Positions 1 through 64,000 of a stretch of 64,000 nucleotides of DNA are shown piece after piece. Source of the stretch: Blastococcus colisei (GTDB lineage Bacteria > Actinomycetota > Actinomycetes > Mycobacteriales > Geodermatophilaceae); contig NZ_VFQE01000002.1 in the NCBI RefSeq assembly GCF_006717095.1, forward strand, positions 620,001-684,000, given 5' to 3'. Below the pieces are notes generated by a model. It searched no databases. It saw only the letters and a program-made list of their open reading frames with translations, and was not told the origin of the DNA. The translations under genes and the position numbers were made by a program. Every line of letters starts with the position of its first letter. Position 1 is the first letter of the stretch.

Positions 1-978
1 CATCGAGCCGACCAGCGTGTTCTGCACGGTGAGCGTCGGCGCGATCGCCGTCCCGCCCAGGAACAGCAGCACGCCGAGGGCCCAGGGGCTGGAGATCCAG
101 GCCAGCGGCGCGAGCCCGATCGTCACGCCGAGCAGCAGCAGGCGGTACTGCCGCGGCAGCGACGTGCTGAGCACGCGGGCGCCGAACCAGAGCCCGCCGA
201 TCACCGAGCCCAGCGCCCACAGCGCCAGCAGCAGGCCGGAGAACCCCGGCGAGCCGGTGGAATCGGCGAACGCCGGGATGGCGACCTCGAGCGCACCGAA
301 GCCCAGCATCAGCGCGGCCCCGCTGAGCAGCAGGCGCGGCATCCCCGGGGTGAGCACCGTGGAGAACACGCCCGCACGGGCCCCGACGACCGGAACGTAG
401 GCGCGGGTCGCCGCCGACGTCGCAATGCCGAGGGCGCCGGCGACGCCGAGAACGCCGGCCAGGGCCACGGCGGCGGCCGGCGACACGAACACCGCGAGCC
501 CGGCCACCAGCGACGGCCCGACGACGAATACCAGCTCGGTGGCGGTCGCATCCAGGGCGTAGGCCGTGGAGCGGATGCGGACGTCGACCCGCGACCACAG
601 CGCACGGACGGTGCCGGACACCAGCGGCGTCGTCATCCCGGCCAGCCCGGAGGCGGCGATCACGACGGCGTCCGACGCGCCTCCCAGGACGACGGCGACG
701 AGCAACCCCAGCAGCAGCGGGTAGGCGCCGGCCTGGGCGAAGAGGATGGGGCGGGGTCCCCTGCGGTCGGCCAGCCGGCCGAGAACCGGGGCCATGACCG
801 CCGACGCGATCCCCAATGTGGCTGCGGCAAGCCCGGCGACCGCGTAGGAACCGGTCTGCTGTTGCACCATCAGCAGGAGCGCGAGCGGCACCATGGCGGA
901 CGGCAGGCGTCCGGTGAAGCCGGCGAGGAGGAGGACCGGGGCGGAGGGAAACCGCCACACGGACAGGTAGGCACGCAC
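1..978 (-). CDS. MFS transporter, C-terminal part cut by window start
   Basis: Reading the minus strand from a GTG at 978 gives a continuous hydrophobic protein of which about 326 residues lie in the window. It shows alternating membrane helices and an MFS loop 2-3 type motif (GRLADRRGPRP) near residue 70. This is the pattern of a 12-helix major facilitator drug/metabolite exporter. It is divergent from the CGNR regulator gene and shares with it a 30-bp dyad, so it is probably that regulator's target. The substrate cannot be told. The GTG start is chosen because the protein begins there just before the first helix; no strong Shine-Dalgarno is seen. The C-terminus lies outside the window. Confidence 0.8.
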   Translation of the reverse strand, partial: MRAYLSVWRFPSAPVLLLAGFTGRLPSAMVPLALLLMVQQQTGSYAVAGLAAATLGIASAVMAPVLGRLADRRGPRPILFAQAGAYPLLLGLLVAVVLGGASDAVVIAASGLAGMTTPLVSGTVRALWSRVDVRIRSTAYALDATATELVFVVGPSLVAGLAVFVSPAAAVALAGVLGVAGALGIATSAATRAYVPVVGARAGVFSTVLTPGMPRLLLSGAALMLGFGALEVAIPAFADSTGSPGFSGLLLALWALGSVIGGLWFGARVLSTSLPRQYRLLLLGVTIGLAPLAWISSPWALGVLLFLGGTAIAPTLTVQNTLVGSM

Positions 979-1013
979 GTCGAACTCGTTTCGGACTGCA
1001 GGGAAGGGAATCT

Positions 1014-1043
1014 GTAGGCGGTCAAAGACAGTTGACCACCTAC
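1014..1043. promoter_or_regulatory. Long dyad operator between MFS and CGNR genes
   Basis: The arms GTAGGCGGTCAA (1014-1025) and TTGACCACCTAC (1032-1043) are inverted repeats matching at 11 of 12 positions around a 6-bp spacer. Each arm contains a TTGACC hexamer that could act as the -35 box of the outward-facing promoter. This placement suits a repressor that controls both divergent genes; the CGNR protein is the obvious candidate (inference). Confidence 0.7.
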
Positions 1044-1080
1044 GCAGTCCGGAGGCTATCACCCATCGGTAGGGAGTCAC

Positions 1081-1611
1081 ATGGATTACGACACCTACGG
1101 GTCGACCGCCGTCGAGCTGGCCATCGAACTGGCCAACACCGACCGCACCGATCCGGAGTGGGCGCGCGCCTTCCTGGGCTCCCACGACGAGTGGTTCACG
1201 CCGGGAACACCGCTCGAGCTCTCCCCCGGCGAGACGCACAAGGCCGGGGCGACCGCGGACCTGGTGCGCGCCGTCGCGCTGGCGCAGACGCAGGACGACG
1301 TCCTCACCCGGCTCAACGAACTGCTGGCGCTGGTCCGGCCGCGCCCCTACGCCACCGACCACGACGGCGAGCTGCACCTGCACTACGCGCGGCCCGACGC
1401 CCCGGTGCTCGAGCAGCTGACGACGACCGTCGCGATGGGGCTGGCGCAGGTCGTGGCCCAGCACGGCTGGCAGCGGCTCGGGGTCTGCTCGGCTGAGAAC
1501 TGCGACGACGTCTACGTCGACACCTCGCGCAACGCCAGCCGCCGCTACTGCTCCAACACGTGCGCGAGCCGCTCGACCGTCGCCGCCTACCGCGCCCGCC
1601 AGAAGTCCTGA
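1081..1611 (+). CDS. CGNR zinc-finger (ABATE-type) transcriptional regulator
   Basis: The 176-residue protein has the usual size and two-part plan of the family. An N-terminal half (about 1-130) resembles the ABATE stress-sensing domain. The C-terminal stretch has paired cysteines (CSAENCDDVYVD, then RRYCSNTCASR), forming the treble-clef zinc-binding segment that normally ends in a CGNR motif; here the motif reads CASR. Such proteins are DNA-binding repressors or activators of adjacent genes. A GGTAGGGAG sequence just before the ATG is a good ribosome site. It lies divergent to the MFS transporter behind a shared dyad, suggesting that it controls the exporter and itself. The inducer is unknown. 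Confidence 0.8.
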   Translation: MDYDTYGSTAVELAIELANTDRTDPEWARAFLGSHDEWFTPGTPLELSPGETHKAGATADLVRAVALAQTQDDVLTRLNELLALVRPRPYATDHDGELHLHYARPDAPVLEQLTTTVAMGLAQVVAQHGWQRLGVCSAENCDDVYVDTSRNASRRYCSNTCASRSTVAAYRARQKS

Positions 1612-1649
1612 CCCGCGCCCCATGTTGATCAGGTCTCCTGATCGACAGG

Positions 1650-1687
1650 GGTCCTCCCTCACGACCGGTGATCCTGCTGGCCAATTC
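1650..1687. repeat. Left terminal inverted repeat of IS-A
   Basis: Pairs with 3535-3572 over 38 bp with a single mismatch (a G at position 14 of this arm where the other arm gives C). Confidence 0.9.
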
Positions 1688-1793
1688 AGCGCGGCCTAGT
1701 GATCTTGGTTGGCGTGTTGTGTTGCCAGGTGGCCGGGGTTTGATGGTCCGGCGGCCGGTCTTCCCCCGTTCTCCCGGCCGTGGGGTGGTGCTG

Positions 1794-3533
1794 ATGTGTG
1801 TGCAGCCGCAGTCATGGCCGGAGCCGGCACCGGAGGTGGCCGCCGCGGTGCGAGCGGCCTATCGGCGGCGGGAGTCGCCGTTGCCGGTGACGATTCGGGA
1901 TCGGCTCGGTGAGTTGTTCCCGGACCGAGAGTTCACCGAGGCGTTCGGCGTGCGCGGCCGGCCGGGGTGGTCACCGGGTCGGCTGGCGCTGATCACGGTG
2001 TTGCAGATGGCTGAGAACCTGACCGATCGGCAGGCCGCCGAGGCGGTGCGGGACAAGATCTCGTGGAAGTACGCGTTGGGGCTGGGGCTGGATGAGGAGG
2101 GGTTCGACGCCTCGGTGCTGGCGGAGTTCCGAGCCCGGGTGCTCGCGCACAACCTGGAGCAGCGCGTGTTGGAGTTGCTGCTGGAGGTGTTGAAGGCCGA
2201 GGGGCTGGTGACCCCCCGCGGGCGTCAGCGCACCGACTCCACGCACGTGATCTCGGCGGTGCGCGACCTCAACCGGCTGGAGCTGGCCGGGGAGAGCGTG
2301 CGCGCGGCCGTCGAGGCGCTGGCGGCGGCGGCACCGGGCTGGTTGGCCGGCGTCGTGGACGTCGCCGACTGGGCGCACCGCTACGGCGCCCGGGTCGACA
2401 GCTGGCGGCTGCCGGCCTCCAAGGCCAAGCGGGCCGACCTGGCCGGCGACTTCGGCCGGGATGCGCTGAGGCTGCTGCGCGCGGTGTACGCCGAGCAGGC
2501 ACCGGGCTGGCTGCGCGAGCTGCCCGCCGTGGATGTGCTGCGCCGGGTGCTGGTGCAGAACTATGTGCTCGGCACCGACACCAGCGGGCGGGAGGTGATC
2601 AGGATGCGGGAGGCGGCCGACGGTCTCCCGCCGGGCAGAGTGCGGATCAGCTCGCCGTATGACCCTGACGCCCGATGGGCGGCCAAGGGCGCAGACCTGA
2701 TCTGGAACGGCTACAAGGTGCACCTGACCGAGACCTGCGACCCGCCAGCCCAGCACCCGGCCCAGCACCCGCCCGAGGAGACGGTCGGGCAGCGGCCGAA
2801 CCTCATCGTCTCGGTGACCACCACCGACGCGTCGGTGCCGGACTCGGCGATGGTCGAGCCGATCCATGCCACGCTCGCGCAGCGGACTCTGCTGCCCGGC
2901 GAGCATCTGCTCGATTCCGGTTATCCCTCGGTCGCAGCAGTGCTCCAGACCGCCCGCCGGTGGGACGTCACGCTGGTCAGTCCGCTGCGCGCCGACCAGT
3001 CCCGGCAGGCCCGCGACGGGACCGGCTACGACCGAACCGCGTTCACCCTCGACTTCGACGCCCGGCAGGCCCGCTGCCCCCAGGGTCAGACCAGCACCTG
3101 GTGGACCCCGACCCGCGCCCAGCGCGGCACCGAAAAGATCAAGATTGGATTCACCGCCGACACCTGCCGCCCCTGCCCGGTCCGACAGCAGTGCACCCGT
3201 TCGACGCTGTCCCACGGGATCGGCCGCCAGCTCGCCGTGCCACCCCGCGAGGTCTACCAGGCCCAGCAGGCCGCCCGAGCCGAACAGAGCACCTTCGACT
3301 GGCGAACCCGCTACGCCGCCCGAGCCGGCATCGAGGGCACCATCGGTCAAGGCCTGGCGGTCACCAACCTGCGCTACGCCCGCTACCGCGGCCTGCCCAA
3401 AACCAGGCTGCAACACGTGTTCTCCGCCGTCGCGCTCAATCTGATCCGCCTGAGCGCCTACTGGAACGGACACCCTCTGGACCGAACCCGCACCAGCCAC
3501 CTGACCCGCCTCGACCTCGCCCTGGCCGCCTGA
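1794..3533 (+). CDS. IS1182-family transposase
   Basis: The product has about 579 residues from the ATG at 1794. The frame is open back to a GTG at 1668, but that lies inside the terminal repeat. The N-terminal part is a DUF772-like helical domain (RLGELFPDREFTEAF onward). The C-terminal part is a DDE catalytic domain: first Asp in RTDSTHV, second in LLDSGYPSVAAV, and the Glu in RAGIEGTIGQG followed by the family's LRYARYRGLPKT stretch. A cysteine-containing segment (TCRPCPVRQQC) precedes the last motif, as in many IS1182 members. The gene appears complete, with its stop just inside the right end repeat. Confidence 0.9.
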   Translation: MCVQPQSWPEPAPEVAAAVRAAYRRRESPLPVTIRDRLGELFPDREFTEAFGVRGRPGWSPGRLALITVLQMAENLTDRQAAEAVRDKISWKYALGLGLDEEGFDASVLAEFRARVLAHNLEQRVLELLLEVLKAEGLVTPRGRQRTDSTHVISAVRDLNRLELAGESVRAAVEALAAAAPGWLAGVVDVADWAHRYGARVDSWRLPASKAKRADLAGDFGRDALRLLRAVYAEQAPGWLRELPAVDVLRRVLVQNYVLGTDTSGREVIRMREAADGLPPGRVRISSPYDPDARWAAKGADLIWNGYKVHLTETCDPPAQHPAQHPPEETVGQRPNLIVSVTTTDASVPDSAMVEPIHATLAQRTLLPGEHLLDSGYPSVAAVLQTARRWDVTLVSPLRADQSRQARDGTGYDRTAFTLDFDARQARCPQGQTSTWWTPTRAQRGTEKIKIGFTADTCRPCPVRQQCTRSTLSHGIGRQLAVPPREVYQAQQAARAEQSTFDWRTRYAARAGIEGTIGQGLAVTNLRYARYRGLPKTRLQHVFSAVALNLIRLSAYWNGHPLDRTRTSHLTRLDLALAA

Positions 3534-3534
3534 C

Positions 3535-3572
3535 GAATTGGCCAGCAGGATCACCGGTGGTGAGGGAGGACC
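3535..3572. repeat. Right terminal inverted repeat of IS-A
   Basis: Reverse complement of the left end with one mismatch. The transposase stop codon (3531-3533) directly precedes it. Confidence 0.9.
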
Positions 3573-3578
3573 ACAAAC

Positions 3579-5191
3579 GATCGAGCCTGTCGCGCGAACG
3601 GTGGCGGATGAGCCGCCGCGGTGCATCGCTGGGTGATGTTGCGCTGTGAGTCGGGGGGCGGGCGCCGGTTGATGGTGGTCGGGAGCGGGGATAGTGGCCC
3701 GGTCAGCGCTGTCGGCGGTGCCGGCCGCCCCCGGATCAGGCGGTGGCCAGCCGGTGGGCGTGGATCTTGCGCAGGTTGTGCACGGTGCAGGCCAGCGACC
3801 ACTCGGTCTTGGCGTTCTGCAGGCCGCGGCGGAGGAGCTGGCGTAGTCCCTGCCGGTCTTTGATCTGGCCGAAGACCGGTTCGACCGTGCGTCCTCGGAG
3901 GGCGTATTTCTCCGTGCCTTCGGGGGTGCGCAGCCTGTCCTGGGCGCGGGCGGTGGCCGGGCGGGAGGTCAGCGGTTTGTCCCCGGCGGGGTCCTCGCCG
4001 GCGGCGCGGCGTTCGTCGCTGATCATCGGGGCCAGCAGGCGCAGGCCGCGGGTCTCGGCCTCGGTGAAGGTCTCCTCGTTGGCGTAGCCGGCGTCGGCGA
4101 CCCAGGTGTCGGGCGTCTCCTCGATGCCGGCCTGGTTCAGCTGCTCGGCGGCGTCATCGAGGACGGGAAACAGCTGATGGGCGTCGGTGGCCGCCTGGGT
4201 CAGCGTCTGGCCGACGATGAGCTGGTCTTCGGTGACCGCGGCCTGGGCGTTGTAGCCCTGCACCAGCCCCCGCCCGCCCCGCATCGTCCGCGAGTCCGGA
4301 TCGGTGGCGTTGGCCCGCGGCGGCTTGTCCTTGTCCGGATTGCGGCCCGGTGGATGCTCGCCCGGTTGGGCGCCGCGGCGGGTGCCGGCGTCCTTGCGGC
4401 GCTGCCACTCGGCCTTCCTCACCTCCTGCTCGGCCACGGCCGCGGCCTGCTCGTCGTCCAGGCGCTGCTTGGCCTCCTTCAGTCGAGCCAACCGCTCGGC
4501 CCGCCGGCGCAGCGGCGGTGGCAGCTCATCCCCGCGGTCGTCGCCGTGTTCGGCGTCCTCGGCCGCGTCGATGCGCGTCTGTTCGTCGAGCAGCTCGGCG
4601 GCCAGCTGGTCGTAGCGGGCCTGCTCCTCGGCGACCTGGTGGGCCAGCGACGCCGAGGTGTGGTTCTTCGACCAGGAGGCGTTCGCGGCGATCTTCGTCC
4701 CGTCCACCGCGATCACGCCCAGCCGCACCATCCCGGCCTCGTGACACACCCGCAGCACCTGCGCGAACAGCTCCTGCAGCGGCTGGCGGTGACGCGTGAC
4801 GAACCGGGCGATCGTGGCGTGATCGGGCACCCGATTGCCGGCCAGCACCCGGAACGCCACATCGCGGACACAGTGCCGCTCGATCGCCCGCGACGAGCGC
4901 ACCCCGACCGCGTGCGCGTACAGCAGCACCGCCACCATCAGCGCCGGGTCGAACGCCGCCGCGCCCTGCCCGTTGGCCCGATACGAGCGCTTGAACCCCG
5001 ACAGGTCGAACGAGTCCACCGCATCCTTGACCGTCCAGGCCAGCTCCCCGTCGGGCAGCCAATCCCGCACATCCGGCGGCAGCAGGAACCCCTGATCGAC
5101 ATCCCCGCGGATGAAGTTCTGCGGCATACCCCAGTCTCCCGCCGCCCAGGATGATCATCAATCAGGCGCGCTTTGTGCGACAGGCTCGATC
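3579..5191 (-). mobile_element. IS1182-like insertion sequence (second type, IS-B)
   Basis: Delimited by 15-bp perfect inverted repeats, GATCGAGCCTGTCGC at 3579-3593 and its complement at 5177-5191. The outermost GATC of each end is a palindrome and could be a target duplication instead of element sequence. The element begins only 6 bp after IS-A and carries an unrelated transposase in the opposite orientation. One element therefore landed next to the other, or both sit in a GATC-rich hot spot. Confidence 0.8.
3736..5127 (-). CDS. IS1182-family transposase (IS-B)
   Basis: A 463-residue protein starting at an ATG that gives MPQNFIRGDVDQGFLLPP, typical of this family. The N-terminal DUF772-like part contains AFDPALMVAVLLYAHAVGV and SRAIERHC. 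The catalytic Asp is in IAVDGTKIAANAS, the second in WVADAGYANEE, and the Glu in TVEPVFGQIKDRQGLR. A highly charged, coiled segment between about residues 160 and 270 separates the first and second motifs. The gene is intact. It differs from the IS-A transposase in length and in all motif contexts, so the two elements are different ISs. Confidence 0.9.
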   Translation of the reverse strand: MPQNFIRGDVDQGFLLPPDVRDWLPDGELAWTVKDAVDSFDLSGFKRSYRANGQGAAAFDPALMVAVLLYAHAVGVRSSRAIERHCVRDVAFRVLAGNRVPDHATIARFVTRHRQPLQELFAQVLRVCHEAGMVRLGVIAVDGTKIAANASWSKNHTSASLAHQVAEEQARYDQLAAELLDEQTRIDAAEDAEHGDDRGDELPPPLRRRAERLARLKEAKQRLDDEQAAAVAEQEVRKAEWQRRKDAGTRRGAQPGEHPPGRNPDKDKPPRANATDPDSRTMRGGRGLVQGYNAQAAVTEDQLIVGQTLTQAATDAHQLFPVLDDAAEQLNQAGIEETPDTWVADAGYANEETFTEAETRGLRLLAPMISDERRAAGEDPAGDKPLTSRPATARAQDRLRTPEGTEKYALRGRTVEPVFGQIKDRQGLRQLLRRGLQNAKTEWSLACTVHNLRKIHAHRLATA

Positions 5192-5309
5192 AGGTGGGCT
5201 GATCATCGACGACGCAACCACGGGTGTCACGGAACGTAGCGGCGCGAACCCATGTCCTCGGGGCGGCCGTGCCCATAGCTTCCGACGTCCGAGCAACTGC
5301 CCGATCGAG

Positions 5310-5939
5310 ATGGGCCACGTGATGACGCTGGGGACCGCCACGACCGCCACCGTTCGTCTCGCACGCGGAACGAAGCCCATCGACTGGCTCCGGCTCGTTT
5401 CCGCGGCCGCGGCACAGATCCATGACTGGGCAGCGACGACGGAAGGACGGCGCCGCACAGGGCTGGCCCTCCAGTCGCTCGACCGCGAGGCGTGGCAGGT
5501 CGCCCGGCACATCCGGCTGCCGGACGGCGGCCATGCCGATCACCTCGCCAGCGGCCCCACCGGCGGCTACCTCCTGAACAGCAGGGCATGGCATGGCGTG
5601 GTCACGGTCGACCACAAGGGAGCCACGATCACTCCCGACCGGCGCCCCGAAGCGGCCTGGACCGCCCGGGGACAACACTGCTCATTGGCTCCTGCCGCCG
5701 CGGCCCTCGGCCGTACCGCCTCCGCAGCAGGCAGCCGCCTCCCCGCTCCGCGGGCCGTCGTCGTGATCTGGGGGACGTTCCCCGAGCGCCTCGCGCTGAG
5801 CGGAGGCATCACCTACGTCGCCGGCGACCATCTCGTCGAATGGCTGTCCGGCCAGACCCGGCGACCCCACCACCGGTTCCTCCGTGAGCCCGTTTCCGGC
5901 GACCACGTGGACCCGGTCCTGGCTCGTTCCCTCGCCTGA
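5310..5939 (+). CDS. NERD-like (nuclease-related domain) protein
   Basis: Starting at ATG 5310 the product has 209 residues. The frame is open further upstream, but that stretch runs into the IS-B end and is unlikely to be coding. The segments HIRLPDGGHADHLASGP, GGYLLNSRAWHGVV and, later, RAVVVIWGTFP resemble the core strands of NERD domains, which are related to restriction-like endonucleases, but the catalytic residues are not clear-cut. No membrane segment or signal peptide is seen. The IS elements may have separated it from its original promoter. The function is unknown; the NERD relation is a moderate inference. Confidence 0.55.
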   Translation: MGHVMTLGTATTATVRLARGTKPIDWLRLVSAAAAQIHDWAATTEGRRRTGLALQSLDREAWQVARHIRLPDGGHADHLASGPTGGYLLNSRAWHGVVTVDHKGATITPDRRPEAAWTARGQHCSLAPAAAALGRTASAAGSRLPAPRAVVVIWGTFPERLALSGGITYVAGDHLVEWLSGQTRRPHHRFLREPVSGDHVDPVLARSLA

Positions 5940-6012
5940 CGGGCGTGGCCGTCTCCCCGGACGGGAAGATGCCGCAGGGCCGGCGGCCGGGCGAACGCGC
6001 TAGCGTCCGGAC

Positions 6013-6231
6013 GTGCTCCGCTGGTCGTGCGCCCTGGTGACGGGAGCGGTCCTGTCCGCCTTCGCACTCCTGCTGGTCGGGGCGGAGTACGAGACCGAGA
6101 GCCCGGTCGTCGTGGAGGTGACGAGGACCCACGGCCTGCACTCCGGCGACCTCCTCGTGGTCGGCGGCTGGGTCGTGGCCGTCCTCGCCCTGCTGCTGCT
6201 CACGGTGAGATCGGGGAGGACGCCCCGCTGA
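6013..6231 (+). CDS. Small two-helix membrane protein
   Basis: The 72-residue product starts at a GTG only a few bases behind TAGCGT, the arrangement of a leaderless actinobacterial transcript. It has two hydrophobic stretches, about residues 6-24 and 44-65, joined by a polar loop with ETESPVVVEVTRTHG. It ends in a short basic tail, so both termini are probably cytoplasmic. The family was not recognised. The codon pattern (strong third-position GC) supports a real gene. Confidence 0.55.
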   Translation: MLRWSCALVTGAVLSAFALLLVGAEYETESPVVVEVTRTHGLHSGDLLVVGGWVVAVLALLLLTVRSGRTPR

Positions 6232-6361
6232 CACCGGACGGCGATCACTGACCGGGCGGCCGCCGGTGAAGATCGCTACGGTCAGTCCAGGGATTGCCCC
6301 AGCGATCTTGTGGGCAGTGCACGCCTCGCCGCACGCCAGGTACCGAGGGAAAGAGGACACC

Positions 6362-6910
6362 ATGCTGGTTCGCCGGATCGCCCGGCCCTTGCTCGCCGCC
6401 CCGTTCGTCTTCGGGGGCGTCAGCACCCTGCGCAAGCCGGAGGACCGCGTCGCAGGAGCCACCCCGGTCGTAGAGAAGATCGCCGAGACGGCCGACAAGC
6501 AGTTGCCGGTCCAGGTGCCTCGCGACGTCCAGCAGTGGGTGCAGGCCGACGCTGCCGTCAAGGTGGTCGCCGGTTCGCTCTTCGCGCTCGGCAAGCTGCC
6601 GCGGCTGACCGCGCTCGTGCTCTCGGTCTCCATCGTGCCGACCACGCTGGCCGGGCACCGGTTCTGGGAGCACGACGACCCGACCGAGCAGTTCGGCCAG
6701 ATCTCGAACTTCCTCAAGAACACCGGCCTGCTCGGCGGCCTGCTGCTGGCCGCCGTCGACACCGAGGGCAGGCCGTCGGTCGGCTACCGCGCCCGTCGTG
6801 CCGCCGAGAAGGCCGCGAACAGCACCGAGAAGAGCTTCGAGAAGGCCCAGAAGCGCGCCGCCAAGGCGCAGAAGCAGGCCCAGAAGCGCGCCAAGAAGGC
6901 CAAGCGCTGA
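6362..6910 (+). CDS. DoxX-family membrane protein with basic tail
   Basis: The start is the ATG at 6362, preceded by GAGGGAAAGAGG. The 182-residue product begins with RRIARPLLAAPFVFGGV and carries helices of the DoxX type, including a LAGHRFWEHDDP segment typical of actinobacterial members. DoxX proteins are four-helix membrane proteins, some linked to thiol-oxidative stress. The last 35 residues are Lys/Ala/Gln-rich repeats (KAQKRAAKAQKQAQKR), giving a strongly basic, helical cytoplasmic tail not present in all homologues. It could bind nucleic acid or the phospholipid surface (inference). The PHP-domain gene follows within about 10 bp. Confidence 0.75.
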   Translation: MLVRRIARPLLAAPFVFGGVSTLRKPEDRVAGATPVVEKIAETADKQLPVQVPRDVQQWVQADAAVKVVAGSLFALGKLPRLTALVLSVSIVPTTLAGHRFWEHDDPTEQFGQISNFLKNTGLLGGLLLAAVDTEGRPSVGYRARRAAEKAANSTEKSFEKAQKRAAKAQKQAQKRAKKAKR

Positions 6911-6920
6911 GGGGGTCGCG

Positions 6921-7970
6921 CTGAGCACACCCCTGCCGCCCGCGGACGCGCTCCGGAGAATCGCCTTCCTCCTGGAGCGCGCCCGCGAGCCCAGCTACCG
7001 GGTCCAGGCCTTCCGCACGGCCGCCGCCGTGGTCGACGGGCTGACCGACGAGCAGCTCGACCTCAAGATCGCCACGAACACGCTCAAGGACCTCAAGGGC
7101 GTCGGGCCGAAGACGGCGGCGGTCGTCGTGCAGGCGCACAAGGGCCAGGTCCCCGACTACCTGACGGCACTCGAGCAGCAGTACGCCGAGCTGGTCCCGA
7201 TGGCCGACGACGTCGCCGACTTCCGGGCCGCCCTGCGCGGCGACCTCCACCTGCACTCCGACTGGTCCGACGGCGGCAGCCCGATCCGCGAGATGGCCGA
7301 GGCCGCGATCGCGCTGGGCCACGAGTACATGGCGCTCACCGACCACTCCCCCCGGCTGACGGTTGCCAACGGGCTCACCGCGGCGCGGCTGGAGAAGCAG
7401 CTCGACGTCGTCGCCGAGCTCAACGAGGAGCTCGCGCCGTTCCGGATCCTCACCGGCATCGAGTGCGACATCAACGTCGACGGCAGCCTCGACCAGTCCG
7501 ACGAGCTGCTCGACCGGCTCGACGTCGTCGTCGCCAGCGTGCACTCCGACCTGCGGGCCGACGCGAAGGCCATGACGGCGCGGATGCTGACCGCCGTCGC
7601 CAACCCGCACACCGACGTCCTGGGCCACTGCACCGGCCGGCTGGTCATCGGCCGCCGGCAGCGCAACGGCACCCAGAAGCCCCGGCCGGAGAGCCAGTTC
7701 GACGCCGAGGCCGTGTTCAGCGCCTGCGTCGAGTTCGGCACCGCCGTGGAGATCAACTCCCGCCCCGAGCGGCTCGACCCGCCGCGCCGGCTGCTCTCGC
7801 TGGCCAACGAGCTCGGCTGCGAGTTCGCCATCGACACCGATGCGCACGCCCCGGGTCAGCTCGACTGGCAGGGCAACGGCTGCGAGCGGGCCATCGAGTG
7901 CGGGGTGCCGGTCGAGCGCGTGATCAACACCCGGACCGTCGAAGAGTTGCTGGCGCATACGCGGCCCTGA
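6921..7970 (+). CDS. PHP-domain phosphoesterase with N-terminal HhH region
   Basis: About 349 residues. The N-terminal 100 residues resemble the helical and helix-hairpin-helix part of DNA polymerase X (KDLKGVGPKTAAVV). The rest is a PHP metal-dependent phosphoesterase domain with motifs LHLHSDWSDG, LTDHSPRL, VVASVHSDL, NPHTDVLGH and DTDAHAP that supply its His/Asp metal ligands. No polymerase palm domain is present. Comparable proteins are annotated as PHP/YcdX-like phosphatases. No ATG, GTG or TTG lies near the homologous N-terminus; the best candidate is a CTG at 6921 behind GAGGGGG. The open frame extends further upstream over the DoxX gene, so the start is uncertain. Confidence 0.8.
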   Translation: MSTPLPPADALRRIAFLLERAREPSYRVQAFRTAAAVVDGLTDEQLDLKIATNTLKDLKGVGPKTAAVVVQAHKGQVPDYLTALEQQYAELVPMADDVADFRAALRGDLHLHSDWSDGGSPIREMAEAAIALGHEYMALTDHSPRLTVANGLTAARLEKQLDVVAELNEELAPFRILTGIECDINVDGSLDQSDELLDRLDVVVASVHSDLRADAKAMTARMLTAVANPHTDVLGHCTGRLVIGRRQRNGTQKPRPESQFDAEAVFSACVEFGTAVEINSRPERLDPPRRLLSLANELGCEFAIDTDAHAPGQLDWQGNGCERAIECGVPVERVINTRTVEELLAHTRP

Positions 7971-8285
7971 CCCGACCGACAGGCGTTCCACGATCAACAT
8001 GAAGTCGGGGCTGTCCGCTGAGTGGATCCGGCCACCGATGCGTGGTGATCATGGTCGTGGACGGCGTGCCCGGATGGCGACGATCCCACTCGAGCTCGAT
8101 GCAGGCGACCGGCAGGCGGGGCGCGCGAGAGCGACAGGAGGACCGTCCTGGTCCGTGCGTCGACGCAGAGCCGGCCCGCACCAGTACAGCGCCACCGCAT
8201 CGTCAGGACGAAGCGACGTCGAAGGTGCACCCTCCTGCACCCGCGCGTTAACCGCTCATTCAGCCTCCGCCGCTACTACTCGACC
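7971..8285. other. Intergenic stretch, no gene recognised
   Basis: I see no convincing coding sequence or RNA here. The segment GATCAACATGAAG near 8000 is the reverse complement of the CATGTTGATC motif next to IS-A (about 1621), a possible short dispersed repeat. The small ORFs on both strands lack conserved features. Confidence 0.4.
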
Positions 8286-8507
8286 ATGAGCGCGACGGGG
8301 ATCCTCCTCACCGGCTGGCTGGTGACCTCGGGCGTCGTTGGGCTTCTGATCGCAGGCATGATCCGGACCGCCGAACGGAGCGATTCCGGCAGCGACGACC
8401 TCGCTCCATGGACGGTCCGGGGACCGTGCGGCGACCCGGAGGGCCACAGGGCGGGCAGGGTGCACCGCGAGTTCGACACCGACCAAGCCACCGTAGCTGG
8501 ACTGTAA
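8286..8507 (+). CDS. Small single-helix protein, hypothetical
   Basis: 73 residues starting at an ATG about 14 bp behind CTACTACT, which could be a -10 box of a leaderless transcript. Residues 4-25 (TGILLTGWLVTSGVVGLLIA) form one likely membrane helix; the rest is polar and acidic. The family was not recognised and no partner is evident. It could be spurious. Confidence 0.35.
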   Translation: MSATGILLTGWLVTSGVVGLLIAGMIRTAERSDSGSDDLAPWTVRGPCGDPEGHRAGRVHREFDTDQATVAGL

Positions 8508-8907
8508 CCGACCGTGAGCATCTCTACCGGTCGCGCGCTTCTTACCTAGCCTGACTGAAGGAGCCGGAGCAGGCGCCCCGCCCCGGGTTCACCGGCGAGA
8601 TCGGTCGCCGCGCCGTCGACAACGCGCTCGCCCCCTACAGCTGAGCGCGCGGGCCGCGTTGCTCGGCTGGGTTCAGCGGCCGAGTCAGCACGTGGGACGA
8701 CACGAGCCGGACCTGCGCCTTCGCGCACATGCCCGTCAACCCGATCTGTCGGCACATGGTCACGGGAGCGGACAACCCGGACTCATCGGCACCCGAGCCG
8801 CTCCTCGCGCCCGCTCAAGGCGAACGCAGTATCGGATTTATGACATGCGTCACTTTGACTTCCCCCTGTCGTATTACAAGCACGTAGTCTTCATCCGATA
8901 ACAATCT
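8508..8907. other. Intergenic region with AT-rich dyad before lyase-like gene
   Basis: The last 90 bp are much richer in A/T than the surroundings and contain an inverted repeat, TATCGGAT at 8830-8837 and ATCCGATA at 8893-8900, just before the start of the first lyase-like gene. This is a plausible regulated promoter. Earlier, 8556-8645 holds a short frame ending GEIGRRAVDNALAPYS and a stop, which may be a remnant of a lost gene's C-terminus, but it is too short to identify. Confidence 0.5.
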
Positions 8908-10452
8908 GTGATGAAACTCCGTGAGGTCCTCGTGCGCCACCGTTCCCATCGCCCCCGTCACTCCTCCCGCGCCGCTGGTCGCCCCGCCCCGAAGCGTCAC
9001 TATCGCGTCCCTCTGACCGCCATGCTCGCCTGCTTGGCGCTGGCCGTCGTGCTGGCTCCGCCTGGGCTTCTCGGCGGGCGGGACGCCGTGACGCAGGGTG
9101 GCCTCGAGTCCGCCTCGCACTTCAGGACGTGGTGGTGGGCGGAGTGGTTCTCCAAGTCGACCACCGATTCGCTCCGCGGCCGCGCGGTGAAGGCCACCCC
9201 GGTCGAGGCCCGCGGAACCGCCCGGAAGGCCGCCGGACAGCGGGTGTCGAGCAGCGCTGCGACGTCGAGCAGCCGTCGCGCCGACGACGCGCGTGAGACG
9301 GCGCGGAGTACCACCGCTACGGCGCCGAGCACCGCCGGTGGGGCACGGAAGACGGGCAGCGCGGACCCGACCAGAGGTCCGGCACCGACCGCCGAACAGG
9401 GTGCGGACAGCGTCGGGTCCGCCCCCGCGACGGCAGGCTCCGCCAGGACCGGCCTCGCCAGGACCGGCTCCTCCAGCAGCGAGGGCATCCTGCTGTCCCC
9501 GGCCGAGTTGATGGCGCTGCCGACGTCCGGCCCCGGCTGGGACGCGATCATGGCACGGGTCGCAAAGCCGTACGGCGGCTCCTACACCCTCGGGACGCGG
9601 GAGGACGCGAACAAGGACGTGCTGGCCCACGCCCTCGCCGGCGCCCGCCTGGACAACGATGCCTACAAGGGCTTCGTCCGCGACAAGGTCGAGCGGATCA
9701 TGACCGCGCCGCGCAACGACGGCGACCTGCTGGCCACGTTGCGCCAGCTGCAGACGTATGTCGTCAGCGCCGACCTGATCGACCTTGCCTCGTTCGACCC
9801 GGCGCTCGACGCACGGTTCCGCACCTGGCTGGCCGCGGAGGTCCGTTTCAGCTACAGCGGGGGCGGCGGTGGCGGGTCGGTCATCTCCAATCACGACAAG
9901 AAGCCGAACAACTACGGCACGCACGCCGGCGCCACGCGTGTCGCCGCAGCCATCTACCTCGGTGACGACGCCGAGCTGCAGGCCGCCCGGGACGTCTGGT
10001 ACGGATGGGCCACCGGGGATCCCGCTTACTCCCACACGACCAGGAAGTGGACGGGCACCAGCTGGCAGTGCGACCCGAACCGTCCCGCGGGCATCAACGG
10101 TGCCGGCTGCGCCCGGGACGGCCAGAGCCTCGACGGGGTCATCCCCGAGGATCAGGTGCGCTGCGGCGAGTTCTCCCGGACCCCGTGCGAGACCAACTAC
10201 ATCCACGGCGCCACCGACGGCATGACCCTTGCCTTCTGGATGCTTGCCCGGCAGGGCGAGGACCCGTGGGCGTGGGGCGACCACGCCGCGCTGCGGCAGA
10301 TGCAGTGGAAGTACGCGAACGGGCAGGCTCCCTACAGCGGATTCCGCTGGCAGATCCCCGTCATCGAGGCCGCCTACGGCGTCGACTTCGCCGGAAACAC
10401 CGCCGATGCGACGTCGACAAACTTCGGCTTCGCCGACTGGTGGGCCCAGTGA
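8908..10452 (+). CDS. Exported alginate-lyase-like protein (first paralogue)
   Basis: 514 residues starting at adjacent GTG-ATG codons. A basic N-terminus is followed by a hydrophobic export segment at about residues 32-52 (LTAMLACLALAVVLAPPGL). About 140 low-complexity Ala/Ser/Thr-rich residues come next. A roughly 325-residue C-terminal domain follows, with KPNNYGTHAGATRVAAA, LDGVIPEDQVRCGEF and NYIHGATDGMTLAFWML. The Asn-Asn-x-Gly-x-His and DG-x-P-E-x-x-R features resemble alginate lyases of the alpha/alpha-toroid type (PF05426-like), so it may cleave a uronate-containing polysaccharide. That substrate is inference. It lies at the edge of a polysaccharide locus and is followed by a strong terminator. 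Its catalytic domain is about as long as that of the paralogue at 10808. Confidence 0.7.
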   Translation: MMKLREVLVRHRSHRPRHSSRAAGRPAPKRHYRVPLTAMLACLALAVVLAPPGLLGGRDAVTQGGLESASHFRTWWWAEWFSKSTTDSLRGRAVKATPVEARGTARKAAGQRVSSSAATSSSRRADDARETARSTTATAPSTAGGARKTGSADPTRGPAPTAEQGADSVGSAPATAGSARTGLARTGSSSSEGILLSPAELMALPTSGPGWDAIMARVAKPYGGSYTLGTREDANKDVLAHALAGARLDNDAYKGFVRDKVERIMTAPRNDGDLLATLRQLQTYVVSADLIDLASFDPALDARFRTWLAAEVRFSYSGGGGGGSVISNHDKKPNNYGTHAGATRVAAAIYLGDDAELQAARDVWYGWATGDPAYSHTTRKWTGTSWQCDPNRPAGINGAGCARDGQSLDGVIPEDQVRCGEFSRTPCETNYIHGATDGMTLAFWMLARQGEDPWAWGDHAALRQMQWKYANGQAPYSGFRWQIPVIEAAYGVDFAGNTADATSTNFGFADWWAQ

Positions 10453-10807
10453 CCAACCCCGGCGCATAGGACCATCCGCCGGTCACACCCTCGCGGTGTG
10501 ACCGGCGGATCGCGTCGGGGGCTTGGCATGGGCGCGTGCCGGTTGCCTGGCGACGATCCCGGCACCATCGCTGTCGCGGTGCCTCACCAGGCGGCTCTCC
10601 ATGCCCGGCGAGAACCAGGACAACCCCTCCGCCCAGGGGTGTGCGTTACCGTGGCTGGCGCTGCGAGACCGCCGATCAGCTCTCGGCGGCCGAGGGCTTC
10701 GACGCACCGACGCGATCCCGGAGGTCCAGCGATGCTGTCGTACGACGCCGCGCCGAGCCGCACGGCGGACGCGCGCCCGAGTAACGACGGACCCGTGAGC
10801 GGAACCA
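10453..10807. other. Gap between the two lyase-like genes
   Basis: Apart from the terminator at 10474-10510 I see no gene. The stretch from 10600 to 10740 can form several GC-rich stems (for example the CGCCGAT...TCGGCGG region near 10665) but matches no riboswitch consensus I know. The promoter of the second gene must lie in the last 100 bp. Confidence 0.4.
10474..10510 (+). terminator. 16-bp perfect hairpin terminator
   Basis: ATCCGCCGGTCACACC at 10474-10489 pairs fully with 10495-10510 across a 5-nt loop (CTCGC). No T-run follows, as is common for actinobacterial terminators. It lies 22 bp after the first lyase-like gene and should separate its transcript from the paralogue. Confidence 0.85.
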
Positions 10808-12247
10808 TTGGCTGACCGCCGCCGCGGACTCCTTCCCGGGAGCGGAGATCGTCTCCTGACAGCTCGGGTCCGGCGGCTCTGTGCGGCCCTCGTCGTCGCG
10901 CCCGCCGTCGCCCTTCCCATGGCCGGTTCCATCGACGCCTCGGGTCCCGTCGTCATTCCCGCCGCGGCGAGCCACATCATCACCGCTGACGAGACCGATC
11001 CCCAGCACAGCGGGAACGACGGCGTTGCGGTCCATGGCATCGGCGTCGCGGTCGAGCGGGTGCAGCCGAGCCCGGACGACGGCGGTGCCGAAGCACCTCC
11101 ATCCGGGGGCGAGGGCATCCTGCTGTCGCAGGCCGAGTTGATGGAGCTGCCGACGTCCGGACCCGGCTGGGACGCCATCATGGCGCGAGTCGAGGACCCC
11201 TACGGCGGGTCCTACATCCTCGGCGAGCGGGACGACGCGAACAAGGACGTGCTGGCCCACGCCCTCGCGGGAGCCCGCCTGGACAACGCGGCGTACAAAA
11301 CCTTCGTCCGCGACAACGTCGAGCGGATCATGACCGAGCCCCGCAACGACGGCGACCTGCTGGCTACGCTGCGCCAGCTGCAGACCTACATCATCAGCGC
11401 CGACCTGATCGACCTGGCGTCGTTCGACCCCGAGCTGGACGCCCGATTCCGGACGTGGCTGGCCGACGAGATCCGCTTCGACTACGAGGGCGGTGGAGGT
11501 GGCGGGTCGGTCGTCTCGAACCACAACAGGAAGCCCAACAACTACGGCACGCACGCCGGGGCGACACGGGTCGCCGCGGCGCTGTACCTGGGCGATGAGG
11601 AGGAACTCGAGGCCGCGCGCGACATCTGGTACGGGTGGGCCACCGGTGACCCCGACTACTCGCACGAGACCCGGAGGTGGACGGGCACCGACTGGCAGTG
11701 CGATCCCGATCGTCCCGCGGGCATCAACGCCGCCGGGTGCGCCCGTGACGGCAACAGCATCGACGGAGTCCTTCCCGAAGACCAGGAACGCTGTGGCGAG
11801 TACTCATGGCCGCCCTGCGAGACCAACTACATCCATGGCGCCACCGACGGCATGACATTGACGTTCTGGATGCTGGCGCAGCAGGGGGAAGACGCGTGGG
11901 CGTGGGGTGATCAGGCAGCGCTGCGGCAGATGGAGTGGAAGTACGCGAACGACCAGCCACCCTACGACGGCTTCCGCTGGCAGATTCCGGTCATCGAGGC
12001 TGCCTACGGCGTCGACTTCCCGGGGAACGCACCGCAGGCGACGTCGACGAACTTCGGCTTCGCCGACTGGTGGGCGCAGAATGAAGGGGCTCCCGTGCCG
12101 GAGAGCCGGACGGACAGCGCTCCTGCCCCTGACCCGGAACCCCCGGCCTCCTCCGGCCCAGGGCTCTGGCTCGTCGCGGTCATCGTCGTCAGCGGCGGCC
12201 TGCTGCTGACCCTGGCGATCCTGTTCATCCGACGTTCGAGGCGCTGA
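10808..12247 (+). CDS. Membrane-anchored alginate-lyase-like protein (second paralogue)
   Basis: 479 residues from a TTG start; an internal ATG near 10918 is an alternative. A signal-type helix lies at about residues 20-42. The roughly 325-residue lyase-like domain matches the upstream paralogue almost throughout (KPNNYGTHAGATRVAAA, NYIHGATDGMTL, QIPVIEAAYGVDFPGN). Unlike the first copy it ends in a linker, one membrane helix (GLWLVAVIVVSGGLLLTLAIL) and a basic stop-transfer tail. The pair is thus one released and one cell-attached enzyme. The Ser/Thr-rich spacer of the first protein is much shorter here. The gene ends 15 bp from the convergent ATP-grasp gene. Confidence 0.7.
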   Translation: MADRRRGLLPGSGDRLLTARVRRLCAALVVAPAVALPMAGSIDASGPVVIPAAASHIITADETDPQHSGNDGVAVHGIGVAVERVQPSPDDGGAEAPPSGGEGILLSQAELMELPTSGPGWDAIMARVEDPYGGSYILGERDDANKDVLAHALAGARLDNAAYKTFVRDNVERIMTEPRNDGDLLATLRQLQTYIISADLIDLASFDPELDARFRTWLADEIRFDYEGGGGGGSVVSNHNRKPNNYGTHAGATRVAAALYLGDEEELEAARDIWYGWATGDPDYSHETRRWTGTDWQCDPDRPAGINAAGCARDGNSIDGVLPEDQERCGEYSWPPCETNYIHGATDGMTLTFWMLAQQGEDAWAWGDQAALRQMEWKYANDQPPYDGFRWQIPVIEAAYGVDFPGNAPQATSTNFGFADWWAQNEGAPVPESRTDSAPAPDPEPPASSGPGLWLVAVIVVSGGLLLTLAILFIRRSRR

Positions 12248-12261
12248 GGAATCCGCCGCCC

Positions 12262-13536
12262 TCAGCCGGACCGTCGCGCCCGGAGAGCCGTTCGGCGCTC
12301 CCGGACCCGCCCCCCGGACAGCATCGTGAGCCTGCCCAGCGCCTTGCGCGTCGACTGCAGCAATTCGTGGAGGAACGGTGCCGGATCCGACCGCGAGAGC
12401 ACGGCGTGTGTCTTCGGCCCGCGCACGGAGCGGAGCCACTCCCCCGGCGTCAGCTCACCGCGTCTGAGGAAGTAGAGAGCCGACTGCATGTCCCGGCGAT
12501 CGTCGATCCACTTCGCCCCCCCGTATCGCTGCTCCCTGGCCGACGGCAGCGGCAACCCGACCATGTCGCAGTAGGCGGTGTAGAGCAGTTCGACGCCACC
12601 GCCCTCCGCGATGGCCGAACGGCCCGTCGGCCGGCCGATGTTCGGCTCGACGATCAGGTGCCGGCCAGTTCGCGCGTCCCGCTTCATCTCGACGTACCCG
12701 AGGCCCCGGTAGCCGAGCCCGGCGAACAGGCGCACCGTCTCGTCGAGGACGACGTCGTTCCGGCACTCCTCACCGAGGCTGCTGGTCCCGGTGTGCGGCG
12801 GCCATTGACGCAGCTTCCGCGCGACGAAGGTGGCGCGAGGGCGCGAGGCCTGGTCGAAGTAGACGTTGCATGAGAAGAGGGCGTCCACTCCGCCGTCGAT
12901 CCACTCCTGGGCGATGAACCGCTCCGACCACGGGGCCACCCGGTCGTAGACAGCGAGCAGTTCTTCGCCGTTGGCCAGCTGGAACGCCCTTTCCTTCGTC
13001 TGCGACTGCCAGGCCGCGGACTTCATCGGCGGCTTGAGCACCGCCGGGTAGCTCAAGGTCCGTGCCGCGTGCTCGGCGTCGCCGCGGTTCTCGATGATCA
13101 CAGTGGCCGGAACGGGCAAGCCGTTCTCCTGCGCATGGCGCAGGAAGGCGACCTTGTCCATGAGCATCTCGACCACGGCGTGGTCGGGTAGTGCGATGTG
13201 GAACCAGGGAATGAGCCGGTCACGATGGCTCGAGATCATCAGGACCGTCAGATCCGTGCACGGGATGAGCGCCGCCCGCCCGTCGAGCTGGGGCCCCAGG
13301 CGCAGGAGCGAATCGATGAGGTTCTCGCTGCCGAGATCGGCCTGGACGATCTGCCGGCACGCGCGGGTCCTCGACGCGTAGTGCCGCCGGTCGTTGGTCA
13401 GCCCGACGACCGGCACACCTCGCGCCGCCAGGATGCGTGCGGTCTGCAGACCGGTGATCGTGTCCAGACCGATGACGACGGCTGTCGGCCCGGTCACCTC
13501 GCGCGCCACCGTCCCCGTGACCGAACCGGAGATCAA
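12262..13536 (-). CDS. ATP-grasp ligase of the phosphonate-type operon
   Basis: 424 residues from a TTG start overlapping the PEP mutase stop (TTGA), with AGGAG about 10 bp ahead; the frame stays open upstream but inside pepM. The N-terminus is a Rossmann-like preATP-grasp domain (AVVIGLDTITGLQTAR). The ATP-grasp fold follows, with YPAVLKPPMK (nucleotide Lys near 168), FIAQEWIDGG, GYVEMKRD and IVEPNIGRP (metal-binding Glu and Asn near 297-299). Such enzymes join a carboxylate to an amine through an acyl-phosphate. Translational coupling to pepM suggests the acid is a phosphonate or its product, conjugated to an amino acid or amino sugar (inference). Other polysaccharide loci have similar ligases of unknown substrate. 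Confidence 0.8.
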   Translation of the reverse strand: MISGSVTGTVAREVTGPTAVVIGLDTITGLQTARILAARGVPVVGLTNDRRHYASRTRACRQIVQADLGSENLIDSLLRLGPQLDGRAALIPCTDLTVLMISSHRDRLIPWFHIALPDHAVVEMLMDKVAFLRHAQENGLPVPATVIIENRGDAEHAARTLSYPAVLKPPMKSAAWQSQTKERAFQLANGEELLAVYDRVAPWSERFIAQEWIDGGVDALFSCNVYFDQASRPRATFVARKLRQWPPHTGTSSLGEECRNDVVLDETVRLFAGLGYRGLGYVEMKRDARTGRHLIVEPNIGRPTGRSAIAEGGGVELLYTAYCDMVGLPLPSAREQRYGGAKWIDDRRDMQSALYFLRRGELTPGEWLRSVRGPKTHAVLSRSDPAPFLHELLQSTRKALGRLTMLSGGRVRERRTALRARRSG

Positions 13537-14429
13537 CCTCCGGACTCCTCGAGCGCGATCGTCTCCTTGGTCTTGACGAGCTCGAAGATGTGGTCGACCG
13601 CCGCGATGTGCGGATCGACCGCGGCAGCCTTGCGCTCGGACCGGAGGATGCCCAGCGTGTCCTCCATGGCCTGGACAGCTGCCCGCATCGGGTGGTTGGC
13701 GAGGATAACCATCTGGAAGCCCTTCTCGTGGAGCTCCTGGTCGGTGTAGTCGGGGAAGAGCGTCGGCACGGCCACCAGCGGGGTCTTGCCCAGACCTCCC
13801 CAGGTACCGAGGAACCCTTCGATCTCGCGCAGCGACTTGTCCTTCGAGTGGATCAGGATGGCATCGGCGCCGGCCTCGACGTAGGCGTCGGCCCGTTCGC
13901 ATGCCGCCTCGATGCCATGACCGGCGATCAGCGCCTCCACACGGGCGACCAGGACGAACGAGTCGGTCTCCTGCGCCTGCTTGCCCGCCCGGATCCGGCG
14001 CGCCTGCTCATCGGCGGGGATGAGCTCTCGCCTGGAGTCCCCGGTGTAGAGGCTGTTCCTCTTGGGGAAGAGGTTGTCCTCGATGCAGATGCCGGCGATA
14101 CCGCTCCGCTCGAACTCGACGACGGTGCGCACGACGTTGGTCAGGCCGCCGAATCCGTTGTCGCAGTCGGCTAGGACCGGCAGGTCGGTCGCGCCGTCGA
14201 TACGGACGGCTGCCGCCAGAGTCTCCGTCATGGTCGTCAGGTTCAGGTCCGGCAGTGCATGGGTCATCGTGGCGACGCCGAAGCCGCTCACCCACACCGC
14301 GTCGAAGCCGTAGGCCTCGATGAGCTGGGAGCTCATGGCATCGTGTGCCCCCACCGCCACGTACGGCTTGTCGGCCGCGAGCCCGGCGCGCATCGCGGCG
14401 CGCTTCTTCTCAGCACGATTGAGTCGCAT
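13533..14429 (-). CDS. pepM: Phosphoenolpyruvate mutase (phosphonate biosynthesis)
   Basis: 298 residues, the usual length; start ATG at 14429 behind GAAGAAGGATCTG. This PEP mutase/isocitrate lyase superfamily enzyme rearranges PEP to phosphonopyruvate, forming a C-P bond. Aligned by eye to Mytilus PEP mutase as I remember it, the active-site set is retained: Asp61, Asp88 and Asp90 (LADCDNGFGG), Glu117, Lys123 and Asn125 (IEDNLFPKRNS), Arg163 (VARVEALIAG) and His194 (AILIHSK). The signature normally reads EDKxFPKxNS; here its first Lys is Asn119. The lyase-type KKCGH motif is absent. A phosphonopyruvate hydrolase is the main alternative. No decarboxylase neighbour is visible, but a 2-hydroxyacid dehydrogenase gene lies 52 bp upstream and an ATP-grasp gene overlaps downstream. 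Confidence 0.87.
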   Translation of the reverse strand: MRLNRAEKKRAAMRAGLAADKPYVAVGAHDAMSSQLIEAYGFDAVWVSGFGVATMTHALPDLNLTTMTETLAAAVRIDGATDLPVLADCDNGFGGLTNVVRTVVEFERSGIAGICIEDNLFPKRNSLYTGDSRRELIPADEQARRIRAGKQAQETDSFVLVARVEALIAGHGIEAACERADAYVEAGADAILIHSKDKSLREIEGFLGTWGGLGKTPLVAVPTLFPDYTDQELHEKGFQMVILANHPMRAAVQAMEDTLGILRSERKAAAVDPHIAAVDHIFELVKTKETIALEESGG

Positions 14430-14481
14430 CAGATCCTTCTTCCGCTGGTGGTTGTTCCGGGTGATCGAGGTGCGGCCAGGG

Positions 14482-15456
14482 TCACGGGGCGGTCCCGGCC
14501 ACGATCTCCTCCGGGTGCAGCTGCTGGTCGAGGCAGCCCTGCTCGTGCGCGCGGAGCAACTCGACGACCCGTTCGCCGATGAGCCGCTGGGAGTCCCATG
14601 CCATTGCGCCGATGTGCGGGCTGAGGACGACGTTGGGCAGAGCGGCGAGGGGGGACAGCACTCCCTCCCCTTCGCGCTCGTGTACGTCCAAGGCGGCCCC
14701 CAGAACCCGCCCACCCTCCCTGAGCTCGGTGAGCAGGGCCTGCTCGTCCACGACGCCGCCCCGAGCCACGTTGACCAGGAACGACCGCTCCTTCATGCGC
14801 GACAGGACGTCCGCGCCGATCATGTGGTGGGTGCGTTCGTCGAGCGGGACGTGCAGGCACAGGAAGTCGGACTCGGCGACCACCGTGTCGAAGTCGGTGA
14901 GGCTGATGCCCCGATCCGCCAGAGCAGCCTGCACCCCCGCATGTGGATTGTCGACACAGCCGATGGCGCGCATCCCCCACGCGGCCCCCATCTCGCCGAC
15001 GCGGCTACCGATGCGACCCGCCCCGACGATGCCGATGGTCTTGCCGGCCAGGAGCGGCCCGCCCAGCTCGGCCTTCGGCCAGTGGCCCTCGCGGAGCAGG
15101 CGATCGGCCAAGGTGACCTTCCGGGCCAGGCTGAGCAGCAGCGCGAAGGTCAGCTCGGCAACCGGCTGTGCCGACGAACCGGGTACCCGCACGACCTGGA
15201 CGCCGCGCTCGAAGGCGTAGGGAAGGTCGATGTTGTCCAGACCGGATCCGGCCCGCACCAGCAGGGCCAGGTTCGGGGCGGAGTCGAGGACCTGCGCCGA
15301 GATCGTGACGCCGCTGCGGAAGATCACCGCCTCGCGGTCGGCTACGAGCGTGGCTAGCTCTTCCTCGGACGCATTGAACGCCCGCACCACGTCGTGGTCA
15401 CGCTCGAGCGCGTCAATCGCGGCTGGGTCGATCGAGCTGGCGAGGAGGATCTTCAC
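14482..15456 (-). CDS. D-2-hydroxyacid dehydrogenase, possible phosphonopyruvate reductase
   Basis: 324 residues from a GTG overlapping the preceding stop by 4 bp. It has the two-domain plan of the family: NAD-binding GAGRIG at 145-150 with Asp169 at the end of the second strand (favouring NAD over NADP), catalytic Arg232 (VNVARGGVVDE), an acidic residue near 260 (LDVHEREGEG) and His281 (SPHIGAMAWDS). It most resembles phosphoglycerate-dehydrogenase-type enzymes but lacks an ACT domain. Next to PEP mutase, the natural proposal is reduction of phosphonopyruvate to phosphonolactate, as described for VlpB in valinophos biosynthesis. This is inference from context. Confidence 0.82.
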   Translation of the reverse strand: MKILLASSIDPAAIDALERDHDVVRAFNASEEELATLVADREAVIFRSGVTISAQVLDSAPNLALLVRAGSGLDNIDLPYAFERGVQVVRVPGSSAQPVAELTFALLLSLARKVTLADRLLREGHWPKAELGGPLLAGKTIGIVGAGRIGSRVGEMGAAWGMRAIGCVDNPHAGVQAALADRGISLTDFDTVVAESDFLCLHVPLDERTHHMIGADVLSRMKERSFLVNVARGGVVDEQALLTELREGGRVLGAALDVHEREGEGVLSPLAALPNVVLSPHIGAMAWDSQRLIGERVVELLRAHEQGCLDQQLHPEEIVAGTAP

Positions 15457-16136
15457 GTGCGCCTCTTCTCGAAGAATTCGGTGATGACGGTTGCTACGTC
15501 CTTGGCGACGGCATCCAGCGGGCGGTCGGCGTCGACCACCTCGGAATGCGGAAGCATGTGAGCGAACTGCAGGTACTGCCCACGTCGGCGCTCCAGCCAT
15601 TCCACGCTCGCTTCGTGCTTGCGGTCGAAGAGCACCTGACCGGGCGCATCGAGGCAGATCACGAGGTCCGGCTTCGGATAGACGTGCTTCAGAAGGAAGC
15701 CGTGGACGCGCGAGGTGGCTGATCGACGGCCTTCCGTTGCGATGTCGAAGTGGTAGTAGTCGGCGTAGAAGTGGCGGTCGAACACCACGATCGAGCCGCG
15801 CCTCCGGTGGTACTGGGCGACCGTCTGACGGAACCACTCCTCGGCCAGCCACATCAGCAGCCGGGCCCCCCGAGCGATGCCCTTGAGGACTCGCCGGACC
15901 GGGTTGCCGGTCGCCGGCGGGACCTGCTCCGAAGGAGCCACCATGTCAGGACGACGGCCACGGGCCTTCTTGACGGCGAGTGCCAGCCGGGTGGTGGGCA
16001 GCATCAGGCCGCTCGCCTCGAGATTGACGCCCATGTAGATGCGCTTCACCGGCGCCGGCATCGGTTCACGCTCGAGCAGCGCGGTGATGGTGCTCTTGCC
16101 TGCGCCGTCCGGGCCGATGATCGCAACGCTGATCAT
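15453..16136 (-). CDS. Thymidylate-kinase-like P-loop kinase
   Basis: 227 residues from an ATG; first gene of the operon and overlapping the dehydrogenase by GTGA. The P-loop is IIGPDGAGKST (residues 6-16), followed by the DR-type motif VVFDRHFYADYYHFD and an Arg-rich lid (ERRRGQYLQF). These are features of the nucleoside monophosphate kinase fold. It differs from housekeeping thymidylate kinases by a long basic insertion around residues 55-95. Similar proteins occur in actinobacterial polysaccharide clusters with no proven substrate. Here it could phosphorylate a phosphonate or nucleotide intermediate (inference). A cellular tmk role is unlikely given the operon. Confidence 0.75.
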   Translation of the reverse strand: MISVAIIGPDGAGKSTITALLEREPMPAPVKRIYMGVNLEASGLMLPTTRLALAVKKARGRRPDMVAPSEQVPPATGNPVRRVLKGIARGARLLMWLAEEWFRQTVAQYHRRRGSIVVFDRHFYADYYHFDIATEGRRSATSRVHGFLLKHVYPKPDLVICLDAPGQVLFDRKHEASVEWLERRRGQYLQFAHMLPHSEVVDADRPLDAVAKDVATVITEFFEKRRT

Positions 16137-16897
16137 GCAAGGACCCGAGCGGCAGCCGTGCCGGCCGCGCGGCCCATGCAGGCGTATCCAGCGAGCTGCA
16201 TGCTCAGCGTCCCCTTCGGCATTGCGGGGGTGACCTCGGCTCTCGATCCCCGTCGGCGTTCACACGTGTACGTCGGTCACAGACCGTTCCGCTTCCCTCG
16301 GTCGCTGATATGGCTTCCCGGCAATTGCTCTCACCGGGGTCCGGCTCGAACGACAGAGCACTGACCGGTCCAATGTCCGACACGGTCAGTGTCCGGGGGA
16401 CAGTAGGCGTTACCGACCGCAACCGTCCAGACGAATGATCACCGGACCGGGCGCCCGTCGAACCAGGCGTGCCCCCGGGACGGAGGCGCAGCCCCCGGAC
16501 GGTGGTCCGCGGACCCCCGCGACCGTGTCCGCCGTGGGAATGATTCGTCCCCGCCGCCGGCCTGAGCGCGGAAGGATCTGTCGTGGTCGAGACGGAGCGA
16601 TCCGTCGTGCCCGAGGACATGGCCTGCCACGGCATCACACGAAGCGCTAACGTCGCGGCTCCGTGCGACACGGGAACGGGCTGGCCTCATGAAGGAGACG
16701 AGCGGCTTTGGGTAGCGGCCGGATGGGAACCGCGTGATCGTCAGCGCCATGCCCGTCGTCGATCGCCCCCTCGGTGCCCGGCGGGACACTCCTGCCGACG
16801 ACGGGGTGATGAACGGGCACGGCGTGCGGCGGATCGGGGCCCCGGAGCCGCTCACCGGCGGGTGCGCCCTGCCCTGCTGCACCGGGGTGGCCGTCCG
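16137..16897. other. Divergent promoter region with inverted repeats and tiny ORFs
   Basis: 760 bp between the phosphonate-type operon (leftward) and the flippase (rightward). CACTGACC (16359-16366) and GGTCAGTG (16384-16391) form an 8-bp inverted repeat with a 17-bp spacer; an overlapping dyad GACAC/GTGTC lies at its right side. Further right, TAACGT (16649-16654) could be the -10 of a transcript that starts near a GTG at 16663. From there a 9-codon ORF and an 8-codon ORF (16689) follow, linked by an ATGA overlap. They may be leader peptides, but evidence for translation is weak. Confidence 0.45.
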
Positions 16898-16901
16898 ATG
16901 A
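16734..16901 (+). CDS. Small Cys-containing ORF coupled to flippase gene
   Basis: A 55-codon frame from GTG 16734 (a 50-codon version starts at ATG 16749) whose TGA overlaps the flippase ATG as ATGA. The peptide ends GGCALPCCTGVAVR, with three cysteines close together, and is otherwise Arg/Gly/Pro-rich. No family was recognised. The overlap is the same device used throughout this locus and is the main reason to list it. It may simply be a translated leader. Confidence 0.3.
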   Translation: MIVSAMPVVDRPLGARRDTPADDGVMNGHGVRRIGAPEPLTGGCALPCCTGVAVR

Positions 16902-18520
16902 GCGGGTCTCGTCGCCTGCCGGCCGACCAGGGTCCTCGCCCGGACGACGGCCCGCCTCCCATGGCGGCGGCGCCCGACGACGCGCCCGGCGTAGCCGGAG
17001 GCGTCGCCGACACCGGCGAGATGCGCCGCACCCAGGTCCGGGGATCGACGCTCCTCGTGGTGGGTCGCATCCTCGCCCTGCTTCTCACCACGACGACGCA
17101 GATCGTGCTGGTGCGTGCGCTGACGATGAGCGACTTCGGCGCCTTCGGCTACGCGCTGGCGATCGCCTCGGCCGGACGGCTGCTGCTCTCCCTCGGTCAG
17201 GGCAAGCTGCTCAGCCGGTTCACCGCCAAGTACGAGGAGGAGCGCGACTACGATCGGATGTTCGGCAGCATGATCCTCGCCGCGGGGACGATCCTGCTGA
17301 CCAGCACGGTCTCGCTCGTCGCCCTCTTCATGCTGGCCGACGCCCTGGTCGGTTCGGCGGTGAGCGACCCGGCGACCGTGAAGGTCGTGCTCATCCTGGT
17401 CTTCCTGGCTCCGCTGGAGGCATTCGACCAGGTCTTCGTCTCACTCTTCGCGGCCTTCAGCAAGCCCCGCGCGATCTTCTTCCGCAAGTACCTGCTCACG
17501 CCGTCCCTGCGGCTCGCGGTCGTGCTGATCCTCGCCCTGACCGGCTCGTCCGTGACCTTCCTCGCCATCGGCTACGTGGCCGCGGGCGTCGTGGGACTGG
17601 CCCTGAACGTGACGCTGTTCGCCCAGGTACTGCGCGAACGCGACCTCCTCCGGCACCTGCGACTCCGCCGAGTCGTCCTGCCGTACCGGGCGGTCTTCTC
17701 GTTCTCCCTGCCGTTGATCACCGGCGAGCTGCTCACCCTGTCGCTGACCGTCGGCGGCGTCTTCATCCTCGCCTACTACCACTCGGCCGCCGAGGTGGCC
17801 GGCTACCGCGCAGTCTTCAACCCGGCCCGCCTGAACACTGCGGTCCTCCATGCCTTCGTCCCGATGTTCCTGCCGCTCGCCGCTCGGTTGTTCGCGCGGT
17901 CGGACATCGACGGTCTCCGCCGGACCTACTGGCAGACCGGCGCCTTCGTCGCAGTCCTGACGTTCCCGGTGTTCGGGCTGACCGGGCCCATGGCGGAGGA
18001 CACCACCGTCCTGTTGTTCGGAGAGGCCTACGCCGATTCCGGGCTCGTCCTCGCGCTGCTGTCCGCGGGCTACTACTTCAGCGTCGTGCTGGGCTTCAAC
18101 ACCTATGCCCTCCAGATCTGCGGGCGCATCCGGTTCCTCGTCGGCGTCAACACCGTCACGGCGGTGTTCAACGTTGCTCTCAGCCTGCTGCTCGTCCAGC
18201 GATACGCGGCGGTCGGCATAGCCATCGCGAACCTGAGCGCCCTCGTCCTGCAGAACGTGGTCAACCAGTGGGCGCTGCGACGCGCCCTGGGCACCTCGTT
18301 CATCGACCGCCGTTGCGCACTCTGCTACCTGGTGATTCTGTGCTCTGCCGCCGCGCTGTGGGCGTTCCAGGTGCTGGTCGACCCAGGACTGGTCCTGGGG
18401 CTGGCGTCCGTGGCCGTCGCCTCCGTCGTCGTACTCGTCGTCAGCCGCCGGGCGATCGAGCTGGGCGACACGTTTCCCGAGCTCCGCCGCGTACCGGTCC
18501 TACGGCTGCTCGTCCCATGA
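16898..18520 (+). CDS. Wzx-type polysaccharide flippase (MATE/MOP superfamily)
   Basis: 540 residues with about 14 hydrophobic helices after a cytoplasmic, Pro/Asp-rich N-terminus of some 45 residues. The first helix region (STLLVVGRILALLLTTTTQIVLVRAL) followed by SDFGAFGYALAIAS is the classic start of polysaccharide-biosynthesis MOP proteins, which flip undecaprenyl-linked repeat units to the outer face. The start is the ATG at 16898; an in-frame extension to 16583 is open but Arg-rich and unlike a protein N-terminus. A GT2 gene follows after 40 bp. Together with the ligase at 24522 it defines a Wzx/Wzy-type export route. Confidence 0.85.
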   Translation: MSGSRRLPADQGPRPDDGPPPMAAAPDDAPGVAGGVADTGEMRRTQVRGSTLLVVGRILALLLTTTTQIVLVRALTMSDFGAFGYALAIASAGRLLLSLGQGKLLSRFTAKYEEERDYDRMFGSMILAAGTILLTSTVSLVALFMLADALVGSAVSDPATVKVVLILVFLAPLEAFDQVFVSLFAAFSKPRAIFFRKYLLTPSLRLAVVLILALTGSSVTFLAIGYVAAGVVGLALNVTLFAQVLRERDLLRHLRLRRVVLPYRAVFSFSLPLITGELLTLSLTVGGVFILAYYHSAAEVAGYRAVFNPARLNTAVLHAFVPMFLPLAARLFARSDIDGLRRTYWQTGAFVAVLTFPVFGLTGPMAEDTTVLLFGEAYADSGLVLALLSAGYYFSVVLGFNTYALQICGRIRFLVGVNTVTAVFNVALSLLLVQRYAAVGIAIANLSALVLQNVVNQWALRRALGTSFIDRRCALCYLVILCSAAALWAFQVLVDPGLVLGLASVAVASVVVLVVSRRAIELGDTFPELRRVPVLRLLVP

Positions 18521-18560
18521 TCTGCACGAATCCGCCATCTGCGAAGGAAGAGATGCTCCC

Positions 18561-19613
18561 GTGACGCTGTCGAAGAACGCCGGCCGGGCACGTCCCGGGC
18601 CGGGCGAAGCCGTGTCCGACGCACAGGAGGCGACGGAGGACCTGGTCAGCGTCATCATCCCGGCTCGTAACGAGGAGCGCTCCATCGGGGCGACGCTCGA
18701 TGCCCTCCGGGGTCAGGACTACCGCAACCTGCAGATCATCGTCGCCGACGGCGGGTCGACCGACGGCACGGTGGCGGTCGTGCAGAGGCATATGGCTGAG
18801 GACCCGCGGGTCGAGCTGGTGCACAACCCGCGGCAGATCACCCCCGTCGCCCTGAACGTCGCGACCGCGCAGGCGCGCGGACCGTGGCTGGTGCGGATGG
18901 ACGCCCACTCGATGGTCGATGCCGGGTACGTGGGCGGGGCGGTGGCCCGGTTGCGCGAGGGACGCTGGGGTGGGGTCGGTGGCCGCAAGGACGGCGGCGC
19001 CGCCACCCCGCCCGGTCGGGCCATCGCCGCGGCCCTCGGCAGCCGGTTCGGGGTCGGTGGGTCGGTCTACCACCACGGCATCAGGGAGCAGGAGGTCGAC
19101 CACATCCCGTTCGGTGCCTATCCCACCGAGCTGGTGCGCCGGCTCGGCGGTTGGGACGAGCGCCTCATGACCAACCAGGACTTCGAGTTCGACTATCGGC
19201 TGCGCCGGAGCGGCGCCCGGCTGCTCTTCGATCCGCGGCTGCGGATCGCCTGGCAGAGCAAGGAGTCGGTGCGCGACTTCTATCGCCAGTACCGCCGCTA
19301 CGGACGCGGCAAGGTGGACGTCGCACTGCTGCACCCCCGGTCGCTGCAACCACGACACCTCGGGCCGCCGCTCCTCATCGCATACCTCGTCGCGTCCGCT
19401 GCGGTCGGGGTGCGCAGGCCGGGTCGGGCCGCGGCCATGGTGGCCCCGTACGCCGTCGCTCTGACCGCCGCCTCGGTGACCACTGCCCGCACGCTGGAGG
19501 ACCCTCGAGCACGGCCGTTCGTGCCGGCCGCGTTCCTCGCGATGCACATCGGCTGGGGTATCGGCGTCTGGTCCCGCGCGGTGGAGCTGCTTACCCGCAG
19601 GACGACGCGGTGA
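18561..19613 (+). CDS. GT2 glycosyltransferase
   Basis: 350 residues from a GTG with GGAAGAG upstream. The GT-A domain has VIIPARNEE (near 32), DGGSTDG (63-69), a metal-binding acidic region in VRMDAHS, and LGGWDERLMTNQDFEFDYRL with the ED-like acceptor-site acids. Two or three hydrophobic helices near the C-terminus (PLLIAYLVASAAVGV and following) anchor it to the membrane. It resembles succinoglycan ExoA-like transferases that add a sugar to a lipid-linked repeat unit. Its TGA overlaps the GTG of the HPr-kinase-like gene by 4 bp. The sugar donor is not predictable. Confidence 0.85.
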   Translation: MTLSKNAGRARPGPGEAVSDAQEATEDLVSVIIPARNEERSIGATLDALRGQDYRNLQIIVADGGSTDGTVAVVQRHMAEDPRVELVHNPRQITPVALNVATAQARGPWLVRMDAHSMVDAGYVGGAVARLREGRWGGVGGRKDGGAATPPGRAIAAALGSRFGVGGSVYHHGIREQEVDHIPFGAYPTELVRRLGGWDERLMTNQDFEFDYRLRRSGARLLFDPRLRIAWQSKESVRDFYRQYRRYGRGKVDVALLHPRSLQPRHLGPPLLIAYLVASAAVGVRRPGRAAAMVAPYAVALTAASVTTARTLEDPRARPFVPAAFLAMHIGWGIGVWSRAVELLTRRTTR

Positions 19614-20767
19614 GGGCCGTGCCGGCTGCCGAAGAAGCCGTGGACGACGTGATCGCACCTCACGTGGACTTCGACCTGCATGGCATCGTCGGGCTGCGCT
19701 TGCTCGACCCACGGGCGCAGGACGTCGACACGATCACCCGCCAGATCGGACCCCTGACCGCCCCGTTGACCGGGGACCCCGACATCACGGTCAGACTCGT
19801 GGACCGCCTTCCGGATCCGGGTCGCCTCACCTACGCCGGCTGGCCGGATTCGGCCGCCGCAGGCGACGACTTCTTCGTGCTCCGAGGACGGGACGGGGTC
19901 GCCGCGCGCACCCTGCTGCCGGTGGATGCCGTAGGCGGACGCTGCGACATCGTGTGCGAGCGGCGGGCCGGTGCCGTGCCGCACCTGCTCGCCGTCATCA
20001 ACCTGACCGCCCTGGCCAAGGGGGTCCTGCCCTTGCACGCCTCCGCGTTCACCTATAGGGGAGCCGGCGTGCTCGCCACGGGCTGGGCGAAGGGCGGGAA
20101 GACGGAGACGTTGCTTGCATTCGCCGCGCGAGGCGCCCACTACGTCGGTGACGAATGGGTCTATCTGACCCCGGACGGGAACATGTACGGCGTCCCGGAG
20201 CCGATCAGGCTCTGGCACTGGCACGTGGCGCAGCTGCCTGCTCTGCGTGCCACGCTCCCCTGGAGCACCAGGGCCCGGCTCGGCGCGCTGCCATCCATCG
20301 CGTCGTCGACGACAGCTCTGGCCGGCGCCCTCGCCGGACTACCCGCCTCGGTGCTGCGGCGGACCGCACCGGTGCTGCGTCGTCAGGCGTACGTCCAGGT
20401 TCCACCGGCCCGCCTCTTCGGTGCGGACGCCATCGCCTTGCGCGGGCGCCTCGATCACATCGTGCTCGTCGTCAGCCACGACCGGGACGACGTCAGCATC
20501 GAACCGGTTCCCGGCACCCAGGTCGCCGCCCGCATGCTGGCCTCACTCGAGGACGAACGCAGCCCTTTCCTCCAGCTCTACCGCCAGTTCCGGTTCCTGT
20601 TCCCGGATCGCCGGGCCGCCGTCGTGGAAGAGGCGCCCGCGATCGAGCGCCGGCTGCTCGAGCAGACCCTCTCCGACCGGCCGGCGCATCTGCTGCGCCA
20701 TCCGTATCCCGTGCATATCGAGTCGCTGGTCGAACCCGTCGAGCAGATGCTGCGGGCCGCGCGGTGA
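19610..20767 (+). CDS. HPr-kinase/phosphorylase-like protein
   Basis: 385 residues from a GTG overlapping the GT2 stop. The central part carries the HprK C-terminal-domain pattern: a PLHASAF strand, P-loop TGWAKGGKTE (about 157-166), then HYVGDEWVYL with acidic residues near 181-182. This fold phosphorylates Ser or sugar-like hydroxyls. There is no PTS or HPr gene nearby, and the N-terminal 130 residues do not look like the HprK sensor domain. Such orphan HprK-like kinases occur in actinobacterial polysaccharide and peptide clusters. Coupling to a glycosyltransferase suggests a substrate on the polymer pathway (inference). Confidence 0.7.
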   Translation: MRAVPAAEEAVDDVIAPHVDFDLHGIVGLRLLDPRAQDVDTITRQIGPLTAPLTGDPDITVRLVDRLPDPGRLTYAGWPDSAAAGDDFFVLRGRDGVAARTLLPVDAVGGRCDIVCERRAGAVPHLLAVINLTALAKGVLPLHASAFTYRGAGVLATGWAKGGKTETLLAFAARGAHYVGDEWVYLTPDGNMYGVPEPIRLWHWHVAQLPALRATLPWSTRARLGALPSIASSTTALAGALAGLPASVLRRTAPVLRRQAYVQVPPARLFGADAIALRGRLDHIVLVVSHDRDDVSIEPVPGTQVAARMLASLEDERSPFLQLYRQFRFLFPDRRAAVVEEAPAIERRLLEQTLSDRPAHLLRHPYPVHIESLVEPVEQMLRAAR

Positions 20768-20885
20768 GCCCGGCGTGTTCCATGCGCGGGTCAACTCGTG
20801 GTGCCGGCGTTCCGGGCGTGATTAGCTGCGAAGACCATTCGACGAGCTGCAGGGGCAGGGCCATGACAGCGATGGGCAGGAGTCG

Positions 20886-22112
20886 ATGAGGGCGGCCGGT
20901 ACCGACGCCGTCGGCGCGTTGCGCTGGGGCCTGCGCCGCTACCGCTGGCTGGTCCTCGCTTGCCTCGTTCTCGGGGCGGTCGTGGCGCCGCGCGCGGAGG
21001 CGCGCTTCGAGACCCCCGTCGAGGCGGAGTCCCTGGTCATCGCGCAAGTTCTCGACATGGACCTCGTCGCGCTCCCCCGGTACGGCGAGGCGGTCTTCGA
21101 CAACGGGGCGGTCGCCGAAGCTGTCGCAGCGCGGTTTCCCGACATCGACGAGTTCGATGACATCGTCCCGAACCGGATCTCCTTGGTCGCCGAGCAGGAC
21201 TCCATCGTCTTCCGGGTCGTCGGTCGCGACGTCGACCCGCAGATCGCAGCCGATCTGGCCAACACCGCCACCGAGGCCTTCCTCCCGGCGCTCAACGCCA
21301 CGGGAGTCGGTGCGGGCCTCTTCGCCTTGCAGAGCCCGGCGACGCCGCCCGCCGTCGAGGAGGACAGGCTCGGCAGCCTGATCGCCATTCCGATCGGACT
21401 GGTCGCCGGACTCTTCCTCGCCCTCACGCTGGTGTCCTTGTTCCTCATCGTCCGCCGGCCGATCATCGCGGCGGAGGATGCCGAGGAGGCAACTGGGGTT
21501 CCGGTTCTCGGCACGGTGAAGGTGCCCCGGACGCGGCGCGGGGTGTACGCGCCGCCCGAGGAGTTCCCCGGCCTGGTCCCGGTGTGCCGCCGCCTGCTCC
21601 ACCTATCCACGTCAACGCTGGTACTGGTCAGTCAGCGCCGTGACAGAAGGGCTCGCGCGCAGCTCACGGCAGCGCTGGCGAAAGTTCTCGTGCGCGTCCG
21701 TGACGTCCGTCTGATCGGCCCCACGGTGCCGGAGCTGAACGGCGTTCGCTCCATCGGCACGTTCGAGCTCGAGGAGATGGTCGCAGAGCTGGAGGTCGCT
21801 GCCGGCGCACCCCCTAGCGATTCGAACGGGGCCCGCGGGACCGGCCGAGCGCGCATCACCATCGTCGACAGCAGCGAGCCACTGGATCTCGTCCAGCCAC
21901 CGCGACTGACCGCGACCGTCCTCGTCTTCCGAGAGGGCATCCGCAGCGCTGCCCTGCAGGCCGCAGTCGTGGAGCACCTGGGCGGCAGCGCGGAGGCCCG
22001 GCTACTGCTCGTCAAGAAGGGCCGCTGGTCGCGGGCCAGGCCGAAGCCCCACGTCGAGGTGACCGAGGACGTGGACCCCCGGGAAGCCGCAATGCTGGCC
22101 GACAAGAGCTGA
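20886..22112 (+). CDS. Wzz/chain-length-like membrane protein (first paralogue)
   Basis: 408 residues from an ATG with GCAGGAG just upstream. A first membrane helix (about 19-37) is followed by an extracytoplasmic region of some 120 residues with the Wzz-like pattern of long helices. A second helix (about 162-185, IAIPIGLVAGLFLALTLVSLF) leads to a cytoplasmic region starting RRPIIAAEDAEEATGVPVLGTVKVPR. That join is typical of polysaccharide co-polymerases fused to a BY-kinase domain, but here the kinase P-loop is missing, leaving a degenerate domain. It likely sets chain length or assists export. A close paralogue lies at 30159. Confidence 0.75.
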   Translation: MRAAGTDAVGALRWGLRRYRWLVLACLVLGAVVAPRAEARFETPVEAESLVIAQVLDMDLVALPRYGEAVFDNGAVAEAVAARFPDIDEFDDIVPNRISLVAEQDSIVFRVVGRDVDPQIAADLANTATEAFLPALNATGVGAGLFALQSPATPPAVEEDRLGSLIAIPIGLVAGLFLALTLVSLFLIVRRPIIAAEDAEEATGVPVLGTVKVPRTRRGVYAPPEEFPGLVPVCRRLLHLSTSTLVLVSQRRDRRARAQLTAALAKVLVRVRDVRLIGPTVPELNGVRSIGTFELEEMVAELEVAAGAPPSDSNGARGTGRARITIVDSSEPLDLVQPPRLTATVLVFREGIRSAALQAAVVEHLGGSAEARLLLVKKGRWSRARPKPHVEVTEDVDPREAAMLADKS

Positions 22113-22190
22113 GGGGCTCCTGAACCGCTGCCCGGCGCATGTCCCGGCCGGACCCGGCGGGGCAGCAACGGCGGTCACCGTCCGACGTGA

Positions 22191-23351
22191 CTACGTCGTC
22201 CGAGCGGAGTCCGACTCGATCAGCTCGAGCAGCCGTCGTGACTCCCGGCGCAGGAACCCGGACGCCCACTCGACCGAAGCCGCGCGCAGGCGCCCCCGCC
22301 ATCCGGCAGGTGCGCTATCGACCGCCGCCGACCACTTGTCCAGGGTGATGAGCAGCTGATGGCAGCGGAGCTCCGGCAGCCACAGCCGATCCTCGGCACG
22401 GTAGCCCTCGATGACCGCCCGCTCCCGGCGGTCGAGTCCGCCTCGGCTGTACGCCGCCCCGCGGGTGTGCAACTGAGCACCGAGTAGGCGGATCGCCACG
22501 AGGAGGCGGCTGAGGTCCTCATGTCGCGGCACCACCCACCGTGGCATGGGGTCGAAGACAGTCAGGCGGCCCGCTCGGTCCAGGAACATGTTGCGTGGGG
22601 CGTAGTCGCCGTGACCGACGGCCGAGGGCAGCCGTTCCGGCAGCAACTGCTCGGCCAGAGCTGCCCCTCTGCGCGCCACGTCGCCGAGAGCGCGTCGACC
22701 GAGTCGGGTCGTGAGGAACTCGTCGTAGGCCAGGAACTGGTGGACGACGTCGTGTCGGGTCGGCTGCCGGGCAGGGAGCTCCTGACGAGGCATCTCCCGC
22801 TGGAACCGGTGCAGCCAGGCTCCCGCCTTCCACCAGGCCTCCTCCGTGCTGCGGTGGCGGGACAGCACATGCTGCGGCGAGAGCCGGCTCTCCGCGAGAA
22901 GACGGTCCCGCAGCGTCGGGGCGTCGACGTACTCCATGAGGATGGTGTCCTCATGGACCAGATGGTGCAGCGGACGGACGACGCTGAATCCGGGATCGGC
23001 GCCGCCGAACATGGTCTCGATGGCCCTGAGTCCGGCGTACTCGAGGGCGGTCGACTCCGAGGGAGGCAGCGAGCCAGACGCGAGTCTCGGTCGTGTGCCT
23101 CCTCGCTCGGCGCCGTCGTCACCGGGCCAGCCTCGGCGGACCTTCGCGAGCACCCGCGGCAGTTGCGATCCGTCGTCGAGGTACACGCCGTAGAGGACGG
23201 CACGAGGCCGCTGGACCAGGCGCTGGAGTCGCACCGTCGAGCGCGCGCCGGCTCCGGGGAACCAGTCGTCGGCATGCTCCGCGACGCGGTCGAGGATCGC
23301 CCGCTCGACGGCTCTCGACCGATCCTCCGAGGATTGTGCAGAGGTGCCCAG
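22191..23351 (-). CDS. APH-fold kinase (first paralogue), CTG start
   Basis: 386 residues if translation starts at the CTG at 23351, which has AGGAG six bases upstream. A GTG at 23234 is the first conventional start but would remove a segment (HADDWFPGAGARSTV) that aligns with the paralogue at 27011. With the CTG both proteins are exactly 386 residues. Kinase features are a VLAKVR lysine, the catalytic loop VGHGDYAPRNMFL (HGDxxxxN) and the metal-binding VFDPMPRW. Homologues phosphorylate small hydroxylated molecules. In this locus a sugar or lipid-linked intermediate is plausible (inference). The sulfotransferase gene ends 69 bp upstream. Confidence 0.75.
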   Translation of the reverse strand: MGTSAQSSEDRSRAVERAILDRVAEHADDWFPGAGARSTVRLQRLVQRPRAVLYGVYLDDGSQLPRVLAKVRRGWPGDDGAERGGTRPRLASGSLPPSESTALEYAGLRAIETMFGGADPGFSVVRPLHHLVHEDTILMEYVDAPTLRDRLLAESRLSPQHVLSRHRSTEEAWWKAGAWLHRFQREMPRQELPARQPTRHDVVHQFLAYDEFLTTRLGRRALGDVARRGAALAEQLLPERLPSAVGHGDYAPRNMFLDRAGRLTVFDPMPRWVVPRHEDLSRLLVAIRLLGAQLHTRGAAYSRGGLDRRERAVIEGYRAEDRLWLPELRCHQLLITLDKWSAAVDSAPAGWRGRLRAASVEWASGFLRRESRRLLELIESDSARTT

Positions 23352-23420
23352 CTCTCGCTCCTGTCTCGATTCGGCGGTGGGATCGCCCCGGTACGGCGGC
23401 CGATCGGCCAGCGCGTCGAA

Positions 23421-24521
23421 CTACCCGCGCTCGCGTGCCGTCGGTCCGCGCCCGGCCTTGCCGACGGCTCCCCGCAGCTCGTCGGGCAGCCCGGCAGCAC
23501 GGCGCTGTGCCCGCCGCAAGGCGTCGCTCCAGCGCACGGCGCGACGGGATCGGACCCTCCTGAGGGCGGCTTCGGCCTGCTGGAGGCGCTTGGCGAGCTC
23601 GGCCGGGTTCATGTCCGGCATGATCACCGCCTCGGCGCGATCATCGAGCGGCACGGCGTGGGATCCGCGCTGCTTGTCCGCGAGTGCGGCACCGGTGAGC
23701 AACCGGCTCCGGCCCTCCGAGTCGGGGAGGACCAGCGGCCCGGGAGCGCCCGGCCGCTCCGGGTCGTAGCCGAAGAAGGCGGCCAGCGGCCCCGTGCGCT
23801 GCACGAGCAGGTCCAGCTCCTCCCCCTGCAGCGCTTCGGCCCACCGGTCGGCGAGCTCGGTCATGATGGGGTCACGCGTGCGAGTGGTACCGGCCGAGAG
23901 CCGCGGCGCCCCGCGAGCGGCCTGGACGTCGTTGTGGCGCAGCAGGTCATCCGACCAGGGCTCGCCCAGCCAGTCGACCAGCTCTCGCAAGGTGGCCTCG
24001 GGCTCGGCGACGAGGTCCTCGTAGCGGAGCAGGGCGAACCGGTCACCGCCGAGCTCCAGCCCACGCTGGAGGATCTCCTTGTTCGTGTCGTCCCAGTACG
24101 TCACGGCGTCCTCGACGGCGTAGTGGAACTTGCGCATGAGGGAGTGCACGACCGCGCCGGGATGGCGCACGATCCCGACGAAGACCGCGTCCGGGAACAC
24201 GGTCGCCATCTGGGCCATGTGCTGGGCGTGGAACGGGGTCTTCTCACCCCATCGCTGCTTGCCCTGGACTCGTGCGTGCCGCTCGAACAGGCCGGAGTAG
24301 AACTCGCGGAGACGGGCGTCGAACTCGTCCTCGGTCCACCCGATCCGCTCGTACCACCCGGCGCCGTGCTTCCAGTTCGGGATCGTCTTGGTCGCCGCGA
24401 GGGCGCCCATGAAGCCGGTCTCCTCGCTGATGGAGATGTGCGGGTGAGCATCAAGTATGAGTCGGAACAGCGTGCTCCCCGACCTCATGGTGCCGATGAC
24501 GAACATCGGACGTCCCAGCAT
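23421..24521 (-). CDS. PAPS-dependent sulfotransferase (type 1)
   Basis: 366 residues. The N-terminal FVIGTMRSGSTLF (residues 7-19) is the 5'-phosphosulfate-binding loop, and IVRHPGAVVHSLMRK is the 3'-phosphate-binding segment. RYEDLVAEPEATLREL is the usual downstream helix. It should move sulfate from PAPS to a carbohydrate or lipid hydroxyl. Its ATG follows the ligase stop codon directly, so the two are co-translated. A basic C-terminal tail of about 60 residues (RRVRSRRAVRW) is unusual. PAPS is probably supplied by the cys modules at 39-43 and 52-57 kb. Confidence 0.85.
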   Translation of the reverse strand: MLGRPMFVIGTMRSGSTLFRLILDAHPHISISEETGFMGALAATKTIPNWKHGAGWYERIGWTEDEFDARLREFYSGLFERHARVQGKQRWGEKTPFHAQHMAQMATVFPDAVFVGIVRHPGAVVHSLMRKFHYAVEDAVTYWDDTNKEILQRGLELGGDRFALLRYEDLVAEPEATLRELVDWLGEPWSDDLLRHNDVQAARGAPRLSAGTTRTRDPIMTELADRWAEALQGEELDLLVQRTGPLAAFFGYDPERPGAPGPLVLPDSEGRSRLLTGAALADKQRGSHAVPLDDRAEAVIMPDMNPAELAKRLQQAEAALRRVRSRRAVRWSDALRRAQRRAAGLPDELRGAVGKAGRGPTARERG

Positions 24522-25832
24522 CTAACGACCGTCCTGTCCCGCTGCCACGAGGGTGCGGTCCTGCGACGGCGCACAAGGGACATTCCCCGCACGCGCCGCC
24601 GCGGCGACCGATCCCGAGACAGCGACGTAGATGAGCACCGCCCAGAAGAACTTGTACTCGAGGTTGGAGAGGAAGAACGACCCCACCAGGGTGCCGAGGA
24701 TGGCGCCCACGGGCGGGCCCCGCATCAGCGGCGGCAGGCGCAGCGCCGTCACGACGGCGATCCCCAGCCCGACGAGGACCAGGACGAGGCCCAGCACACC
24801 GGCCTCGATCAGCGCGAGGAGGTAGACGTTGTGCGGTTCGAAGGCCGTTCCCCGCCGGAGGACCTTGGCCTCCGCGACCGACGCCCGTTCCTCGGCGTAG
24901 ACGGTCGGGAACCCGCCCCACCCCGCCCCGGTGAGGCAGTAGTGGCGGCAGGCGTACACCCCCACTGCCCAGATCTCAGACCGCCCGGACGTCGATTCCT
25001 TGCCGAGCTGGCGCTCGCCGATACCGCCGGGGTTCACCACGATGACGAAGGTGAGCAGCACCGTGGCGGTCGCCATCAGCGCGATCTTCGAGGCACGCGG
25101 CGCGACACCGAACAGCACGACCGCCCCGACGACGACGATCACGGCGAGCAGCCCGCCGCGGGACCCGGTCATGACGACGCCGAACAGCAACCCCAGCGTC
25201 ACGGCGCCGTACACCAGCCGCCCGGTGACCGCTCCCGCCACGGTCCGCCCGGCCGCGATCGCCGTGGGGAGGAGGAGTGAAGCGGCCTGGTTGTTGGCGC
25301 CCAGCAGGTCCTCGCCGAAGCGCGCCCCACCGGCCTCGCCCGTCGGCAGGCCGCCGAGGAACAGGAGTTGCGCGAGGCCGTAGCCGACGACCAGGACGCC
25401 GCCCAGCAGGATCGCGTTCTCGAAGCGCCGCAGCGTCGTCTGGTCGAACCGGGTCAGGACCAGGGCGACGAAGAGCACCACCAGGCTCGCCAGGACCGCG
25501 AAACCGTCGGTGGTGTCCGTCGGCGACACGCTCCAGAACAGCGAGAACCCGCACAGTGCGAGGAAGGCCAGCCAGACCGGCACCGCGAGCGAGATGTGGG
25601 CGCTCCCGCGACGCGTCGTGACCAGCTGCACGAGCAGTCCGAGCCCGAGGAGGACCCCCAGCAGCGACGACACCGACCCGAACGCCCCGGGCCCGATCGA
25701 GATCAGGGAGCTGAAGGGGATGAGGACCGCGTAGGGCGGCATCGCGTAGCGCAACGGGTCGCGGATGCAGGCGACGACGTACGCGACCAGGAGCGGCGAC
25801 AGAGCCACCGCGACCAGCAACGTCGTCGACAT
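24522..25832 (-). CDS. O-antigen ligase / Wzy-type polymerase
   Basis: 436 residues with about 11-12 hydrophobic helices and, between later helices, a long outer loop carrying LGKESTSGRSEIWAVGVYAC, GAGWGGFPTVY and FEPHNVYLLALIEAGVLGL. This Wzy_C-type signature (R-x-x-IW, G-x-G, H-N) is shared by O-antigen ligases and polymerases. It would polymerise or transfer the repeat unit exported by the flippase. Start ATG 25832 has GGAGGAG seven bases ahead. It is the first gene of a leftward unit (ligase, sulfotransferase, APH-like kinase) and is divergent from another sulfotransferase gene, with 73 bp between the starts. Confidence 0.85.
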   Translation of the reverse strand: MSTTLLVAVALSPLLVAYVVACIRDPLRYAMPPYAVLIPFSSLISIGPGAFGSVSSLLGVLLGLGLLVQLVTTRRGSAHISLAVPVWLAFLALCGFSLFWSVSPTDTTDGFAVLASLVVLFVALVLTRFDQTTLRRFENAILLGGVLVVGYGLAQLLFLGGLPTGEAGGARFGEDLLGANNQAASLLLPTAIAAGRTVAGAVTGRLVYGAVTLGLLFGVVMTGSRGGLLAVIVVVGAVVLFGVAPRASKIALMATATVLLTFVIVVNPGGIGERQLGKESTSGRSEIWAVGVYACRHYCLTGAGWGGFPTVYAEERASVAEAKVLRRGTAFEPHNVYLLALIEAGVLGLVLVLVGLGIAVVTALRLPPLMRGPPVGAILGTLVGSFFLSNLEYKFFWAVLIYVAVSGSVAAAARAGNVPCAPSQDRTLVAAGQDGR

Positions 25833-25905
25833 GCGAGCTCCTCCTCCGTCGGACTGGGGGATGGTTGCACACACCCCCGCCGGAGGAACCGGTAAGTTGC
25901 CCGCA

Positions 25906-26904
25906 ATGAGTCGCACGAAGGTGCTGTCGATCGTCGGCCCCGGCCGAAGTGGGACCACCCTGCTCGCCGGTGTTCTCGGCGAGGTCGACGGCGTGTGCAA
26001 CGTCGGGGAACTGCGGTGGCTCTGGCACCGGGGGATCCTGCAGCGCCGCCCCTGCGGGTGCGGACGGCCGCCGGACGAGTGTCCCGTCTGGTCCCAGGTC
26101 ATCGCGAAGCTCGCGATGGGCAGCACCGAGACTCCCGCCGGGGTGGTCGCGGCGCAGGACGAGCTGGCGGCTCGCCGGCACCGGTTGCGCGTGATCCGTG
26201 GCGCGACGAGAGCGGACCCGGACTGGAGTGCGCTGCAGCGGGTGCGCGCCGTCACCGGGCAGCTGATCCGGGCGATCACCGACGTGACCGGAGCGCGGGT
26301 GATCGTGGACAGTTCCAAGCGGGCTCAGGACGCCGCCGTCCTCGCGGGTCTGGACGAGGTCGACCACTACGTGGTGCACATCGTGCGCGACCCGGCCGCG
26401 GTCGCCTTCTCGTGGCAACGGCGGGACAAGACCGTCCAGGTCGGGGACCAAGTCCACACGATGACCACCCGGCGACTGCTGCCCAGCCTGCAGCGCTGGT
26501 CGGAGAACGCTCTCAGCGCCGAGGTGCTGCGACGCTGCGTTCCCTCCGAGCGCTGGATGTTCCTGCGCTACGAGGACTTCGTGGCTGCCCCCCGGCCCAC
26601 CGTCTCCCGGCTCCTCGCCTTCCTCGGGGAGGAGGAGAACGCGCCCTTCGTCGACGAGGACAGCGTCGTCCTGGGCCTCCAGCACACGGTGGCCGGCAAC
26701 CCCAACCGGTTCCGCGTGGGCCGGATCCGGATCACCCTCGACGACGAGTGGAGGTCGCGGATGCCCCGGCGACGGCGGCTGCTCGTCCGCGCCCTCACTT
26801 GGCCCCTCCTGCTGCGCTACCGCTACCCGGTGGGTGACGCGACCGCCCGCTCCCGTCCGACGGATCCGTCAGCACGAGAGCGGCAGTCCCCGGCAGAGCC
26901 GTGA
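25906..26904 (+). CDS. PAPS-dependent sulfotransferase (type 2)
   Basis: 332 residues from an ATG lying about 12 bases behind TAAGTT, possibly a near-leaderless transcript. The 5'-phosphosulfate loop is IVGPGRSGTTLLAGVLG (about 9-25). The 3'-phosphate region is VVHIVRDPAAVAFSWQRRDK, and RYEDFVAAP follows. Close cysteines (RPCGCGRPPDECPVW) suggest a structural disulfide or metal site. It is only distantly similar to the sulfotransferase at 23421, so the two probably modify different positions. An APH-like kinase gene follows after about 105 bp, mirroring the order in the divergent unit. Confidence 0.85.
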   Translation: MSRTKVLSIVGPGRSGTTLLAGVLGEVDGVCNVGELRWLWHRGILQRRPCGCGRPPDECPVWSQVIAKLAMGSTETPAGVVAAQDELAARRHRLRVIRGATRADPDWSALQRVRAVTGQLIRAITDVTGARVIVDSSKRAQDAAVLAGLDEVDHYVVHIVRDPAAVAFSWQRRDKTVQVGDQVHTMTTRRLLPSLQRWSENALSAEVLRRCVPSERWMFLRYEDFVAAPRPTVSRLLAFLGEEENAPFVDEDSVVLGLQHTVAGNPNRFRVGRIRITLDDEWRSRMPRRRRLLVRALTWPLLLRYRYPVGDATARSRPTDPSARERQSPAEP

Positions 26905-27010
26905 CCCGCCGCCGCACGACGCCGTCCGGCTGCCCGGGCCCGACGTCGCGTGCGACAGCCCACCGGCTGCTGATCCCGACGACGGGCCGGCGGAACGTAA
27001 GGTCCCGAGG

Positions 27011-28171
27011 ATGACCGCCCCCGACGGTTTGCTCGACGCCGTGGCGGCCGCGACAGCGGCCGATGGCCAGGCGTGGTTCCCGGACTGCGGCACACCGCTC
27101 TCCGCCGTGCGGCTGATCAGTGCCGAGACCCGGGCGCGCTGCTTCCTCTACCGGGTCGAGCTGTCCAGCTCGGACGCGACCCGATCGATCATGGTCAAGG
27201 TGCGGCACTCGGACCCGAACCTGCGCCGACTGCACCTGTGGGAGGACCGTCCGGTCCTGGCGCCGGTGCGCACGATGGACGACGAGTCCACTGCCCGGAT
27301 GGAGTACCAGGGGCTGCAGCTGATCGAAGACGCCCTGCGGGACGAGCGCGACGATCGATTCGGTGTCCTGCGACCGCTGGCATGGCTGCCCGGGCACGCG
27401 GCCATGGTGACCGACCTCGTCGAGCACCCGACGCTCAGGACGGTGCTCCTGGGGACGACCCGGCTGCGCCTCGGGGCCAGAGTTCGACTGGGAGCCGATC
27501 CCTGGCGCAATGCCGGCGCCTGGCTGCGCCTCTTCCACGACCACCGCAGTGCGTTGCCGCTGACACCTCGCGCGGAGACCGCCACGCACGTGGGTGACCT
27601 GTTTCGCCAGTTCGCGGACTTCCTGCTCGACCGGATGCCGGACCGCCCCCTTCTCCGGGAGCTCAGCGCGTCAGGACCCGACCTCGCGGCCTGGGCCCTC
27701 CCTGCCGAGCTCCCCCTGGCGACGTGCCACGGCGACTTCGTGGCGAACAACATGTTCACGTCGCCGAACGGCCGCATCACGGTGTTCGATCCCCTGCCGA
27801 TGTGGCGGGCTCCCGTGTACCAGGACATCGCCACTCTCCTGGTCGGGCTCCGGGCGCTGCCCGTACAGGCGATCACGCAGGGCATGGCGCTCCCCCGGGA
27901 GGCGGTCGCCCGATATGAGGCGGCTTTCCTGAGCGGGTACTTCGGAACCGACCCGGTCCCGTCCACCGCGGTGCCGGCCTTCCAACTGCTGGTCCTGCTG
28001 GACAAGTGGTCCGCGCTCGTCAGCCGACGGATCCGGCACGGAACGGTGAGGCCGCGGGTGCGCGAGGCCCGGATCCGGATAGCCTCGCGCCACTACCACG
28101 AGGAGACCCGCCGCCTGCTCCGCACGCTCGAGAGGCGCCATGCCGCGGGTGGACAGGGTCGCGGCGCCTGA
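27011..28171 (+). CDS. APH-fold kinase (second paralogue)
   Basis: 386 residues from an ATG with CCCGAGG just ahead. Features: the small-lobe MVKVR lysine, catalytic loop CHGDFVANNMF (HGDxxxxN) and metal site VFDPLPMW. It matches the protein encoded at 22191-23351 across its whole length, including the N-terminal AWFPDCGTPLSAVRL block and the C-terminal LVLLDKWSALV block. Each copy is paired with a sulfotransferase gene, one on each strand. That arrangement suggests a duplicated sulfotransferase-kinase pair acting on related acceptors (inference). Antibiotic resistance is an unlikely role here. Confidence 0.8.
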   Translation: MTAPDGLLDAVAAATAADGQAWFPDCGTPLSAVRLISAETRARCFLYRVELSSSDATRSIMVKVRHSDPNLRRLHLWEDRPVLAPVRTMDDESTARMEYQGLQLIEDALRDERDDRFGVLRPLAWLPGHAAMVTDLVEHPTLRTVLLGTTRLRLGARVRLGADPWRNAGAWLRLFHDHRSALPLTPRAETATHVGDLFRQFADFLLDRMPDRPLLRELSASGPDLAAWALPAELPLATCHGDFVANNMFTSPNGRITVFDPLPMWRAPVYQDIATLLVGLRALPVQAITQGMALPREAVARYEAAFLSGYFGTDPVPSTAVPAFQLLVLLDKWSALVSRRIRHGTVRPRVREARIRIASRHYHEETRRLLRTLERRHAAGGQGRGA

Positions 28172-28183
28172 CGGCCGCACCGG

Positions 28184-28957
28184 TCAGCGTCTCTGGAGTC
28201 GCAGCCTCTCCGCCATCCGCTTGACCCGCCGGACGTTCCCGGCCCCGATGTCGGAGGTCCGGACCCGCGCGTAGGGCCGCGTCGCCTTGAGGCGGACGGT
28301 GAGCGGACCGTTGTTGCGGTAGACGCCGATCCGGGGCACGGCGTACTCGTCCACGTCTTCGGCCCGTTCGGGCAGCGCGAAGGCGTGCGTGTAGCCGGCC
28401 CGCGCCGCGGCCCTGCGGACGTGCGGACTGTGCCGGCCCCGGGGATAGGCCAGCAGCGGGACCGGGACGCCGAGCAGCTCGGACAGCAGTTCCCGACTGT
28501 CACGCAGATCGCGCACGCATTCGGCCTCGGAGAGCTGCGTGAGGTCGTGGTGGGCCCAGCTGTGCGACTGGAAGTCCACTCCGGCGTCGCGCATCTCCAG
28601 CACCTGGTCCGGCGTCAGGGTGGAGAGCGGCTCGGGACCCGCCGTGTCCACCCAGTCGACCGGTCGACCGGCAGGTGTGAGGGTCTGAGCGACGAGGAAG
28701 ACCGTCGCCGGCAATCTGCCCCTCATCAGCACCGGGAGCGCATGCGTGTGGAGTTCGGCGAACCCGTCGTCGAAGGTCAACGCCGCGTGGCCGCGGGGCA
28801 GCCGGCCACGGGCATCCAGCTGCGGCAGCGCGTCGCGAAGAGGCATCACCCGCCGGTTCCTGCGCAGCCAGGCGGCCTGTCCCGCGAACGCGTCCGGCCG
28901 CACGGCGAGCGGCGACTCCCACGTCGGATGCAGCGAGTGGTAGCACAGGATCGTCAT
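28184..28957 (-). CDS. Polysaccharide deacetylase (NodB-type, CE4)
   Basis: 257 residues; the ATG overlaps the stop of the GT4 gene (ATGA). It begins MTILCYHSLHP. The catalytic strand ALTFDDGFAELHTHALP holds the paired Asp, SHSWAHHDLTQL supplies the two metal-binding His, and LLAYPRGRHSPHVRRA is the third motif. No signal peptide or membrane helix is seen, so it appears cytoplasmic and would act on a lipid-linked or nucleotide-sugar intermediate, not on finished polymer. Removal of N-acetyl from an amino sugar is the family reaction. It may create the free amine used by another modification. Confidence 0.85.
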   Translation of the reverse strand: MTILCYHSLHPTWESPLAVRPDAFAGQAAWLRRNRRVMPLRDALPQLDARGRLPRGHAALTFDDGFAELHTHALPVLMRGRLPATVFLVAQTLTPAGRPVDWVDTAGPEPLSTLTPDQVLEMRDAGVDFQSHSWAHHDLTQLSEAECVRDLRDSRELLSELLGVPVPLLAYPRGRHSPHVRRAAARAGYTHAFALPERAEDVDEYAVPRIGVYRNNGPLTVRLKATRPYARVRTSDIGAGNVRRVKRMAERLRLQRR

Positions 28958-30042
28958 CGGGGCCCTCCTCGTAGTTCGGCGTAGAGCGCCGATACCGCGC
29001 CTGCGGTCACGTCCGCCGAGAACATCTCCGTCACCTGCACACGTCCGGCCGCCCCCATGCGCCGTCGCAGGTCCGGGTCCGTGAGCAGCGGCTCGAGCGC
29101 GGCGGCGAGCGACTCGGGGTCGTGCGAGGGCACCACGTACCCGGTGACCCCGTCGACCACCGCTCGCGCCACGTCGCCCACATCCGTGGCGACCACCGGC
29201 AGTCCGGCGGCCATCGCCTCCAGGACCGAGAGCGGCATCGCCTCCCACCACGACGGCAGGCAGAGCACTTCGGCAGCGGCGAAAGCAGCGGGCATCTCTT
29301 CCCGCGGCCGAGTCCCGAGCAGTTGCACGGAATCGTTCAGGGCCGCGCGCACCTCGGCCTCGGCGGCCGGGCCCTCGTCCGGCGTGCCCCCGAGCAGGCA
29401 CAGCTCGTGTGCGACACCACGCTCTATGAGCAGTCGTGACGCGGTCAGCAGGTCCAGCACGCCCTTGCGGGGGGTCAGCAGCCCGACATAGAGAATGCGT
29501 GGCGGCTCGTGCTCCGGCTCGCTCCCGGAAGCGGCACTGCCCTCGATCGGCACCCCGTTGTCGATCAGCGCGACACGCTCCGGGGGCAGGACCGTCTGCA
29601 AGAGCTCGAGCCCGGCGGTCCAGACCGCGACGACCCGGTGCACCGGCAGCATGGCCACCCGCAGGATCGTGCGCCGCCACGGCGAGGTGAGCCAGAACCG
29701 GATGTTGCCGCCGTGCGCGTGGACCACGACGGCGCAGCCGCGGCTGCGCCCGGCCAGTGCCAGCAGCGACGCCCGGACGACCGTCACCGCGGGGGACAGC
29801 GCGGAGTGGATGTGCACGACGTCGTGCCCTCGGGCGGCTCGCCACACCGCCACGACGTCCCGGACGGTCCGGCGGACGTTGGCCGGAGTCGCGCGTCCGC
29901 CCTGCGGCATGCCTGCGTGCGCCACGTTCAGGAACCGCAGTTCGTGTTCCTCGGCCAGCCTGCTGTGCAGCAGGGTCTCCAGGAAGGTGGGGATGCCGCC
30001 GCGATCAGGGGCTCCCTTCCCGACGAGCAGTACCTTGCTCAT
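28954..30042 (-). CDS. GT4-family glycosyltransferase
   Basis: 362 residues with a GT-B fold. The N-terminal KVLLVGKGAPDRGGIPTFLE has the glycine-rich loop of this family, and HIHSALSP is the usual following motif. In the C-terminal half are ILYVGLLTPRKGVLDLL (donor-binding Lys) and PSWWEAMPLSVLEAMAAGLPVVATDVG with the E-x7-E pattern. It transfers a sugar from a nucleotide donor in the cytoplasm with retention of configuration. It forms a two-gene unit with the overlapping deacetylase gene and is divergent from the second Wzz-like gene (116 bp between the starts). Confidence 0.85.
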   Translation of the reverse strand: MSKVLLVGKGAPDRGGIPTFLETLLHSRLAEEHELRFLNVAHAGMPQGGRATPANVRRTVRDVVAVWRAARGHDVVHIHSALSPAVTVVRASLLALAGRSRGCAVVVHAHGGNIRFWLTSPWRRTILRVAMLPVHRVVAVWTAGLELLQTVLPPERVALIDNGVPIEGSAASGSEPEHEPPRILYVGLLTPRKGVLDLLTASRLLIERGVAHELCLLGGTPDEGPAAEAEVRAALNDSVQLLGTRPREEMPAAFAAAEVLCLPSWWEAMPLSVLEAMAAGLPVVATDVGDVARAVVDGVTGYVVPSHDPESLAAALEPLLTDPDLRRRMGAAGRVQVTEMFSADVTAGAVSALYAELRGGPR

Positions 30043-30158
30043 GCTGCGCGGCTCCGCGGGGTCGAGACGCGGCCCGGTCGGCCGGCGGGTGCGGCGGACG
30101 ATACCCGTCCCGATCTTGGGCGCAGCGGCTACTGTGATCGTGATCAGCGCAGGTCGCA

Positions 30159-31382
30159 GTGCAGATCGAAGGGCGATTCCGGTTGGACACAGCGAGGCCG
30201 TCAGTCGGCACCAGGTTCACCTGGGCCCTGCGGACGTACGGCTGGATGGTCGTCGCCTGCATGCTGGCGCTGGCCGCCGCACCGCTCCTCATCGAGCAGG
30301 AGCAGCCGACGTACCAGGCTGACGCCCTCGTCGTCGCCCAGCAGCTCAACGTGCCGAACCAGATCCTGCCGCGGCTGGGTCAGGCGGTGTTCGCCGGCGG
30401 GGCCGTGGAGGCGCGCGTCGCCGCCGACCCGACCGTCGGAGGGAACACGAGCGCGCTCATCCCGGAACGACTCTCCCTCGTGGCTGCCGAGGACTCGATC
30501 GTTCTCGTCGTCGAGGCGCGCGATGCCGATCCAGCCGCTGCGGCACAGCTGGCGACCCTGGGCGCCACGATCCTCGCCGACGAGCTCAACCGCGGCGGCG
30601 CCGGCGTCGGCGTGTTCGCTCTGCAGGCCGCGGCGAGTCTTCCGGCCGAGCCGCTCGACGCACCGGACCTCCGCCTGCTGGGAATCGTCGGGGCACTGAT
30701 CGGCGCCGCTCTCGGCCTGGGCCTGGTCGCGCTGACCGCGTCGCTACGCCGGCCGGTCATCACCGGCTCGGACGTCGAGGGAGCAGTCGGCGTACCGCTG
30801 CTGGGAACGGTCAAGCTGCCCCGTGTCAGGCGGCACACCTATCACGGTCCGGTGGGTGTCCGGGGCATCGCGACCGTCACGCGGTGGCTGGGTACGGTGC
30901 CTCCCGGCCGGCTGCTGTTCGTCAGTTCGCCGACCGCTGCGGGGATGCGCCGGCGCGTCCTCGTGATGGTCGCCGTGGCACTGGAAATCCTGCGCCGGGT
31001 GCAGGTCGAGGCCCCGCAGGAGGTCGTCGACGCCGTCCGTCGGCACCGCCTCGGGGAAGGCGCGCGGCGTCCCTTCACCGACACCGGTGACGAGCTGGTC
31101 CTCGTGGACGGCGGCTCTCCCCTGGAGGTCGTCGATCCCGCGACGTCGCACGTCTCGGCCGTCGTCGTGGCCCCGCGCGGGGTATCGCGACGGCGTCTCC
31201 GGGCGCTGGCCTCCGACTACGTGAACGGCGGACTCATCGGGGTCATCCTGGTCGAGGTTCGGCTGGGTCGTCGCCTGCGATCCGCCATGCTCCAAGGCGC
31301 CGCCGCCCCGCCCCCCACGGACGCCGCCCGCCGCCGCAGACAGGTCAGGGACGTGCCAGAGCCGGAGCCGGAGCGGGCATGA
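30159..31382 (+). CDS. Wzz/chain-length-like membrane protein (second paralogue)
   Basis: 407 residues from a GTG at 30159. It matches the protein at 20886 along its whole length: first helix (about 27-47), an outer region with LSLVAAEDSIVLVVEARDADPAAA, a second helix (about 170-190), then LRRPVITGSDVEGAVGVPLLGTVKLPR. Again no Walker motif is present in the cytoplasmic part. Its stop overlaps the start of the surface propeller protein (ATGA), which implies that the two work at the same site of export. It could control chain length of a second polymer, or form a hetero-oligomer with the first paralogue. Confidence 0.75.
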   Translation: MQIEGRFRLDTARPSVGTRFTWALRTYGWMVVACMLALAAAPLLIEQEQPTYQADALVVAQQLNVPNQILPRLGQAVFAGGAVEARVAADPTVGGNTSALIPERLSLVAAEDSIVLVVEARDADPAAAAQLATLGATILADELNRGGAGVGVFALQAAASLPAEPLDAPDLRLLGIVGALIGAALGLGLVALTASLRRPVITGSDVEGAVGVPLLGTVKLPRVRRHTYHGPVGVRGIATVTRWLGTVPPGRLLFVSSPTAAGMRRRVLVMVAVALEILRRVQVEAPQEVVDAVRRHRLGEGARRPFTDTGDELVLVDGGSPLEVVDPATSHVSAVVVAPRGVSRRRLRALASDYVNGGLIGVILVEVRLGRRLRSAMLQGAAAPPPTDAARRRRQVRDVPEPEPERA

Positions 31383-33031
31383 CGCCCCGGCACCGGCGCG
31401 CCCAGCGGCTGGCTGCGGCCGGGCTCGCATTCTTCCTGCTCGCGGCCGGGCCCCTGCTGCCCGCAGCCGCCGACGACGGGACGCCGCGGACGTACAACGG
31501 CCCTGCCTACAGCCCCGACTTCCCCGCCCCCCCCACCGAGAAGGAGAGCCAGAGCAAGCTGTGGTTCCACGCCGGCGCCTGGTGGGCACTGCTCCTCGAG
31601 CCGGCGGGTCGTACCGTCCGCGTATTCGAACTCATGCCCGACCACTCCTGGCGCCCGACCTCCGCCGTGGTCACCACCGATGCGGCCGACACCGGTGACG
31701 CGCTCCGCGACGGCGACCTCGTCCATGTGGTGTCCCGCCGCAGCGATGCCTCGCTCCACTATGTGCGGCTGACGTTCGACCCGGCTGCTCGCGACTACCG
31801 GGCCGACCCCTCCGTGCTCGTTCCCACCCGAGGCTCCGCACAGCCTGCGGTCATCGCCAAGGACACGACGGGACGACTGTGGGTGGCCTTCACCAGCGCG
31901 GTGCGGACCGTCGTCACCTACAGCGACGACGGCGGACAGAGCTGGGCCCGGAACATGCCCGTGGCGATCCGGGAGACCGGAGAGACGCCGGAGGCCGTGG
32001 CGATCGTGTCCTACGACGACCGCATCGGCCTGCTCTGGTCGGACCAGACCACCGGCTCCTTCGAGTTCGCCTCGCACCGGGACGGTGACCTCCCGACTGT
32101 GTGGTCACGCGAGCAGGCGCTGGTGGGGCCGGCGCAGGCCGACGACCACATCAGCTTGTTGCGGGTACGGGGAGAACCCGCGGACACGCTGGTCGCTGCG
32201 GTCAAGACGTCACGCGGCGACGAGGGCGAGCCGCCCGATTCCCTGCTGATCGAGGTCCTCATCCGCACACCGGACGGGCGGTGGTCCGCTGCGCCGGTGA
32301 GCACGATCGCGGAGGGCTACAACGAGCCCATCGTCCAGGTCGACGAGACGACGCGGACCCTGCACGTGTTCGCCTCCCGTGACGGCAGCATCGTCACCAA
32401 GCGCACGTCCCTCGACGACATCCGCTTCGAGCCCGGCATCGGCGCCCTCTTCGCGGTGGGCTTGGACGGGGAGTTGGCCGACCCCACCAGCAGCAAGGAC
32501 CCAGTCGATGCCCGGTCCGGCCTGGTGGTCCTGGCGAGCGACTCGATCGACCGTGCGTATCGCCATGCCGAGCTGCCGCTCACCTCCGCGACGCCGACGG
32601 CTGATCCCGCCGACCAGAGCCCCCCGAACCCACCCGGGAACCTGACGGCTCGGGCACTGTCTCCGGAATCGGTGGTCCTCTCGTGGGATGAAGCCACCGA
32701 CGGGAACCAGTGGGCGCCTGCTCGGAACGGCGTCCCGGCGCAGCAGTACGTCCTGCTGCGGGACGGCGCCGAGGTTGCGACCCTGACGTCGACCTCGACC
32801 CAGGACCAGCCGCGGGCCGGCGGCGACCCGACCTCGGCGGTATCGATCAACTACGCGGTGCAGGCCGTCGACTCCGCGGGCAACCGGTCTGCACCGGTCG
32901 GCATCGTCGTCGACCTGCCGGGCGCACCCCCGGGACCCGGGACCGCGACGATCGTCGGCATCGGACTCCTGCCCCTTGCCGCGATCGCCGGCCTGGTCGC
33001 GATCGGGCGTCGCTTCCTGACCCGCGGTTGA
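31379..33031 (+). CDS. Cell-anchored beta-propeller protein with Fn3 domain
   Basis: 550 residues. A signal peptide (about 1-31, ending PLLPAAADD) is followed by a sialidase/BNR-like propeller of some 370 residues that includes an Asp-box, YSDDGGQSW, and the motif SKLWFHAGAWWAL. A fibronectin type III domain comes next (PPGNLTARALSPESVVLSW to NYAVQAVDSAGN). It ends in a membrane helix (TATIVGIGLLPLAAIAGLVAI) and a basic tail. The propeller matches the one at 33207. Sialidase catalytic residues are not obvious, so carbohydrate binding is as likely as hydrolysis. Coupling to the Wzz-like gene links it to export. Confidence 0.7.
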   Translation: MTPRHRRAQRLAAAGLAFFLLAAGPLLPAAADDGTPRTYNGPAYSPDFPAPPTEKESQSKLWFHAGAWWALLLEPAGRTVRVFELMPDHSWRPTSAVVTTDAADTGDALRDGDLVHVVSRRSDASLHYVRLTFDPAARDYRADPSVLVPTRGSAQPAVIAKDTTGRLWVAFTSAVRTVVTYSDDGGQSWARNMPVAIRETGETPEAVAIVSYDDRIGLLWSDQTTGSFEFASHRDGDLPTVWSREQALVGPAQADDHISLLRVRGEPADTLVAAVKTSRGDEGEPPDSLLIEVLIRTPDGRWSAAPVSTIAEGYNEPIVQVDETTRTLHVFASRDGSIVTKRTSLDDIRFEPGIGALFAVGLDGELADPTSSKDPVDARSGLVVLASDSIDRAYRHAELPLTSATPTADPADQSPPNPPGNLTARALSPESVVLSWDEATDGNQWAPARNGVPAQQYVLLRDGAEVATLTSTSTQDQPRAGGDPTSAVSINYAVQAVDSAGNRSAPVGIVVDLPGAPPGPGTATIVGIGLLPLAAIAGLVAIGRRFLTRG

Positions 33032-33206
33032 CCAGCAGGCTCCGGCGGATACCGGACCGGCTCGTCCGAGCGGGCTGCCCACGGCTGGTGGCGCACTGAG
33101 GGTCATTGCCGCCCCGAGGGAAAGATGTTTGCATCTGTCGCCGGCGTCACGTTGGCGGTCAGCCGCGAGAGGCTGGCTGAAGAGGCGAGCAGCCCTGGGG
33201 GCTCCG

Positions 33207-35804
33207 ATGAATCCTCACGTCGCCGTGCACCGCGTCGGCCGAGGTCGCCGCGTGCTGCTGGTACTGGCGACCACTGCGGCGCTGTGCGTCAGCGGTCTCA
33301 CGTGGCCCGGTACGGCCATGGGCGCCGTGGGAGTACCGGTCACCTACGTGGGCCACTCGTATGCCTCCACGGTGGAACGGCCGAGTGAGAACAAGCCGCA
33401 GAGCAAGCTCTGGTACCACGACGGCGCCTGGTGGGCCCTCATGGTCAGTGCCGGCGGCACTCTCGTCCACATCCACCAACTGATGCCCGATCACTCCTGG
33501 CAGATCGCCAGCGGCCAGGTCGACTCCCGGCTGAACAGCACCGGCGACGCGCTGTGGAGTGCCAGGGACAGCGCGCTGTACGTGGCCAGCCGCGCGGACG
33601 GCTCCAACCTGCAGGTGAACCGCTTCTCCTACGACCCGGTCACCCGGACATGGTCGTCCGCCGCGGGCTTCCCGGTGACCGTCGAGACCGGTGGCGGCTC
33701 GGAGTCGGCAACCATCGACCAGGATTCCCTCGGCCATCTGTGGGTCACCTACACCCGAGCGTCCCGGATCTGGGTGGCACATTCCACCAATGCCGACCGC
33801 ACCCAGTGGACCGCCGGCTTCCACCCCAACGTGCCCGACATCGCGATCAAGTCCGACGACCTGTCCGCGTTGATCGCGTTCGGTACGAGCATCGGCGTCA
33901 TGTGGTCGGACCAGCAATCCGGCGCCTTCCGCTTCGCGATCCACGACGACGGGGCCGGGGACGGCGTCTGGCGGGTGGAGGACGTGCCGATGGCCGCCGA
34001 TGACCACATCAACCTCAAGCAACTGGTCGGCGATACGCAGGGCCGCATCTTTGCCGCGATCAAGACGTCGGCGGACGAGGCCGCCACGGCGTCGCCGGGT
34101 GACACCCTCGTCGGGGTCCTGACCCGGACGCCGGGGCAGAACGGCGTCGGCTCCTGGGCGCTGACGCCGGCCGGCACGATCGCCGACGATCACACCCGGC
34201 CGATCATCATGATCGATGCGACGAACCAGGAGCTGTACTTTTTCGCGACAGCGCCCGGTTCCGGCGGGGACGTCTACTACAAGAAATCCCCGCTGGGGTC
34301 CGTCGCGTTCCCGCCCGGCCGCGGGGATCGCTTCGTGGATACGACGGCCGGAGTGAACAACGCCTCCGGCGCCAAGGACCCGGTGACGAGCGAGACGGGG
34401 ATGGTCATCCTCGCGGTCGCCGACGGTAAGAAGTTGTACGTGCATGCGGAGATGGAGCTGGCCGGGGGCGGTGGCGGTAGCACTCCCGTGGACCCCGCGC
34501 CGACCGTGACCGCGACCAGCCCGACGGCGAACGCGTCCGAGGTGCCGGTGGGGGGCAACGTCAGCGCTACCTTCAGCGAGCCGGTGACGGGCGTGTCCGG
34601 CTCCACCTTCCGGCTGAGAGATCCGTCCGGGGCCGAGATCGCCGCCTCGGTCGCGCAGGGTGCCGGCAACCAGTGGATCCTCGATCCGGTCACCGATCTG
34701 GCCGCCGGCACCGTCTACACCGCCACCCTGACCGGCGGCTCCAGTGGCATCCGGGACGCCGCCAACCAGTCCCTCAGCCCCGACCCGGTGAGCTGGAGTT
34801 TCACCACGGCAGCGGCCGCTCCTGCGGATCCGGCCCCGACGGTGATCGCCACGACCCCGGTGGACGGTGGCAGCGGGTTGGCAGTGTCGGCCAACATCAC
34901 CGCCACGTTCAGCGAGCCCGTGGAGGGCGTCAGCAAGACCACGTTCACGCTGAAGAACACCGCCACCGGTGCCGCGGTGTCCGCCGGTGTCAGTTACAAC
35001 GCCACCAGCAAGGTGGCCACGCTCAATCCCGGCTCCAACCTCGCGCTGGGCACTCAGTACACCGCTACCCTGACCGGCGGCCCGGCGGCCATCCGGGACG
35101 CCCAGAACATTGCCCTCGCCACCATGAGCTGGACGTTCACCACGGCCTCCGGTTCGGGGGACACGACCGCACCGACGGTCAAGAGCCGCAATCCCGCCGT
35201 GGACGCCACTCGGATCTCGTTGGGCACGAACGTGCAGGCAACCTTCAGCGAGCCCGTCCAGGGTGTGGAGACCAGCTTCACCCTCACGAACGCCGCGACC
35301 GGTGCGCCGGTCGCCGCGGTGGTGTCGCGCAAGGACACCACCAACACGTGGATCCTGAATCCGAATGCCAACCTGGCTCCGGACATGCGCTACACGGTCA
35401 CCCTGACCGGGGGCCAGACCGGCGTCCGGGACGCGGCCAACAACGCCCTCGCCACCGTCAGCTGGTCTTTCCTCACCGGGCCGGCGCCGAAGGTGTCTGC
35501 TCGGACCCCAGCGGTGAACGCGACCGGCATGAGCCGCACCGGCAACGTCACGGCCACCTTCTCCGAGCCGGTGCAGGGGGTCAGCGGGACGACCTTCACC
35601 CTCAGGAACACCGCCACCGGAGCGGTGGTCACCGCTGCGGTCGCGCAGAACGGCACGTCGAACCAGTGGATCGTCGATCCGGACGCGACCCTCCCGGCGA
35701 GCACACAGTTCACGGTGACGATCACCGGCGGCAACACGGGTGTCAAGGACGTCGCCGGCAACCCGCTGGCGACGGTCACCTGGAAGTTCACCACCGGTCT
35801 GTAG
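33207..35804 (+). CDS. Secreted beta-propeller protein with four Big_5-type Ig repeats
   Basis: 865 residues from ATG 33207; an upstream in-frame start at 33129 would put 26 odd residues before the signal peptide. The signal segment is about residues 12-37. The propeller (about 38-415) carries SKLWYHDGAWWAL and MWSDQQSGAFRFAIHDDG, matching the protein at 31379. After a Gly-rich hinge come four SbsA/Big_5 Ig-like repeats of about 105-110 residues, each with a version of ATFSEPV-GVS and a TGG-IRDA turn before WSFTT. No anchor is seen at the C-terminus, so it is probably released or bound through the repeats. It is likely a polymer-binding surface protein. Confidence 0.7.
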   Translation: MNPHVAVHRVGRGRRVLLVLATTAALCVSGLTWPGTAMGAVGVPVTYVGHSYASTVERPSENKPQSKLWYHDGAWWALMVSAGGTLVHIHQLMPDHSWQIASGQVDSRLNSTGDALWSARDSALYVASRADGSNLQVNRFSYDPVTRTWSSAAGFPVTVETGGGSESATIDQDSLGHLWVTYTRASRIWVAHSTNADRTQWTAGFHPNVPDIAIKSDDLSALIAFGTSIGVMWSDQQSGAFRFAIHDDGAGDGVWRVEDVPMAADDHINLKQLVGDTQGRIFAAIKTSADEAATASPGDTLVGVLTRTPGQNGVGSWALTPAGTIADDHTRPIIMIDATNQELYFFATAPGSGGDVYYKKSPLGSVAFPPGRGDRFVDTTAGVNNASGAKDPVTSETGMVILAVADGKKLYVHAEMELAGGGGGSTPVDPAPTVTATSPTANASEVPVGGNVSATFSEPVTGVSGSTFRLRDPSGAEIAASVAQGAGNQWILDPVTDLAAGTVYTATLTGGSSGIRDAANQSLSPDPVSWSFTTAAAAPADPAPTVIATTPVDGGSGLAVSANITATFSEPVEGVSKTTFTLKNTATGAAVSAGVSYNATSKVATLNPGSNLALGTQYTATLTGGPAAIRDAQNIALATMSWTFTTASGSGDTTAPTVKSRNPAVDATRISLGTNVQATFSEPVQGVETSFTLTNAATGAPVAAVVSRKDTTNTWILNPNANLAPDMRYTVTLTGGQTGVRDAANNALATVSWSFLTGPAPKVSARTPAVNATGMSRTGNVTATFSEPVQGVSGTTFTLRNTATGAVVTAAVAQNGTSNQWIVDPDATLPASTQFTVTITGGNTGVKDVAGNPLATVTWKFTTGL
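34497..35801 (+). repeat. Four tandem Big_5 domain repeats within the propeller gene
   Basis: Repeats begin near 34497, 34830, 35165 and 35483, about 320-335 bp each. Shared protein blocks are ATFSEPV, a Trp/Leu-containing strand before NP or DP, and the TLTGG turn. Repeats 2 and 4 share the block FTLKNTATGA or FTLRNTATGA, which suggests fairly recent internal duplication. Confidence 0.8.
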
Positions 35805-36111
35805 CTGTACCGGCCACTGAGGCCGGTGACACCAGCAGCTGGTGACCGCCGACCTCGAGCGTGCGGTTGCGGTCGTGCTCTGCGGCCGAGGACAGGACAG
35901 GCGGGGCTGTGCCCCCGGCAGTGACCGGGGTTGGCGGGCTCACGAGCCGGGGATTGCTGTGGACTCGTCGTCTCTAGCTCGGCAGATGGGCCGCGTACAC
36001 GTGCCGTGGGGCGGTCAGGTCAGGACGGCTGCGCGCCCGGCAGACACCTCGCGATGGCTTCCACCGTCCACGCACGGCAACGCGACGAGGCTCCCCACCC
36101 CTGGAACCGGA
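35805..36111. other. Convergent intergenic region with terminator
   Basis: Beyond the hairpin at 35809-35827 this gap between two convergent genes shows no coding sequence. A few weak GC stems occur and nothing else was recognised. Confidence 0.5.
35809..35827 (+). terminator. Hairpin terminator after the Big_5 protein gene
   Basis: ACCGGCC and GGCCGGT form a 7-bp stem with a 5-nt loop (ACTGA), only 4 bp after the stop codon. No T-run follows. Confidence 0.7.
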
Positions 36112-37728
36112 TCAGCGACCTGCTGCCCGAAGCACCTGACCGGCCGTCCGGACCAGGATCTTGATGTCACCCCACAACGACCAGTTCTCGATGTAGAAGT
36201 TGTCGAAGTGGGCCCGGTCCGCGATGGAGGTATCGCCGCGGAGCCCATGGACCTGCGCCCAGCCGGTGAGCCCCACGGGCACGCGGTGGCGTGCCGTGTA
36301 CCACGGGAACTGGCGGGTGAACTCGTCGACGAAGAACGGGCGTTCCGGCCGTGGGCCCACGAGGCTCATGTCGCCGCGGAGGACGTTCCAGAGCTGCGGC
36401 AGCTCGTCCAGCGACGTACGGCGGAGGATCTTGCCGACCGGCCCGAGCCGCTCGTCCTCGCCGATGTTCCACCGGGTGGTGCCCTCCAACTCGGCAGCCG
36501 GCCGGAGCGAGCAGAACTTCAGCAGCGTGAATGGCTGGCCGGCGAGGCCGACGCGCGTCTGGCGGTACAGGACGGACCCCGTCTCGGCGCGGCTCGCGAG
36601 CGCGCACGCGAGCATGACGGGCGCCAGGAGCATGAGCACCACCGCCGAGATGACGACGTCACTGACCCGCTTCGCCGTCCAGGCGCCGGTTCGGAACGGC
36701 GCACGCCGCATCCGCACCAGCGGCATGCCCCAGAGGACCTCGGTCTCCCTGGTGACCGTGTGCACCTCGTAGAGACGTGGCACGAAGAGCATCTCGCAGG
36801 CCAGGCGGTCGCAGGCGCGCAGCAGCGGAACCATCAACGGCTCGCGGAGAGAGCCGTAGGTGACGATCACGACGTCCACCGAGTGCTCCAGCAGCACTCT
36901 GTTGAGGTCGGCGTAACCACCCAACAGCGGGACGGGCCGCTCATCCTCGGACAGCAACGGGTCGTCATCGAGCATGCCGTCGGGGTGCAGTCCGTACTCC
37001 GGATGCGCAGCCAGGTTCGTCGCAAGGGAGCCGGCGACCGCACCGGCTCCGAGGAGCAGTGTGCGCCGCGTCAGCCCGTGCCGACGGGCGAACCGGATGG
37101 CGCTGTAAGCCACCATCCGGGTGAGCACGGTGAACCCGGCGAACACGGCACAGGTGAGCAGCCGGGTCGTCCCCACGACTCCGTCGTCGAGTCCGCCGAT
37201 GACCATCGCCGCGGCGCCCGCGGCGAGCGCCCGGCCGACGATGGCCGGCGCATCGTCGAGGACCGACAGCGAGAGCCTCGGCCGGTAGAGACCGGCGGTC
37301 TGGAAGAGCGCCAGGATGACGACCAGCACCCCGAAGGTCTTGAGGCTCGGCGAGGAGATCAGCCACATGGCCGCCGCGAAGGCGACGAGATCGGCGCACA
37401 GCAGGATGCCCGGGATCCACAGCCGCCGGGCGAGGGCCCGGTGCCGCCGTGGCGCGACGAGCCCGAGCGTCGACGTCCCGTGCACCTCCCGCGCCGTGTT
37501 CCCGGACAGCCGGACCTTCCGTGCCCCCGGCGCCGCGGGCGCCTCGCTGACACCCGCCCCCAGCGCAGGCCGGAGCGGTCTGATGATGCGGTTCATGCGG
37601 GCGGCCGGACGCGTGCCCCTGTCGTCCGAGGGCCGGCGCTGTGATGCTTCCGATGCCTCCTCGGACCGGGCGGAGTTCCCGCTGCTCGCTGTCGACAACC
37701 TGTCCCCCGTCACCCTGGCCACGAGCAT
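36112..37728 (-). CDS. WbaP/WcaJ-like polyprenyl glycosylphosphotransferase
   Basis: 538 residues. After a disordered N-terminus come about four membrane helices (LWIPGILLCADLVAFAAAMWL and following), a Rossmann-like CoA-binding domain (RRTLLLGAGAVAGSLATNL), a fifth helix (VSDVVISAVVLMLLAPVML) and the Bac_transf catalytic domain. That domain shows VLYRQTRVGLAGQPFTLLKF, RTSLDELPQLWNVLRGDMSL and VGPRPERPFF. This enzyme starts repeat-unit synthesis by moving a sugar-1-phosphate onto undecaprenyl phosphate. The start is taken at ATG 37728; the ATG at 37596 is an alternative because the first 44 residues are low-complexity. Confidence 0.88.
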   Translation of the reverse strand: MLVARVTGDRLSTASSGNSARSEEASEASQRRPSDDRGTRPAARMNRIIRPLRPALGAGVSEAPAAPGARKVRLSGNTAREVHGTSTLGLVAPRRHRALARRLWIPGILLCADLVAFAAAMWLISSPSLKTFGVLVVILALFQTAGLYRPRLSLSVLDDAPAIVGRALAAGAAAMVIGGLDDGVVGTTRLLTCAVFAGFTVLTRMVAYSAIRFARRHGLTRRTLLLGAGAVAGSLATNLAAHPEYGLHPDGMLDDDPLLSEDERPVPLLGGYADLNRVLLEHSVDVVIVTYGSLREPLMVPLLRACDRLACEMLFVPRLYEVHTVTRETEVLWGMPLVRMRRAPFRTGAWTAKRVSDVVISAVVLMLLAPVMLACALASRAETGSVLYRQTRVGLAGQPFTLLKFCSLRPAAELEGTTRWNIGEDERLGPVGKILRRTSLDELPQLWNVLRGDMSLVGPRPERPFFVDEFTRQFPWYTARHRVPVGLTGWAQVHGLRGDTSIADRAHFDNFYIENWSLWGDIKILVRTAGQVLRAAGR

Positions 37729-38274
37729 TGATCGCTCGTGCGCTCGTCCGCCATGGCCGGTCGCCGCCCAGCCCCCGTGTGGCCGAACCAGCCCGTCGAG
37801 AGTGTGCGCGCACGGTCTCGTCGTCGGAAGGGGTCGCGCGGGTCCGGACGACCGATCATCGTTGCTCCTTCCGCTCGACGTCGCGCTCGGTGATCCTCAT
37901 GCGCAGAGTGCAAGGCTGTGAGAGGTATCACCAAACCGAGGAGAGCCTCCAGCCGTAGCGGCGTCGGCGCAGATCCACCGTCCCGAACACGGACCGGCGT
38001 GACTGTGCCCGCAGGTAACGGTTGCGCTCAGTGTGCAAGCGAATCGTTCAGTGACCGGGGATGCGAGAGCGTAGGGCAAGCGGGGATGGCCCACGGTGCG
38101 TCCCGGCGACCGCCGGGCCCGCGCGAATACGGCTCCGCAGTGCCGGTGGGCCGTCCCTGATCTGCCCGGACGGCGGCGCCGAGCCCTATTGTCGGTCCGG
38201 CGCGCGGGCGGCGACGTGGTGACAGTTTTCTCCGGCGGGCAGCCGTGCAGCCGAGGCGCGCATCTGGAGGGCCG
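37729..38274. other. Divergent intergenic region, nothing recognised
   Basis: It separates the polysaccharide locus from the sulfate region. It must contain promoters for the glycosylphosphotransferase (leftward) and the exporter gene (rightward). I found no clear hairpin, RNA motif or credible small gene. Confidence 0.4.
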
Positions 38275-39255
38275 ATGGACTGGTGGGACCCGACGATCGC
38301 TGCCGTGGGGCTGCTGGTCGGCATCGTCGTCGGCCTGACCGGTATGGGTGGCGGCGCCCTGATGACGCCGATCCTCGTCTTCTTCTTCGGCGTCTCTCCA
38401 CTGGCGGCCGTGTCGAGCGATGTCGTCGCCAGCCTGTTCATGAAGCCGATCGGCGGCGTGGTGCATCTGCGCCGCGGCACCGTCCACCTCGGCATGGTGA
38501 AGTGGCTCTGCGTGGGATCCGTCCCCGGGGCGTTCACCGGGGTCCTGCTGCTCCGGTTCATCGGTGAGGGCGGCAACCTCCAGGACATCCTGCTGACCGC
38601 ACTGGGCGGCGTCCTGGTGCTCGCGTCACTGGCGATGGCCGCGAAGGCCTACCTCCGGCTGCGGGAACGGGAGCGGCGTCGGGCACGCGGCCGGTCGGAT
38701 GCGCCCGAGCGGCCGCTGACCACCATTCCGGTGAAGCGCCTGGCCACCGTGCTCGTCGGGGCCGGTGGCGGCCTGGTCGTCGGGATGACCTCGGTCGGTG
38801 CCGGGTCGCTGATGATCGTGTCCCTGCTGCTGCTGTACCCCTCCATCCGTGCCGGACAGCTCGTGGGCACCGATCTGGTGCAGGCGGTGCCGTTGGTGGC
38901 CGCGGCGTCGGTCGGGCACCTCATGTTCGGCGACTTCGGTCTCGCCCTGACGGCCAGCGTCCTGGTCGGCGCCATCCCTGGCGTCTGGCTGGGGGCTCGC
39001 GTCTCCTCGCGGTCGCCCGGGAGCCTGGTCCGGCGGGCCCTCACCGTGATCCTGCTGGCGTCCGGGGTCAAGCTGCTCGGCGCCTCGACGACGGTCGTCC
39101 TCCTCACCGTCGCCGCGGCGCTGATCGGGGGTCTTGCGGCCTGGACCTGGGTGCGGGTGCGGCACGGCGAGGCTCCCCTCGCCCGGCAGGAGCGCCGTCG
39201 TCGCCAGGCAGCCCGCGAGTCCGGACCCACCGCTACGTCGGCGTCCGCAGGCTGA
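38275..39255 (+). CDS. TauE/SafE (TSUP) family membrane exporter
   Basis: 326 residues from the ATG at 38275, which has TGGAGGG just ahead; a start 10 codons earlier is possible. About eight hydrophobic helices occur in two repeats, each opening with a glycine-rich turn (VGLTGMGGGALMTPIL and VGMTSVGAGSLMIVSLLL), the hallmark of the family. A charged cytoplasmic loop (RLRERERRRARGRSD) divides the halves. TSUP proteins carry sulfite, sulfoacetate or other organosulfur anions. Placement just before a PAPS-forming operon suggests sulfite or sulfate movement. Direction is not known. Confidence 0.85.
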   Translation: MDWWDPTIAAVGLLVGIVVGLTGMGGGALMTPILVFFFGVSPLAAVSSDVVASLFMKPIGGVVHLRRGTVHLGMVKWLCVGSVPGAFTGVLLLRFIGEGGNLQDILLTALGGVLVLASLAMAAKAYLRLRERERRRARGRSDAPERPLTTIPVKRLATVLVGAGGGLVVGMTSVGAGSLMIVSLLLLYPSIRAGQLVGTDLVQAVPLVAAASVGHLMFGDFGLALTASVLVGAIPGVWLGARVSSRSPGSLVRRALTVILLASGVKLLGASTTVVLLTVAAALIGGLAAWTWVRVRHGEAPLARQERRRRQAARESGPTATSASAG

Positions 39256-39482
39256 TCCGTCGGCCTGGATCATCTGTTGACGACGTGGGGTAGTCGGCCG
39301 GGTACGGGTCGTTCCGACCGGGCCGTGCGGCGAGACCGCGGACATTCGTTTCTCCCGAGCGGGGCAGGTGCGAGGACCAAGGGCCTGTCGGGGTCCAGGG
39401 GCGCCATGCAAGATGACGCACCGTTGCGCCGTCCCCGTCCACCCGGCCGTGCCGCCGGCCGACCCGATCAGTAAGGACGCCG

Positions 39483-40283
39483 ATGCTCCCCGAGCCGCAG
39501 TCGCCCAGCACGCACCTCCGCGAGGGGGACCTGTCGGACGCCGAGCTGGCGGTCGAGCTGGCCGGGACGGCCGGGCGGACGCTGCTCGAGCTGCGGGCCG
39601 GCGTGGGGAACCTGCCGACCGACGAGGTCAAGAAGCGGGGCGACGAGGCCGCCCAGCAGGTCCTCGCCGCCGGCCTGGCGCAGGCGCGGCCACGTGACGC
39701 CGTGCTGTCCGAGGAAGCGGTCGACGACGCCGCCCGGCTCGACGCGGCACGGGTGTGGATCATCGATCCCCTCGACGGCACCCGGGAGTACTCGGAGGGC
39801 CGATCCGACTGGGCGGTGCACGTCGCCCTGTGGGAGGCCGGTGCCCTGGTCGCCGGCGCCGTGGCGCTCCCCGGACTCGGCACCGTGCTCACGACCGAAC
39901 CGGCCGCGGTGGTCCCCTCCCGTGACGGTGCCGCACCGCTGCGCATGGCGGTGAGCCGCAGCCGCCCCCCGGCCATCGCGACCGGCGTGGCCGAGGCGCT
40001 CGGCGCCGACCTCGTCGCGATGGGCTCGGCCGGCTTCAAGGTCGCCGCCGTCGTGCGCGGCGAGGCCGATCTCTACGTGCACGGCGGCGGCCAGTACGAG
40101 TGGGACTCGGCCGCGCCGGTCGCCGTCGCCATGGCGGCCGGACTGCACGCGTCCCGCCTCGACGGGTCGCCGCTCCGCTACAACCAGCCCGACCCGTACC
40201 TCCCCGATCTGGTGGTCTGCCGGCCCGAGGTGGCCGAGCAGGTGCTCACCGCGATCGAGCGGGTGCAGCGGGATGTCCAGTGA
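39483..40283 (+). CDS. cysQ: CysQ-like 3'(2'),5'-bisphosphate nucleotidase (module 1)
   Basis: 266 residues of the inositol-monophosphatase superfamily. The metal sites are VLSEEAVDD and [19 protein letters not shown]. The C-terminal site is [20 protein letters not shown]. CysQ hydrolyses PAP (3'-phosphoadenosine 5'-phosphate), the by-product of sulfotransferases and PAPS reductase, to AMP. The gene opens the CysQ-CysD-CysNC unit; cysD begins 16 bp after its stop. A possible promoter with TTGACG lies near 39278. It resembles the second CysQ at 55929 throughout. Confidence 0.88.
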
Positions 40284-40299
40284 CCACGGGGGGCCGACG

Positions 40300-41205
40300 A
40301 TGACCGACACGCTCACGCACCTGCAGCGGCTCGAGGCCGAGAGCATCCACATCATGCGGGAGGCGGTCGCCGAGAGCGAGCGCCCGGTGATGCTCTACTC
40401 GATCGGCAAGGACAGCTCGGTGATGCTGCACCTGGCCAGAAAGGCGTTCTTCCCCGCCCTCCCGCCCTTCCCCCTGCTCCACGTCGACACGACGTGGAAG
40501 TTCAAGCAGATGTACGAGTTCCGGGACAAGACGGCCGCCGAGCTCGGCATCGACCTGCTGGTGCACCAGAACCCGGAGTGCGTGGAGCTGGGCATCAACC
40601 CGTTCACCCACGGGTCGGCGACGCACACCGACATGTGGAAGACCCAGGGCCTGAAGCAGGCGCTGGACATGCACCGGTTCGACCTGGCATTCGGCGGCGC
40701 GCGCCGGGACGAGGAGAAGTCCCGGGCGAAGGAGCGGGTCTTCTCGCTCCGCTCGGCGCAGCACCGCTGGGACCCCAAGCAGCAGCGTCCGGAGCTCTGG
40801 CGCACCTACAACGTGCGCCGGAACCCCGGCGAGACCATGCGGGTGTTCCCCCTGTCGAACTGGACCGAGCTCGACGTGTGGCAGTACATCCACCTCGAGG
40901 AGATCCCCATCGTGCCGCTGTACTTCGGTGCACCGCGGCCGGTGGTCGAGCGCGACGGCGCGCTGATCATGGTGGACGACGACCGTCTTCCCCTCTTCGA
41001 CGGCGAGGAGCCGCAGCTGCGCAGCGTGCGGTTCCGGACCCTCGGCTGCTACCCGCTCAGCGGCGCGGTGGAGAGCACCGCGGACACGTTGACCGCGGTG
41101 ATCCAGGAGATGCTGCTGACCACGACCTCGGAGCGCCAGGGCCGGGTCATCGACCACGACTCCGCCGGTTCGATGGAGAAGAAGAAGCAGGAAGGCTACT
41201 TCTGA
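40300..41205 (+). CDS. cysD: Sulfate adenylyltransferase subunit 2 (module 1)
   Basis: 301 residues from the ATG at 40300, preceded by GGGGGG; an ATG nine codons upstream is possible. It carries the PP-loop [17 protein letters not shown] (ATP-pyrophosphatase), the conserved [19 protein letters not shown] block and the C-terminal KKKQEGYF. With CysN it makes adenosine 5'-phosphosulfate from ATP and sulfate, driven by GTP hydrolysis. Its TGA overlaps the ATG of cysNC by one base (TGATG). It differs clearly from the CysD of module 2, which reads LLFSGGKDSIVMLH. Confidence 0.92.
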
Positions 41206-43103
41206 TGACCGTGCCGTCGAGGCTCATCGCCGAGGACATCGAGTCCTATCTGAACGTCCACCAGCACAAGTCCCTGCTCCGTTTCATCACCTGCGGCAGC
41301 GTCGACGACGGCAAGTCCACGCTGATCGGGCGGCTGCTGTACGAGTCGCACCTGGTCTTCGAGGACCACCTGGAGGCGCTGGAGGCGGACTCGAAGACGG
41401 GGACCCAGGGCGGTGAGCTCGACTTCGCCCTGCTCGTCGACGGGCTGGCCGCCGAGCGGGAACAAGGGATCACGATCGACGTCGCCTACCGGTTCTTCTC
41501 CACCGAGAAGCGCAAGTTCATCGTCGCCGACACCCCTGGCCACGAGCAGTACACCCGCAACATGGTCACCGGTGCGTCGACCGCCGAGGCCGCGGTCATC
41601 CTGATCGACGCGCGCAAGGGCGTGCTCACCCAGACGCGACGGCACAGCTACCTGGTCTCGCTGCTCGGGATCGGCAAGATCGTCGTCGCCGTCAACAAGC
41701 TCGATCTGGTCGGCTACTCGCGCGACGTCTTCGACACGATCGAGGCGGAGTACCGCGACTTCGCCGCCCAGATCGGGCTGACCGACATCGTCTGCATCCC
41801 CATGTCGGCGCTCCGGGGCGACAACATCACCGAACCCAGCCAGAACACGCCCTGGTACCACGGCCCGACGCTGCTCGGATACCTCGAGACGGTTCCCGTG
41901 GGGCAGCACGCGAAGGACGGGCCGTTCCGGATGCCGGTCCAGTGGGTCAACCGCCCCGGCCACGACTTCCGCGGCTTCTCGGGGGTCGTCGTCGGCGGCC
42001 GCGTGCGACCCGGTGACCGGGTCCGCGTGGTGCCGTCGGGTCAGCAGAGCACGGTCGTCCGGGTCGTCACCATGGACGACGACCTGGACGAGGCGGTCGC
42101 GGAGCAGTCGGTGACCCTGACGCTCGCCGACGAGATCGACGTGAGCCGCGGCGACGTGCTCTGCGCGGCCGACTCACCGGCAGGCTCCGCCGACCAGTTC
42201 GAGGCACATGTCGTCTGGATGGCCGAGAACGAGATGATGCCGGGCCGGCCGTACCTGCTCAAGCTCGGTGCGCGCACGGTCCCCGTCTCGCTGAGCCGGC
42301 CGAAGTACCGCGTCGACGTCAACACGCTCGAGCACGCCGCGGCGACGACCCTGGCCCTGAACGAGATCGGGGTCTGCAACCTCAACCTCGACCGGCCGAT
42401 CGCGTTCGACCCCTACGCGGAGAACCGCGACATGGGCGGCTTCGTGCTCATCGACCGACTGACGAACGCCACGGTCGGGGCGGGGATGCTGCACTTCGCG
42501 CTGCGTCGCTCGCAGAACGTCCACTGGCAGGCGATCGACGTCGACAAGGCGGCGCAGGCCGAGCTCAAGGGACATCGGCCCTGCGTGGTCTGGTTCACCG
42601 GGTTGTCCGGTGCCGGCAAGTCCAGCATCGCCAACCTGGTGGAGAAGCGACTGCACGCGCTCGGGGCGCACACCACGCTGCTGGACGGCGACAACGTCCG
42701 GCACGGGCTGAACAAGGACCTGGGCTTCACCGAGGCGGACCGGGTGGAGAACATCCGCCGGGTGGGCGAGGTGTCGCGCCTGATGGTGAACGCGGGCCTC
42801 GTCGTCCTGGTGTCGTTCATCTCCCCGTTCCGGTCGGAGCGCCGGATGGCCCGCGACATGGTCGACGAGGGCGAGTTCGTCGAGGTCTTCGTGGACACCC
42901 CGCTCGACGTCGCCGAGCAGCGTGACGTCAAGGGGCTCTACCGGAAGGCGCGCCGCGGGGAACTCACCAACTTCACCGGCATCGACTCGCCCTACGAGGC
43001 GCCGGAGAACCCCGAGATCCGCATCGACACGACGGTCACGGTCCCCGAAGCGGCCGCCGAGGAGATCGTCAACCGCCTGCGCGATCTGGGCGTGCTCCGC
43101 TGA
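41205..43103 (+). CDS. cysNC: CysN-CysC fusion: sulfate adenylyltransferase GTPase plus APS kinase (module 1)
   Basis: 632 residues. The N-terminal 430 residues are an EF-Tu-like GTPase: P-loop [27 protein letters not shown] and NKLD. The C-terminal 180 residues are an APS kinase: P-loop [30 protein letters not shown], and [23 protein letters not shown]. The fused enzyme channels APS to PAPS, the sulfate donor. Complete active-site motifs on both sides argue that both activities are retained. It is the last gene of module 1; a small gene on the other strand ends 8 bp beyond. Confidence 0.92.
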
Positions 43104-43110
43104 CGCGGGG

Positions 43111-43326
43111 TCAGGAGCCGTCGGGCTGCACGGCGGCCTGAGGCTGCACCAGCCACGCTCGAGCGGCGCTGTAGTCCTCGGCCATCCCGACCAGCTGACT
43201 TCCGCACGGTGAGTGCTCGATGAGCAGCCAGCCGTCGTCGAACGCCTCGATGACGGTCAGGTCGCTCCGGTCCGGCAGCCCGAGGGGAAAGCACGCCGAC
43301 CGGATCTCCCGATAGCAGCGGTCCAC
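43111..43326 (-). CDS. Small hypothetical protein
   Basis: 71 residues from a GTG. A plausible globular sequence (VIEAFDDGWLLIEHSPCG, then EDYSAARAWL) with two cysteines and no membrane segment. The family was not recognised. Codon usage looks coding. It is convergent with cysNC. Confidence 0.45.
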   Translation of the reverse strand: MDRCYREIRSACFPLGLPDRSDLTVIEAFDDGWLLIEHSPCGSQLVGMAEDYSAARAWLVQPQAAVQPDGS

Positions 43327-43458
43327 TGCCGGTACCCGCGATTCCGCCGGTGCCTCTACCCCTGTGGCAGGGCGAGCAGGGGCTGGTGGGGCCGAGTGGA
43401 TGCGCTGCGCCCGATTCGGTCCAGTACCGCGGTGTCACCGGTCATGCCGGGCAGCGTC

Positions 43459-43692
43459 CTACCAATGGTCCCCCGGGACAAGGGAGGCGCTCGTCGGGTT
43501 CTCGGGTGCGTGCCCCGCCCGCGCCGCCGGGGCTGACCCGGCACCCTGCCCGACGTCGCAGCACCCGGTCGCGAGGTGACCGAGGGCCTGGTCCTCGCGC
43601 AGGCCGCTCTTCCCGACCGCGGCGACGAATATCGCGGCCAGCACGCCGAGGCCCACCCACGTCGCGAGCACGATCAGCAGCACGCGACCCAT
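43459..43692 (-). CDS. Small membrane protein, hypothetical
   Basis: 77 residues. One strong N-terminal helix (VLLIVLATWVGLGVLAAIFVAA, about 4-25) is followed by a polar tail with CC at about 44-45. No ribosome site is evident. It could be a small membrane subunit downstream of the galE operon on the same strand. No family recognised. Confidence 0.4.
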   Translation of the reverse strand: MGRVLLIVLATWVGLGVLAAIFVAAVGKSGLREDQALGHLATGCCDVGQGAGSAPAARAGHAPENPTSASLVPGDHW

Positions 43693-43785
43693 CGTCGGGG
43701 CGGGAGCTGTCAGCAGGCTGATCGGCGGCTGTCGGTCTGCCGTCGGTCAGGTGGCCAGTGCGTGACGGAGGCCGCGTGCGGCGGA

Positions 43786-44769
43786 TCAGGCGGGCGCACC
43801 CACCCGCGCGGTCCACCCGTCCCAAGCCGAGGCGACCATGTCCCGCAGCCCGAACCGCGCCTCCCACCCCAGCGCGTCCCGGATGACGTCCGCGGCCGCC
43901 ACGACCCGGGGCGGGTCACCTGCCCTCCGGGGGACGACGACCGGTTCCGCCCACTCCGCACCCGCCGTCCCGGTGACGTCCCGGATCGCGGTGACCATCT
44001 CGCGCACCGATACGCCCTCGCCGCGACCGACGTTGGCGGTCAGCGCCTGCAGGCGCCCGTCGCCGAGGGCCCGTGCGGCGGCCACATGGGCCGACGCGAC
44101 GTCGGCGACGTGGATGAAGTCGCGGATGCACGTGCCGTCGGGAGTGGGGAAGTCATCGCCGAAGATCAGCGGCGCCTGCCGCTCGACGAGCCGCCGGAAG
44201 ACCATCGGCACCAGGTTGGTCTCCCCGACGTCGGCCAGGTCGGGACTCGCCGCCCCCGCGACGTTGAAGTACCGCAGGTTGGCGTACCGGAGTCCGGTGG
44301 CCCTCGCCGCGCCGGCGACCAGGTGCTCACCGTCGAGCTTGGTCTGCCCGTAGGGGTTCACCGGGCGGCACTCCGTGTCCTCGCGGACGAGGTCGACGTC
44401 GGGAGCACCGTAGACGGCGGCGCTCGAGGAGAAGACGAAGGCGCCGACGCCCGTGGCAGCCGCTGCCTGGAGAAGGCTGCGCAGACCCTCGACGTTCTCC
44501 CGGTGGTAGTACTCCGGACGGCGGACGGACTCCTCGACCTTTTTCTTGGCCGCGATGTGGACGACGCCGGTCACCGCGTGCTCGTGCATCGTCCGCTCGA
44601 GCATCGCCTGGTCGAGCACAGTTCCCTCGACGAGCGGTGCGCCGGCCACCCGCTGCCGGTCCCCCGTCGACAGGTCGTCCACCACCACCACGCGCTCGTC
44701 GGCGGCGCGCATGGCAGCCACCACGTGAGCGCCGATGTACCCGCAGCCGCCCGTCACCAGCCAGGTCAT
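43786..44769 (-). CDS. galE: UDP-glucose/UDP-GlcNAc 4-epimerase (GalE-type)
   Basis: 327 residues of the extended short-chain dehydrogenase family. NAD-binding TGGCGYIGAH (6-15), AAKKKVEES, SSSAAVYG and the catalytic YGQTK (Tyr-x3-Lys) are all present, as is NLRYFNVAGA. It interconverts glucose and galactose forms of UDP-sugars; some members also accept the N-acetyl forms. It is the last gene of the coupled operon with the deacetylase-synthase, GH18 and acyltransferase-like genes, so it may supply UDP-Gal or UDP-GalNAc to that synthase. Its ATG overlaps the upstream stop (ATGA). Confidence 0.88.
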   Translation of the reverse strand: MTWLVTGGCGYIGAHVVAAMRAADERVVVVDDLSTGDRQRVAGAPLVEGTVLDQAMLERTMHEHAVTGVVHIAAKKKVEESVRRPEYYHRENVEGLRSLLQAAAATGVGAFVFSSSAAVYGAPDVDLVREDTECRPVNPYGQTKLDGEHLVAGAARATGLRYANLRYFNVAGAASPDLADVGETNLVPMVFRRLVERQAPLIFGDDFPTPDGTCIRDFIHVADVASAHVAAARALGDGRLQALTANVGRGEGVSVREMVTAIRDVTGTAGAEWAEPVVVPRRAGDPPRVVAAADVIRDALGWEARFGLRDMVASAWDGWTARVGAPA

Positions 44770-45947
44770 CGGCGCAGACTAGCCGCTGCCGGCTCCGACG
44801 CGGGGCCGAGCGGAGCCGGCGGCAGCCCCTGCACGAGGTTGTCCCGGACGACGAAGGTCCGCTCGAGCTCGGCGGCCCGCCGCCGCTCGTGGCGGCGGCC
44901 ACCGAGCAGGGTCGGCCAGAGCCCGGCCCCGACGTCCTCGGCCCAGCCCACCAGCAGGACGACGACCAGGATCAGCAGCCACGTCGTCGCGTAGTGGAGC
45001 AGCGCGCCCGAGGCGTCGTCGGTGTGGTACGCCGCCAGCGGGGAGAGGGCGAGCGCCGGAACGGCGGCCGCCGCGGCGGCGGGCGCCCACAGGAAGACCG
45101 TCATGGTCCGGGCGCCGACCGCGGACACCACGGTGCCGGGCCATCCGCCGCGCAGCCGGTCGCCGCGCCACGGCACCCGCAGGAGGAGCAGCACGGCCCC
45201 GAGCGAGCACAGGAGGGCGGTCAGCGGGGAGTCGTCGACCGTTCCCGCCGGGTACACGTCTCGCCACAGGGCGAGGGCCAGGCCGGACCCGAGCAGGGCG
45301 CCCCCGGCGGCCAGCGCGACGAGCGGCCGCACGCGGGGCAGCGTCCCGGCGGAGCGGGCGAGCCCCACTCCCCAGCAGCAGCCGAGGACGCAGACCGCCA
45401 GGACGACGTCGCGCGCCCGGCCGGTCAGGGTGACGATCCCGGCCGTCAGCAGCAGGACCGTCAGCACCGGCACGGCCAGGAGCCGCAGCGGCCACCGCCG
45501 GACCAGCCACAGCAGCGCCGGCGTGGCCAGGGTCAACCACAGGTAGGCGGGCACGAACGCGGCGGTGAGCACCCACGGGGTGCCCTCGACCGAGGCGGGT
45601 GGTTCCGAGATCGGGAACAGCCAGAGCCACACCGTCGACCAGGAGAACGGCTCGGCTCCCTGGAACGGGGCGGCGCTCCAGCCGAGGGTCAGCATGGTCG
45701 CGACCACGGCGACGGCGAACAGCCAGAACGGCAGCAGGAGCGTCGTCAGCGCGCGGCCCACGGACGCGCGGGCGGAGGCCGCCCGGTCCGTGGCCGCGGC
45801 GGCGACGGCGCCGCCGACCGCGAAGAGGACACCGACGGCCGGGACGAGCAGCGGCAGCCACGACAGGTCCAGGACCGTGCCGGTGACCACGACGACCAGC
45901 GCCGCCGCGGCCAGGAGACGCAGGTAGGGATCGATCGCGACCCTCAC
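44766..45947 (-). CDS. Acyltransferase-3-like multi-pass membrane protein
   Basis: 393 residues from a GTG that overlaps the GH18 stop by GTGA. About ten hydrophobic helices, starting LLAAAALVVVVTGTVLDL, with short charged loops (LWRDVYPAG, RVPWRGDRL). The layout and WLWLFPISEPPASVEGTPWVLTAAF resemble membrane O-acyltransferases of the IcaC/acyltransferase-3 type. The catalytic His of that family is not clearly placed, so the assignment is moderate. It might O-acylate or help export the polymer made by the fused synthase. Confidence 0.6.
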   Translation of the reverse strand: MRVAIDPYLRLLAAAALVVVVTGTVLDLSWLPLLVPAVGVLFAVGGAVAAAATDRAASARASVGRALTTLLLPFWLFAVAVVATMLTLGWSAAPFQGAEPFSWSTVWLWLFPISEPPASVEGTPWVLTAAFVPAYLWLTLATPALLWLVRRWPLRLLAVPVLTVLLLTAGIVTLTGRARDVVLAVCVLGCCWGVGLARSAGTLPRVRPLVALAAGGALLGSGLALALWRDVYPAGTVDDSPLTALLCSLGAVLLLLRVPWRGDRLRGGWPGTVVSAVGARTMTVFLWAPAAAAAAVPALALSPLAAYHTDDASGALLHYATTWLLILVVVLLVGWAEDVGAGLWPTLLGGRRHERRRAAELERTFVVRDNLVQGLPPAPLGPASEPAAASLRR

Positions 45948-47005
45948 GAGGGGTTCCCGCCGCCCGTGACGGCCGCGAGCGCGGGCCACACGTCCGGGTC
46001 CTCGCCGCCCAGCTGCCAGATCGCGACGCCCCGCAGCCCCGCCTCCACGGCGAGGTCCTGGGCGGCCTGCAGCGACCGCGCGTCCTCGTACCAGACGGTG
46101 TGCTGCTCGCCGTCCCGGACGTAGCTGAACGTGCGCGATGCGGCACCCTCGTACCAGGCCGGCTCGGCGCCGACCTCGGCGGCCAGGGCCGCGGCCTCGG
46201 CCGCGCCGATGACCTCGCCGCGGGTGCCGACCCAGTCGTAGCCGTAGGTGGGCAGCCCGAGCATCAGCTTGTCGGCGGGCACCCGCTCGACGGCGTAGTC
46301 GATCACCGACGACACCCAGTCCAGCGGCGCGACCGGTCCGGCGTCGCTGGTGCTCCACGAGTGGTCGTAGGTCATCACCCGCACCTGGTCGGCGACCCGG
46401 CCCAGCAACTGGTAGCTGTAGGCCAGGGTCCCCGGGTCCTCGTCGGCCGACCGGGCCGGCACGGCGACGGTGAGGTCGAGGCCGTGCTCGTCCAGATCGG
46501 CGCCGAGCGCGGTGAGGAAGTCGATGAACTGCGGCCCGGCGGTCGGCGGCAGCGCCTCGTAGTCGATGTCGATGCCGTCCCAGTCGTTGGCCAGGGCCAG
46601 GTCGACCAGCGCCTCCCGGTGCGCCAGCTCCCGGGCGGGGTCGCGGAGCAGTTCGGCGACGAGCTCGCCCTGCCAGCTGCCGTCGGCGAAGTTCTGGACC
46701 GTGGGCAGCAGGCGCGCGCCGGCCGCCTCGAGCCGGTCGAGGACCTCCGCCGTAGGCGGCGTCACCACCAGTTCGCCGTCCAGGCCCACGGTGGCCCAGG
46801 TCGGGCTCACCTCCGTGACCCCGCCGACGTCCAGCGCCGGACGCAGGGACTCGGCGGCGCGCTCGTCCCACACCGGGAGCCACGCGGCGGCCACCAGCGG
46901 CCGGTCCCGGTCGGCCAGCTTCCCGGGCAGCGTGAGGGCCGCGGCCACGGCGAGAACGGCGACGACGACCACCGCCGATCCGTAGATCCACCGGCGCCGG
47001 CTCAT
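45944..47005 (-). CDS. Membrane-anchored GH18 glycoside hydrolase
   Basis: 353 residues with an N-terminal signal anchor (about 7-27, IYGSAVVVVAVLAVAAALTL). The catalytic motif is WDGIDIDYE at 142-150, giving the DxxDxDxE pattern with Glu150 as acid/base. VRVMTYDHSW supplies the next strand, GLPTYGYDW the following one and IWQLGGEDPDVW the last. GH18 enzymes cleave beta-1,4-linked N-acetylglucosamine-type polymers. It sits in one operon with a deacetylase-synthase and so may trim or help release the growing chain, as the hydrolase-like domain of PgaB does for PNAG (inference). Overlaps at both ends. Confidence 0.85.
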   Translation of the reverse strand: MSRRRWIYGSAVVVVAVLAVAAALTLPGKLADRDRPLVAAAWLPVWDERAAESLRPALDVGGVTEVSPTWATVGLDGELVVTPPTAEVLDRLEAAGARLLPTVQNFADGSWQGELVAELLRDPARELAHREALVDLALANDWDGIDIDYEALPPTAGPQFIDFLTALGADLDEHGLDLTVAVPARSADEDPGTLAYSYQLLGRVADQVRVMTYDHSWSTSDAGPVAPLDWVSSVIDYAVERVPADKLMLGLPTYGYDWVGTRGEVIGAAEAAALAAEVGAEPAWYEGAASRTFSYVRDGEQHTVWYEDARSLQAAQDLAVEAGLRGVAIWQLGGEDPDVWPALAAVTGGGNPS

Positions 47006-49323
47006 GCGGGCACCGTCACCGGCTGCTCGGCGGCCTCGTCCATGTGCGCCGTCCGGGCCAGCTTGTTCCAGCCCAGCCGGATGCCGCGGACGGCCGTGCC
47101 GATCGTGGCGTACAGCAGGTAGGCGCGCAGCGGCTCGTAGATGAAGCGGTACAGCGGAACCATCAACAGGTGAGCCGGCCTCTCCTCGAGCAGGCGGACC
47201 GCGACCGCGGCGATCGCGCCGTAGATGACGGCGAACAACAGGAAGTAGCCGAGCACGGGGAGCGGCCCGGCCGAGGCGAGCATCTGCAGGACCACCACGA
47301 CGACGAGCGGGGTGAACACCAGCGGCAGCAGGATCTGCAGCGCCGCCATGGGCATGATCAGCATCCCGAGCCAGCCGAACCGCGGTCGGAGGATCATGTC
47401 GCGGTGCCGCCAGAGGGCCTGGACGGTGCCGAACATCCAGCGCACCCGCTGCTTGAGCAGGTCGTCGACGGTCTCCGGCGCCTCGGTGAAGGCCACCGCC
47501 TGGTCGGCCTGCTCCACCCGCCACCCGTGCTGGTGCAGCAGCAGGGTGAGGTCGCAGTCCTCGGCGAGCGTGGCGTTGCTGTACCCACCCGCCTCGAGCA
47601 CCGCCTCGCGGCGCCAGGCGGCGCAGGCGCCGGGCACGATCATCACGGCGTTCAGCAGCGCGGACGCCGACCGGTCGACGCCGATCTGGGTGATGTACTC
47701 CAGCGCCTGCCAGCGGGTGACGACGTTGCGCGCGTAGTTGCCCACCTTGATCACGCCGGCGACCGCGCCCACATCGGGCCGTGTGAAGCCGGCGACCAGG
47801 TGCCCGACGGTGGTGGGGGCGAAGAGCGTGTCCGCGTCCAGGGTGACGACGACGGGGTGCCTCGCCTCCTCGAAGCCGCGGTTGAGCGCCGCCCACTTGC
47901 CCGAGTTGGGTTGCTGGAGCAGCCGCACCCGCGAATCGAGCTCGGCCACGTCCCGCACCATCGCCGCGGTCCCGTCGGTGCTGCCGTCGTCGACCACGAG
48001 CACCTCGTCGACCGGGTACTCCGAGGCGAGGACGTACTGCAGCGTCCGGGTGATGACCAGTTCCTCGTTGTAGGCGGCGATCAGCACCGACACCCCGGCC
48101 GGCGCCGCGACGTTCGGGGCCTTCCGCCGTCGCCGCGACCGCACCACCGCGAGAACGGTGGTGAGCAGACCCAGCCCGAGCATCGTGACCAGGGCGAGGA
48201 CGAAGAGGACGGTGAGCACCGAGCCGGGCCAGACGAACAGCACGGTGGCGAGGCCCAGCGCGGCGGTGTCCCAGGCGGAGACCGGGGCGGTGCCGGTGGC
48301 CGCCTGGATGGCGGGCATCACCTGCGGCATCGAGTGGAACGTGTAGCCGGCGGCCCGCGCCTCGACGATCAGCTTCTCGACGTACTCGAGGGTCAGGGTG
48401 CGGTCGGCGCCCCCGTCGTGCAGCAGGACCGTGATGTTGCTCTGCTCGTCCAGTGGCGGCATCGGCACCTCGTCGACGTCCGTGCCGACGGGGAAGGACC
48501 AGTCCTGCGGGTCGAAGTCGTGCGACGCGACGGCGTAGCCCAGCTGCTGCGCGCGCAGGATGCCGGTCAGGTCCTTGCGGATCGACTTCTCGTCGGCGCC
48601 CTCGTAGGGCAGCCGGAAGTAGGAGGCGTAGTTCCCGGTCTCCGCGCGCAGGAGGCGGTCGGTCAGCGCGAGCTCCGCCCGCTGGCGGAAGGACGGCGTC
48701 TCGTTCATGTCGACGTGGGTCAGCGTGTGGTTGGCCACCGCGTGACCCTCCAGCGACAACCGCTGCACGATCTCCGGATGCCGGGCCGCCTCGTCGCCGA
48801 TCACGAAGAAGGTCGCCGGGACGCCGTGCTCGCTGAGCAGGTCGAGCAGCTGTGGCGTGTGCACCGGGTGCGGACCGTCGTCGAAGGTGAGCGAGATGGT
48901 CTTCTCCGCCGTCGCGCTGTATCCGTACCGCTGGACGGCGTACTCGGCGTCGCGTGCCTTGGTGGCGTCGGCCGCCGACAGCTCGCCGACCACCTGCCCG
49001 TAGAAGGGCTCCTGGGCGTAGGTCCTGCCGCCGGACTCCAGCAATCGGACGACCCGGACCAGGGGGCCCTCCCCCACGACGGGCGGGTCGCCGATCTCGT
49101 CGAGCGTGGGCGCCTCCGGCACGCCGGCGCCGGCCAGCGCCGGCGACGCGGTCAGCTTGGGCACCGCCACCGCGATCACCGCGATGAGGGCGGCGAGGAG
49201 GACCAGCGCGGCGATGCGGACACGCCGCCACCGGCGCCCGGTGGGGTTGAGGAACACGGGGAGCCGGCCGATCTCCCGTGCGCGGGCCGCCGAGCTCCCA
49301 CCTCGCTGGGTTCGCCTGATCAC
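47002..49323 (-). CDS. Polysaccharide deacetylase fused to processive GT2 synthase
   Basis: 773 residues from GTG 49323, with AAGGAG four bases ahead; the frame is open to 49707 but loses protein character. Order: cytoplasmic Arg-rich start, one helix (38-58), an extracellular deacetylase domain with LTFDDGPHP (Asp147 and Asp148), HTLTH (His199 and His203) and LLHDGG, a helix pair (about 352-395), then GT2 with AAYNEE, DDGSTDG (444-450), DAD (495-497), AEDCD and KQRVRW. Several C-terminal helices form the export channel. It would synthesise, export and partly de-N-acetylate an amino-sugar polymer in one polypeptide. First gene of the four-gene operon. Confidence 0.88.
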   Translation of the reverse strand: MIRRTQRGGSSAARAREIGRLPVFLNPTGRRWRRVRIAALVLLAALIAVIAVAVPKLTASPALAGAGVPEAPTLDEIGDPPVVGEGPLVRVVRLLESGGRTYAQEPFYGQVVGELSAADATKARDAEYAVQRYGYSATAEKTISLTFDDGPHPVHTPQLLDLLSEHGVPATFFVIGDEAARHPEIVQRLSLEGHAVANHTLTHVDMNETPSFRQRAELALTDRLLRAETGNYASYFRLPYEGADEKSIRKDLTGILRAQQLGYAVASHDFDPQDWSFPVGTDVDEVPMPPLDEQSNITVLLHDGGADRTLTLEYVEKLIVEARAAGYTFHSMPQVMPAIQAATGTAPVSAWDTAALGLATVLFVWPGSVLTVLFVLALVTMLGLGLLTTVLAVVRSRRRRKAPNVAAPAGVSVLIAAYNEELVITRTLQYVLASEYPVDEVLVVDDGSTDGTAAMVRDVAELDSRVRLLQQPNSGKWAALNRGFEEARHPVVVTLDADTLFAPTTVGHLVAGFTRPDVGAVAGVIKVGNYARNVVTRWQALEYITQIGVDRSASALLNAVMIVPGACAAWRREAVLEAGGYSNATLAEDCDLTLLLHQHGWRVEQADQAVAFTEAPETVDDLLKQRVRWMFGTVQALWRHRDMILRPRFGWLGMLIMPMAALQILLPLVFTPLVVVVVLQMLASAGPLPVLGYFLLFAVIYGAIAAVAVRLLEERPAHLLMVPLYRFIYEPLRAYLLYATIGTAVRGIRLGWNKLARTAHMDEAAEQPVTVPA

Positions 49324-49833
49324 GAGCTCCTTCGACGTGCGCTGGTGGGACACGGGCCGCGGGCTGTCGGTCGGCGCCGCGATGCCGGGCGGGGAAGGCC
49401 GGCGCGGGTGGCACGGTCGGCGACGCTGGGACGTGTCGACGACGACGCGACCAGCCTTCGGACCGCCCCGCGTGCACGGTTCGGTCCGACCTGGCGCCTC
49501 GATGACGCGGCGACAGCCGCTCGCGTCGTACACCCGGTGCCAGCGATGCTTCAACGCGTGACTACTGAGCGTCAAACGATGCGGGTGTGATCTCCGCATG
49601 ATCAGCGTGGTGGTTGCGCTCAGTGATCGAAAGTGGTCTGCCTGGTATCGAAAAGGTGCGTCAAAGGTCCAGCTCAGCGCCACGCGCCTGATGACGACGC
49701 CCTGCACGGGGCGCTCCGAGAGTTCATCAGGTCGTCATCTGTGTGACAGAGCGTAGGGCCGGTTGTCCACGCCCGGCCATGCTGAGCGTGACCGACACCC
49801 GCGCGCCGTGGGTCCGCCCGCGCACAGGAAGGC
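49324..49833. other. Upstream region of the deacetylase-synthase operon
   Basis: About 500 bp between two leftward units. The part from 49560 to 49750 is less GC-rich than the flanks and probably holds the operon promoter. I looked for GEMM-type c-di-GMP riboswitch landmarks, since related polymers are often controlled by that signal, and did not see them. No small gene was recognised. Confidence 0.45.
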
Positions 49834-52146
<2,313 letters not shown>

Positions 52147-52317
52147 CGGGAGGCCTCCGGGAACGGCCGGGCCGCGGAGGAGCGGATCACCGATAGGAGG
52201 AGCACGGTCCCAGGCTGCTCGGCCGGACGGCGGACCGCAACGAGTTCTCCTCCGACGGGGGGACCCGGACGGTCAGTGGGAACGCAGCGTCGGGACGGGG
52301 CCCGGCAAGATTGCTGC

Positions 52318-53349
52318 ATGCCTGCTCCCCGCCTCCGGCTCAGCGACGCCCAGGTGGCCGCGGTCGCCCGCTACGGGTTCGGTCTCGACGGCGTCCCGGA
52401 GCTGCCGCCGGCCGCGGAGTACGAGGACGCCCAGGGGGTGCTGGTCGCCACCTCCGACGGCGAGAGCCTGACCGTGGTGGAGGTCCCGCGCTGGGAGGCG
52501 CCGGCCGCGGTCGCCGCGCGGCTGCGCGAGCGGGGCTGGGAGTCCCCCGCGGCCTGGGTCGACGCCCCGCCGGAGGATCTGTCGGTGCTGCCCGGCCGGC
52601 TCCTCGTGCTGCTTCCCGCCGGCGGCACGTCCCCCGACGCGGCCGAGCTGTCCGCCCGTGCCGGCGCGTGGGCGCCGGCGCAGACCGGGGGCCGCGAGGT
52701 CGTCGTCGTCCCGGTGCCCCTGTCGCCGGGCTTCCCGGAGGTTCCCGTCGCAGACCTCGCCGCCACGTACGGCGCGACCCTGGCGGGCAGCGGACTCGGC
52801 GTCTCCCCGCACCGCACCGGGGGCCGGGTGGTGTTCTGCACCGGGCTGTCCGGCGCCGGGAAGTCGACCATCGCCGCGCGCGTGGTGGAGCTGCTCATCG
52901 AGCTCGGCTCCACCGTGACGCTGCTGGACGGCGACGAGGTGCGGCACCACCTGTCGGCGGGCCTCGGCTTCTCGCGCGAGGACCGCGACACCAACGTGCT
53001 GCGCATCGGCTGGGTGGCCGCGCAGATCGCCAAGCACGGCGGGATCGCGGTGTGCGCGCCGATCGCGCCCTACGCCGAGGTGCGCGATGCCGTCCGCCGC
53101 GAGGTGGAGGCCCAGGCGGGGCCGGAGAGCTTCGTCCTGGTGCACGTGGCGACGTCGCTGGCCGACTGCGAGGCCCGCGACCGCAAGGGCCTCTACGCCA
53201 AGGCGCGGCGGGGGGAGATCCCGACCTTCACCGGCATCAGCGACCCGTACGAGACGCCGACCGACGCCGAGGTGACCGTCGAGACCGCCGGGCGCACCGT
53301 CGACGAGTGCGCCCAGCTGGTGCTCGACCACGTGCTGTCTGTGAGCTAG
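52318..53349 (+). CDS. cysC: APS kinase with extra N-terminal domain
   Basis: 343 residues. The C-terminal 185 residues are a full adenylylsulfate kinase: P-loop [37 protein letters not shown] and KGLYAKARRGEIPTFTGISDPYE. The first 155 residues form an unidentified domain (MPAPRLRLSDAQVAAVARYGF, later EVVVVPVPLSP). It could be a relic of the ATP-sulfurylase N-domain found in some bifunctional enzymes, but no sulfurylase active-site motif is seen. It phosphorylates APS to PAPS and would complete module 2, whose CysN lacks a fused kinase. The stop lies in a perfect 14-bp palindrome (53341-53354). Confidence 0.85.
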   Translation: MPAPRLRLSDAQVAAVARYGFGLDGVPELPPAAEYEDAQGVLVATSDGESLTVVEVPRWEAPAAVAARLRERGWESPAAWVDAPPEDLSVLPGRLLVLLPAGGTSPDAAELSARAGAWAPAQTGGREVVVVPVPLSPGFPEVPVADLAATYGATLAGSGLGVSPHRTGGRVVFCTGLSGAGKSTIAARVVELLIELGSTVTLLDGDEVRHHLSAGLGFSREDRDTNVLRIGWVAAQIAKHGGIAVCAPIAPYAEVRDAVRREVEAQAGPESFVLVHVATSLADCEARDRKGLYAKARRGEIPTFTGISDPYETPTDAEVTVETAGRTVDECAQLVLDHVLSVS

Positions 53350-53409
53350 CTCACATCACGCTTCGCTCCGGCGCTCTACCGGGCGGTAGCCCCTACGTTC
53401 CCGTGGGAC

Positions 53410-53442
53410 GGCGTCGCCTCCAAGGGCAGTGGAGACGACGCC
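53410..53442 (+). terminator. Stem-loop between cysC and the small gene
   Basis: GGCGTCGCCTCC (53410-53421) pairs with GGAGACGACGCC (53431-53442) with one mismatch and a 9-nt loop. It lies 60 bp after cysC and 110 bp before the next ATG, so it could end the cysC transcript or belong to the leader of the small gene. Confidence 0.45.
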
Positions 53443-53551
53443 GCCACCGCACGTTCTACTGCAGATTTCATGCTTCAGTGCTGACTCTCGTCGCGGGGTG
53501 TGTCTGTGAGCCCGCCGGCGGCTGCCCACGAGCAGCCGCGGGGGGAACGCC

Positions 53552-53770
53552 ATGCCGATGTACCGAGTGGTAGCCGGGGCGGACGACGTCATCTACGTCT
53601 TCAGCGCCGAGAACGACGAGCAGGCGGAACGGATCGCCTGGCAGGTCTCTGCTGCGTCCTCTGCATCGTCCGCGCGCGGAGCCGAGCCCACCCGCTTCGT
53701 CAGCGTCGAAGGCCTCGTCGAGGAGCACTGGCGACGGGTGTCCGCGTGGATTCCGAAGACCACGGGCTAG
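53552..53770 (+). CDS. Small hypothetical protein
   Basis: 72 residues from an ATG with GGGGGGAA seven bases upstream. It begins with two likely beta strands (MYRVVAGADDVIYVFSAEN) and a short helix (DEQAERIAWQVSAA), then a Ser/Ala linker and a Trp-containing end (EEHWRRVSAWI). No family recognised. It is convergent with cysN, separated by 6 bp. Confidence 0.5.
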   Translation: MPMYRVVAGADDVIYVFSAENDEQAERIAWQVSAASSASSARGAEPTRFVSVEGLVEEHWRRVSAWIPKTTG

Positions 53771-53776
53771 GCGCCG

Positions 53777-55018
53777 TCAGAGCACCATCCCGGCGCCGAC
53801 GGTGGCGTTGGTGGCCTCGTCGATGAGGATGAAGCTGCCCGTCGTCCGGTTGACCCGGTAGGGGTCGGTGAACAGCGGCGCGGTCACCCGCAGCTGCAGC
53901 CGGCCGATCTCGTTCAGTCCCAGGGTCCCGGCCTGCTCGTCGCGGTGCAGCGTGTTGACGTCCAGCCGGTAGCGCAGGTCCTTGACCATCGCGCGCGCCG
54001 AGCGGGTGGTGTGCTTGATCGCGTACTTGCCGCCGGGCCGCATCGGCTCGTCGGCCATCCAGCACACCATGGCCTCGACGTCCTGGGAGACCGTCGGCTG
54101 GTTGTGCGGCCGGCAGATCATGTCGCCGCGGGAGATGTCGATCTCGTCCTCGAGCCGGATCGTCACCGACATCGGGGCGAACGCCTCGGCCACCGGCCCG
54201 TCCATGGTCTCGATCGCGGCGATGCGCGAGGGCAGCCCCGAGGGCAGGACGACGACGTCGTCGCCGGGCTTGAAGATGCCGCCGGCCACCTGCCCGGCGT
54301 ACCCGCGGTAGTCGGGGTGGTCGCTGGAGAACGGCCGGACGACGTACTGCACCGGGAACCGGGCGTCGATCAGGTTCCGGTCGGAGGCGATGTGCAGCTC
54401 TTCCAGGTGGTGGAGCAGCGACGTGCCCTCGTACCACGGCATGTTCGCCGACCGGCTGACGATGTTGTCGCCGGCCAGCGCGGACACCGGGATGATCGTG
54501 AGGTCGCCGACGTCGAGCTTGGCGGCGAAGTTGCGGAACTCGCCGGCGACCGCGTCGAAGACGGCCTGGTCGTAGTCGACGAGGTCCATCTTGTTGACGC
54601 AGAGCACCAGGTGCGGCACCCGCAGCAGGCTGGCCAGGAACGCGTGCCGCCGGCTCTGCTCCAGAACGCCCTTGCGGGCGTCGACCAGGATCAGCGCGGC
54701 GTTGGCCGTCGAGGCGCCGGTGACCATGTTCCGCGTGTACTGGGTGTGCCCGGGGGTGTCGGCGATGATGAACTTCCGCCGCGGGGTGGCGAAGTAGCGG
54801 TAAGCCACGTCGATCGTGATGCCCTGCTCGCGCTCGGCGCGCAGGCCGTCGGTGAGCAGCGCCAGGTTGGTGTACTCGTCGCCGCGCTGCGCGCTGGTGC
54901 GCTCCACCGCCTCGAGCTGGTCGGTGAAGATCGACTTGGTGTCGTAGAGGAGCCGGCCGATGAGCGTCGATTTCCCGTCGTCCACCGATCCGGCGGTGGC
55001 GACCCGCAGCATCTCCAT
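53777..55018 (-). CDS. cysN: Sulfate adenylyltransferase subunit 1 (module 2)
   Basis: 413 residues, a stand-alone GTPase: [38 protein letters not shown], then the beta-barrel domains ending in [16 protein letters not shown]. There is no fused APS kinase, unlike the module 1 protein, which fits the separate cysC gene at 52318. Its ATG shares one base with the cysD stop (TGATG), so the two subunits are co-translated. Confidence 0.93.
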   Translation of the reverse strand: MEMLRVATAGSVDDGKSTLIGRLLYDTKSIFTDQLEAVERTSAQRGDEYTNLALLTDGLRAEREQGITIDVAYRYFATPRRKFIIADTPGHTQYTRNMVTGASTANAALILVDARKGVLEQSRRHAFLASLLRVPHLVLCVNKMDLVDYDQAVFDAVAGEFRNFAAKLDVGDLTIIPVSALAGDNIVSRSANMPWYEGTSLLHHLEELHIASDRNLIDARFPVQYVVRPFSSDHPDYRGYAGQVAGGIFKPGDDVVVLPSGLPSRIAAIETMDGPVAEAFAPMSVTIRLEDEIDISRGDMICRPHNQPTVSQDVEAMVCWMADEPMRPGGKYAIKHTTRSARAMVKDLRYRLDVNTLHRDEQAGTLGLNEIGRLQLRVTAPLFTDPYRVNRTTGSFILIDEATNATVGAGMVL

Positions 55019-55932
55019 CAGAAGTACCCCTCGCGCTTGCGGTCTTCCATCGCGGCCTCGCTGGCCCGGTCGTCGGCGCGGGTGGCGCCGCGCTCGGTGA
55101 GCCGGGTGGCGGCGACCTCGGCGATGATGTCGTCGACCGTGCTCGCGGCCGACTCCACTGCGCCGGTGCAGGTGACGTCGCCGACCGTGCGGTAGCGCAC
55201 GGTGGCTTCGAACGGCTCCTCACCGTCGAGCGGCGGCACGTGCTCGTTGGGCCACAGCAGCATGCCGTCGCGCTCGACGACGGTCCGCCGGTGGCTGAAG
55301 TAGATCGAGGGCAGCTCGATGCCCTCGCGCTCGATGTACTGCCAGATGTCGAGCTCGGTCCAGTTGGACAGCGGGAAGACGCGGATGTGCTCACCGCGGT
55401 GCCGGCGGCCGTTGTAGAGCGACCACAGCTCGGGGCGCTGGTTCTTCGGATCCCACTGGCCGAACTCGTCGCGGAAGGAGAACACCCGCTCCTTGGCGCG
55501 GGCCTTCTCCTCGTCGCGGCGGGCGCCGCCGAACGCGGCGTCGAAGTCGTGCTTCTCGATGCCATCGAGCAGGGTGACCGTCTGCAGCGGGTTGCGGGAG
55601 GCCCTGGGTCCGGTCTGCTCCCGAACCCGCCCGCTGTCGATCGACTCCTGCACGGAGGCCACGATCAGCTTGACGCCGGTCTCGGCGACGCGGCGGTCGC
55701 GGTACTCGATGACCTCGGGGAAGTTGTGCCCGGTGTCGACGTGCATGACCGGGAACGGCACCCGCGCCGGCCAGAAGGCCTTCGTGGCCAGGTGCAGCAT
55801 GACGATCGAGTCCTTGCCGCCGGAGAACAGCAGCACGGGGCGCTCGAACTCCGCGGCCACCTCCCGGAAGATGTGGACAGCCTCGGCCTCGAGGGCGTCG
55901 AGGTGGGTCAGCTCGTAGTGCGCAGTGGTCAT
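55018..55932 (-). CDS. cysD: Sulfate adenylyltransferase subunit 2 (module 2)
   Basis: 304 residues with PP-loop [47 protein letters not shown] and C-terminal DRKREGYF. The ATG overlaps the cysQ stop by ATGA. Compared with the CysD of module 1 ([11 protein letters not shown]) it has the SGGKDS form of the loop seen in assimilatory enzymes. The two modules therefore appear to be of separate origin instead of a recent tandem duplication. Confidence 0.93.
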   Translation of the reverse strand: MTTAHYELTHLDALEAEAVHIFREVAAEFERPVLLFSGGKDSIVMLHLATKAFWPARVPFPVMHVDTGHNFPEVIEYRDRRVAETGVKLIVASVQESIDSGRVREQTGPRASRNPLQTVTLLDGIEKHDFDAAFGGARRDEEKARAKERVFSFRDEFGQWDPKNQRPELWSLYNGRRHRGEHIRVFPLSNWTELDIWQYIEREGIELPSIYFSHRRTVVERDGMLLWPNEHVPPLDGEEPFEATVRYRTVGDVTCTGAVESAASTVDDIIAEVAATRLTERGATRADDRASEAAMEDRKREGYF

Positions 55933-56720
55933 GCGTGGACTCCCCCGTGGTTCGGGCGGGACGGCGCCGCGGCCGAGGGCAGCTCGGCGAGCGCGGCCAG
56001 CAGCCGGTCGGCCAGCGCGGGGCGACAGATCAGCAGGTCGGGCAGCCAGGGATCGGGCTGGTTGTAGTGCAGCGGCGAGCCGTCGAGCCGGCTGGTGTGC
56101 ATGCCCGCGGCCGAGGCGACGGCGACCGGCGCGGCGGAGTCCCACTCGTACTGGCCGCCGCCGTGCACGTAGGCGTCGGCCTGACCGCGGACGACCGCCA
56201 TCGCCTTCACGCCGGCCGAGCCCATCGGCACGAGCTCGCCACCGAGGCCGGCGGCCAGGTCCTGGACCAGGGCCGGCGGGCGACTGCGGCTGACGGCGAG
56301 ACGGATCGGTCCGTCGACGGCCTCGGGGACGACCGTCGCCTCGCCGGTGTTCAGGGTGAGCCCCTCGGCGGGGACGGCGACGGCGCCGGCGGCCAGCCGG
56401 CCGCGCTCCCAGAGGGCGACGTGCACCGCCCAGTCGCTGCGGTCGAGCTCGGAGAACTCGCGGGTGCCGTCGAGCGGGTCGACGATCCACACCCGTTCGG
56501 CGCCCAGGCGGGCGGCGTCGTCGGCGCCCTCCTCGGAGAGGACGGCGTCGCCCGGGCACAGCTCGCGCAGCCGGTCGAGCAGGAAGCGGTGCGACTCGGC
56601 GTCGCCGGCGGCCTTGCGCGCGGCGGCGTCACCGAAGTCGCGGCCGCGCACCTGCAGGAGCAGCGCACCGGCAGACTCGGCCAGATCGCGGGCAAGGTCG
56701 TGGTCACTGCGGGGGGGCAT
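55929..56720 (-). CDS. cysQ: CysQ-like 3'(2'),5'-bisphosphate nucleotidase (module 2)
   Basis: 263 residues from ATG 56720 (GGAAG nearby); a GTG nine codons upstream is possible. The metal sites are [33 protein letters not shown] and [20 protein letters not shown]. It removes the 3'-phosphate of PAP and relieves inhibition of sulfotransferases. It is the first gene of the leftward CysQ-CysD-CysN unit, the same gene order as module 1, and is closely similar to the CysQ encoded at 39483. Confidence 0.88.
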   Translation of the reverse strand: MPPRSDHDLARDLAESAGALLLQVRGRDFGDAAARKAAGDAESHRFLLDRLRELCPGDAVLSEEGADDAARLGAERVWIVDPLDGTREFSELDRSDWAVHVALWERGRLAAGAVAVPAEGLTLNTGEATVVPEAVDGPIRLAVSRSRPPALVQDLAAGLGGELVPMGSAGVKAMAVVRGQADAYVHGGGQYEWDSAAPVAVASAAGMHTSRLDGSPLHYNQPDPWLPDLLICRPALADRLLAALAELPSAAAPSRPNHGGVHA

Positions 56721-56869
56721 GCGTCTTCCGTCCAGATCGGGTGACACCCATCCTGACGGCTGCAGCTACGAGGCATCCCCGAATCCGGGGGTACCTCATC
56801 CCATGGGGCCAGCTACGGGCGAGGCAGCACTCCAGGCGCCGAACAGTGATTCCGCCGGCAAGGGTGCTG

Positions 56870-58201
56870 TCACCGCGCCGTCGGATAGGGGACAGGGCGG
56901 GCCGGACGGCTGTGGCCGGTGTCCCACCGGGTACTGGCCAGTCGGCGCTCGGCGGAGGTGATCAGCTCGAACACGTCCATCGAGAGGTAGGCGCTGGTCC
57001 GTCCGTCGAGTCGACGGCGGGTGAGCACTCCCGCCTCGCTCAGCTCATCGAGCGCCCGGGCCGCGGCCCCACGGCTCACGTCGAAGAGCCGCACGACGCT
57101 GGAGGCCGTCAGCACGGGATGCTCCTGAAGGGTCTCGAGGATGCGTGCGGTCGCCGAATCGGCACGCGGCGTCTCCCGCCGGTCGTGGAGATACCGCCAT
57201 GACGCGAGCGCCTCGTCCCAGTGGCCCCGCAACTCGTCGAGGCGCGCGGCGAAGTCTTCTGCCTGGCTGACCGATATCGCGACAGCCTGGAGGAACACCC
57301 GCAACCACGCAGAGACCGCTGCCGTCGCCTCCGCTCCTGCGGCGTCGCCGCTGTGGCGGTAGGCGGTGAGCCCGTCCACGTACTCCTGTGAGCGGGTGAG
57401 CAGCACGGGGCTGATCGGAAGAACCGCATGCGTCGTGAGCCCGCGGCGGACGAGAACCGTGTGGATCAGCGCGCGGCCGACGCGGCCATTGCCGTCGCGG
57501 AAGGGGTGGATTGTCTCGAACTGGGCGTGGGCCATACCCGCCTGGACGAGCGGAGCATGAGCCCCGTGGTTGAGGTAGTCCACCAGATCTTCCATCAGCC
57601 CGTCGACGTGACGCGGGGCCGGCGGGACGAACTCCGCGCTCAGGGGGTGGTACGCCGAACCTCCGATCCAGTTCTGCTCGTCGCGAACGCCGTGCAACTC
57701 CGGCTCGTCGGCAAGAAGAAGCGCCTGGAGTTCGCTGACACCCGCCAGCGTGACCGCCGGGCCGCCCGCCAATTCGTGCGTCGCTCGCCGGAGTGCGTAG
57801 ATGTTGGCCGCCACTCGTCGTGCGGTCTGGTTCACGCCCTGGGCGGTGACCGCCTCCTCGTCCGCGATCTCGGCCAGACCGACCTGCTGCGGTGACACCT
57901 GGAGGCCTTCTATTCGCGAGGAGGCGATGGCCTCGGAGCGGAGCAGGAACCGGGCAAGGCCTTCGAGGCCTCGCGCGCCGGGACGGTTGCCCAATCCTCG
58001 GACAGCAGCCTCTGCTTCCCAGGCCAGCGCCGACACGTCGGGCTCGAGGACGAGTGGGCGGGGCACGAGAAGATCGGGAACGTAGGAGCGGTAGGAGCCC
58101 GATGCCCGGTCGGCGAAGCTCGGTGCGTTGGCAACGCCGCGCCACGTCCGGTCCTCCCAGCCGGCCATTCGCGCCTCCGCTTCCCCTCGAAGGTGCGACA
58201 T
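56870..58201 (-). CDS. Fic-domain protein (class II) with C-terminal winged-helix region
   Basis: 443 residues from ATG 58201 (a GTG two codons upstream is possible). The N-terminal region holds the inhibitory helix motif SSRIEG near residue 95, which makes it a class II, self-inhibited Fic. The active site is HPFRDGNGRVGRAL, with the full HPFxxGNGRxxR signature for AMP transfer to hydroxyl side chains. The last 100 residues contain a probable winged helix (ASSVVRLFDVSRGAAARAL, then LTRRRLDGR). A pair of identical palindromes directly upstream looks like its binding site, so it probably regulates itself. There is no separate antitoxin gene. The target protein is unknown. Confidence 0.88.
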   Translation of the reverse strand: MSHLRGEAEARMAGWEDRTWRGVANAPSFADRASGSYRSYVPDLLVPRPLVLEPDVSALAWEAEAAVRGLGNRPGARGLEGLARFLLRSEAIASSRIEGLQVSPQQVGLAEIADEEAVTAQGVNQTARRVAANIYALRRATHELAGGPAVTLAGVSELQALLLADEPELHGVRDEQNWIGGSAYHPLSAEFVPPAPRHVDGLMEDLVDYLNHGAHAPLVQAGMAHAQFETIHPFRDGNGRVGRALIHTVLVRRGLTTHAVLPISPVLLTRSQEYVDGLTAYRHSGDAAGAEATAAVSAWLRVFLQAVAISVSQAEDFAARLDELRGHWDEALASWRYLHDRRETPRADSATARILETLQEHPVLTASSVVRLFDVSRGAAARALDELSEAGVLTRRRLDGRTSAYLSMDVFELITSAERRLASTRWDTGHSRPARPVPYPTAR

Positions 58202-58208
58202 CCCCACC

Positions 58209-58244
58209 CGTCATGACACCTTAGCTCCATAAAGTGTCATGACG
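58209..58244. promoter_or_regulatory. Paired GTCATGAC operator upstream of the Fic gene
   Basis: CGTCATGACAC (58209-58219) and GTGTCATGACG (58234-58244) are exact inverted copies separated by 14 bp. Each contains the 8-bp palindrome GTCATGAC. The spacer is AT-rich, reads TTTATGG on the gene's strand and could be the -10 box, so a bound protein would block the promoter. The first copy lies 9 bp before the Fic ATG. Confidence 0.75.
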
Positions 58245-58300
58245 AACCACTAATCGACAGGAAAGGTCAGAAGGTGACCTGACGGTCGACAGCCGTGCGG

Positions 58301-59620
58301 TCAGCCGGCGCGACGCCCCAGGGCGCGGTAGCTCCAGCCGGCGGCCGTCCACGCCTCGCGGTCGAGGGCGTTGCGACCGTCGAGCACGCGCTTCTGCTTG
58401 ACGACCTCCCCGAACGCGACCGGGTCCAGTTCGCGGTACTGCTTCCACTCGGTCAGCACCAGGACGGCGTCGGCGCCCTGCGCAGCCTCCTCGGCCGTGT
58501 CGGCGTAGTCCAGCTGCGGCCACTGCCGGCGGCTGTTATCCACGGCGGCCGGGTCGGTGACCCGGACGACGGCGCCCTGCAACTGCAGCTGGGCGGCGAC
58601 GTTGAGCGCCGGGGAGTCGCGGATGTCGTCGCTGTCGGGCTTGAAGGCCGCACCGAGGACAGCGACCCGCTTGCCCAGCAGCGACCCGTCGCACACCTCG
58701 CGGGCCAGGTCGACCATGCGGATGCGCCGGCGCATGTTGATGTTGTCGACCTCCTTGAGGAAGGTCAGCGCCTGGTCGGCACCCAGCTCGCCGGCGCGGG
58801 CCATGAAGGCGCGGATGTCCTTGGGCAGGCAGCCACCGCCGAACCCGAGGCCGGCGTTGAGGAACTTGCGGCCGATCCGGTCGTCGAAGCCGATGGCGTC
58901 GGCCAGCAGCTTCACGTCGGCACCGGTGGCCTCGCACAGCTCCGCCATCGCGTTGATGAAGGAGATCTTGGTGGCGAGGAACGAGTTCGCCGCGGTCTTC
59001 ACCATCTCCGCGGTCGCGTAGTCACTCTCGACCTTCGGGGTGCCCCGTTCGACGATCGGCGCGTACACCTCGTCGAGCAGCGCCCGGGCGGTGTCGGCGT
59101 CGGGGCCGGCCGGCAGGCCGTAGACCAGCCGGTCGGGGTGCAGCGTGTCCTGCACGGCGAAGCCCTCACGCAGGAACTCCGGGTTCCAGGCCAGGAGCGC
59201 GCCGGGCACCTTGCCCGCGACCAGCTCGGCGAGGAACCCCGCGGTGCCGACCGGGACGGTCGACTTGCCGACGACGAGGTCACCGGCGGCGAGGACGTCG
59301 AGCAGCGACTCCACCGCGCCCTGCACGTAGCGCATGTCCGCGGCGTACTCACCGCGCTTCTGCGGGGTCCCCACGCAGACGAAGTGGACCTGCGAACCGG
59401 CCGCGTCGGCGAAGTCGGTGGAGAACCGCAGCCGCCCCGTCGCCAGAGTGCGGGCCAGCAGCTCCTCGAAGCCAGGCTCGTAGAACGGCGCCTTTCCCTG
59501 CGACAGCGCGGCCACCTTGCGCTCGTCGACGTCGATGCCCACGACATCGTGACCGAGCTCCGCCATCGACGCCGCATGCACGGCCCCGAGATAGCCACAA
59601 CCGATGACCGACAGTTTCAT
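58301..59620 (-). CDS. ugd: UDP-glucose 6-dehydrogenase
   Basis: 439 residues from the ATG at 59620, with GGAGC six bases ahead. N-terminal NAD site IGCGYLGAVHAASMAELGH, middle-domain NPEFLREGFAV, catalytic cysteine in GFGGGCLPKDI (about residue 255), and C-terminal AAFKPDSDDIRDSPAL. It oxidises UDP-glucose twice to UDP-glucuronate. It is divergent from the processive synthase operon at 60221 and can feed it a uronic acid donor. It is also a common supplier for capsule synthesis in general. Confidence 0.93.
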   Translation of the reverse strand: MKLSVIGCGYLGAVHAASMAELGHDVVGIDVDERKVAALSQGKAPFYEPGFEELLARTLATGRLRFSTDFADAAGSQVHFVCVGTPQKRGEYAADMRYVQGAVESLLDVLAAGDLVVGKSTVPVGTAGFLAELVAGKVPGALLAWNPEFLREGFAVQDTLHPDRLVYGLPAGPDADTARALLDEVYAPIVERGTPKVESDYATAEMVKTAANSFLATKISFINAMAELCEATGADVKLLADAIGFDDRIGRKFLNAGLGFGGGCLPKDIRAFMARAGELGADQALTFLKEVDNINMRRRIRMVDLAREVCDGSLLGKRVAVLGAAFKPDSDDIRDSPALNVAAQLQLQGAVVRVTDPAAVDNSRRQWPQLDYADTAEEAAQGADAVLVLTEWKQYRELDPVAFGEVVKQKRVLDGRNALDREAWTAAGWSYRALGRRAG

Positions 59621-60220
59621 ACGAAGCTCCACATCGGAGAGAAGAGTACAAGGGGAACGGGAAAGCGCCGGAACGGCGCCGCCAATACGCACGGTAAGCG
59701 ACGACGGGCTGCCTTGGCGAGTGGAACTGGCCACGTTTCGACCTCAACCTGGGCATTTACCCTGAGTAACCTTACGTGCCCGTAGAGCGACTTCACTGAG
59801 AGTTAATGCATTCGAGGTGGCGAACCGCCGAATTGGCACCCATGATCGGTCCAGCGCCCCACCGACGGGTGGGTGCGCCGGTGCGGAAGCGTCGTCCCCG
59901 AAGCCGTGGACGTCGTCTCGCCTGCACCGGCGCAGGTCGAACTGGCCACACACCCGTCGCGCCGGTCCCCGCGTCGCGGGGCCGACGACCTGTCCGACGC
60001 CCGCCCGACGATCCACTTGTCCGACCTCGACCCACCGGGCCACCCCGATGCGCCGCATCGAGTGGCGCCGCCATTCCACTCGCACACGGCAGGTGACTCC
60101 TTGCCGTGCCCGAGAACGGGACATTCCGGTTCTCGGCGCATTTTCGCCGAATCGGCACGCCGCTTTCAGCCATGCCCTTGTACTGCTCACTGCTGCATTC
60201 ATCTCGGGGAGAACGTCTAG
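59621..60220. other. Divergent region with hairpin-rich leader
   Basis: 600 bp between ugd and the synthase gene. The ugd-proximal part contains relatively AT-rich promoter-like sequence around 59745-59815. From about 59960 onward the plus strand is dense in hairpins (see 59967-59981, 60046-60060 and 60059-60136). The ORFs here lack protein character. The synthase ATG is preceded by GGGGAGAACG. Confidence 0.55.
60059..60136 (+). promoter_or_regulatory. Three tandem stem-loops in the synthase leader
   Basis: CGAGTGG/CCACTCG (60059-60082, loop 10), CACGGCA/TGCCGTG (60085-60108, loop 10) and CCGAGAAC/GTTCTCGG (60110-60136, loop 11) are all perfect stems. They follow each other with gaps of one or two bases and end 84 bp before the start codon. 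They may form a regulatory RNA leader or protein-binding sites. No known riboswitch consensus was recognised. Confidence 0.5.
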
Positions 60221-61489
60221 ATGTCCGACCTCTTGTCCGTGGTCGCCCGCGACTGGCACCTGCTGGTTCCGCTCGGCGTCGTGGGGGCCCTCTCGTGGTC
60301 GATCTGGCTGATCCGCAAGGTCTTGTCGGCCCGGTACCGGCCGACGGTCAACGACTACCGGACCACGACCTCGGTCGTCGTGCCGTCGTTCCGGGAGGAC
60401 CCGGACGTGCTGGAGCGGTGCCTGGACACCTGGCTGGCGCAGGGCCCCACCGAGGTGATCGTGGTGCTGGACGTCGAGGACGACGAGGCCTTCCGTCGGC
60501 TGACCGCGCGGGACGAGCCGCGACTGACGGTGCTCTCCTTCGCGCACGAAGGGAAGCGCTCGGCCCTGGGCGTCGGCATCAGGGAGGCCAAGGGCGAGGT
60601 GCTGGTGCTCTGCGACTCGGACACCAACTGGCGTCCGGGCCTGCTCGATGCCGTGCAGATGCCCTTCGTCGACCCGACGGTCGGCGCTGTGGGCACCCGG
60701 CAGAACGTGCACCTGCCGATGTCGAGCATCTGGCGGCGCGTGGCCGACTGGATCATCGACCTGCGCTACCTGGACTACGTCCCGGCGACCGGCCGCGCCG
60801 GTGCCGTGGTGTGCGTGTCGGGCCGGACGGCGGCCTACCGGCGGAGCGCCGTGCTGCCGGTGCTGGAGAACCTCGAGCACGAGTTCTTCCTGGGCCGGCG
60901 CTGCATCGCCGGTGACGACGGCCGGTTGACGTGGCTGGTGCTCGCCAGCGGGTACAAGACCGTGCACCAGGACACCGCACGGGCGATGTCGATGTTCCCC
61001 GGCACCTTCAAGGCTTTCTGCAAGCAGCGGGTGCGGTGGAGCCGCAACAGCTACCGCTGCTACCTCACTGCCGCCTGGAAGGGCTGGCTGTGGCACGTGC
61101 CGCTGGTCAGCCAGATCACGGTGCTGCAGATCCTCTTCACCCCGGTGACCATGTTCGCCGCGGTCTACTACGTGATCGCAGCCGGCCTGACCGGCGCGGG
61201 CTGGTGGGGGCTGGGGCTCGCGGTGACCTGGCTGTTCCTCGGCCGGGCCATCCGCAGCGTCAGTCATCTCCGCCGCCGCCCCTCCGACCTGCTCATCCTG
61301 CCGCTGGTGACGCTCGTGATCGTCATGGTGGCCCTCCCGATCAAGACCTATGCGCTGGTGACCATGAACAAGCAGGGCTGGCTGACCCGCCGCGCCGACC
61401 TCACCGGCGGCGAGGGCCAGAACGAGGCGAGCCTGGCCGCGCCGGCTGCCGCCACGGCCGTTCCGGCTCCGACAGGGGCGCCGGCATGA
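60221..61489 (+). CDS. Processive GT2 polysaccharide synthase (hyaluronan/alginate-synthase-like)
   Basis: 422 residues. An N-terminal helix (about 13-32) is followed by the GT2 domain with SVVVPSFREDPDVLERCL, VLDVEDDEA, CDSDTNW (DxD), GDDGRLTW and KQRVRWSRNSY (QxxRW). Three or four C-terminal helices follow (SQITVLQILFTPVTMF and on). This is the architecture of single-subunit synthases that polymerise and export beta-linked sugars at the plasma membrane. A divergent ugd gene suggests that one donor is UDP-glucuronate. Its stop overlaps the next ATG by 4 bp, and the operon continues with two beta-helix proteins. Confidence 0.85.
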   Translation: MSDLLSVVARDWHLLVPLGVVGALSWSIWLIRKVLSARYRPTVNDYRTTTSVVVPSFREDPDVLERCLDTWLAQGPTEVIVVLDVEDDEAFRRLTARDEPRLTVLSFAHEGKRSALGVGIREAKGEVLVLCDSDTNWRPGLLDAVQMPFVDPTVGAVGTRQNVHLPMSSIWRRVADWIIDLRYLDYVPATGRAGAVVCVSGRTAAYRRSAVLPVLENLEHEFFLGRRCIAGDDGRLTWLVLASGYKTVHQDTARAMSMFPGTFKAFCKQRVRWSRNSYRCYLTAAWKGWLWHVPLVSQITVLQILFTPVTMFAAVYYVIAAGLTGAGWWGLGLAVTWLFLGRAIRSVSHLRRRPSDLLILPLVTLVIVMVALPIKTYALVTMNKQGWLTRRADLTGGEGQNEASLAAPAAATAVPAPTGAPA

Positions 61490-63201
61490 GCGCGCGCCCC
61501 GGACGACGGGTGACCGCCGGGCGGCTCTTCGCCGGCTTCCTGCTGACCGCCGCCGTGCTGGGCGCGGTCGCGCTGCGGCCTTTCGAGGAGGAACCGGTCC
61601 CGATGCCTCTGGCACCGGCACTGGTGGCCGCCCAGTCGCGCAGCGTCGATGACTCAGCTCGGCAGCAACGGCAGCTGCTGCTGGACGAGGACGACAGGCT
61701 GCTGCGCCTGGTGGCCGGCCTCCGCCCCGGCTCGGCCCCGTATGTCGTGACCGTCGACGGCATCGACACCCTCGTGCTCACCCCGCGCGGCCTCGACTAC
61801 GGGCTGGGCGACCTGATCTCGAACGGCGTCGCGGAGGAGCTGCCGGGCGGTGCCGTGCTGCTGACCGAGCACGTCCTGGTGGCGCCGGGTGCACGGCTCA
61901 GCGTCACAGCTCCGGGGACGACGCTGCGCCTCCGCAGTGACGCGACCGGCATCGCTTCGCTGGTCGCCTGGAAGGCCGACCTCGAGCTGGCCGGCGACGA
62001 CGGCGAGGCGCTCACCGTCACCAGCTGGGATGCGCAGCTGCGGCAGCCCGACGACGAGGTGGCCGACGGGCGGGCCTACATCCGCACGGTCAGCGGAGAC
62101 GTGGAGTTCAGCCACGTGCACGCCGCCGGCCTGGGCTTCTGGGCCGGCCGCACCGGCGGTGTCGCCCTGACCGGCGGGTCGAGCGGCCCGTCGAGCGGCA
62201 CCATCATCGACTCCTCCTTCGAGGACGGTCACTACGGGCTCTTCGCCTCCGAGGCGGAGGACCTGGAGGTGTCCGGGTCACGCTTCACCGCGAACGCCGT
62301 CGACGGGCTCGCGCTGCACCGGCACACCGTCGGCACCTCGGTCATCGACTCACTGGTGAACGAGAACGGCCGGCACGGCATCGCCGCCGACCAGGCCTCG
62401 GAGGAGGTCGCGCTGACCGACGTCACCGCGTCGGGGAACACCGAGTACGGCGTCTACTTCAGCGGGTCGCCGCTGTCGGACGGGCCGTCGGCCGGGGGCG
62501 CCTCACTGCGCGCCTACGGCGACCTCGCGATCACCGGCGGGCAGCTGCGCGACAACGGGAAGGGCGGCGTCCGGGTGGTCGACGCCAACCACGTGGCCAT
62601 CGTCGGCACCGAGGTCGCGAACAATCGGGACGGCATCGTCCTGGTGAACACCGCGGCCCCGGCGACGGTGGCAGGCACGACCGTCACGGGCGACCATCGG
62701 TTCGGCATCTCGGCAACCGGTGGTGCGGCCACGATCAGCGACAACCGCGTCACCGGTGGGGAGACCGCGATCCGGGTGCGGACCGCCAGCGCCGCCGTCA
62801 CCGGGAACACCGTCGAGGGCGCCACGAACCACGGCATCTCGGTGGTCGGCGCCGCAGTGGCGTCCTCCGTCGTCGACAACACGGTGGCCGGCCGCGGGCC
62901 CAGCGGCCTGGACCTGCACCGCCTCGCCCCCGGCGTGGTGATCGAGCAGTCGGGCAACGACCTCGACGGGTGGGTCCGGGACCGCGACAATTGGGTCTAC
63001 TGGTCCACCTTCGTACCGAACCACCCCATGCTGGTGCTGTGGGTCGTGATCCTCGGTGCGCCCCTGGCACTGGGGCTGCGGGCCCGCCGCAACCGGCTGA
63101 CGGTCGGCAGCGCGCCCTACGGGGACCAAATCCGGCGGGACCGTCCCGCCCCACGACGGGTCGATCTCGGCCGACCGATGCCTTCAGGAGGCCACGCATG
63201 A
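61486..63201 (+). CDS. Membrane-anchored parallel-beta-helix protein
   Basis: 571 residues with a signal anchor (about 13-31, LFAGFLLTAAVLGAVAL) and, near the C-terminus, a second helix (HPMLVLWVVILGAPLALGL). Between them, from about residue 200 to 490, runs a right-handed beta-helix with repeated coils (for example GTIIDSSFEDGHYGLFASEAEDL, one of many 22-25-residue turns). This fold is used by mannuronan C5-epimerases (AlgG), lyases and acetylation partners. Between a uronate-type synthase and another beta-helix gene, an epimerase or lyase role is plausible, but I did not identify active-site residues. Confidence 0.75.
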   Translation: MSARPGRRVTAGRLFAGFLLTAAVLGAVALRPFEEEPVPMPLAPALVAAQSRSVDDSARQQRQLLLDEDDRLLRLVAGLRPGSAPYVVTVDGIDTLVLTPRGLDYGLGDLISNGVAEELPGGAVLLTEHVLVAPGARLSVTAPGTTLRLRSDATGIASLVAWKADLELAGDDGEALTVTSWDAQLRQPDDEVADGRAYIRTVSGDVEFSHVHAAGLGFWAGRTGGVALTGGSSGPSSGTIIDSSFEDGHYGLFASEAEDLEVSGSRFTANAVDGLALHRHTVGTSVIDSLVNENGRHGIAADQASEEVALTDVTASGNTEYGVYFSGSPLSDGPSAGGASLRAYGDLAITGGQLRDNGKGGVRVVDANHVAIVGTEVANNRDGIVLVNTAAPATVAGTTVTGDHRFGISATGGAATISDNRVTGGETAIRVRTASAAVTGNTVEGATNHGISVVGAAVASSVVDNTVAGRGPSGLDLHRLAPGVVIEQSGNDLDGWVRDRDNWVYWSTFVPNHPMLVLWVVILGAPLALGLRARRNRLTVGSAPYGDQIRRDRPAPRRVDLGRPMPSGGHA

Positions 63202-64000
63202 CCCGCACACCGACCAGCCTCTCGCGGGCTCGCGCCGGCCGGATCGGGCTCGGGACGCGAGTCCTGCTGCCGGCCGCCGTCGCGCTGCTGGCGCTGACCG
63301 CGTGCGGATCGGGCTCGACCGACCCGTCCTCGGCCTCGCCGACCTCCTCGGCCGTGCCACTGCCGAGCACTGCCTCGCCGACCACCGCCCCACCCACGGC
63401 GGAGGAGAACGCCGGCGGCACGGCAGCGCTGCCCGAGGACTGCGCTGCCCCCGACGCCGTGGAGGTGCAGAACGCGGACGGACTGCAGGCCGCGCTCGAG
63501 GAGGCTCAGCCGGGACAGGTCATCCGCCTGGCCGACGGCACGTACGAGGGAAACTTCGTAGCCACCACGCAGGCGACGCCGGACGCGCCGATCCTGCTGT
63601 GCGGAAGTCGCGACGCCGTGCTAGACGGGGGCGACATCGACGGCGACTACACCCTCCACCTGCAGGGTGCGTCGTCCTGGCACCTGCTGGGGTTCACCGT
63701 GACCGGTGGCAAGAAGGGCGTCATGGTCGACGCCGGCACCGGTCACCGGATCGAGGGTCTGCTCGTGACCTCGATGGGTGACGAGGCGATCCACCTGCGG
63801 ACGAACAGCTCCGACAACGTCGTCGTGGGCAACACGGTCCGCGACACCGGGCTGCGCAAGCCCAAGTACGGCGAGGGCATCTACATCGGCAGCGCGGAGA
63901 GCAACTGGTGCCGGCAGACCGACTGCGAGCCCGACCGCAGCGACCGAAACCTCATCATGGGCAACGACATCGCGGGTACCACGGCCGAGGCCGTGGACAT
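63198..64000 (+). CDS. Beta-helix lipoprotein, C-terminus beyond window
   Basis: At least 267 residues, running off the window end. The ATG overlaps the preceding stop, and AGGAGG lies about seven bases ahead. It starts with a lipoprotein signal, LLPAAVALLALTAC with the lipobox LTAC near residue 36, followed by a Ser/Thr/Pro-rich linker. A right-handed beta-helix then begins (DGLQAALEEAQPGQVIRLADG), with PL6-like or DUF1565-like opening coils (YTLHLQGASSWHLLGFTVTG). It is probably held on the outer membrane face. It may be a lyase or epimerase acting on the polymer of the synthase. Catalytic residues could lie outside the window. Confidence 0.75.
   Translation, partial: MTRTPTSLSRARAGRIGLGTRVLLPAAVALLALTACGSGSTDPSSASPTSSAVPLPSTASPTTAPPTAEENAGGTAALPEDCAAPDAVEVQNADGLQAALEEAQPGQVIRLADGTYEGNFVATTQATPDAPILLCGSRDAVLDGGDIDGDYTLHLQGASSWHLLGFTVTGGKKGVMVDAGTGHRIEGLLVTSMGDEAIHLRTNSSDNVVVGNTVRDTGLRKPKYGEGIYIGSAESNWCRQTDCEPDRSDRNLIMGNDIAGTTAEAVD

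Follow-up and report, generated by a model that had tools for sequence, protein, structure and literature searches.

The equilibrium of the PEP mutase reaction lies more than 500-fold on the side of phosphoenolpyruvate (PEP) over phosphonopyruvate, and a 2-hydroxyacid dehydrogenase is able to drive phosphonopyruvate synthesis (PMC12871164). In the VlpB route to valinophos (Zhang et al., 2022), as far as it is quoted in PMC12871164 and PMC12723261, PEP mutase (PepM) acts with a D-2-hydroxyacid dehydrogenase (HADH; VlpB) that replaces phosphonopyruvate decarboxylase (ppd) and leads to phosphonolactate, and an ATP-grasp enzyme follows downstream. In the Pnt loci, which encode PepM-nucleotidyltransferase fusions, PepM serves the decoration of cell-surface glycans (PMC6697681). 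Two genome surveys define PepM by the motif filter EDKX5NS (PMC6697681; PMC12723261).

Here, we describe a locus from Blastococcus colisei, analyzed in a window of 64,000 nucleotides, which shares the PepM-HADH-ATP-grasp logic of valinophos. What had been a guess from one genome is a conserved module present across phyla and, as predicted from its proteins, a variant of the HADH-driven, valinophos-like pathway that is independent on the PepM tree. On balance, we favor the reading that the module makes 3-phosphonolactate, which would be used to tailor a surface polysaccharide.

Composition and distribution of the module

The core of the locus is a leftward operon of four genes in the order TMPK-like, HADH, PepM and ATP-grasp (Table 1). 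The TMPK-like and HADH genes overlap by 4 bp (GTGA), as do PepM and ATP-grasp (TTGA), and a 52-bp spacer separates HADH from PepM; the positions and junctions of four coupled genes given in the first-pass annotation were thus all borne out. A fifth conserved member, an HprK-like protein encoded on the opposite strand, had been overlooked and emerged from locus comparison and alignment.

Table 1. Coordinates of the module genes and of neighboring genes within the window.
Feature	Position	Strand	Basis and remarks
TMPK-like P-loop kinase, 227 aa, operon gene 1	15453-16136	-	ATG start; Pfam and profile matches
D-2-hydroxyacid dehydrogenase (HADH), 324 aa, PGDH-like without regulatory domain	14482-15456	-	GTG 15456, stop 14482; PF02826/PF00389, PGDH TIGR01327
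PEP mutase (PepM), EDN/NS clade, 298 aa	13533-14429	-	ATG 14429, stop 13533; PF13714, TIGR02320
ATP-grasp carboxylate ligase, 424 aa	12262-13536	-	TTG 13536, stop 12262; profile and fold
HPr-kinase/PEPCK-fold kinase-like protein, fifth conserved module member	19610-20764	+	Profile, fold, locus comparison; start codon uncertain
Polysaccharide flippase	16583-18520	+	PF13440/PF01943; real start probably further downstream
Family 2 glycosyltransferase	18561-19613	+	Domain annotation
Conserved membrane protein, chain-length-determinant-like	20886-22112	+	By inspection; without Pfam match
O-antigen ligase/polymerase (Wzy_C)	24522-26318	-	Domain annotation; real start probably further downstream
Polysaccharide deacetylase (PF01522), in 3' part of ORF	28184-29845	-	Domain annotation
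Family 4 glycosyltransferase	28954-30042	-	Domain annotation
Alginate-lyase-like secreted protein, copy 1	8908-10452	+	Annotation
Alginate-lyase-like protein, copy 2, C-terminal membrane anchor	10808-12247	+	Annotation

In a maximum likelihood tree of 100 sequences, the window PepM falls into a clade of 17 members (support 100/100), comprising six Geodermatophilaceae, one MAG each from Nocardioidaceae and Acidimicrobiaceae, one further actinobacterial MAG, three Chloroflexota and five KSB1. The neighborhood search that had been proposed, for pepM beside a D-2-hydroxyacid dehydrogenase gene, gave a uniform answer from Geodermatophilaceae to KSB1: HADH lies directly upstream of PepM on the same strand in 17/17 loci. 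This pair is commonly accompanied by the TMPK-like kinase, the ATP-grasp ligase and the HprK-like protein. TMPK homologs directly precede HADH in L006-L010, L014, L015, L018 and L019 and were not found in the KSB1 loci examined or in L021. The HprK-like protein is present in 10 of the loci; its gene adjoins the module in L015 and L018, lies immediately after ATP-grasp in L012 and L016, and was not found in L017 or L021. Among 115 Geodermatophilaceae genomes, PepM, ATP-grasp, TMPK and HprK are encoded as close copies (at least 67%) in one identical set of six, and pairwise distances of the five module proteins correlate (r 0.83-0.95), which organismal descent explains in part. Sampling the class (395 genomes) and the phylum Chloroflexota (400 genomes) yielded no clade members beyond the seeds; the module is therefore rare. 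Its patchy distribution suggests, on thin sampling, horizontal transfer across phyla. Plasmid-borne spread was considered and rejected, as plasmid records contained no match of at least 60% identity.

A probable EDN-type PEP mutase

PepM matches PF13714 with 186.1 bits (1e-54), well above the gathering score of 31.5. Its top NCBIfam model is TIGR02320 (254.7 bits, 8e-76), followed by the models for the hydrolase (195.9) and PrpB (176.6), and the closest solved structures are PEP mutases and phosphonopyruvate hydrolase. The equivalog cut-off of TIGR02320 (319.55 bits) is not reached; the same cut-off is reached in only 5 of 47 Streptomycetaceae genomes having a PepM match, and many PepMs from these 47 genomes adjoin ppd. 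Concerning the active site (numbering of the mussel enzyme from M. edulis), D58, D85, D87, E114, K120, N122, S123, R159 and H190 are kept and are invariant in the 17 clade members, and W44 and S46 are likewise retained in the alignment to the mussel enzyme. The claim that PepM keeps all catalytic residues thus stands for the catalytic positions checked, but K116 of the diagnostic motif EDKX5NS is replaced by asparagine. The sequence instead reads EDNLFPKRNS (EDNxFPKRNS in general form), with NS retained. Since EDKX5NS is not matched, we name the protein a PepM-family variant, with an activity that is predicted rather than established. K116N occurs in 17/17 clade PepMs together with T88N, and in the entire 100-sequence alignment N or S at position 116 was seen only alongside N at position 88 (46 sequences).

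The clade is placed among other EDN-type PepMs, and its sister group is unsettled in the tree. The canonical EDK-type PepMs of Streptomyces, the hydrolase 2dua and the lyases all branch separately. Phosphonopyruvate hydrolase was ruled out because 2dua branches apart and position 122 is Asn, not Thr, and the methylisocitrate-lyase branch was ruled out by the tree and the loop residues. The first-pass annotation had named clustering with hydrolases or lyases as evidence against its reading, and PepM clusters with neither. The related EDN/CS PepMs, mostly 44-54% identical, carry a fused MobA-like nucleotidyltransferase domain (NTP_transf_3) in both members scanned, and ppd was found in 8 of 9 of their genomes tested. 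This fusion and the co-occurrence with ppd make the K116N/T88N pair compatible with phosphonate synthesis.

An alternative which we consider distinctly improbable is that the PepM-like protein is instead an isocitrate-lyase-superfamily enzyme with C-C lyase or decarboxylase activity and supplies an ordinary 2-keto acid. HADH would reduce this to a hydroxy acid, with which the glycan might be substituted (lactate or glycerate, for example). The asparagine at position 116, the score below the PEP-mutase cut-off and the ease with which this superfamily switches reactions would fit such a function. However, the loop FPKRNS with K120 and N122/S123 differs from the KKCG or KRCGH of lyases, and the NTP-transferase fusions and ppd of the related EDN PepMs also speak for phosphonates. 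From family, residues and phylogeny, PepM very probably isomerises PEP to phosphonopyruvate.

A further consequence of EDN in place of EDK is that motif-filtered surveys have a blind spot: the strict EDKX5NS filter (PMC6697681; PMC12723261) leaves out both the EDN/NS group and the EDN/CS group, the latter fused to NTP transferase and co-occurring with ppd. Any phosphonolactate pathway of the present type would have been hidden by this filter.

The dehydrogenase and the missing decarboxylase

HADH is itself monophyletic (96/94). Its nearest solved relative is 1wwk (2.2e-63), and, like SerA/PHGDH, the 3-phosphoglycerate dehydrogenase, it has Arg, Glu and His at the catalytic positions; it also retains the arginines of FRSG and RAGSG, which we take to form the phosphate pocket of PGDH. 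In contrast to SerA/PHGDH, it lacks the regulatory C-terminus and carries the clade motif EGEG in place of ExP. A housekeeping role in serine synthesis was rejected, as the genome encodes a separate SerA-like paralog (L138, C1:1223880), which, like other paralogs, falls outside the HADH clade. Phosphonopyruvate and 3-phosphohydroxypyruvate are one oxygen apart, and a PGDH-type enzyme would therefore be a sensible phosphonopyruvate reductase.

The statement that no decarboxylase gene lies in the window can be extended: ppd is absent from the whole host genome (5.16 Mb, 100% complete) and from the 16 clade relatives (0/17), an absence that is firm in near-complete isolate genomes and weaker in several relatives that are incomplete MAGs. 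We propose that PepM would turn PEP into phosphonopyruvate and that HADH would reduce it to phosphonolactate, a second step that would pull the unfavorable mutase equilibrium and stand in for the missing decarboxylase. Based on the invariable linkage and the PGDH-like active site, reduction of phosphonopyruvate to phosphonolactate is the likely function of HADH. The opposite direction, from phosphonolactate of the environment through oxidation by HADH to phosphonopyruvate and on to PEP by PepM, would run with the mutase equilibrium (more than 500-fold; PMC12871164). We regard such catabolism as highly improbable, since C-P lyase was found in none of the 17 clade genomes (0/17), no transporter or phosphate-starvation gene was recognized in the module, and the ATP-consuming ligase, the kinases and the glycan genes indicate synthesis.

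Outside the clade, the most similar HADH (43% identical) belongs to L120, a Streptomyces cluster with PepM, HADH, a semialdehyde-dehydrogenase-like protein, a PGK-like protein and Fe-ADH, and without ppd within 7 kb. This gene content presumably matches the published valinophos logic, and L120 was assigned as a valinophos surrogate on that basis, in place of the VlpB sequence. The kinase, semialdehyde dehydrogenase and alcohol dehydrogenase would, we assume, take phosphonolactate to a diol. None of these three enzymes is among the annotated module and flank genes; the module has instead the TMPK-like and HprK-like kinases, a polysaccharide setting and a PepM of the separate EDN lineage. In the PepM tree, the enzyme of L120 is placed away from our clade, with the canonical Streptomyces PepMs; the pairing with HADH thus seems to have evolved on at least two occasions and looks convergent. 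Consequently, of the earlier proposal that the dehydrogenase makes phosphonolactate as in valinophos, the invariably adjacent HADH and the missing ppd stand, whereas a VlpB-linked lineage of PepM does not.

Accessory enzymes and the surface-polysaccharide setting

The module is flanked in the window by genes for a flippase, glycosyltransferases, Wzy_C, a deacetylase, sulfotransferases and two alginate-lyase-like proteins. That the module lies in a polysaccharide locus had been noted before, and glycan genes around it are conserved in other phyla. In L015 (Chloroflexota), the whole set is part of one exopolysaccharide operon on one strand, in the order flippase-HprK-TMPK-HADH-PepM-ATP-grasp-deacetylase-Wzz-epimerase-GT4. 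SLBB, Wzc-like and sugar-transferase genes are found in the KSB1 loci, Bac_transf genes in L018 and L021, and Wzy_C and FemAB in L017. In the locus comparison, recurrence was seen only for the module and for glycan genes.

This setting bears on whether the product is a soluble phosphonate natural product, for instance a phosphonopeptide or ester of phosphonolactate formed by the ATP-grasp enzyme and merely encoded in a polysaccharide locus. ATP-grasp ligases perform this kind of reaction in phosphonate clusters, as for VlpF in the quotation given by PMC12723261, the L017 module lies near an NRPS condensation-carrier-thioesterase protein, and the sporadic occurrence in 6/115 Geodermatophilaceae resembles secondary metabolism. 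Nevertheless, such a product seems unlikely, since polysaccharide genes recur in several lineages, enclose the module in the single operon of L015 and are all that recurs besides the module. Recurrent context and the L015 operon argue for a surface glycan over a free small molecule, and the product is, in our view, rather to be expected bound to such a glycan.

The TMPK-like protein has a weak Pfam match (1.1e-5), and its family profile matches thymidylate kinases (5.7e-9). The HprK-like protein shows both a Walker A motif (P-loop GWAKGGKTE) and an HprK/PEPCK fold, with fold matches to HprK/P and PEPCK, a profile match to 3tqf (8.8e-5) and a GDEW motif. FomB is a kinase phosphorylating a phosphonate; this identity was set aside for the HprK-like protein, as the NCBIfam match (8.5e-5) covers the P-loop region only and is far under the cut-off. 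The ATP-grasp model (pLDDT 87) has PurK, CPSase, RizA and Ddl as top folds (E 1e-16 to 1e-19), and fold and nucleotide-site motifs are intact, with LKPP, EMK and EPNxGRPTGR conserved. A 57% identical homolog in another Geodermatophilaceae genome (G100/L153) occurs without PepM, beside FemAB, alanine-racemase-like and MurJ-like flippase genes. Since the family exists without PepM, its role may not involve a phosphonate, and the setting of this homolog supports a putative surface-polymer ligase, though not one specific to phosphonates.

Continuing from phosphonolactate as the predicted product, the TMPK-like and HprK-like kinases might, speculatively, phosphorylate this compound or a conjugate of it, at the phosphonate or at the hydroxyl. 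The ATP-grasp enzyme might activate the carboxylate and couple it with an amine on a glycan precursor, and export and polymerisation might fall to the flippase, the polymerase and the chain-length protein encoded in the locus. An amide linkage to the product formed by ATP-grasp is conceivable, but we would sooner expect otherwise. Different from the Pnt loci, whose traits (NTP_transf_3 fusion, ppd) are also seen with the related EDN/CS PepMs, the module PepM is unfused, no nucleotidyltransferase was recognized in the module, and a reductase replaces the decarboxylase. We tentatively suggest, at somewhat less than even confidence, a new phosphonate pathway in which an EDN-type PepM and a PGDH-derived reductase provide phosphonolactate that is activated by the two kinases and ATP-grasp and built into the surface polysaccharide, through an attachment chemistry that differs from the nucleotidyl-phosphonate route. 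We know of no report of phosphonolactate on glycans so far; if true, this would be a second, decarboxylase-free bacterial route to C-P bonds on the cell surface. Cultured strains for direct testing are Geodermatophilus telluris DSM 45421 and Blastococcus sp. DSM 46786.

Mosaic divergence and flanks of the module

Fourfold-site identity between positions 12262-20764 of the window and L006, a module-bearing relative, was compared gene by gene. Values of 0.76-0.83 were obtained for PepM (PEP mutase) and ATP-grasp, and of 0.50-0.61 for TMPK, HADH (D-2-hydroxyacid dehydrogenase), HprK and the flippase. This mosaic divergence from L006 suggests that recombination occurred close to the HADH/PepM junction. 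Besides the tandem alginate-lyase-like proteins adjoining the module in the window, an alginate-lyase gene flanks the module of another relative, L015.

Features in the window and in other loci
Feature	Locus	Position	Strand	Remark
Transposase-like gene	window	3736-5127	-	upstream of locus; by-eye call
Tandem alginate-lyase-like proteins, secreted/anchored	window	8908-10452, 10808-12247		adjoining module
DUF4956, VTC-domain, CotH-kinase trio	L012 (KSB1); also L016, L020	10912-15382 (L012)		after PepM in KSB1
Condensation-carrier-thioesterase NRPS protein, SHMT, methyltransferase, FemAB	L017 (module relative)	3811-16371		surrounding PepM/HADH pair
FemAB, alanine-racemase-like, MurJ-like, ATP-grasp homologue	L153 (G100, Geodermatophilaceae)	8045-13142

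Gene content in relatives

In L012 and L016, the trio is located between PepM and ATP-grasp. The L017 product is possibly a peptidyl variant. The ATP-grasp of L153, a 57% homologue of the module's enzyme, is not accompanied by PepM, and this gene set is perhaps a ligase system for a cell wall or surface polymer.

Further PepM groups

A second EDN group (EDN/CS, motif EDNxFPKRCS; loci L022-L039, L041, L043-L047) is missed, too, by the EDKX5NS filter of published surveys. Both scanned members are fused to a MobA-like nucleotidyltransferase. The phosphonopyruvate decarboxylase gene ppd, split in most cases, was present in 8/9 tested genomes, counting L042. This locus (also L125; Streptomyces SID3343) encodes a standalone EDN/CS PepM of 334 aa; ppd and HADH were both searched for in SID3343 and neither was found. 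The L046 contig is labeled as a Klebsiella pneumoniae MAG and its PepM clusters with a sequence from an alphaproteobacterial MAG; the bin is probably mislabeled.

PepM-like proteins of L126, L127 and L128 carry an EDS motif together with N at position 88 (M. edulis numbering) and form long branches. In L126 and L127, they are adjoined by HADH-like proteins with altered active-site motifs.
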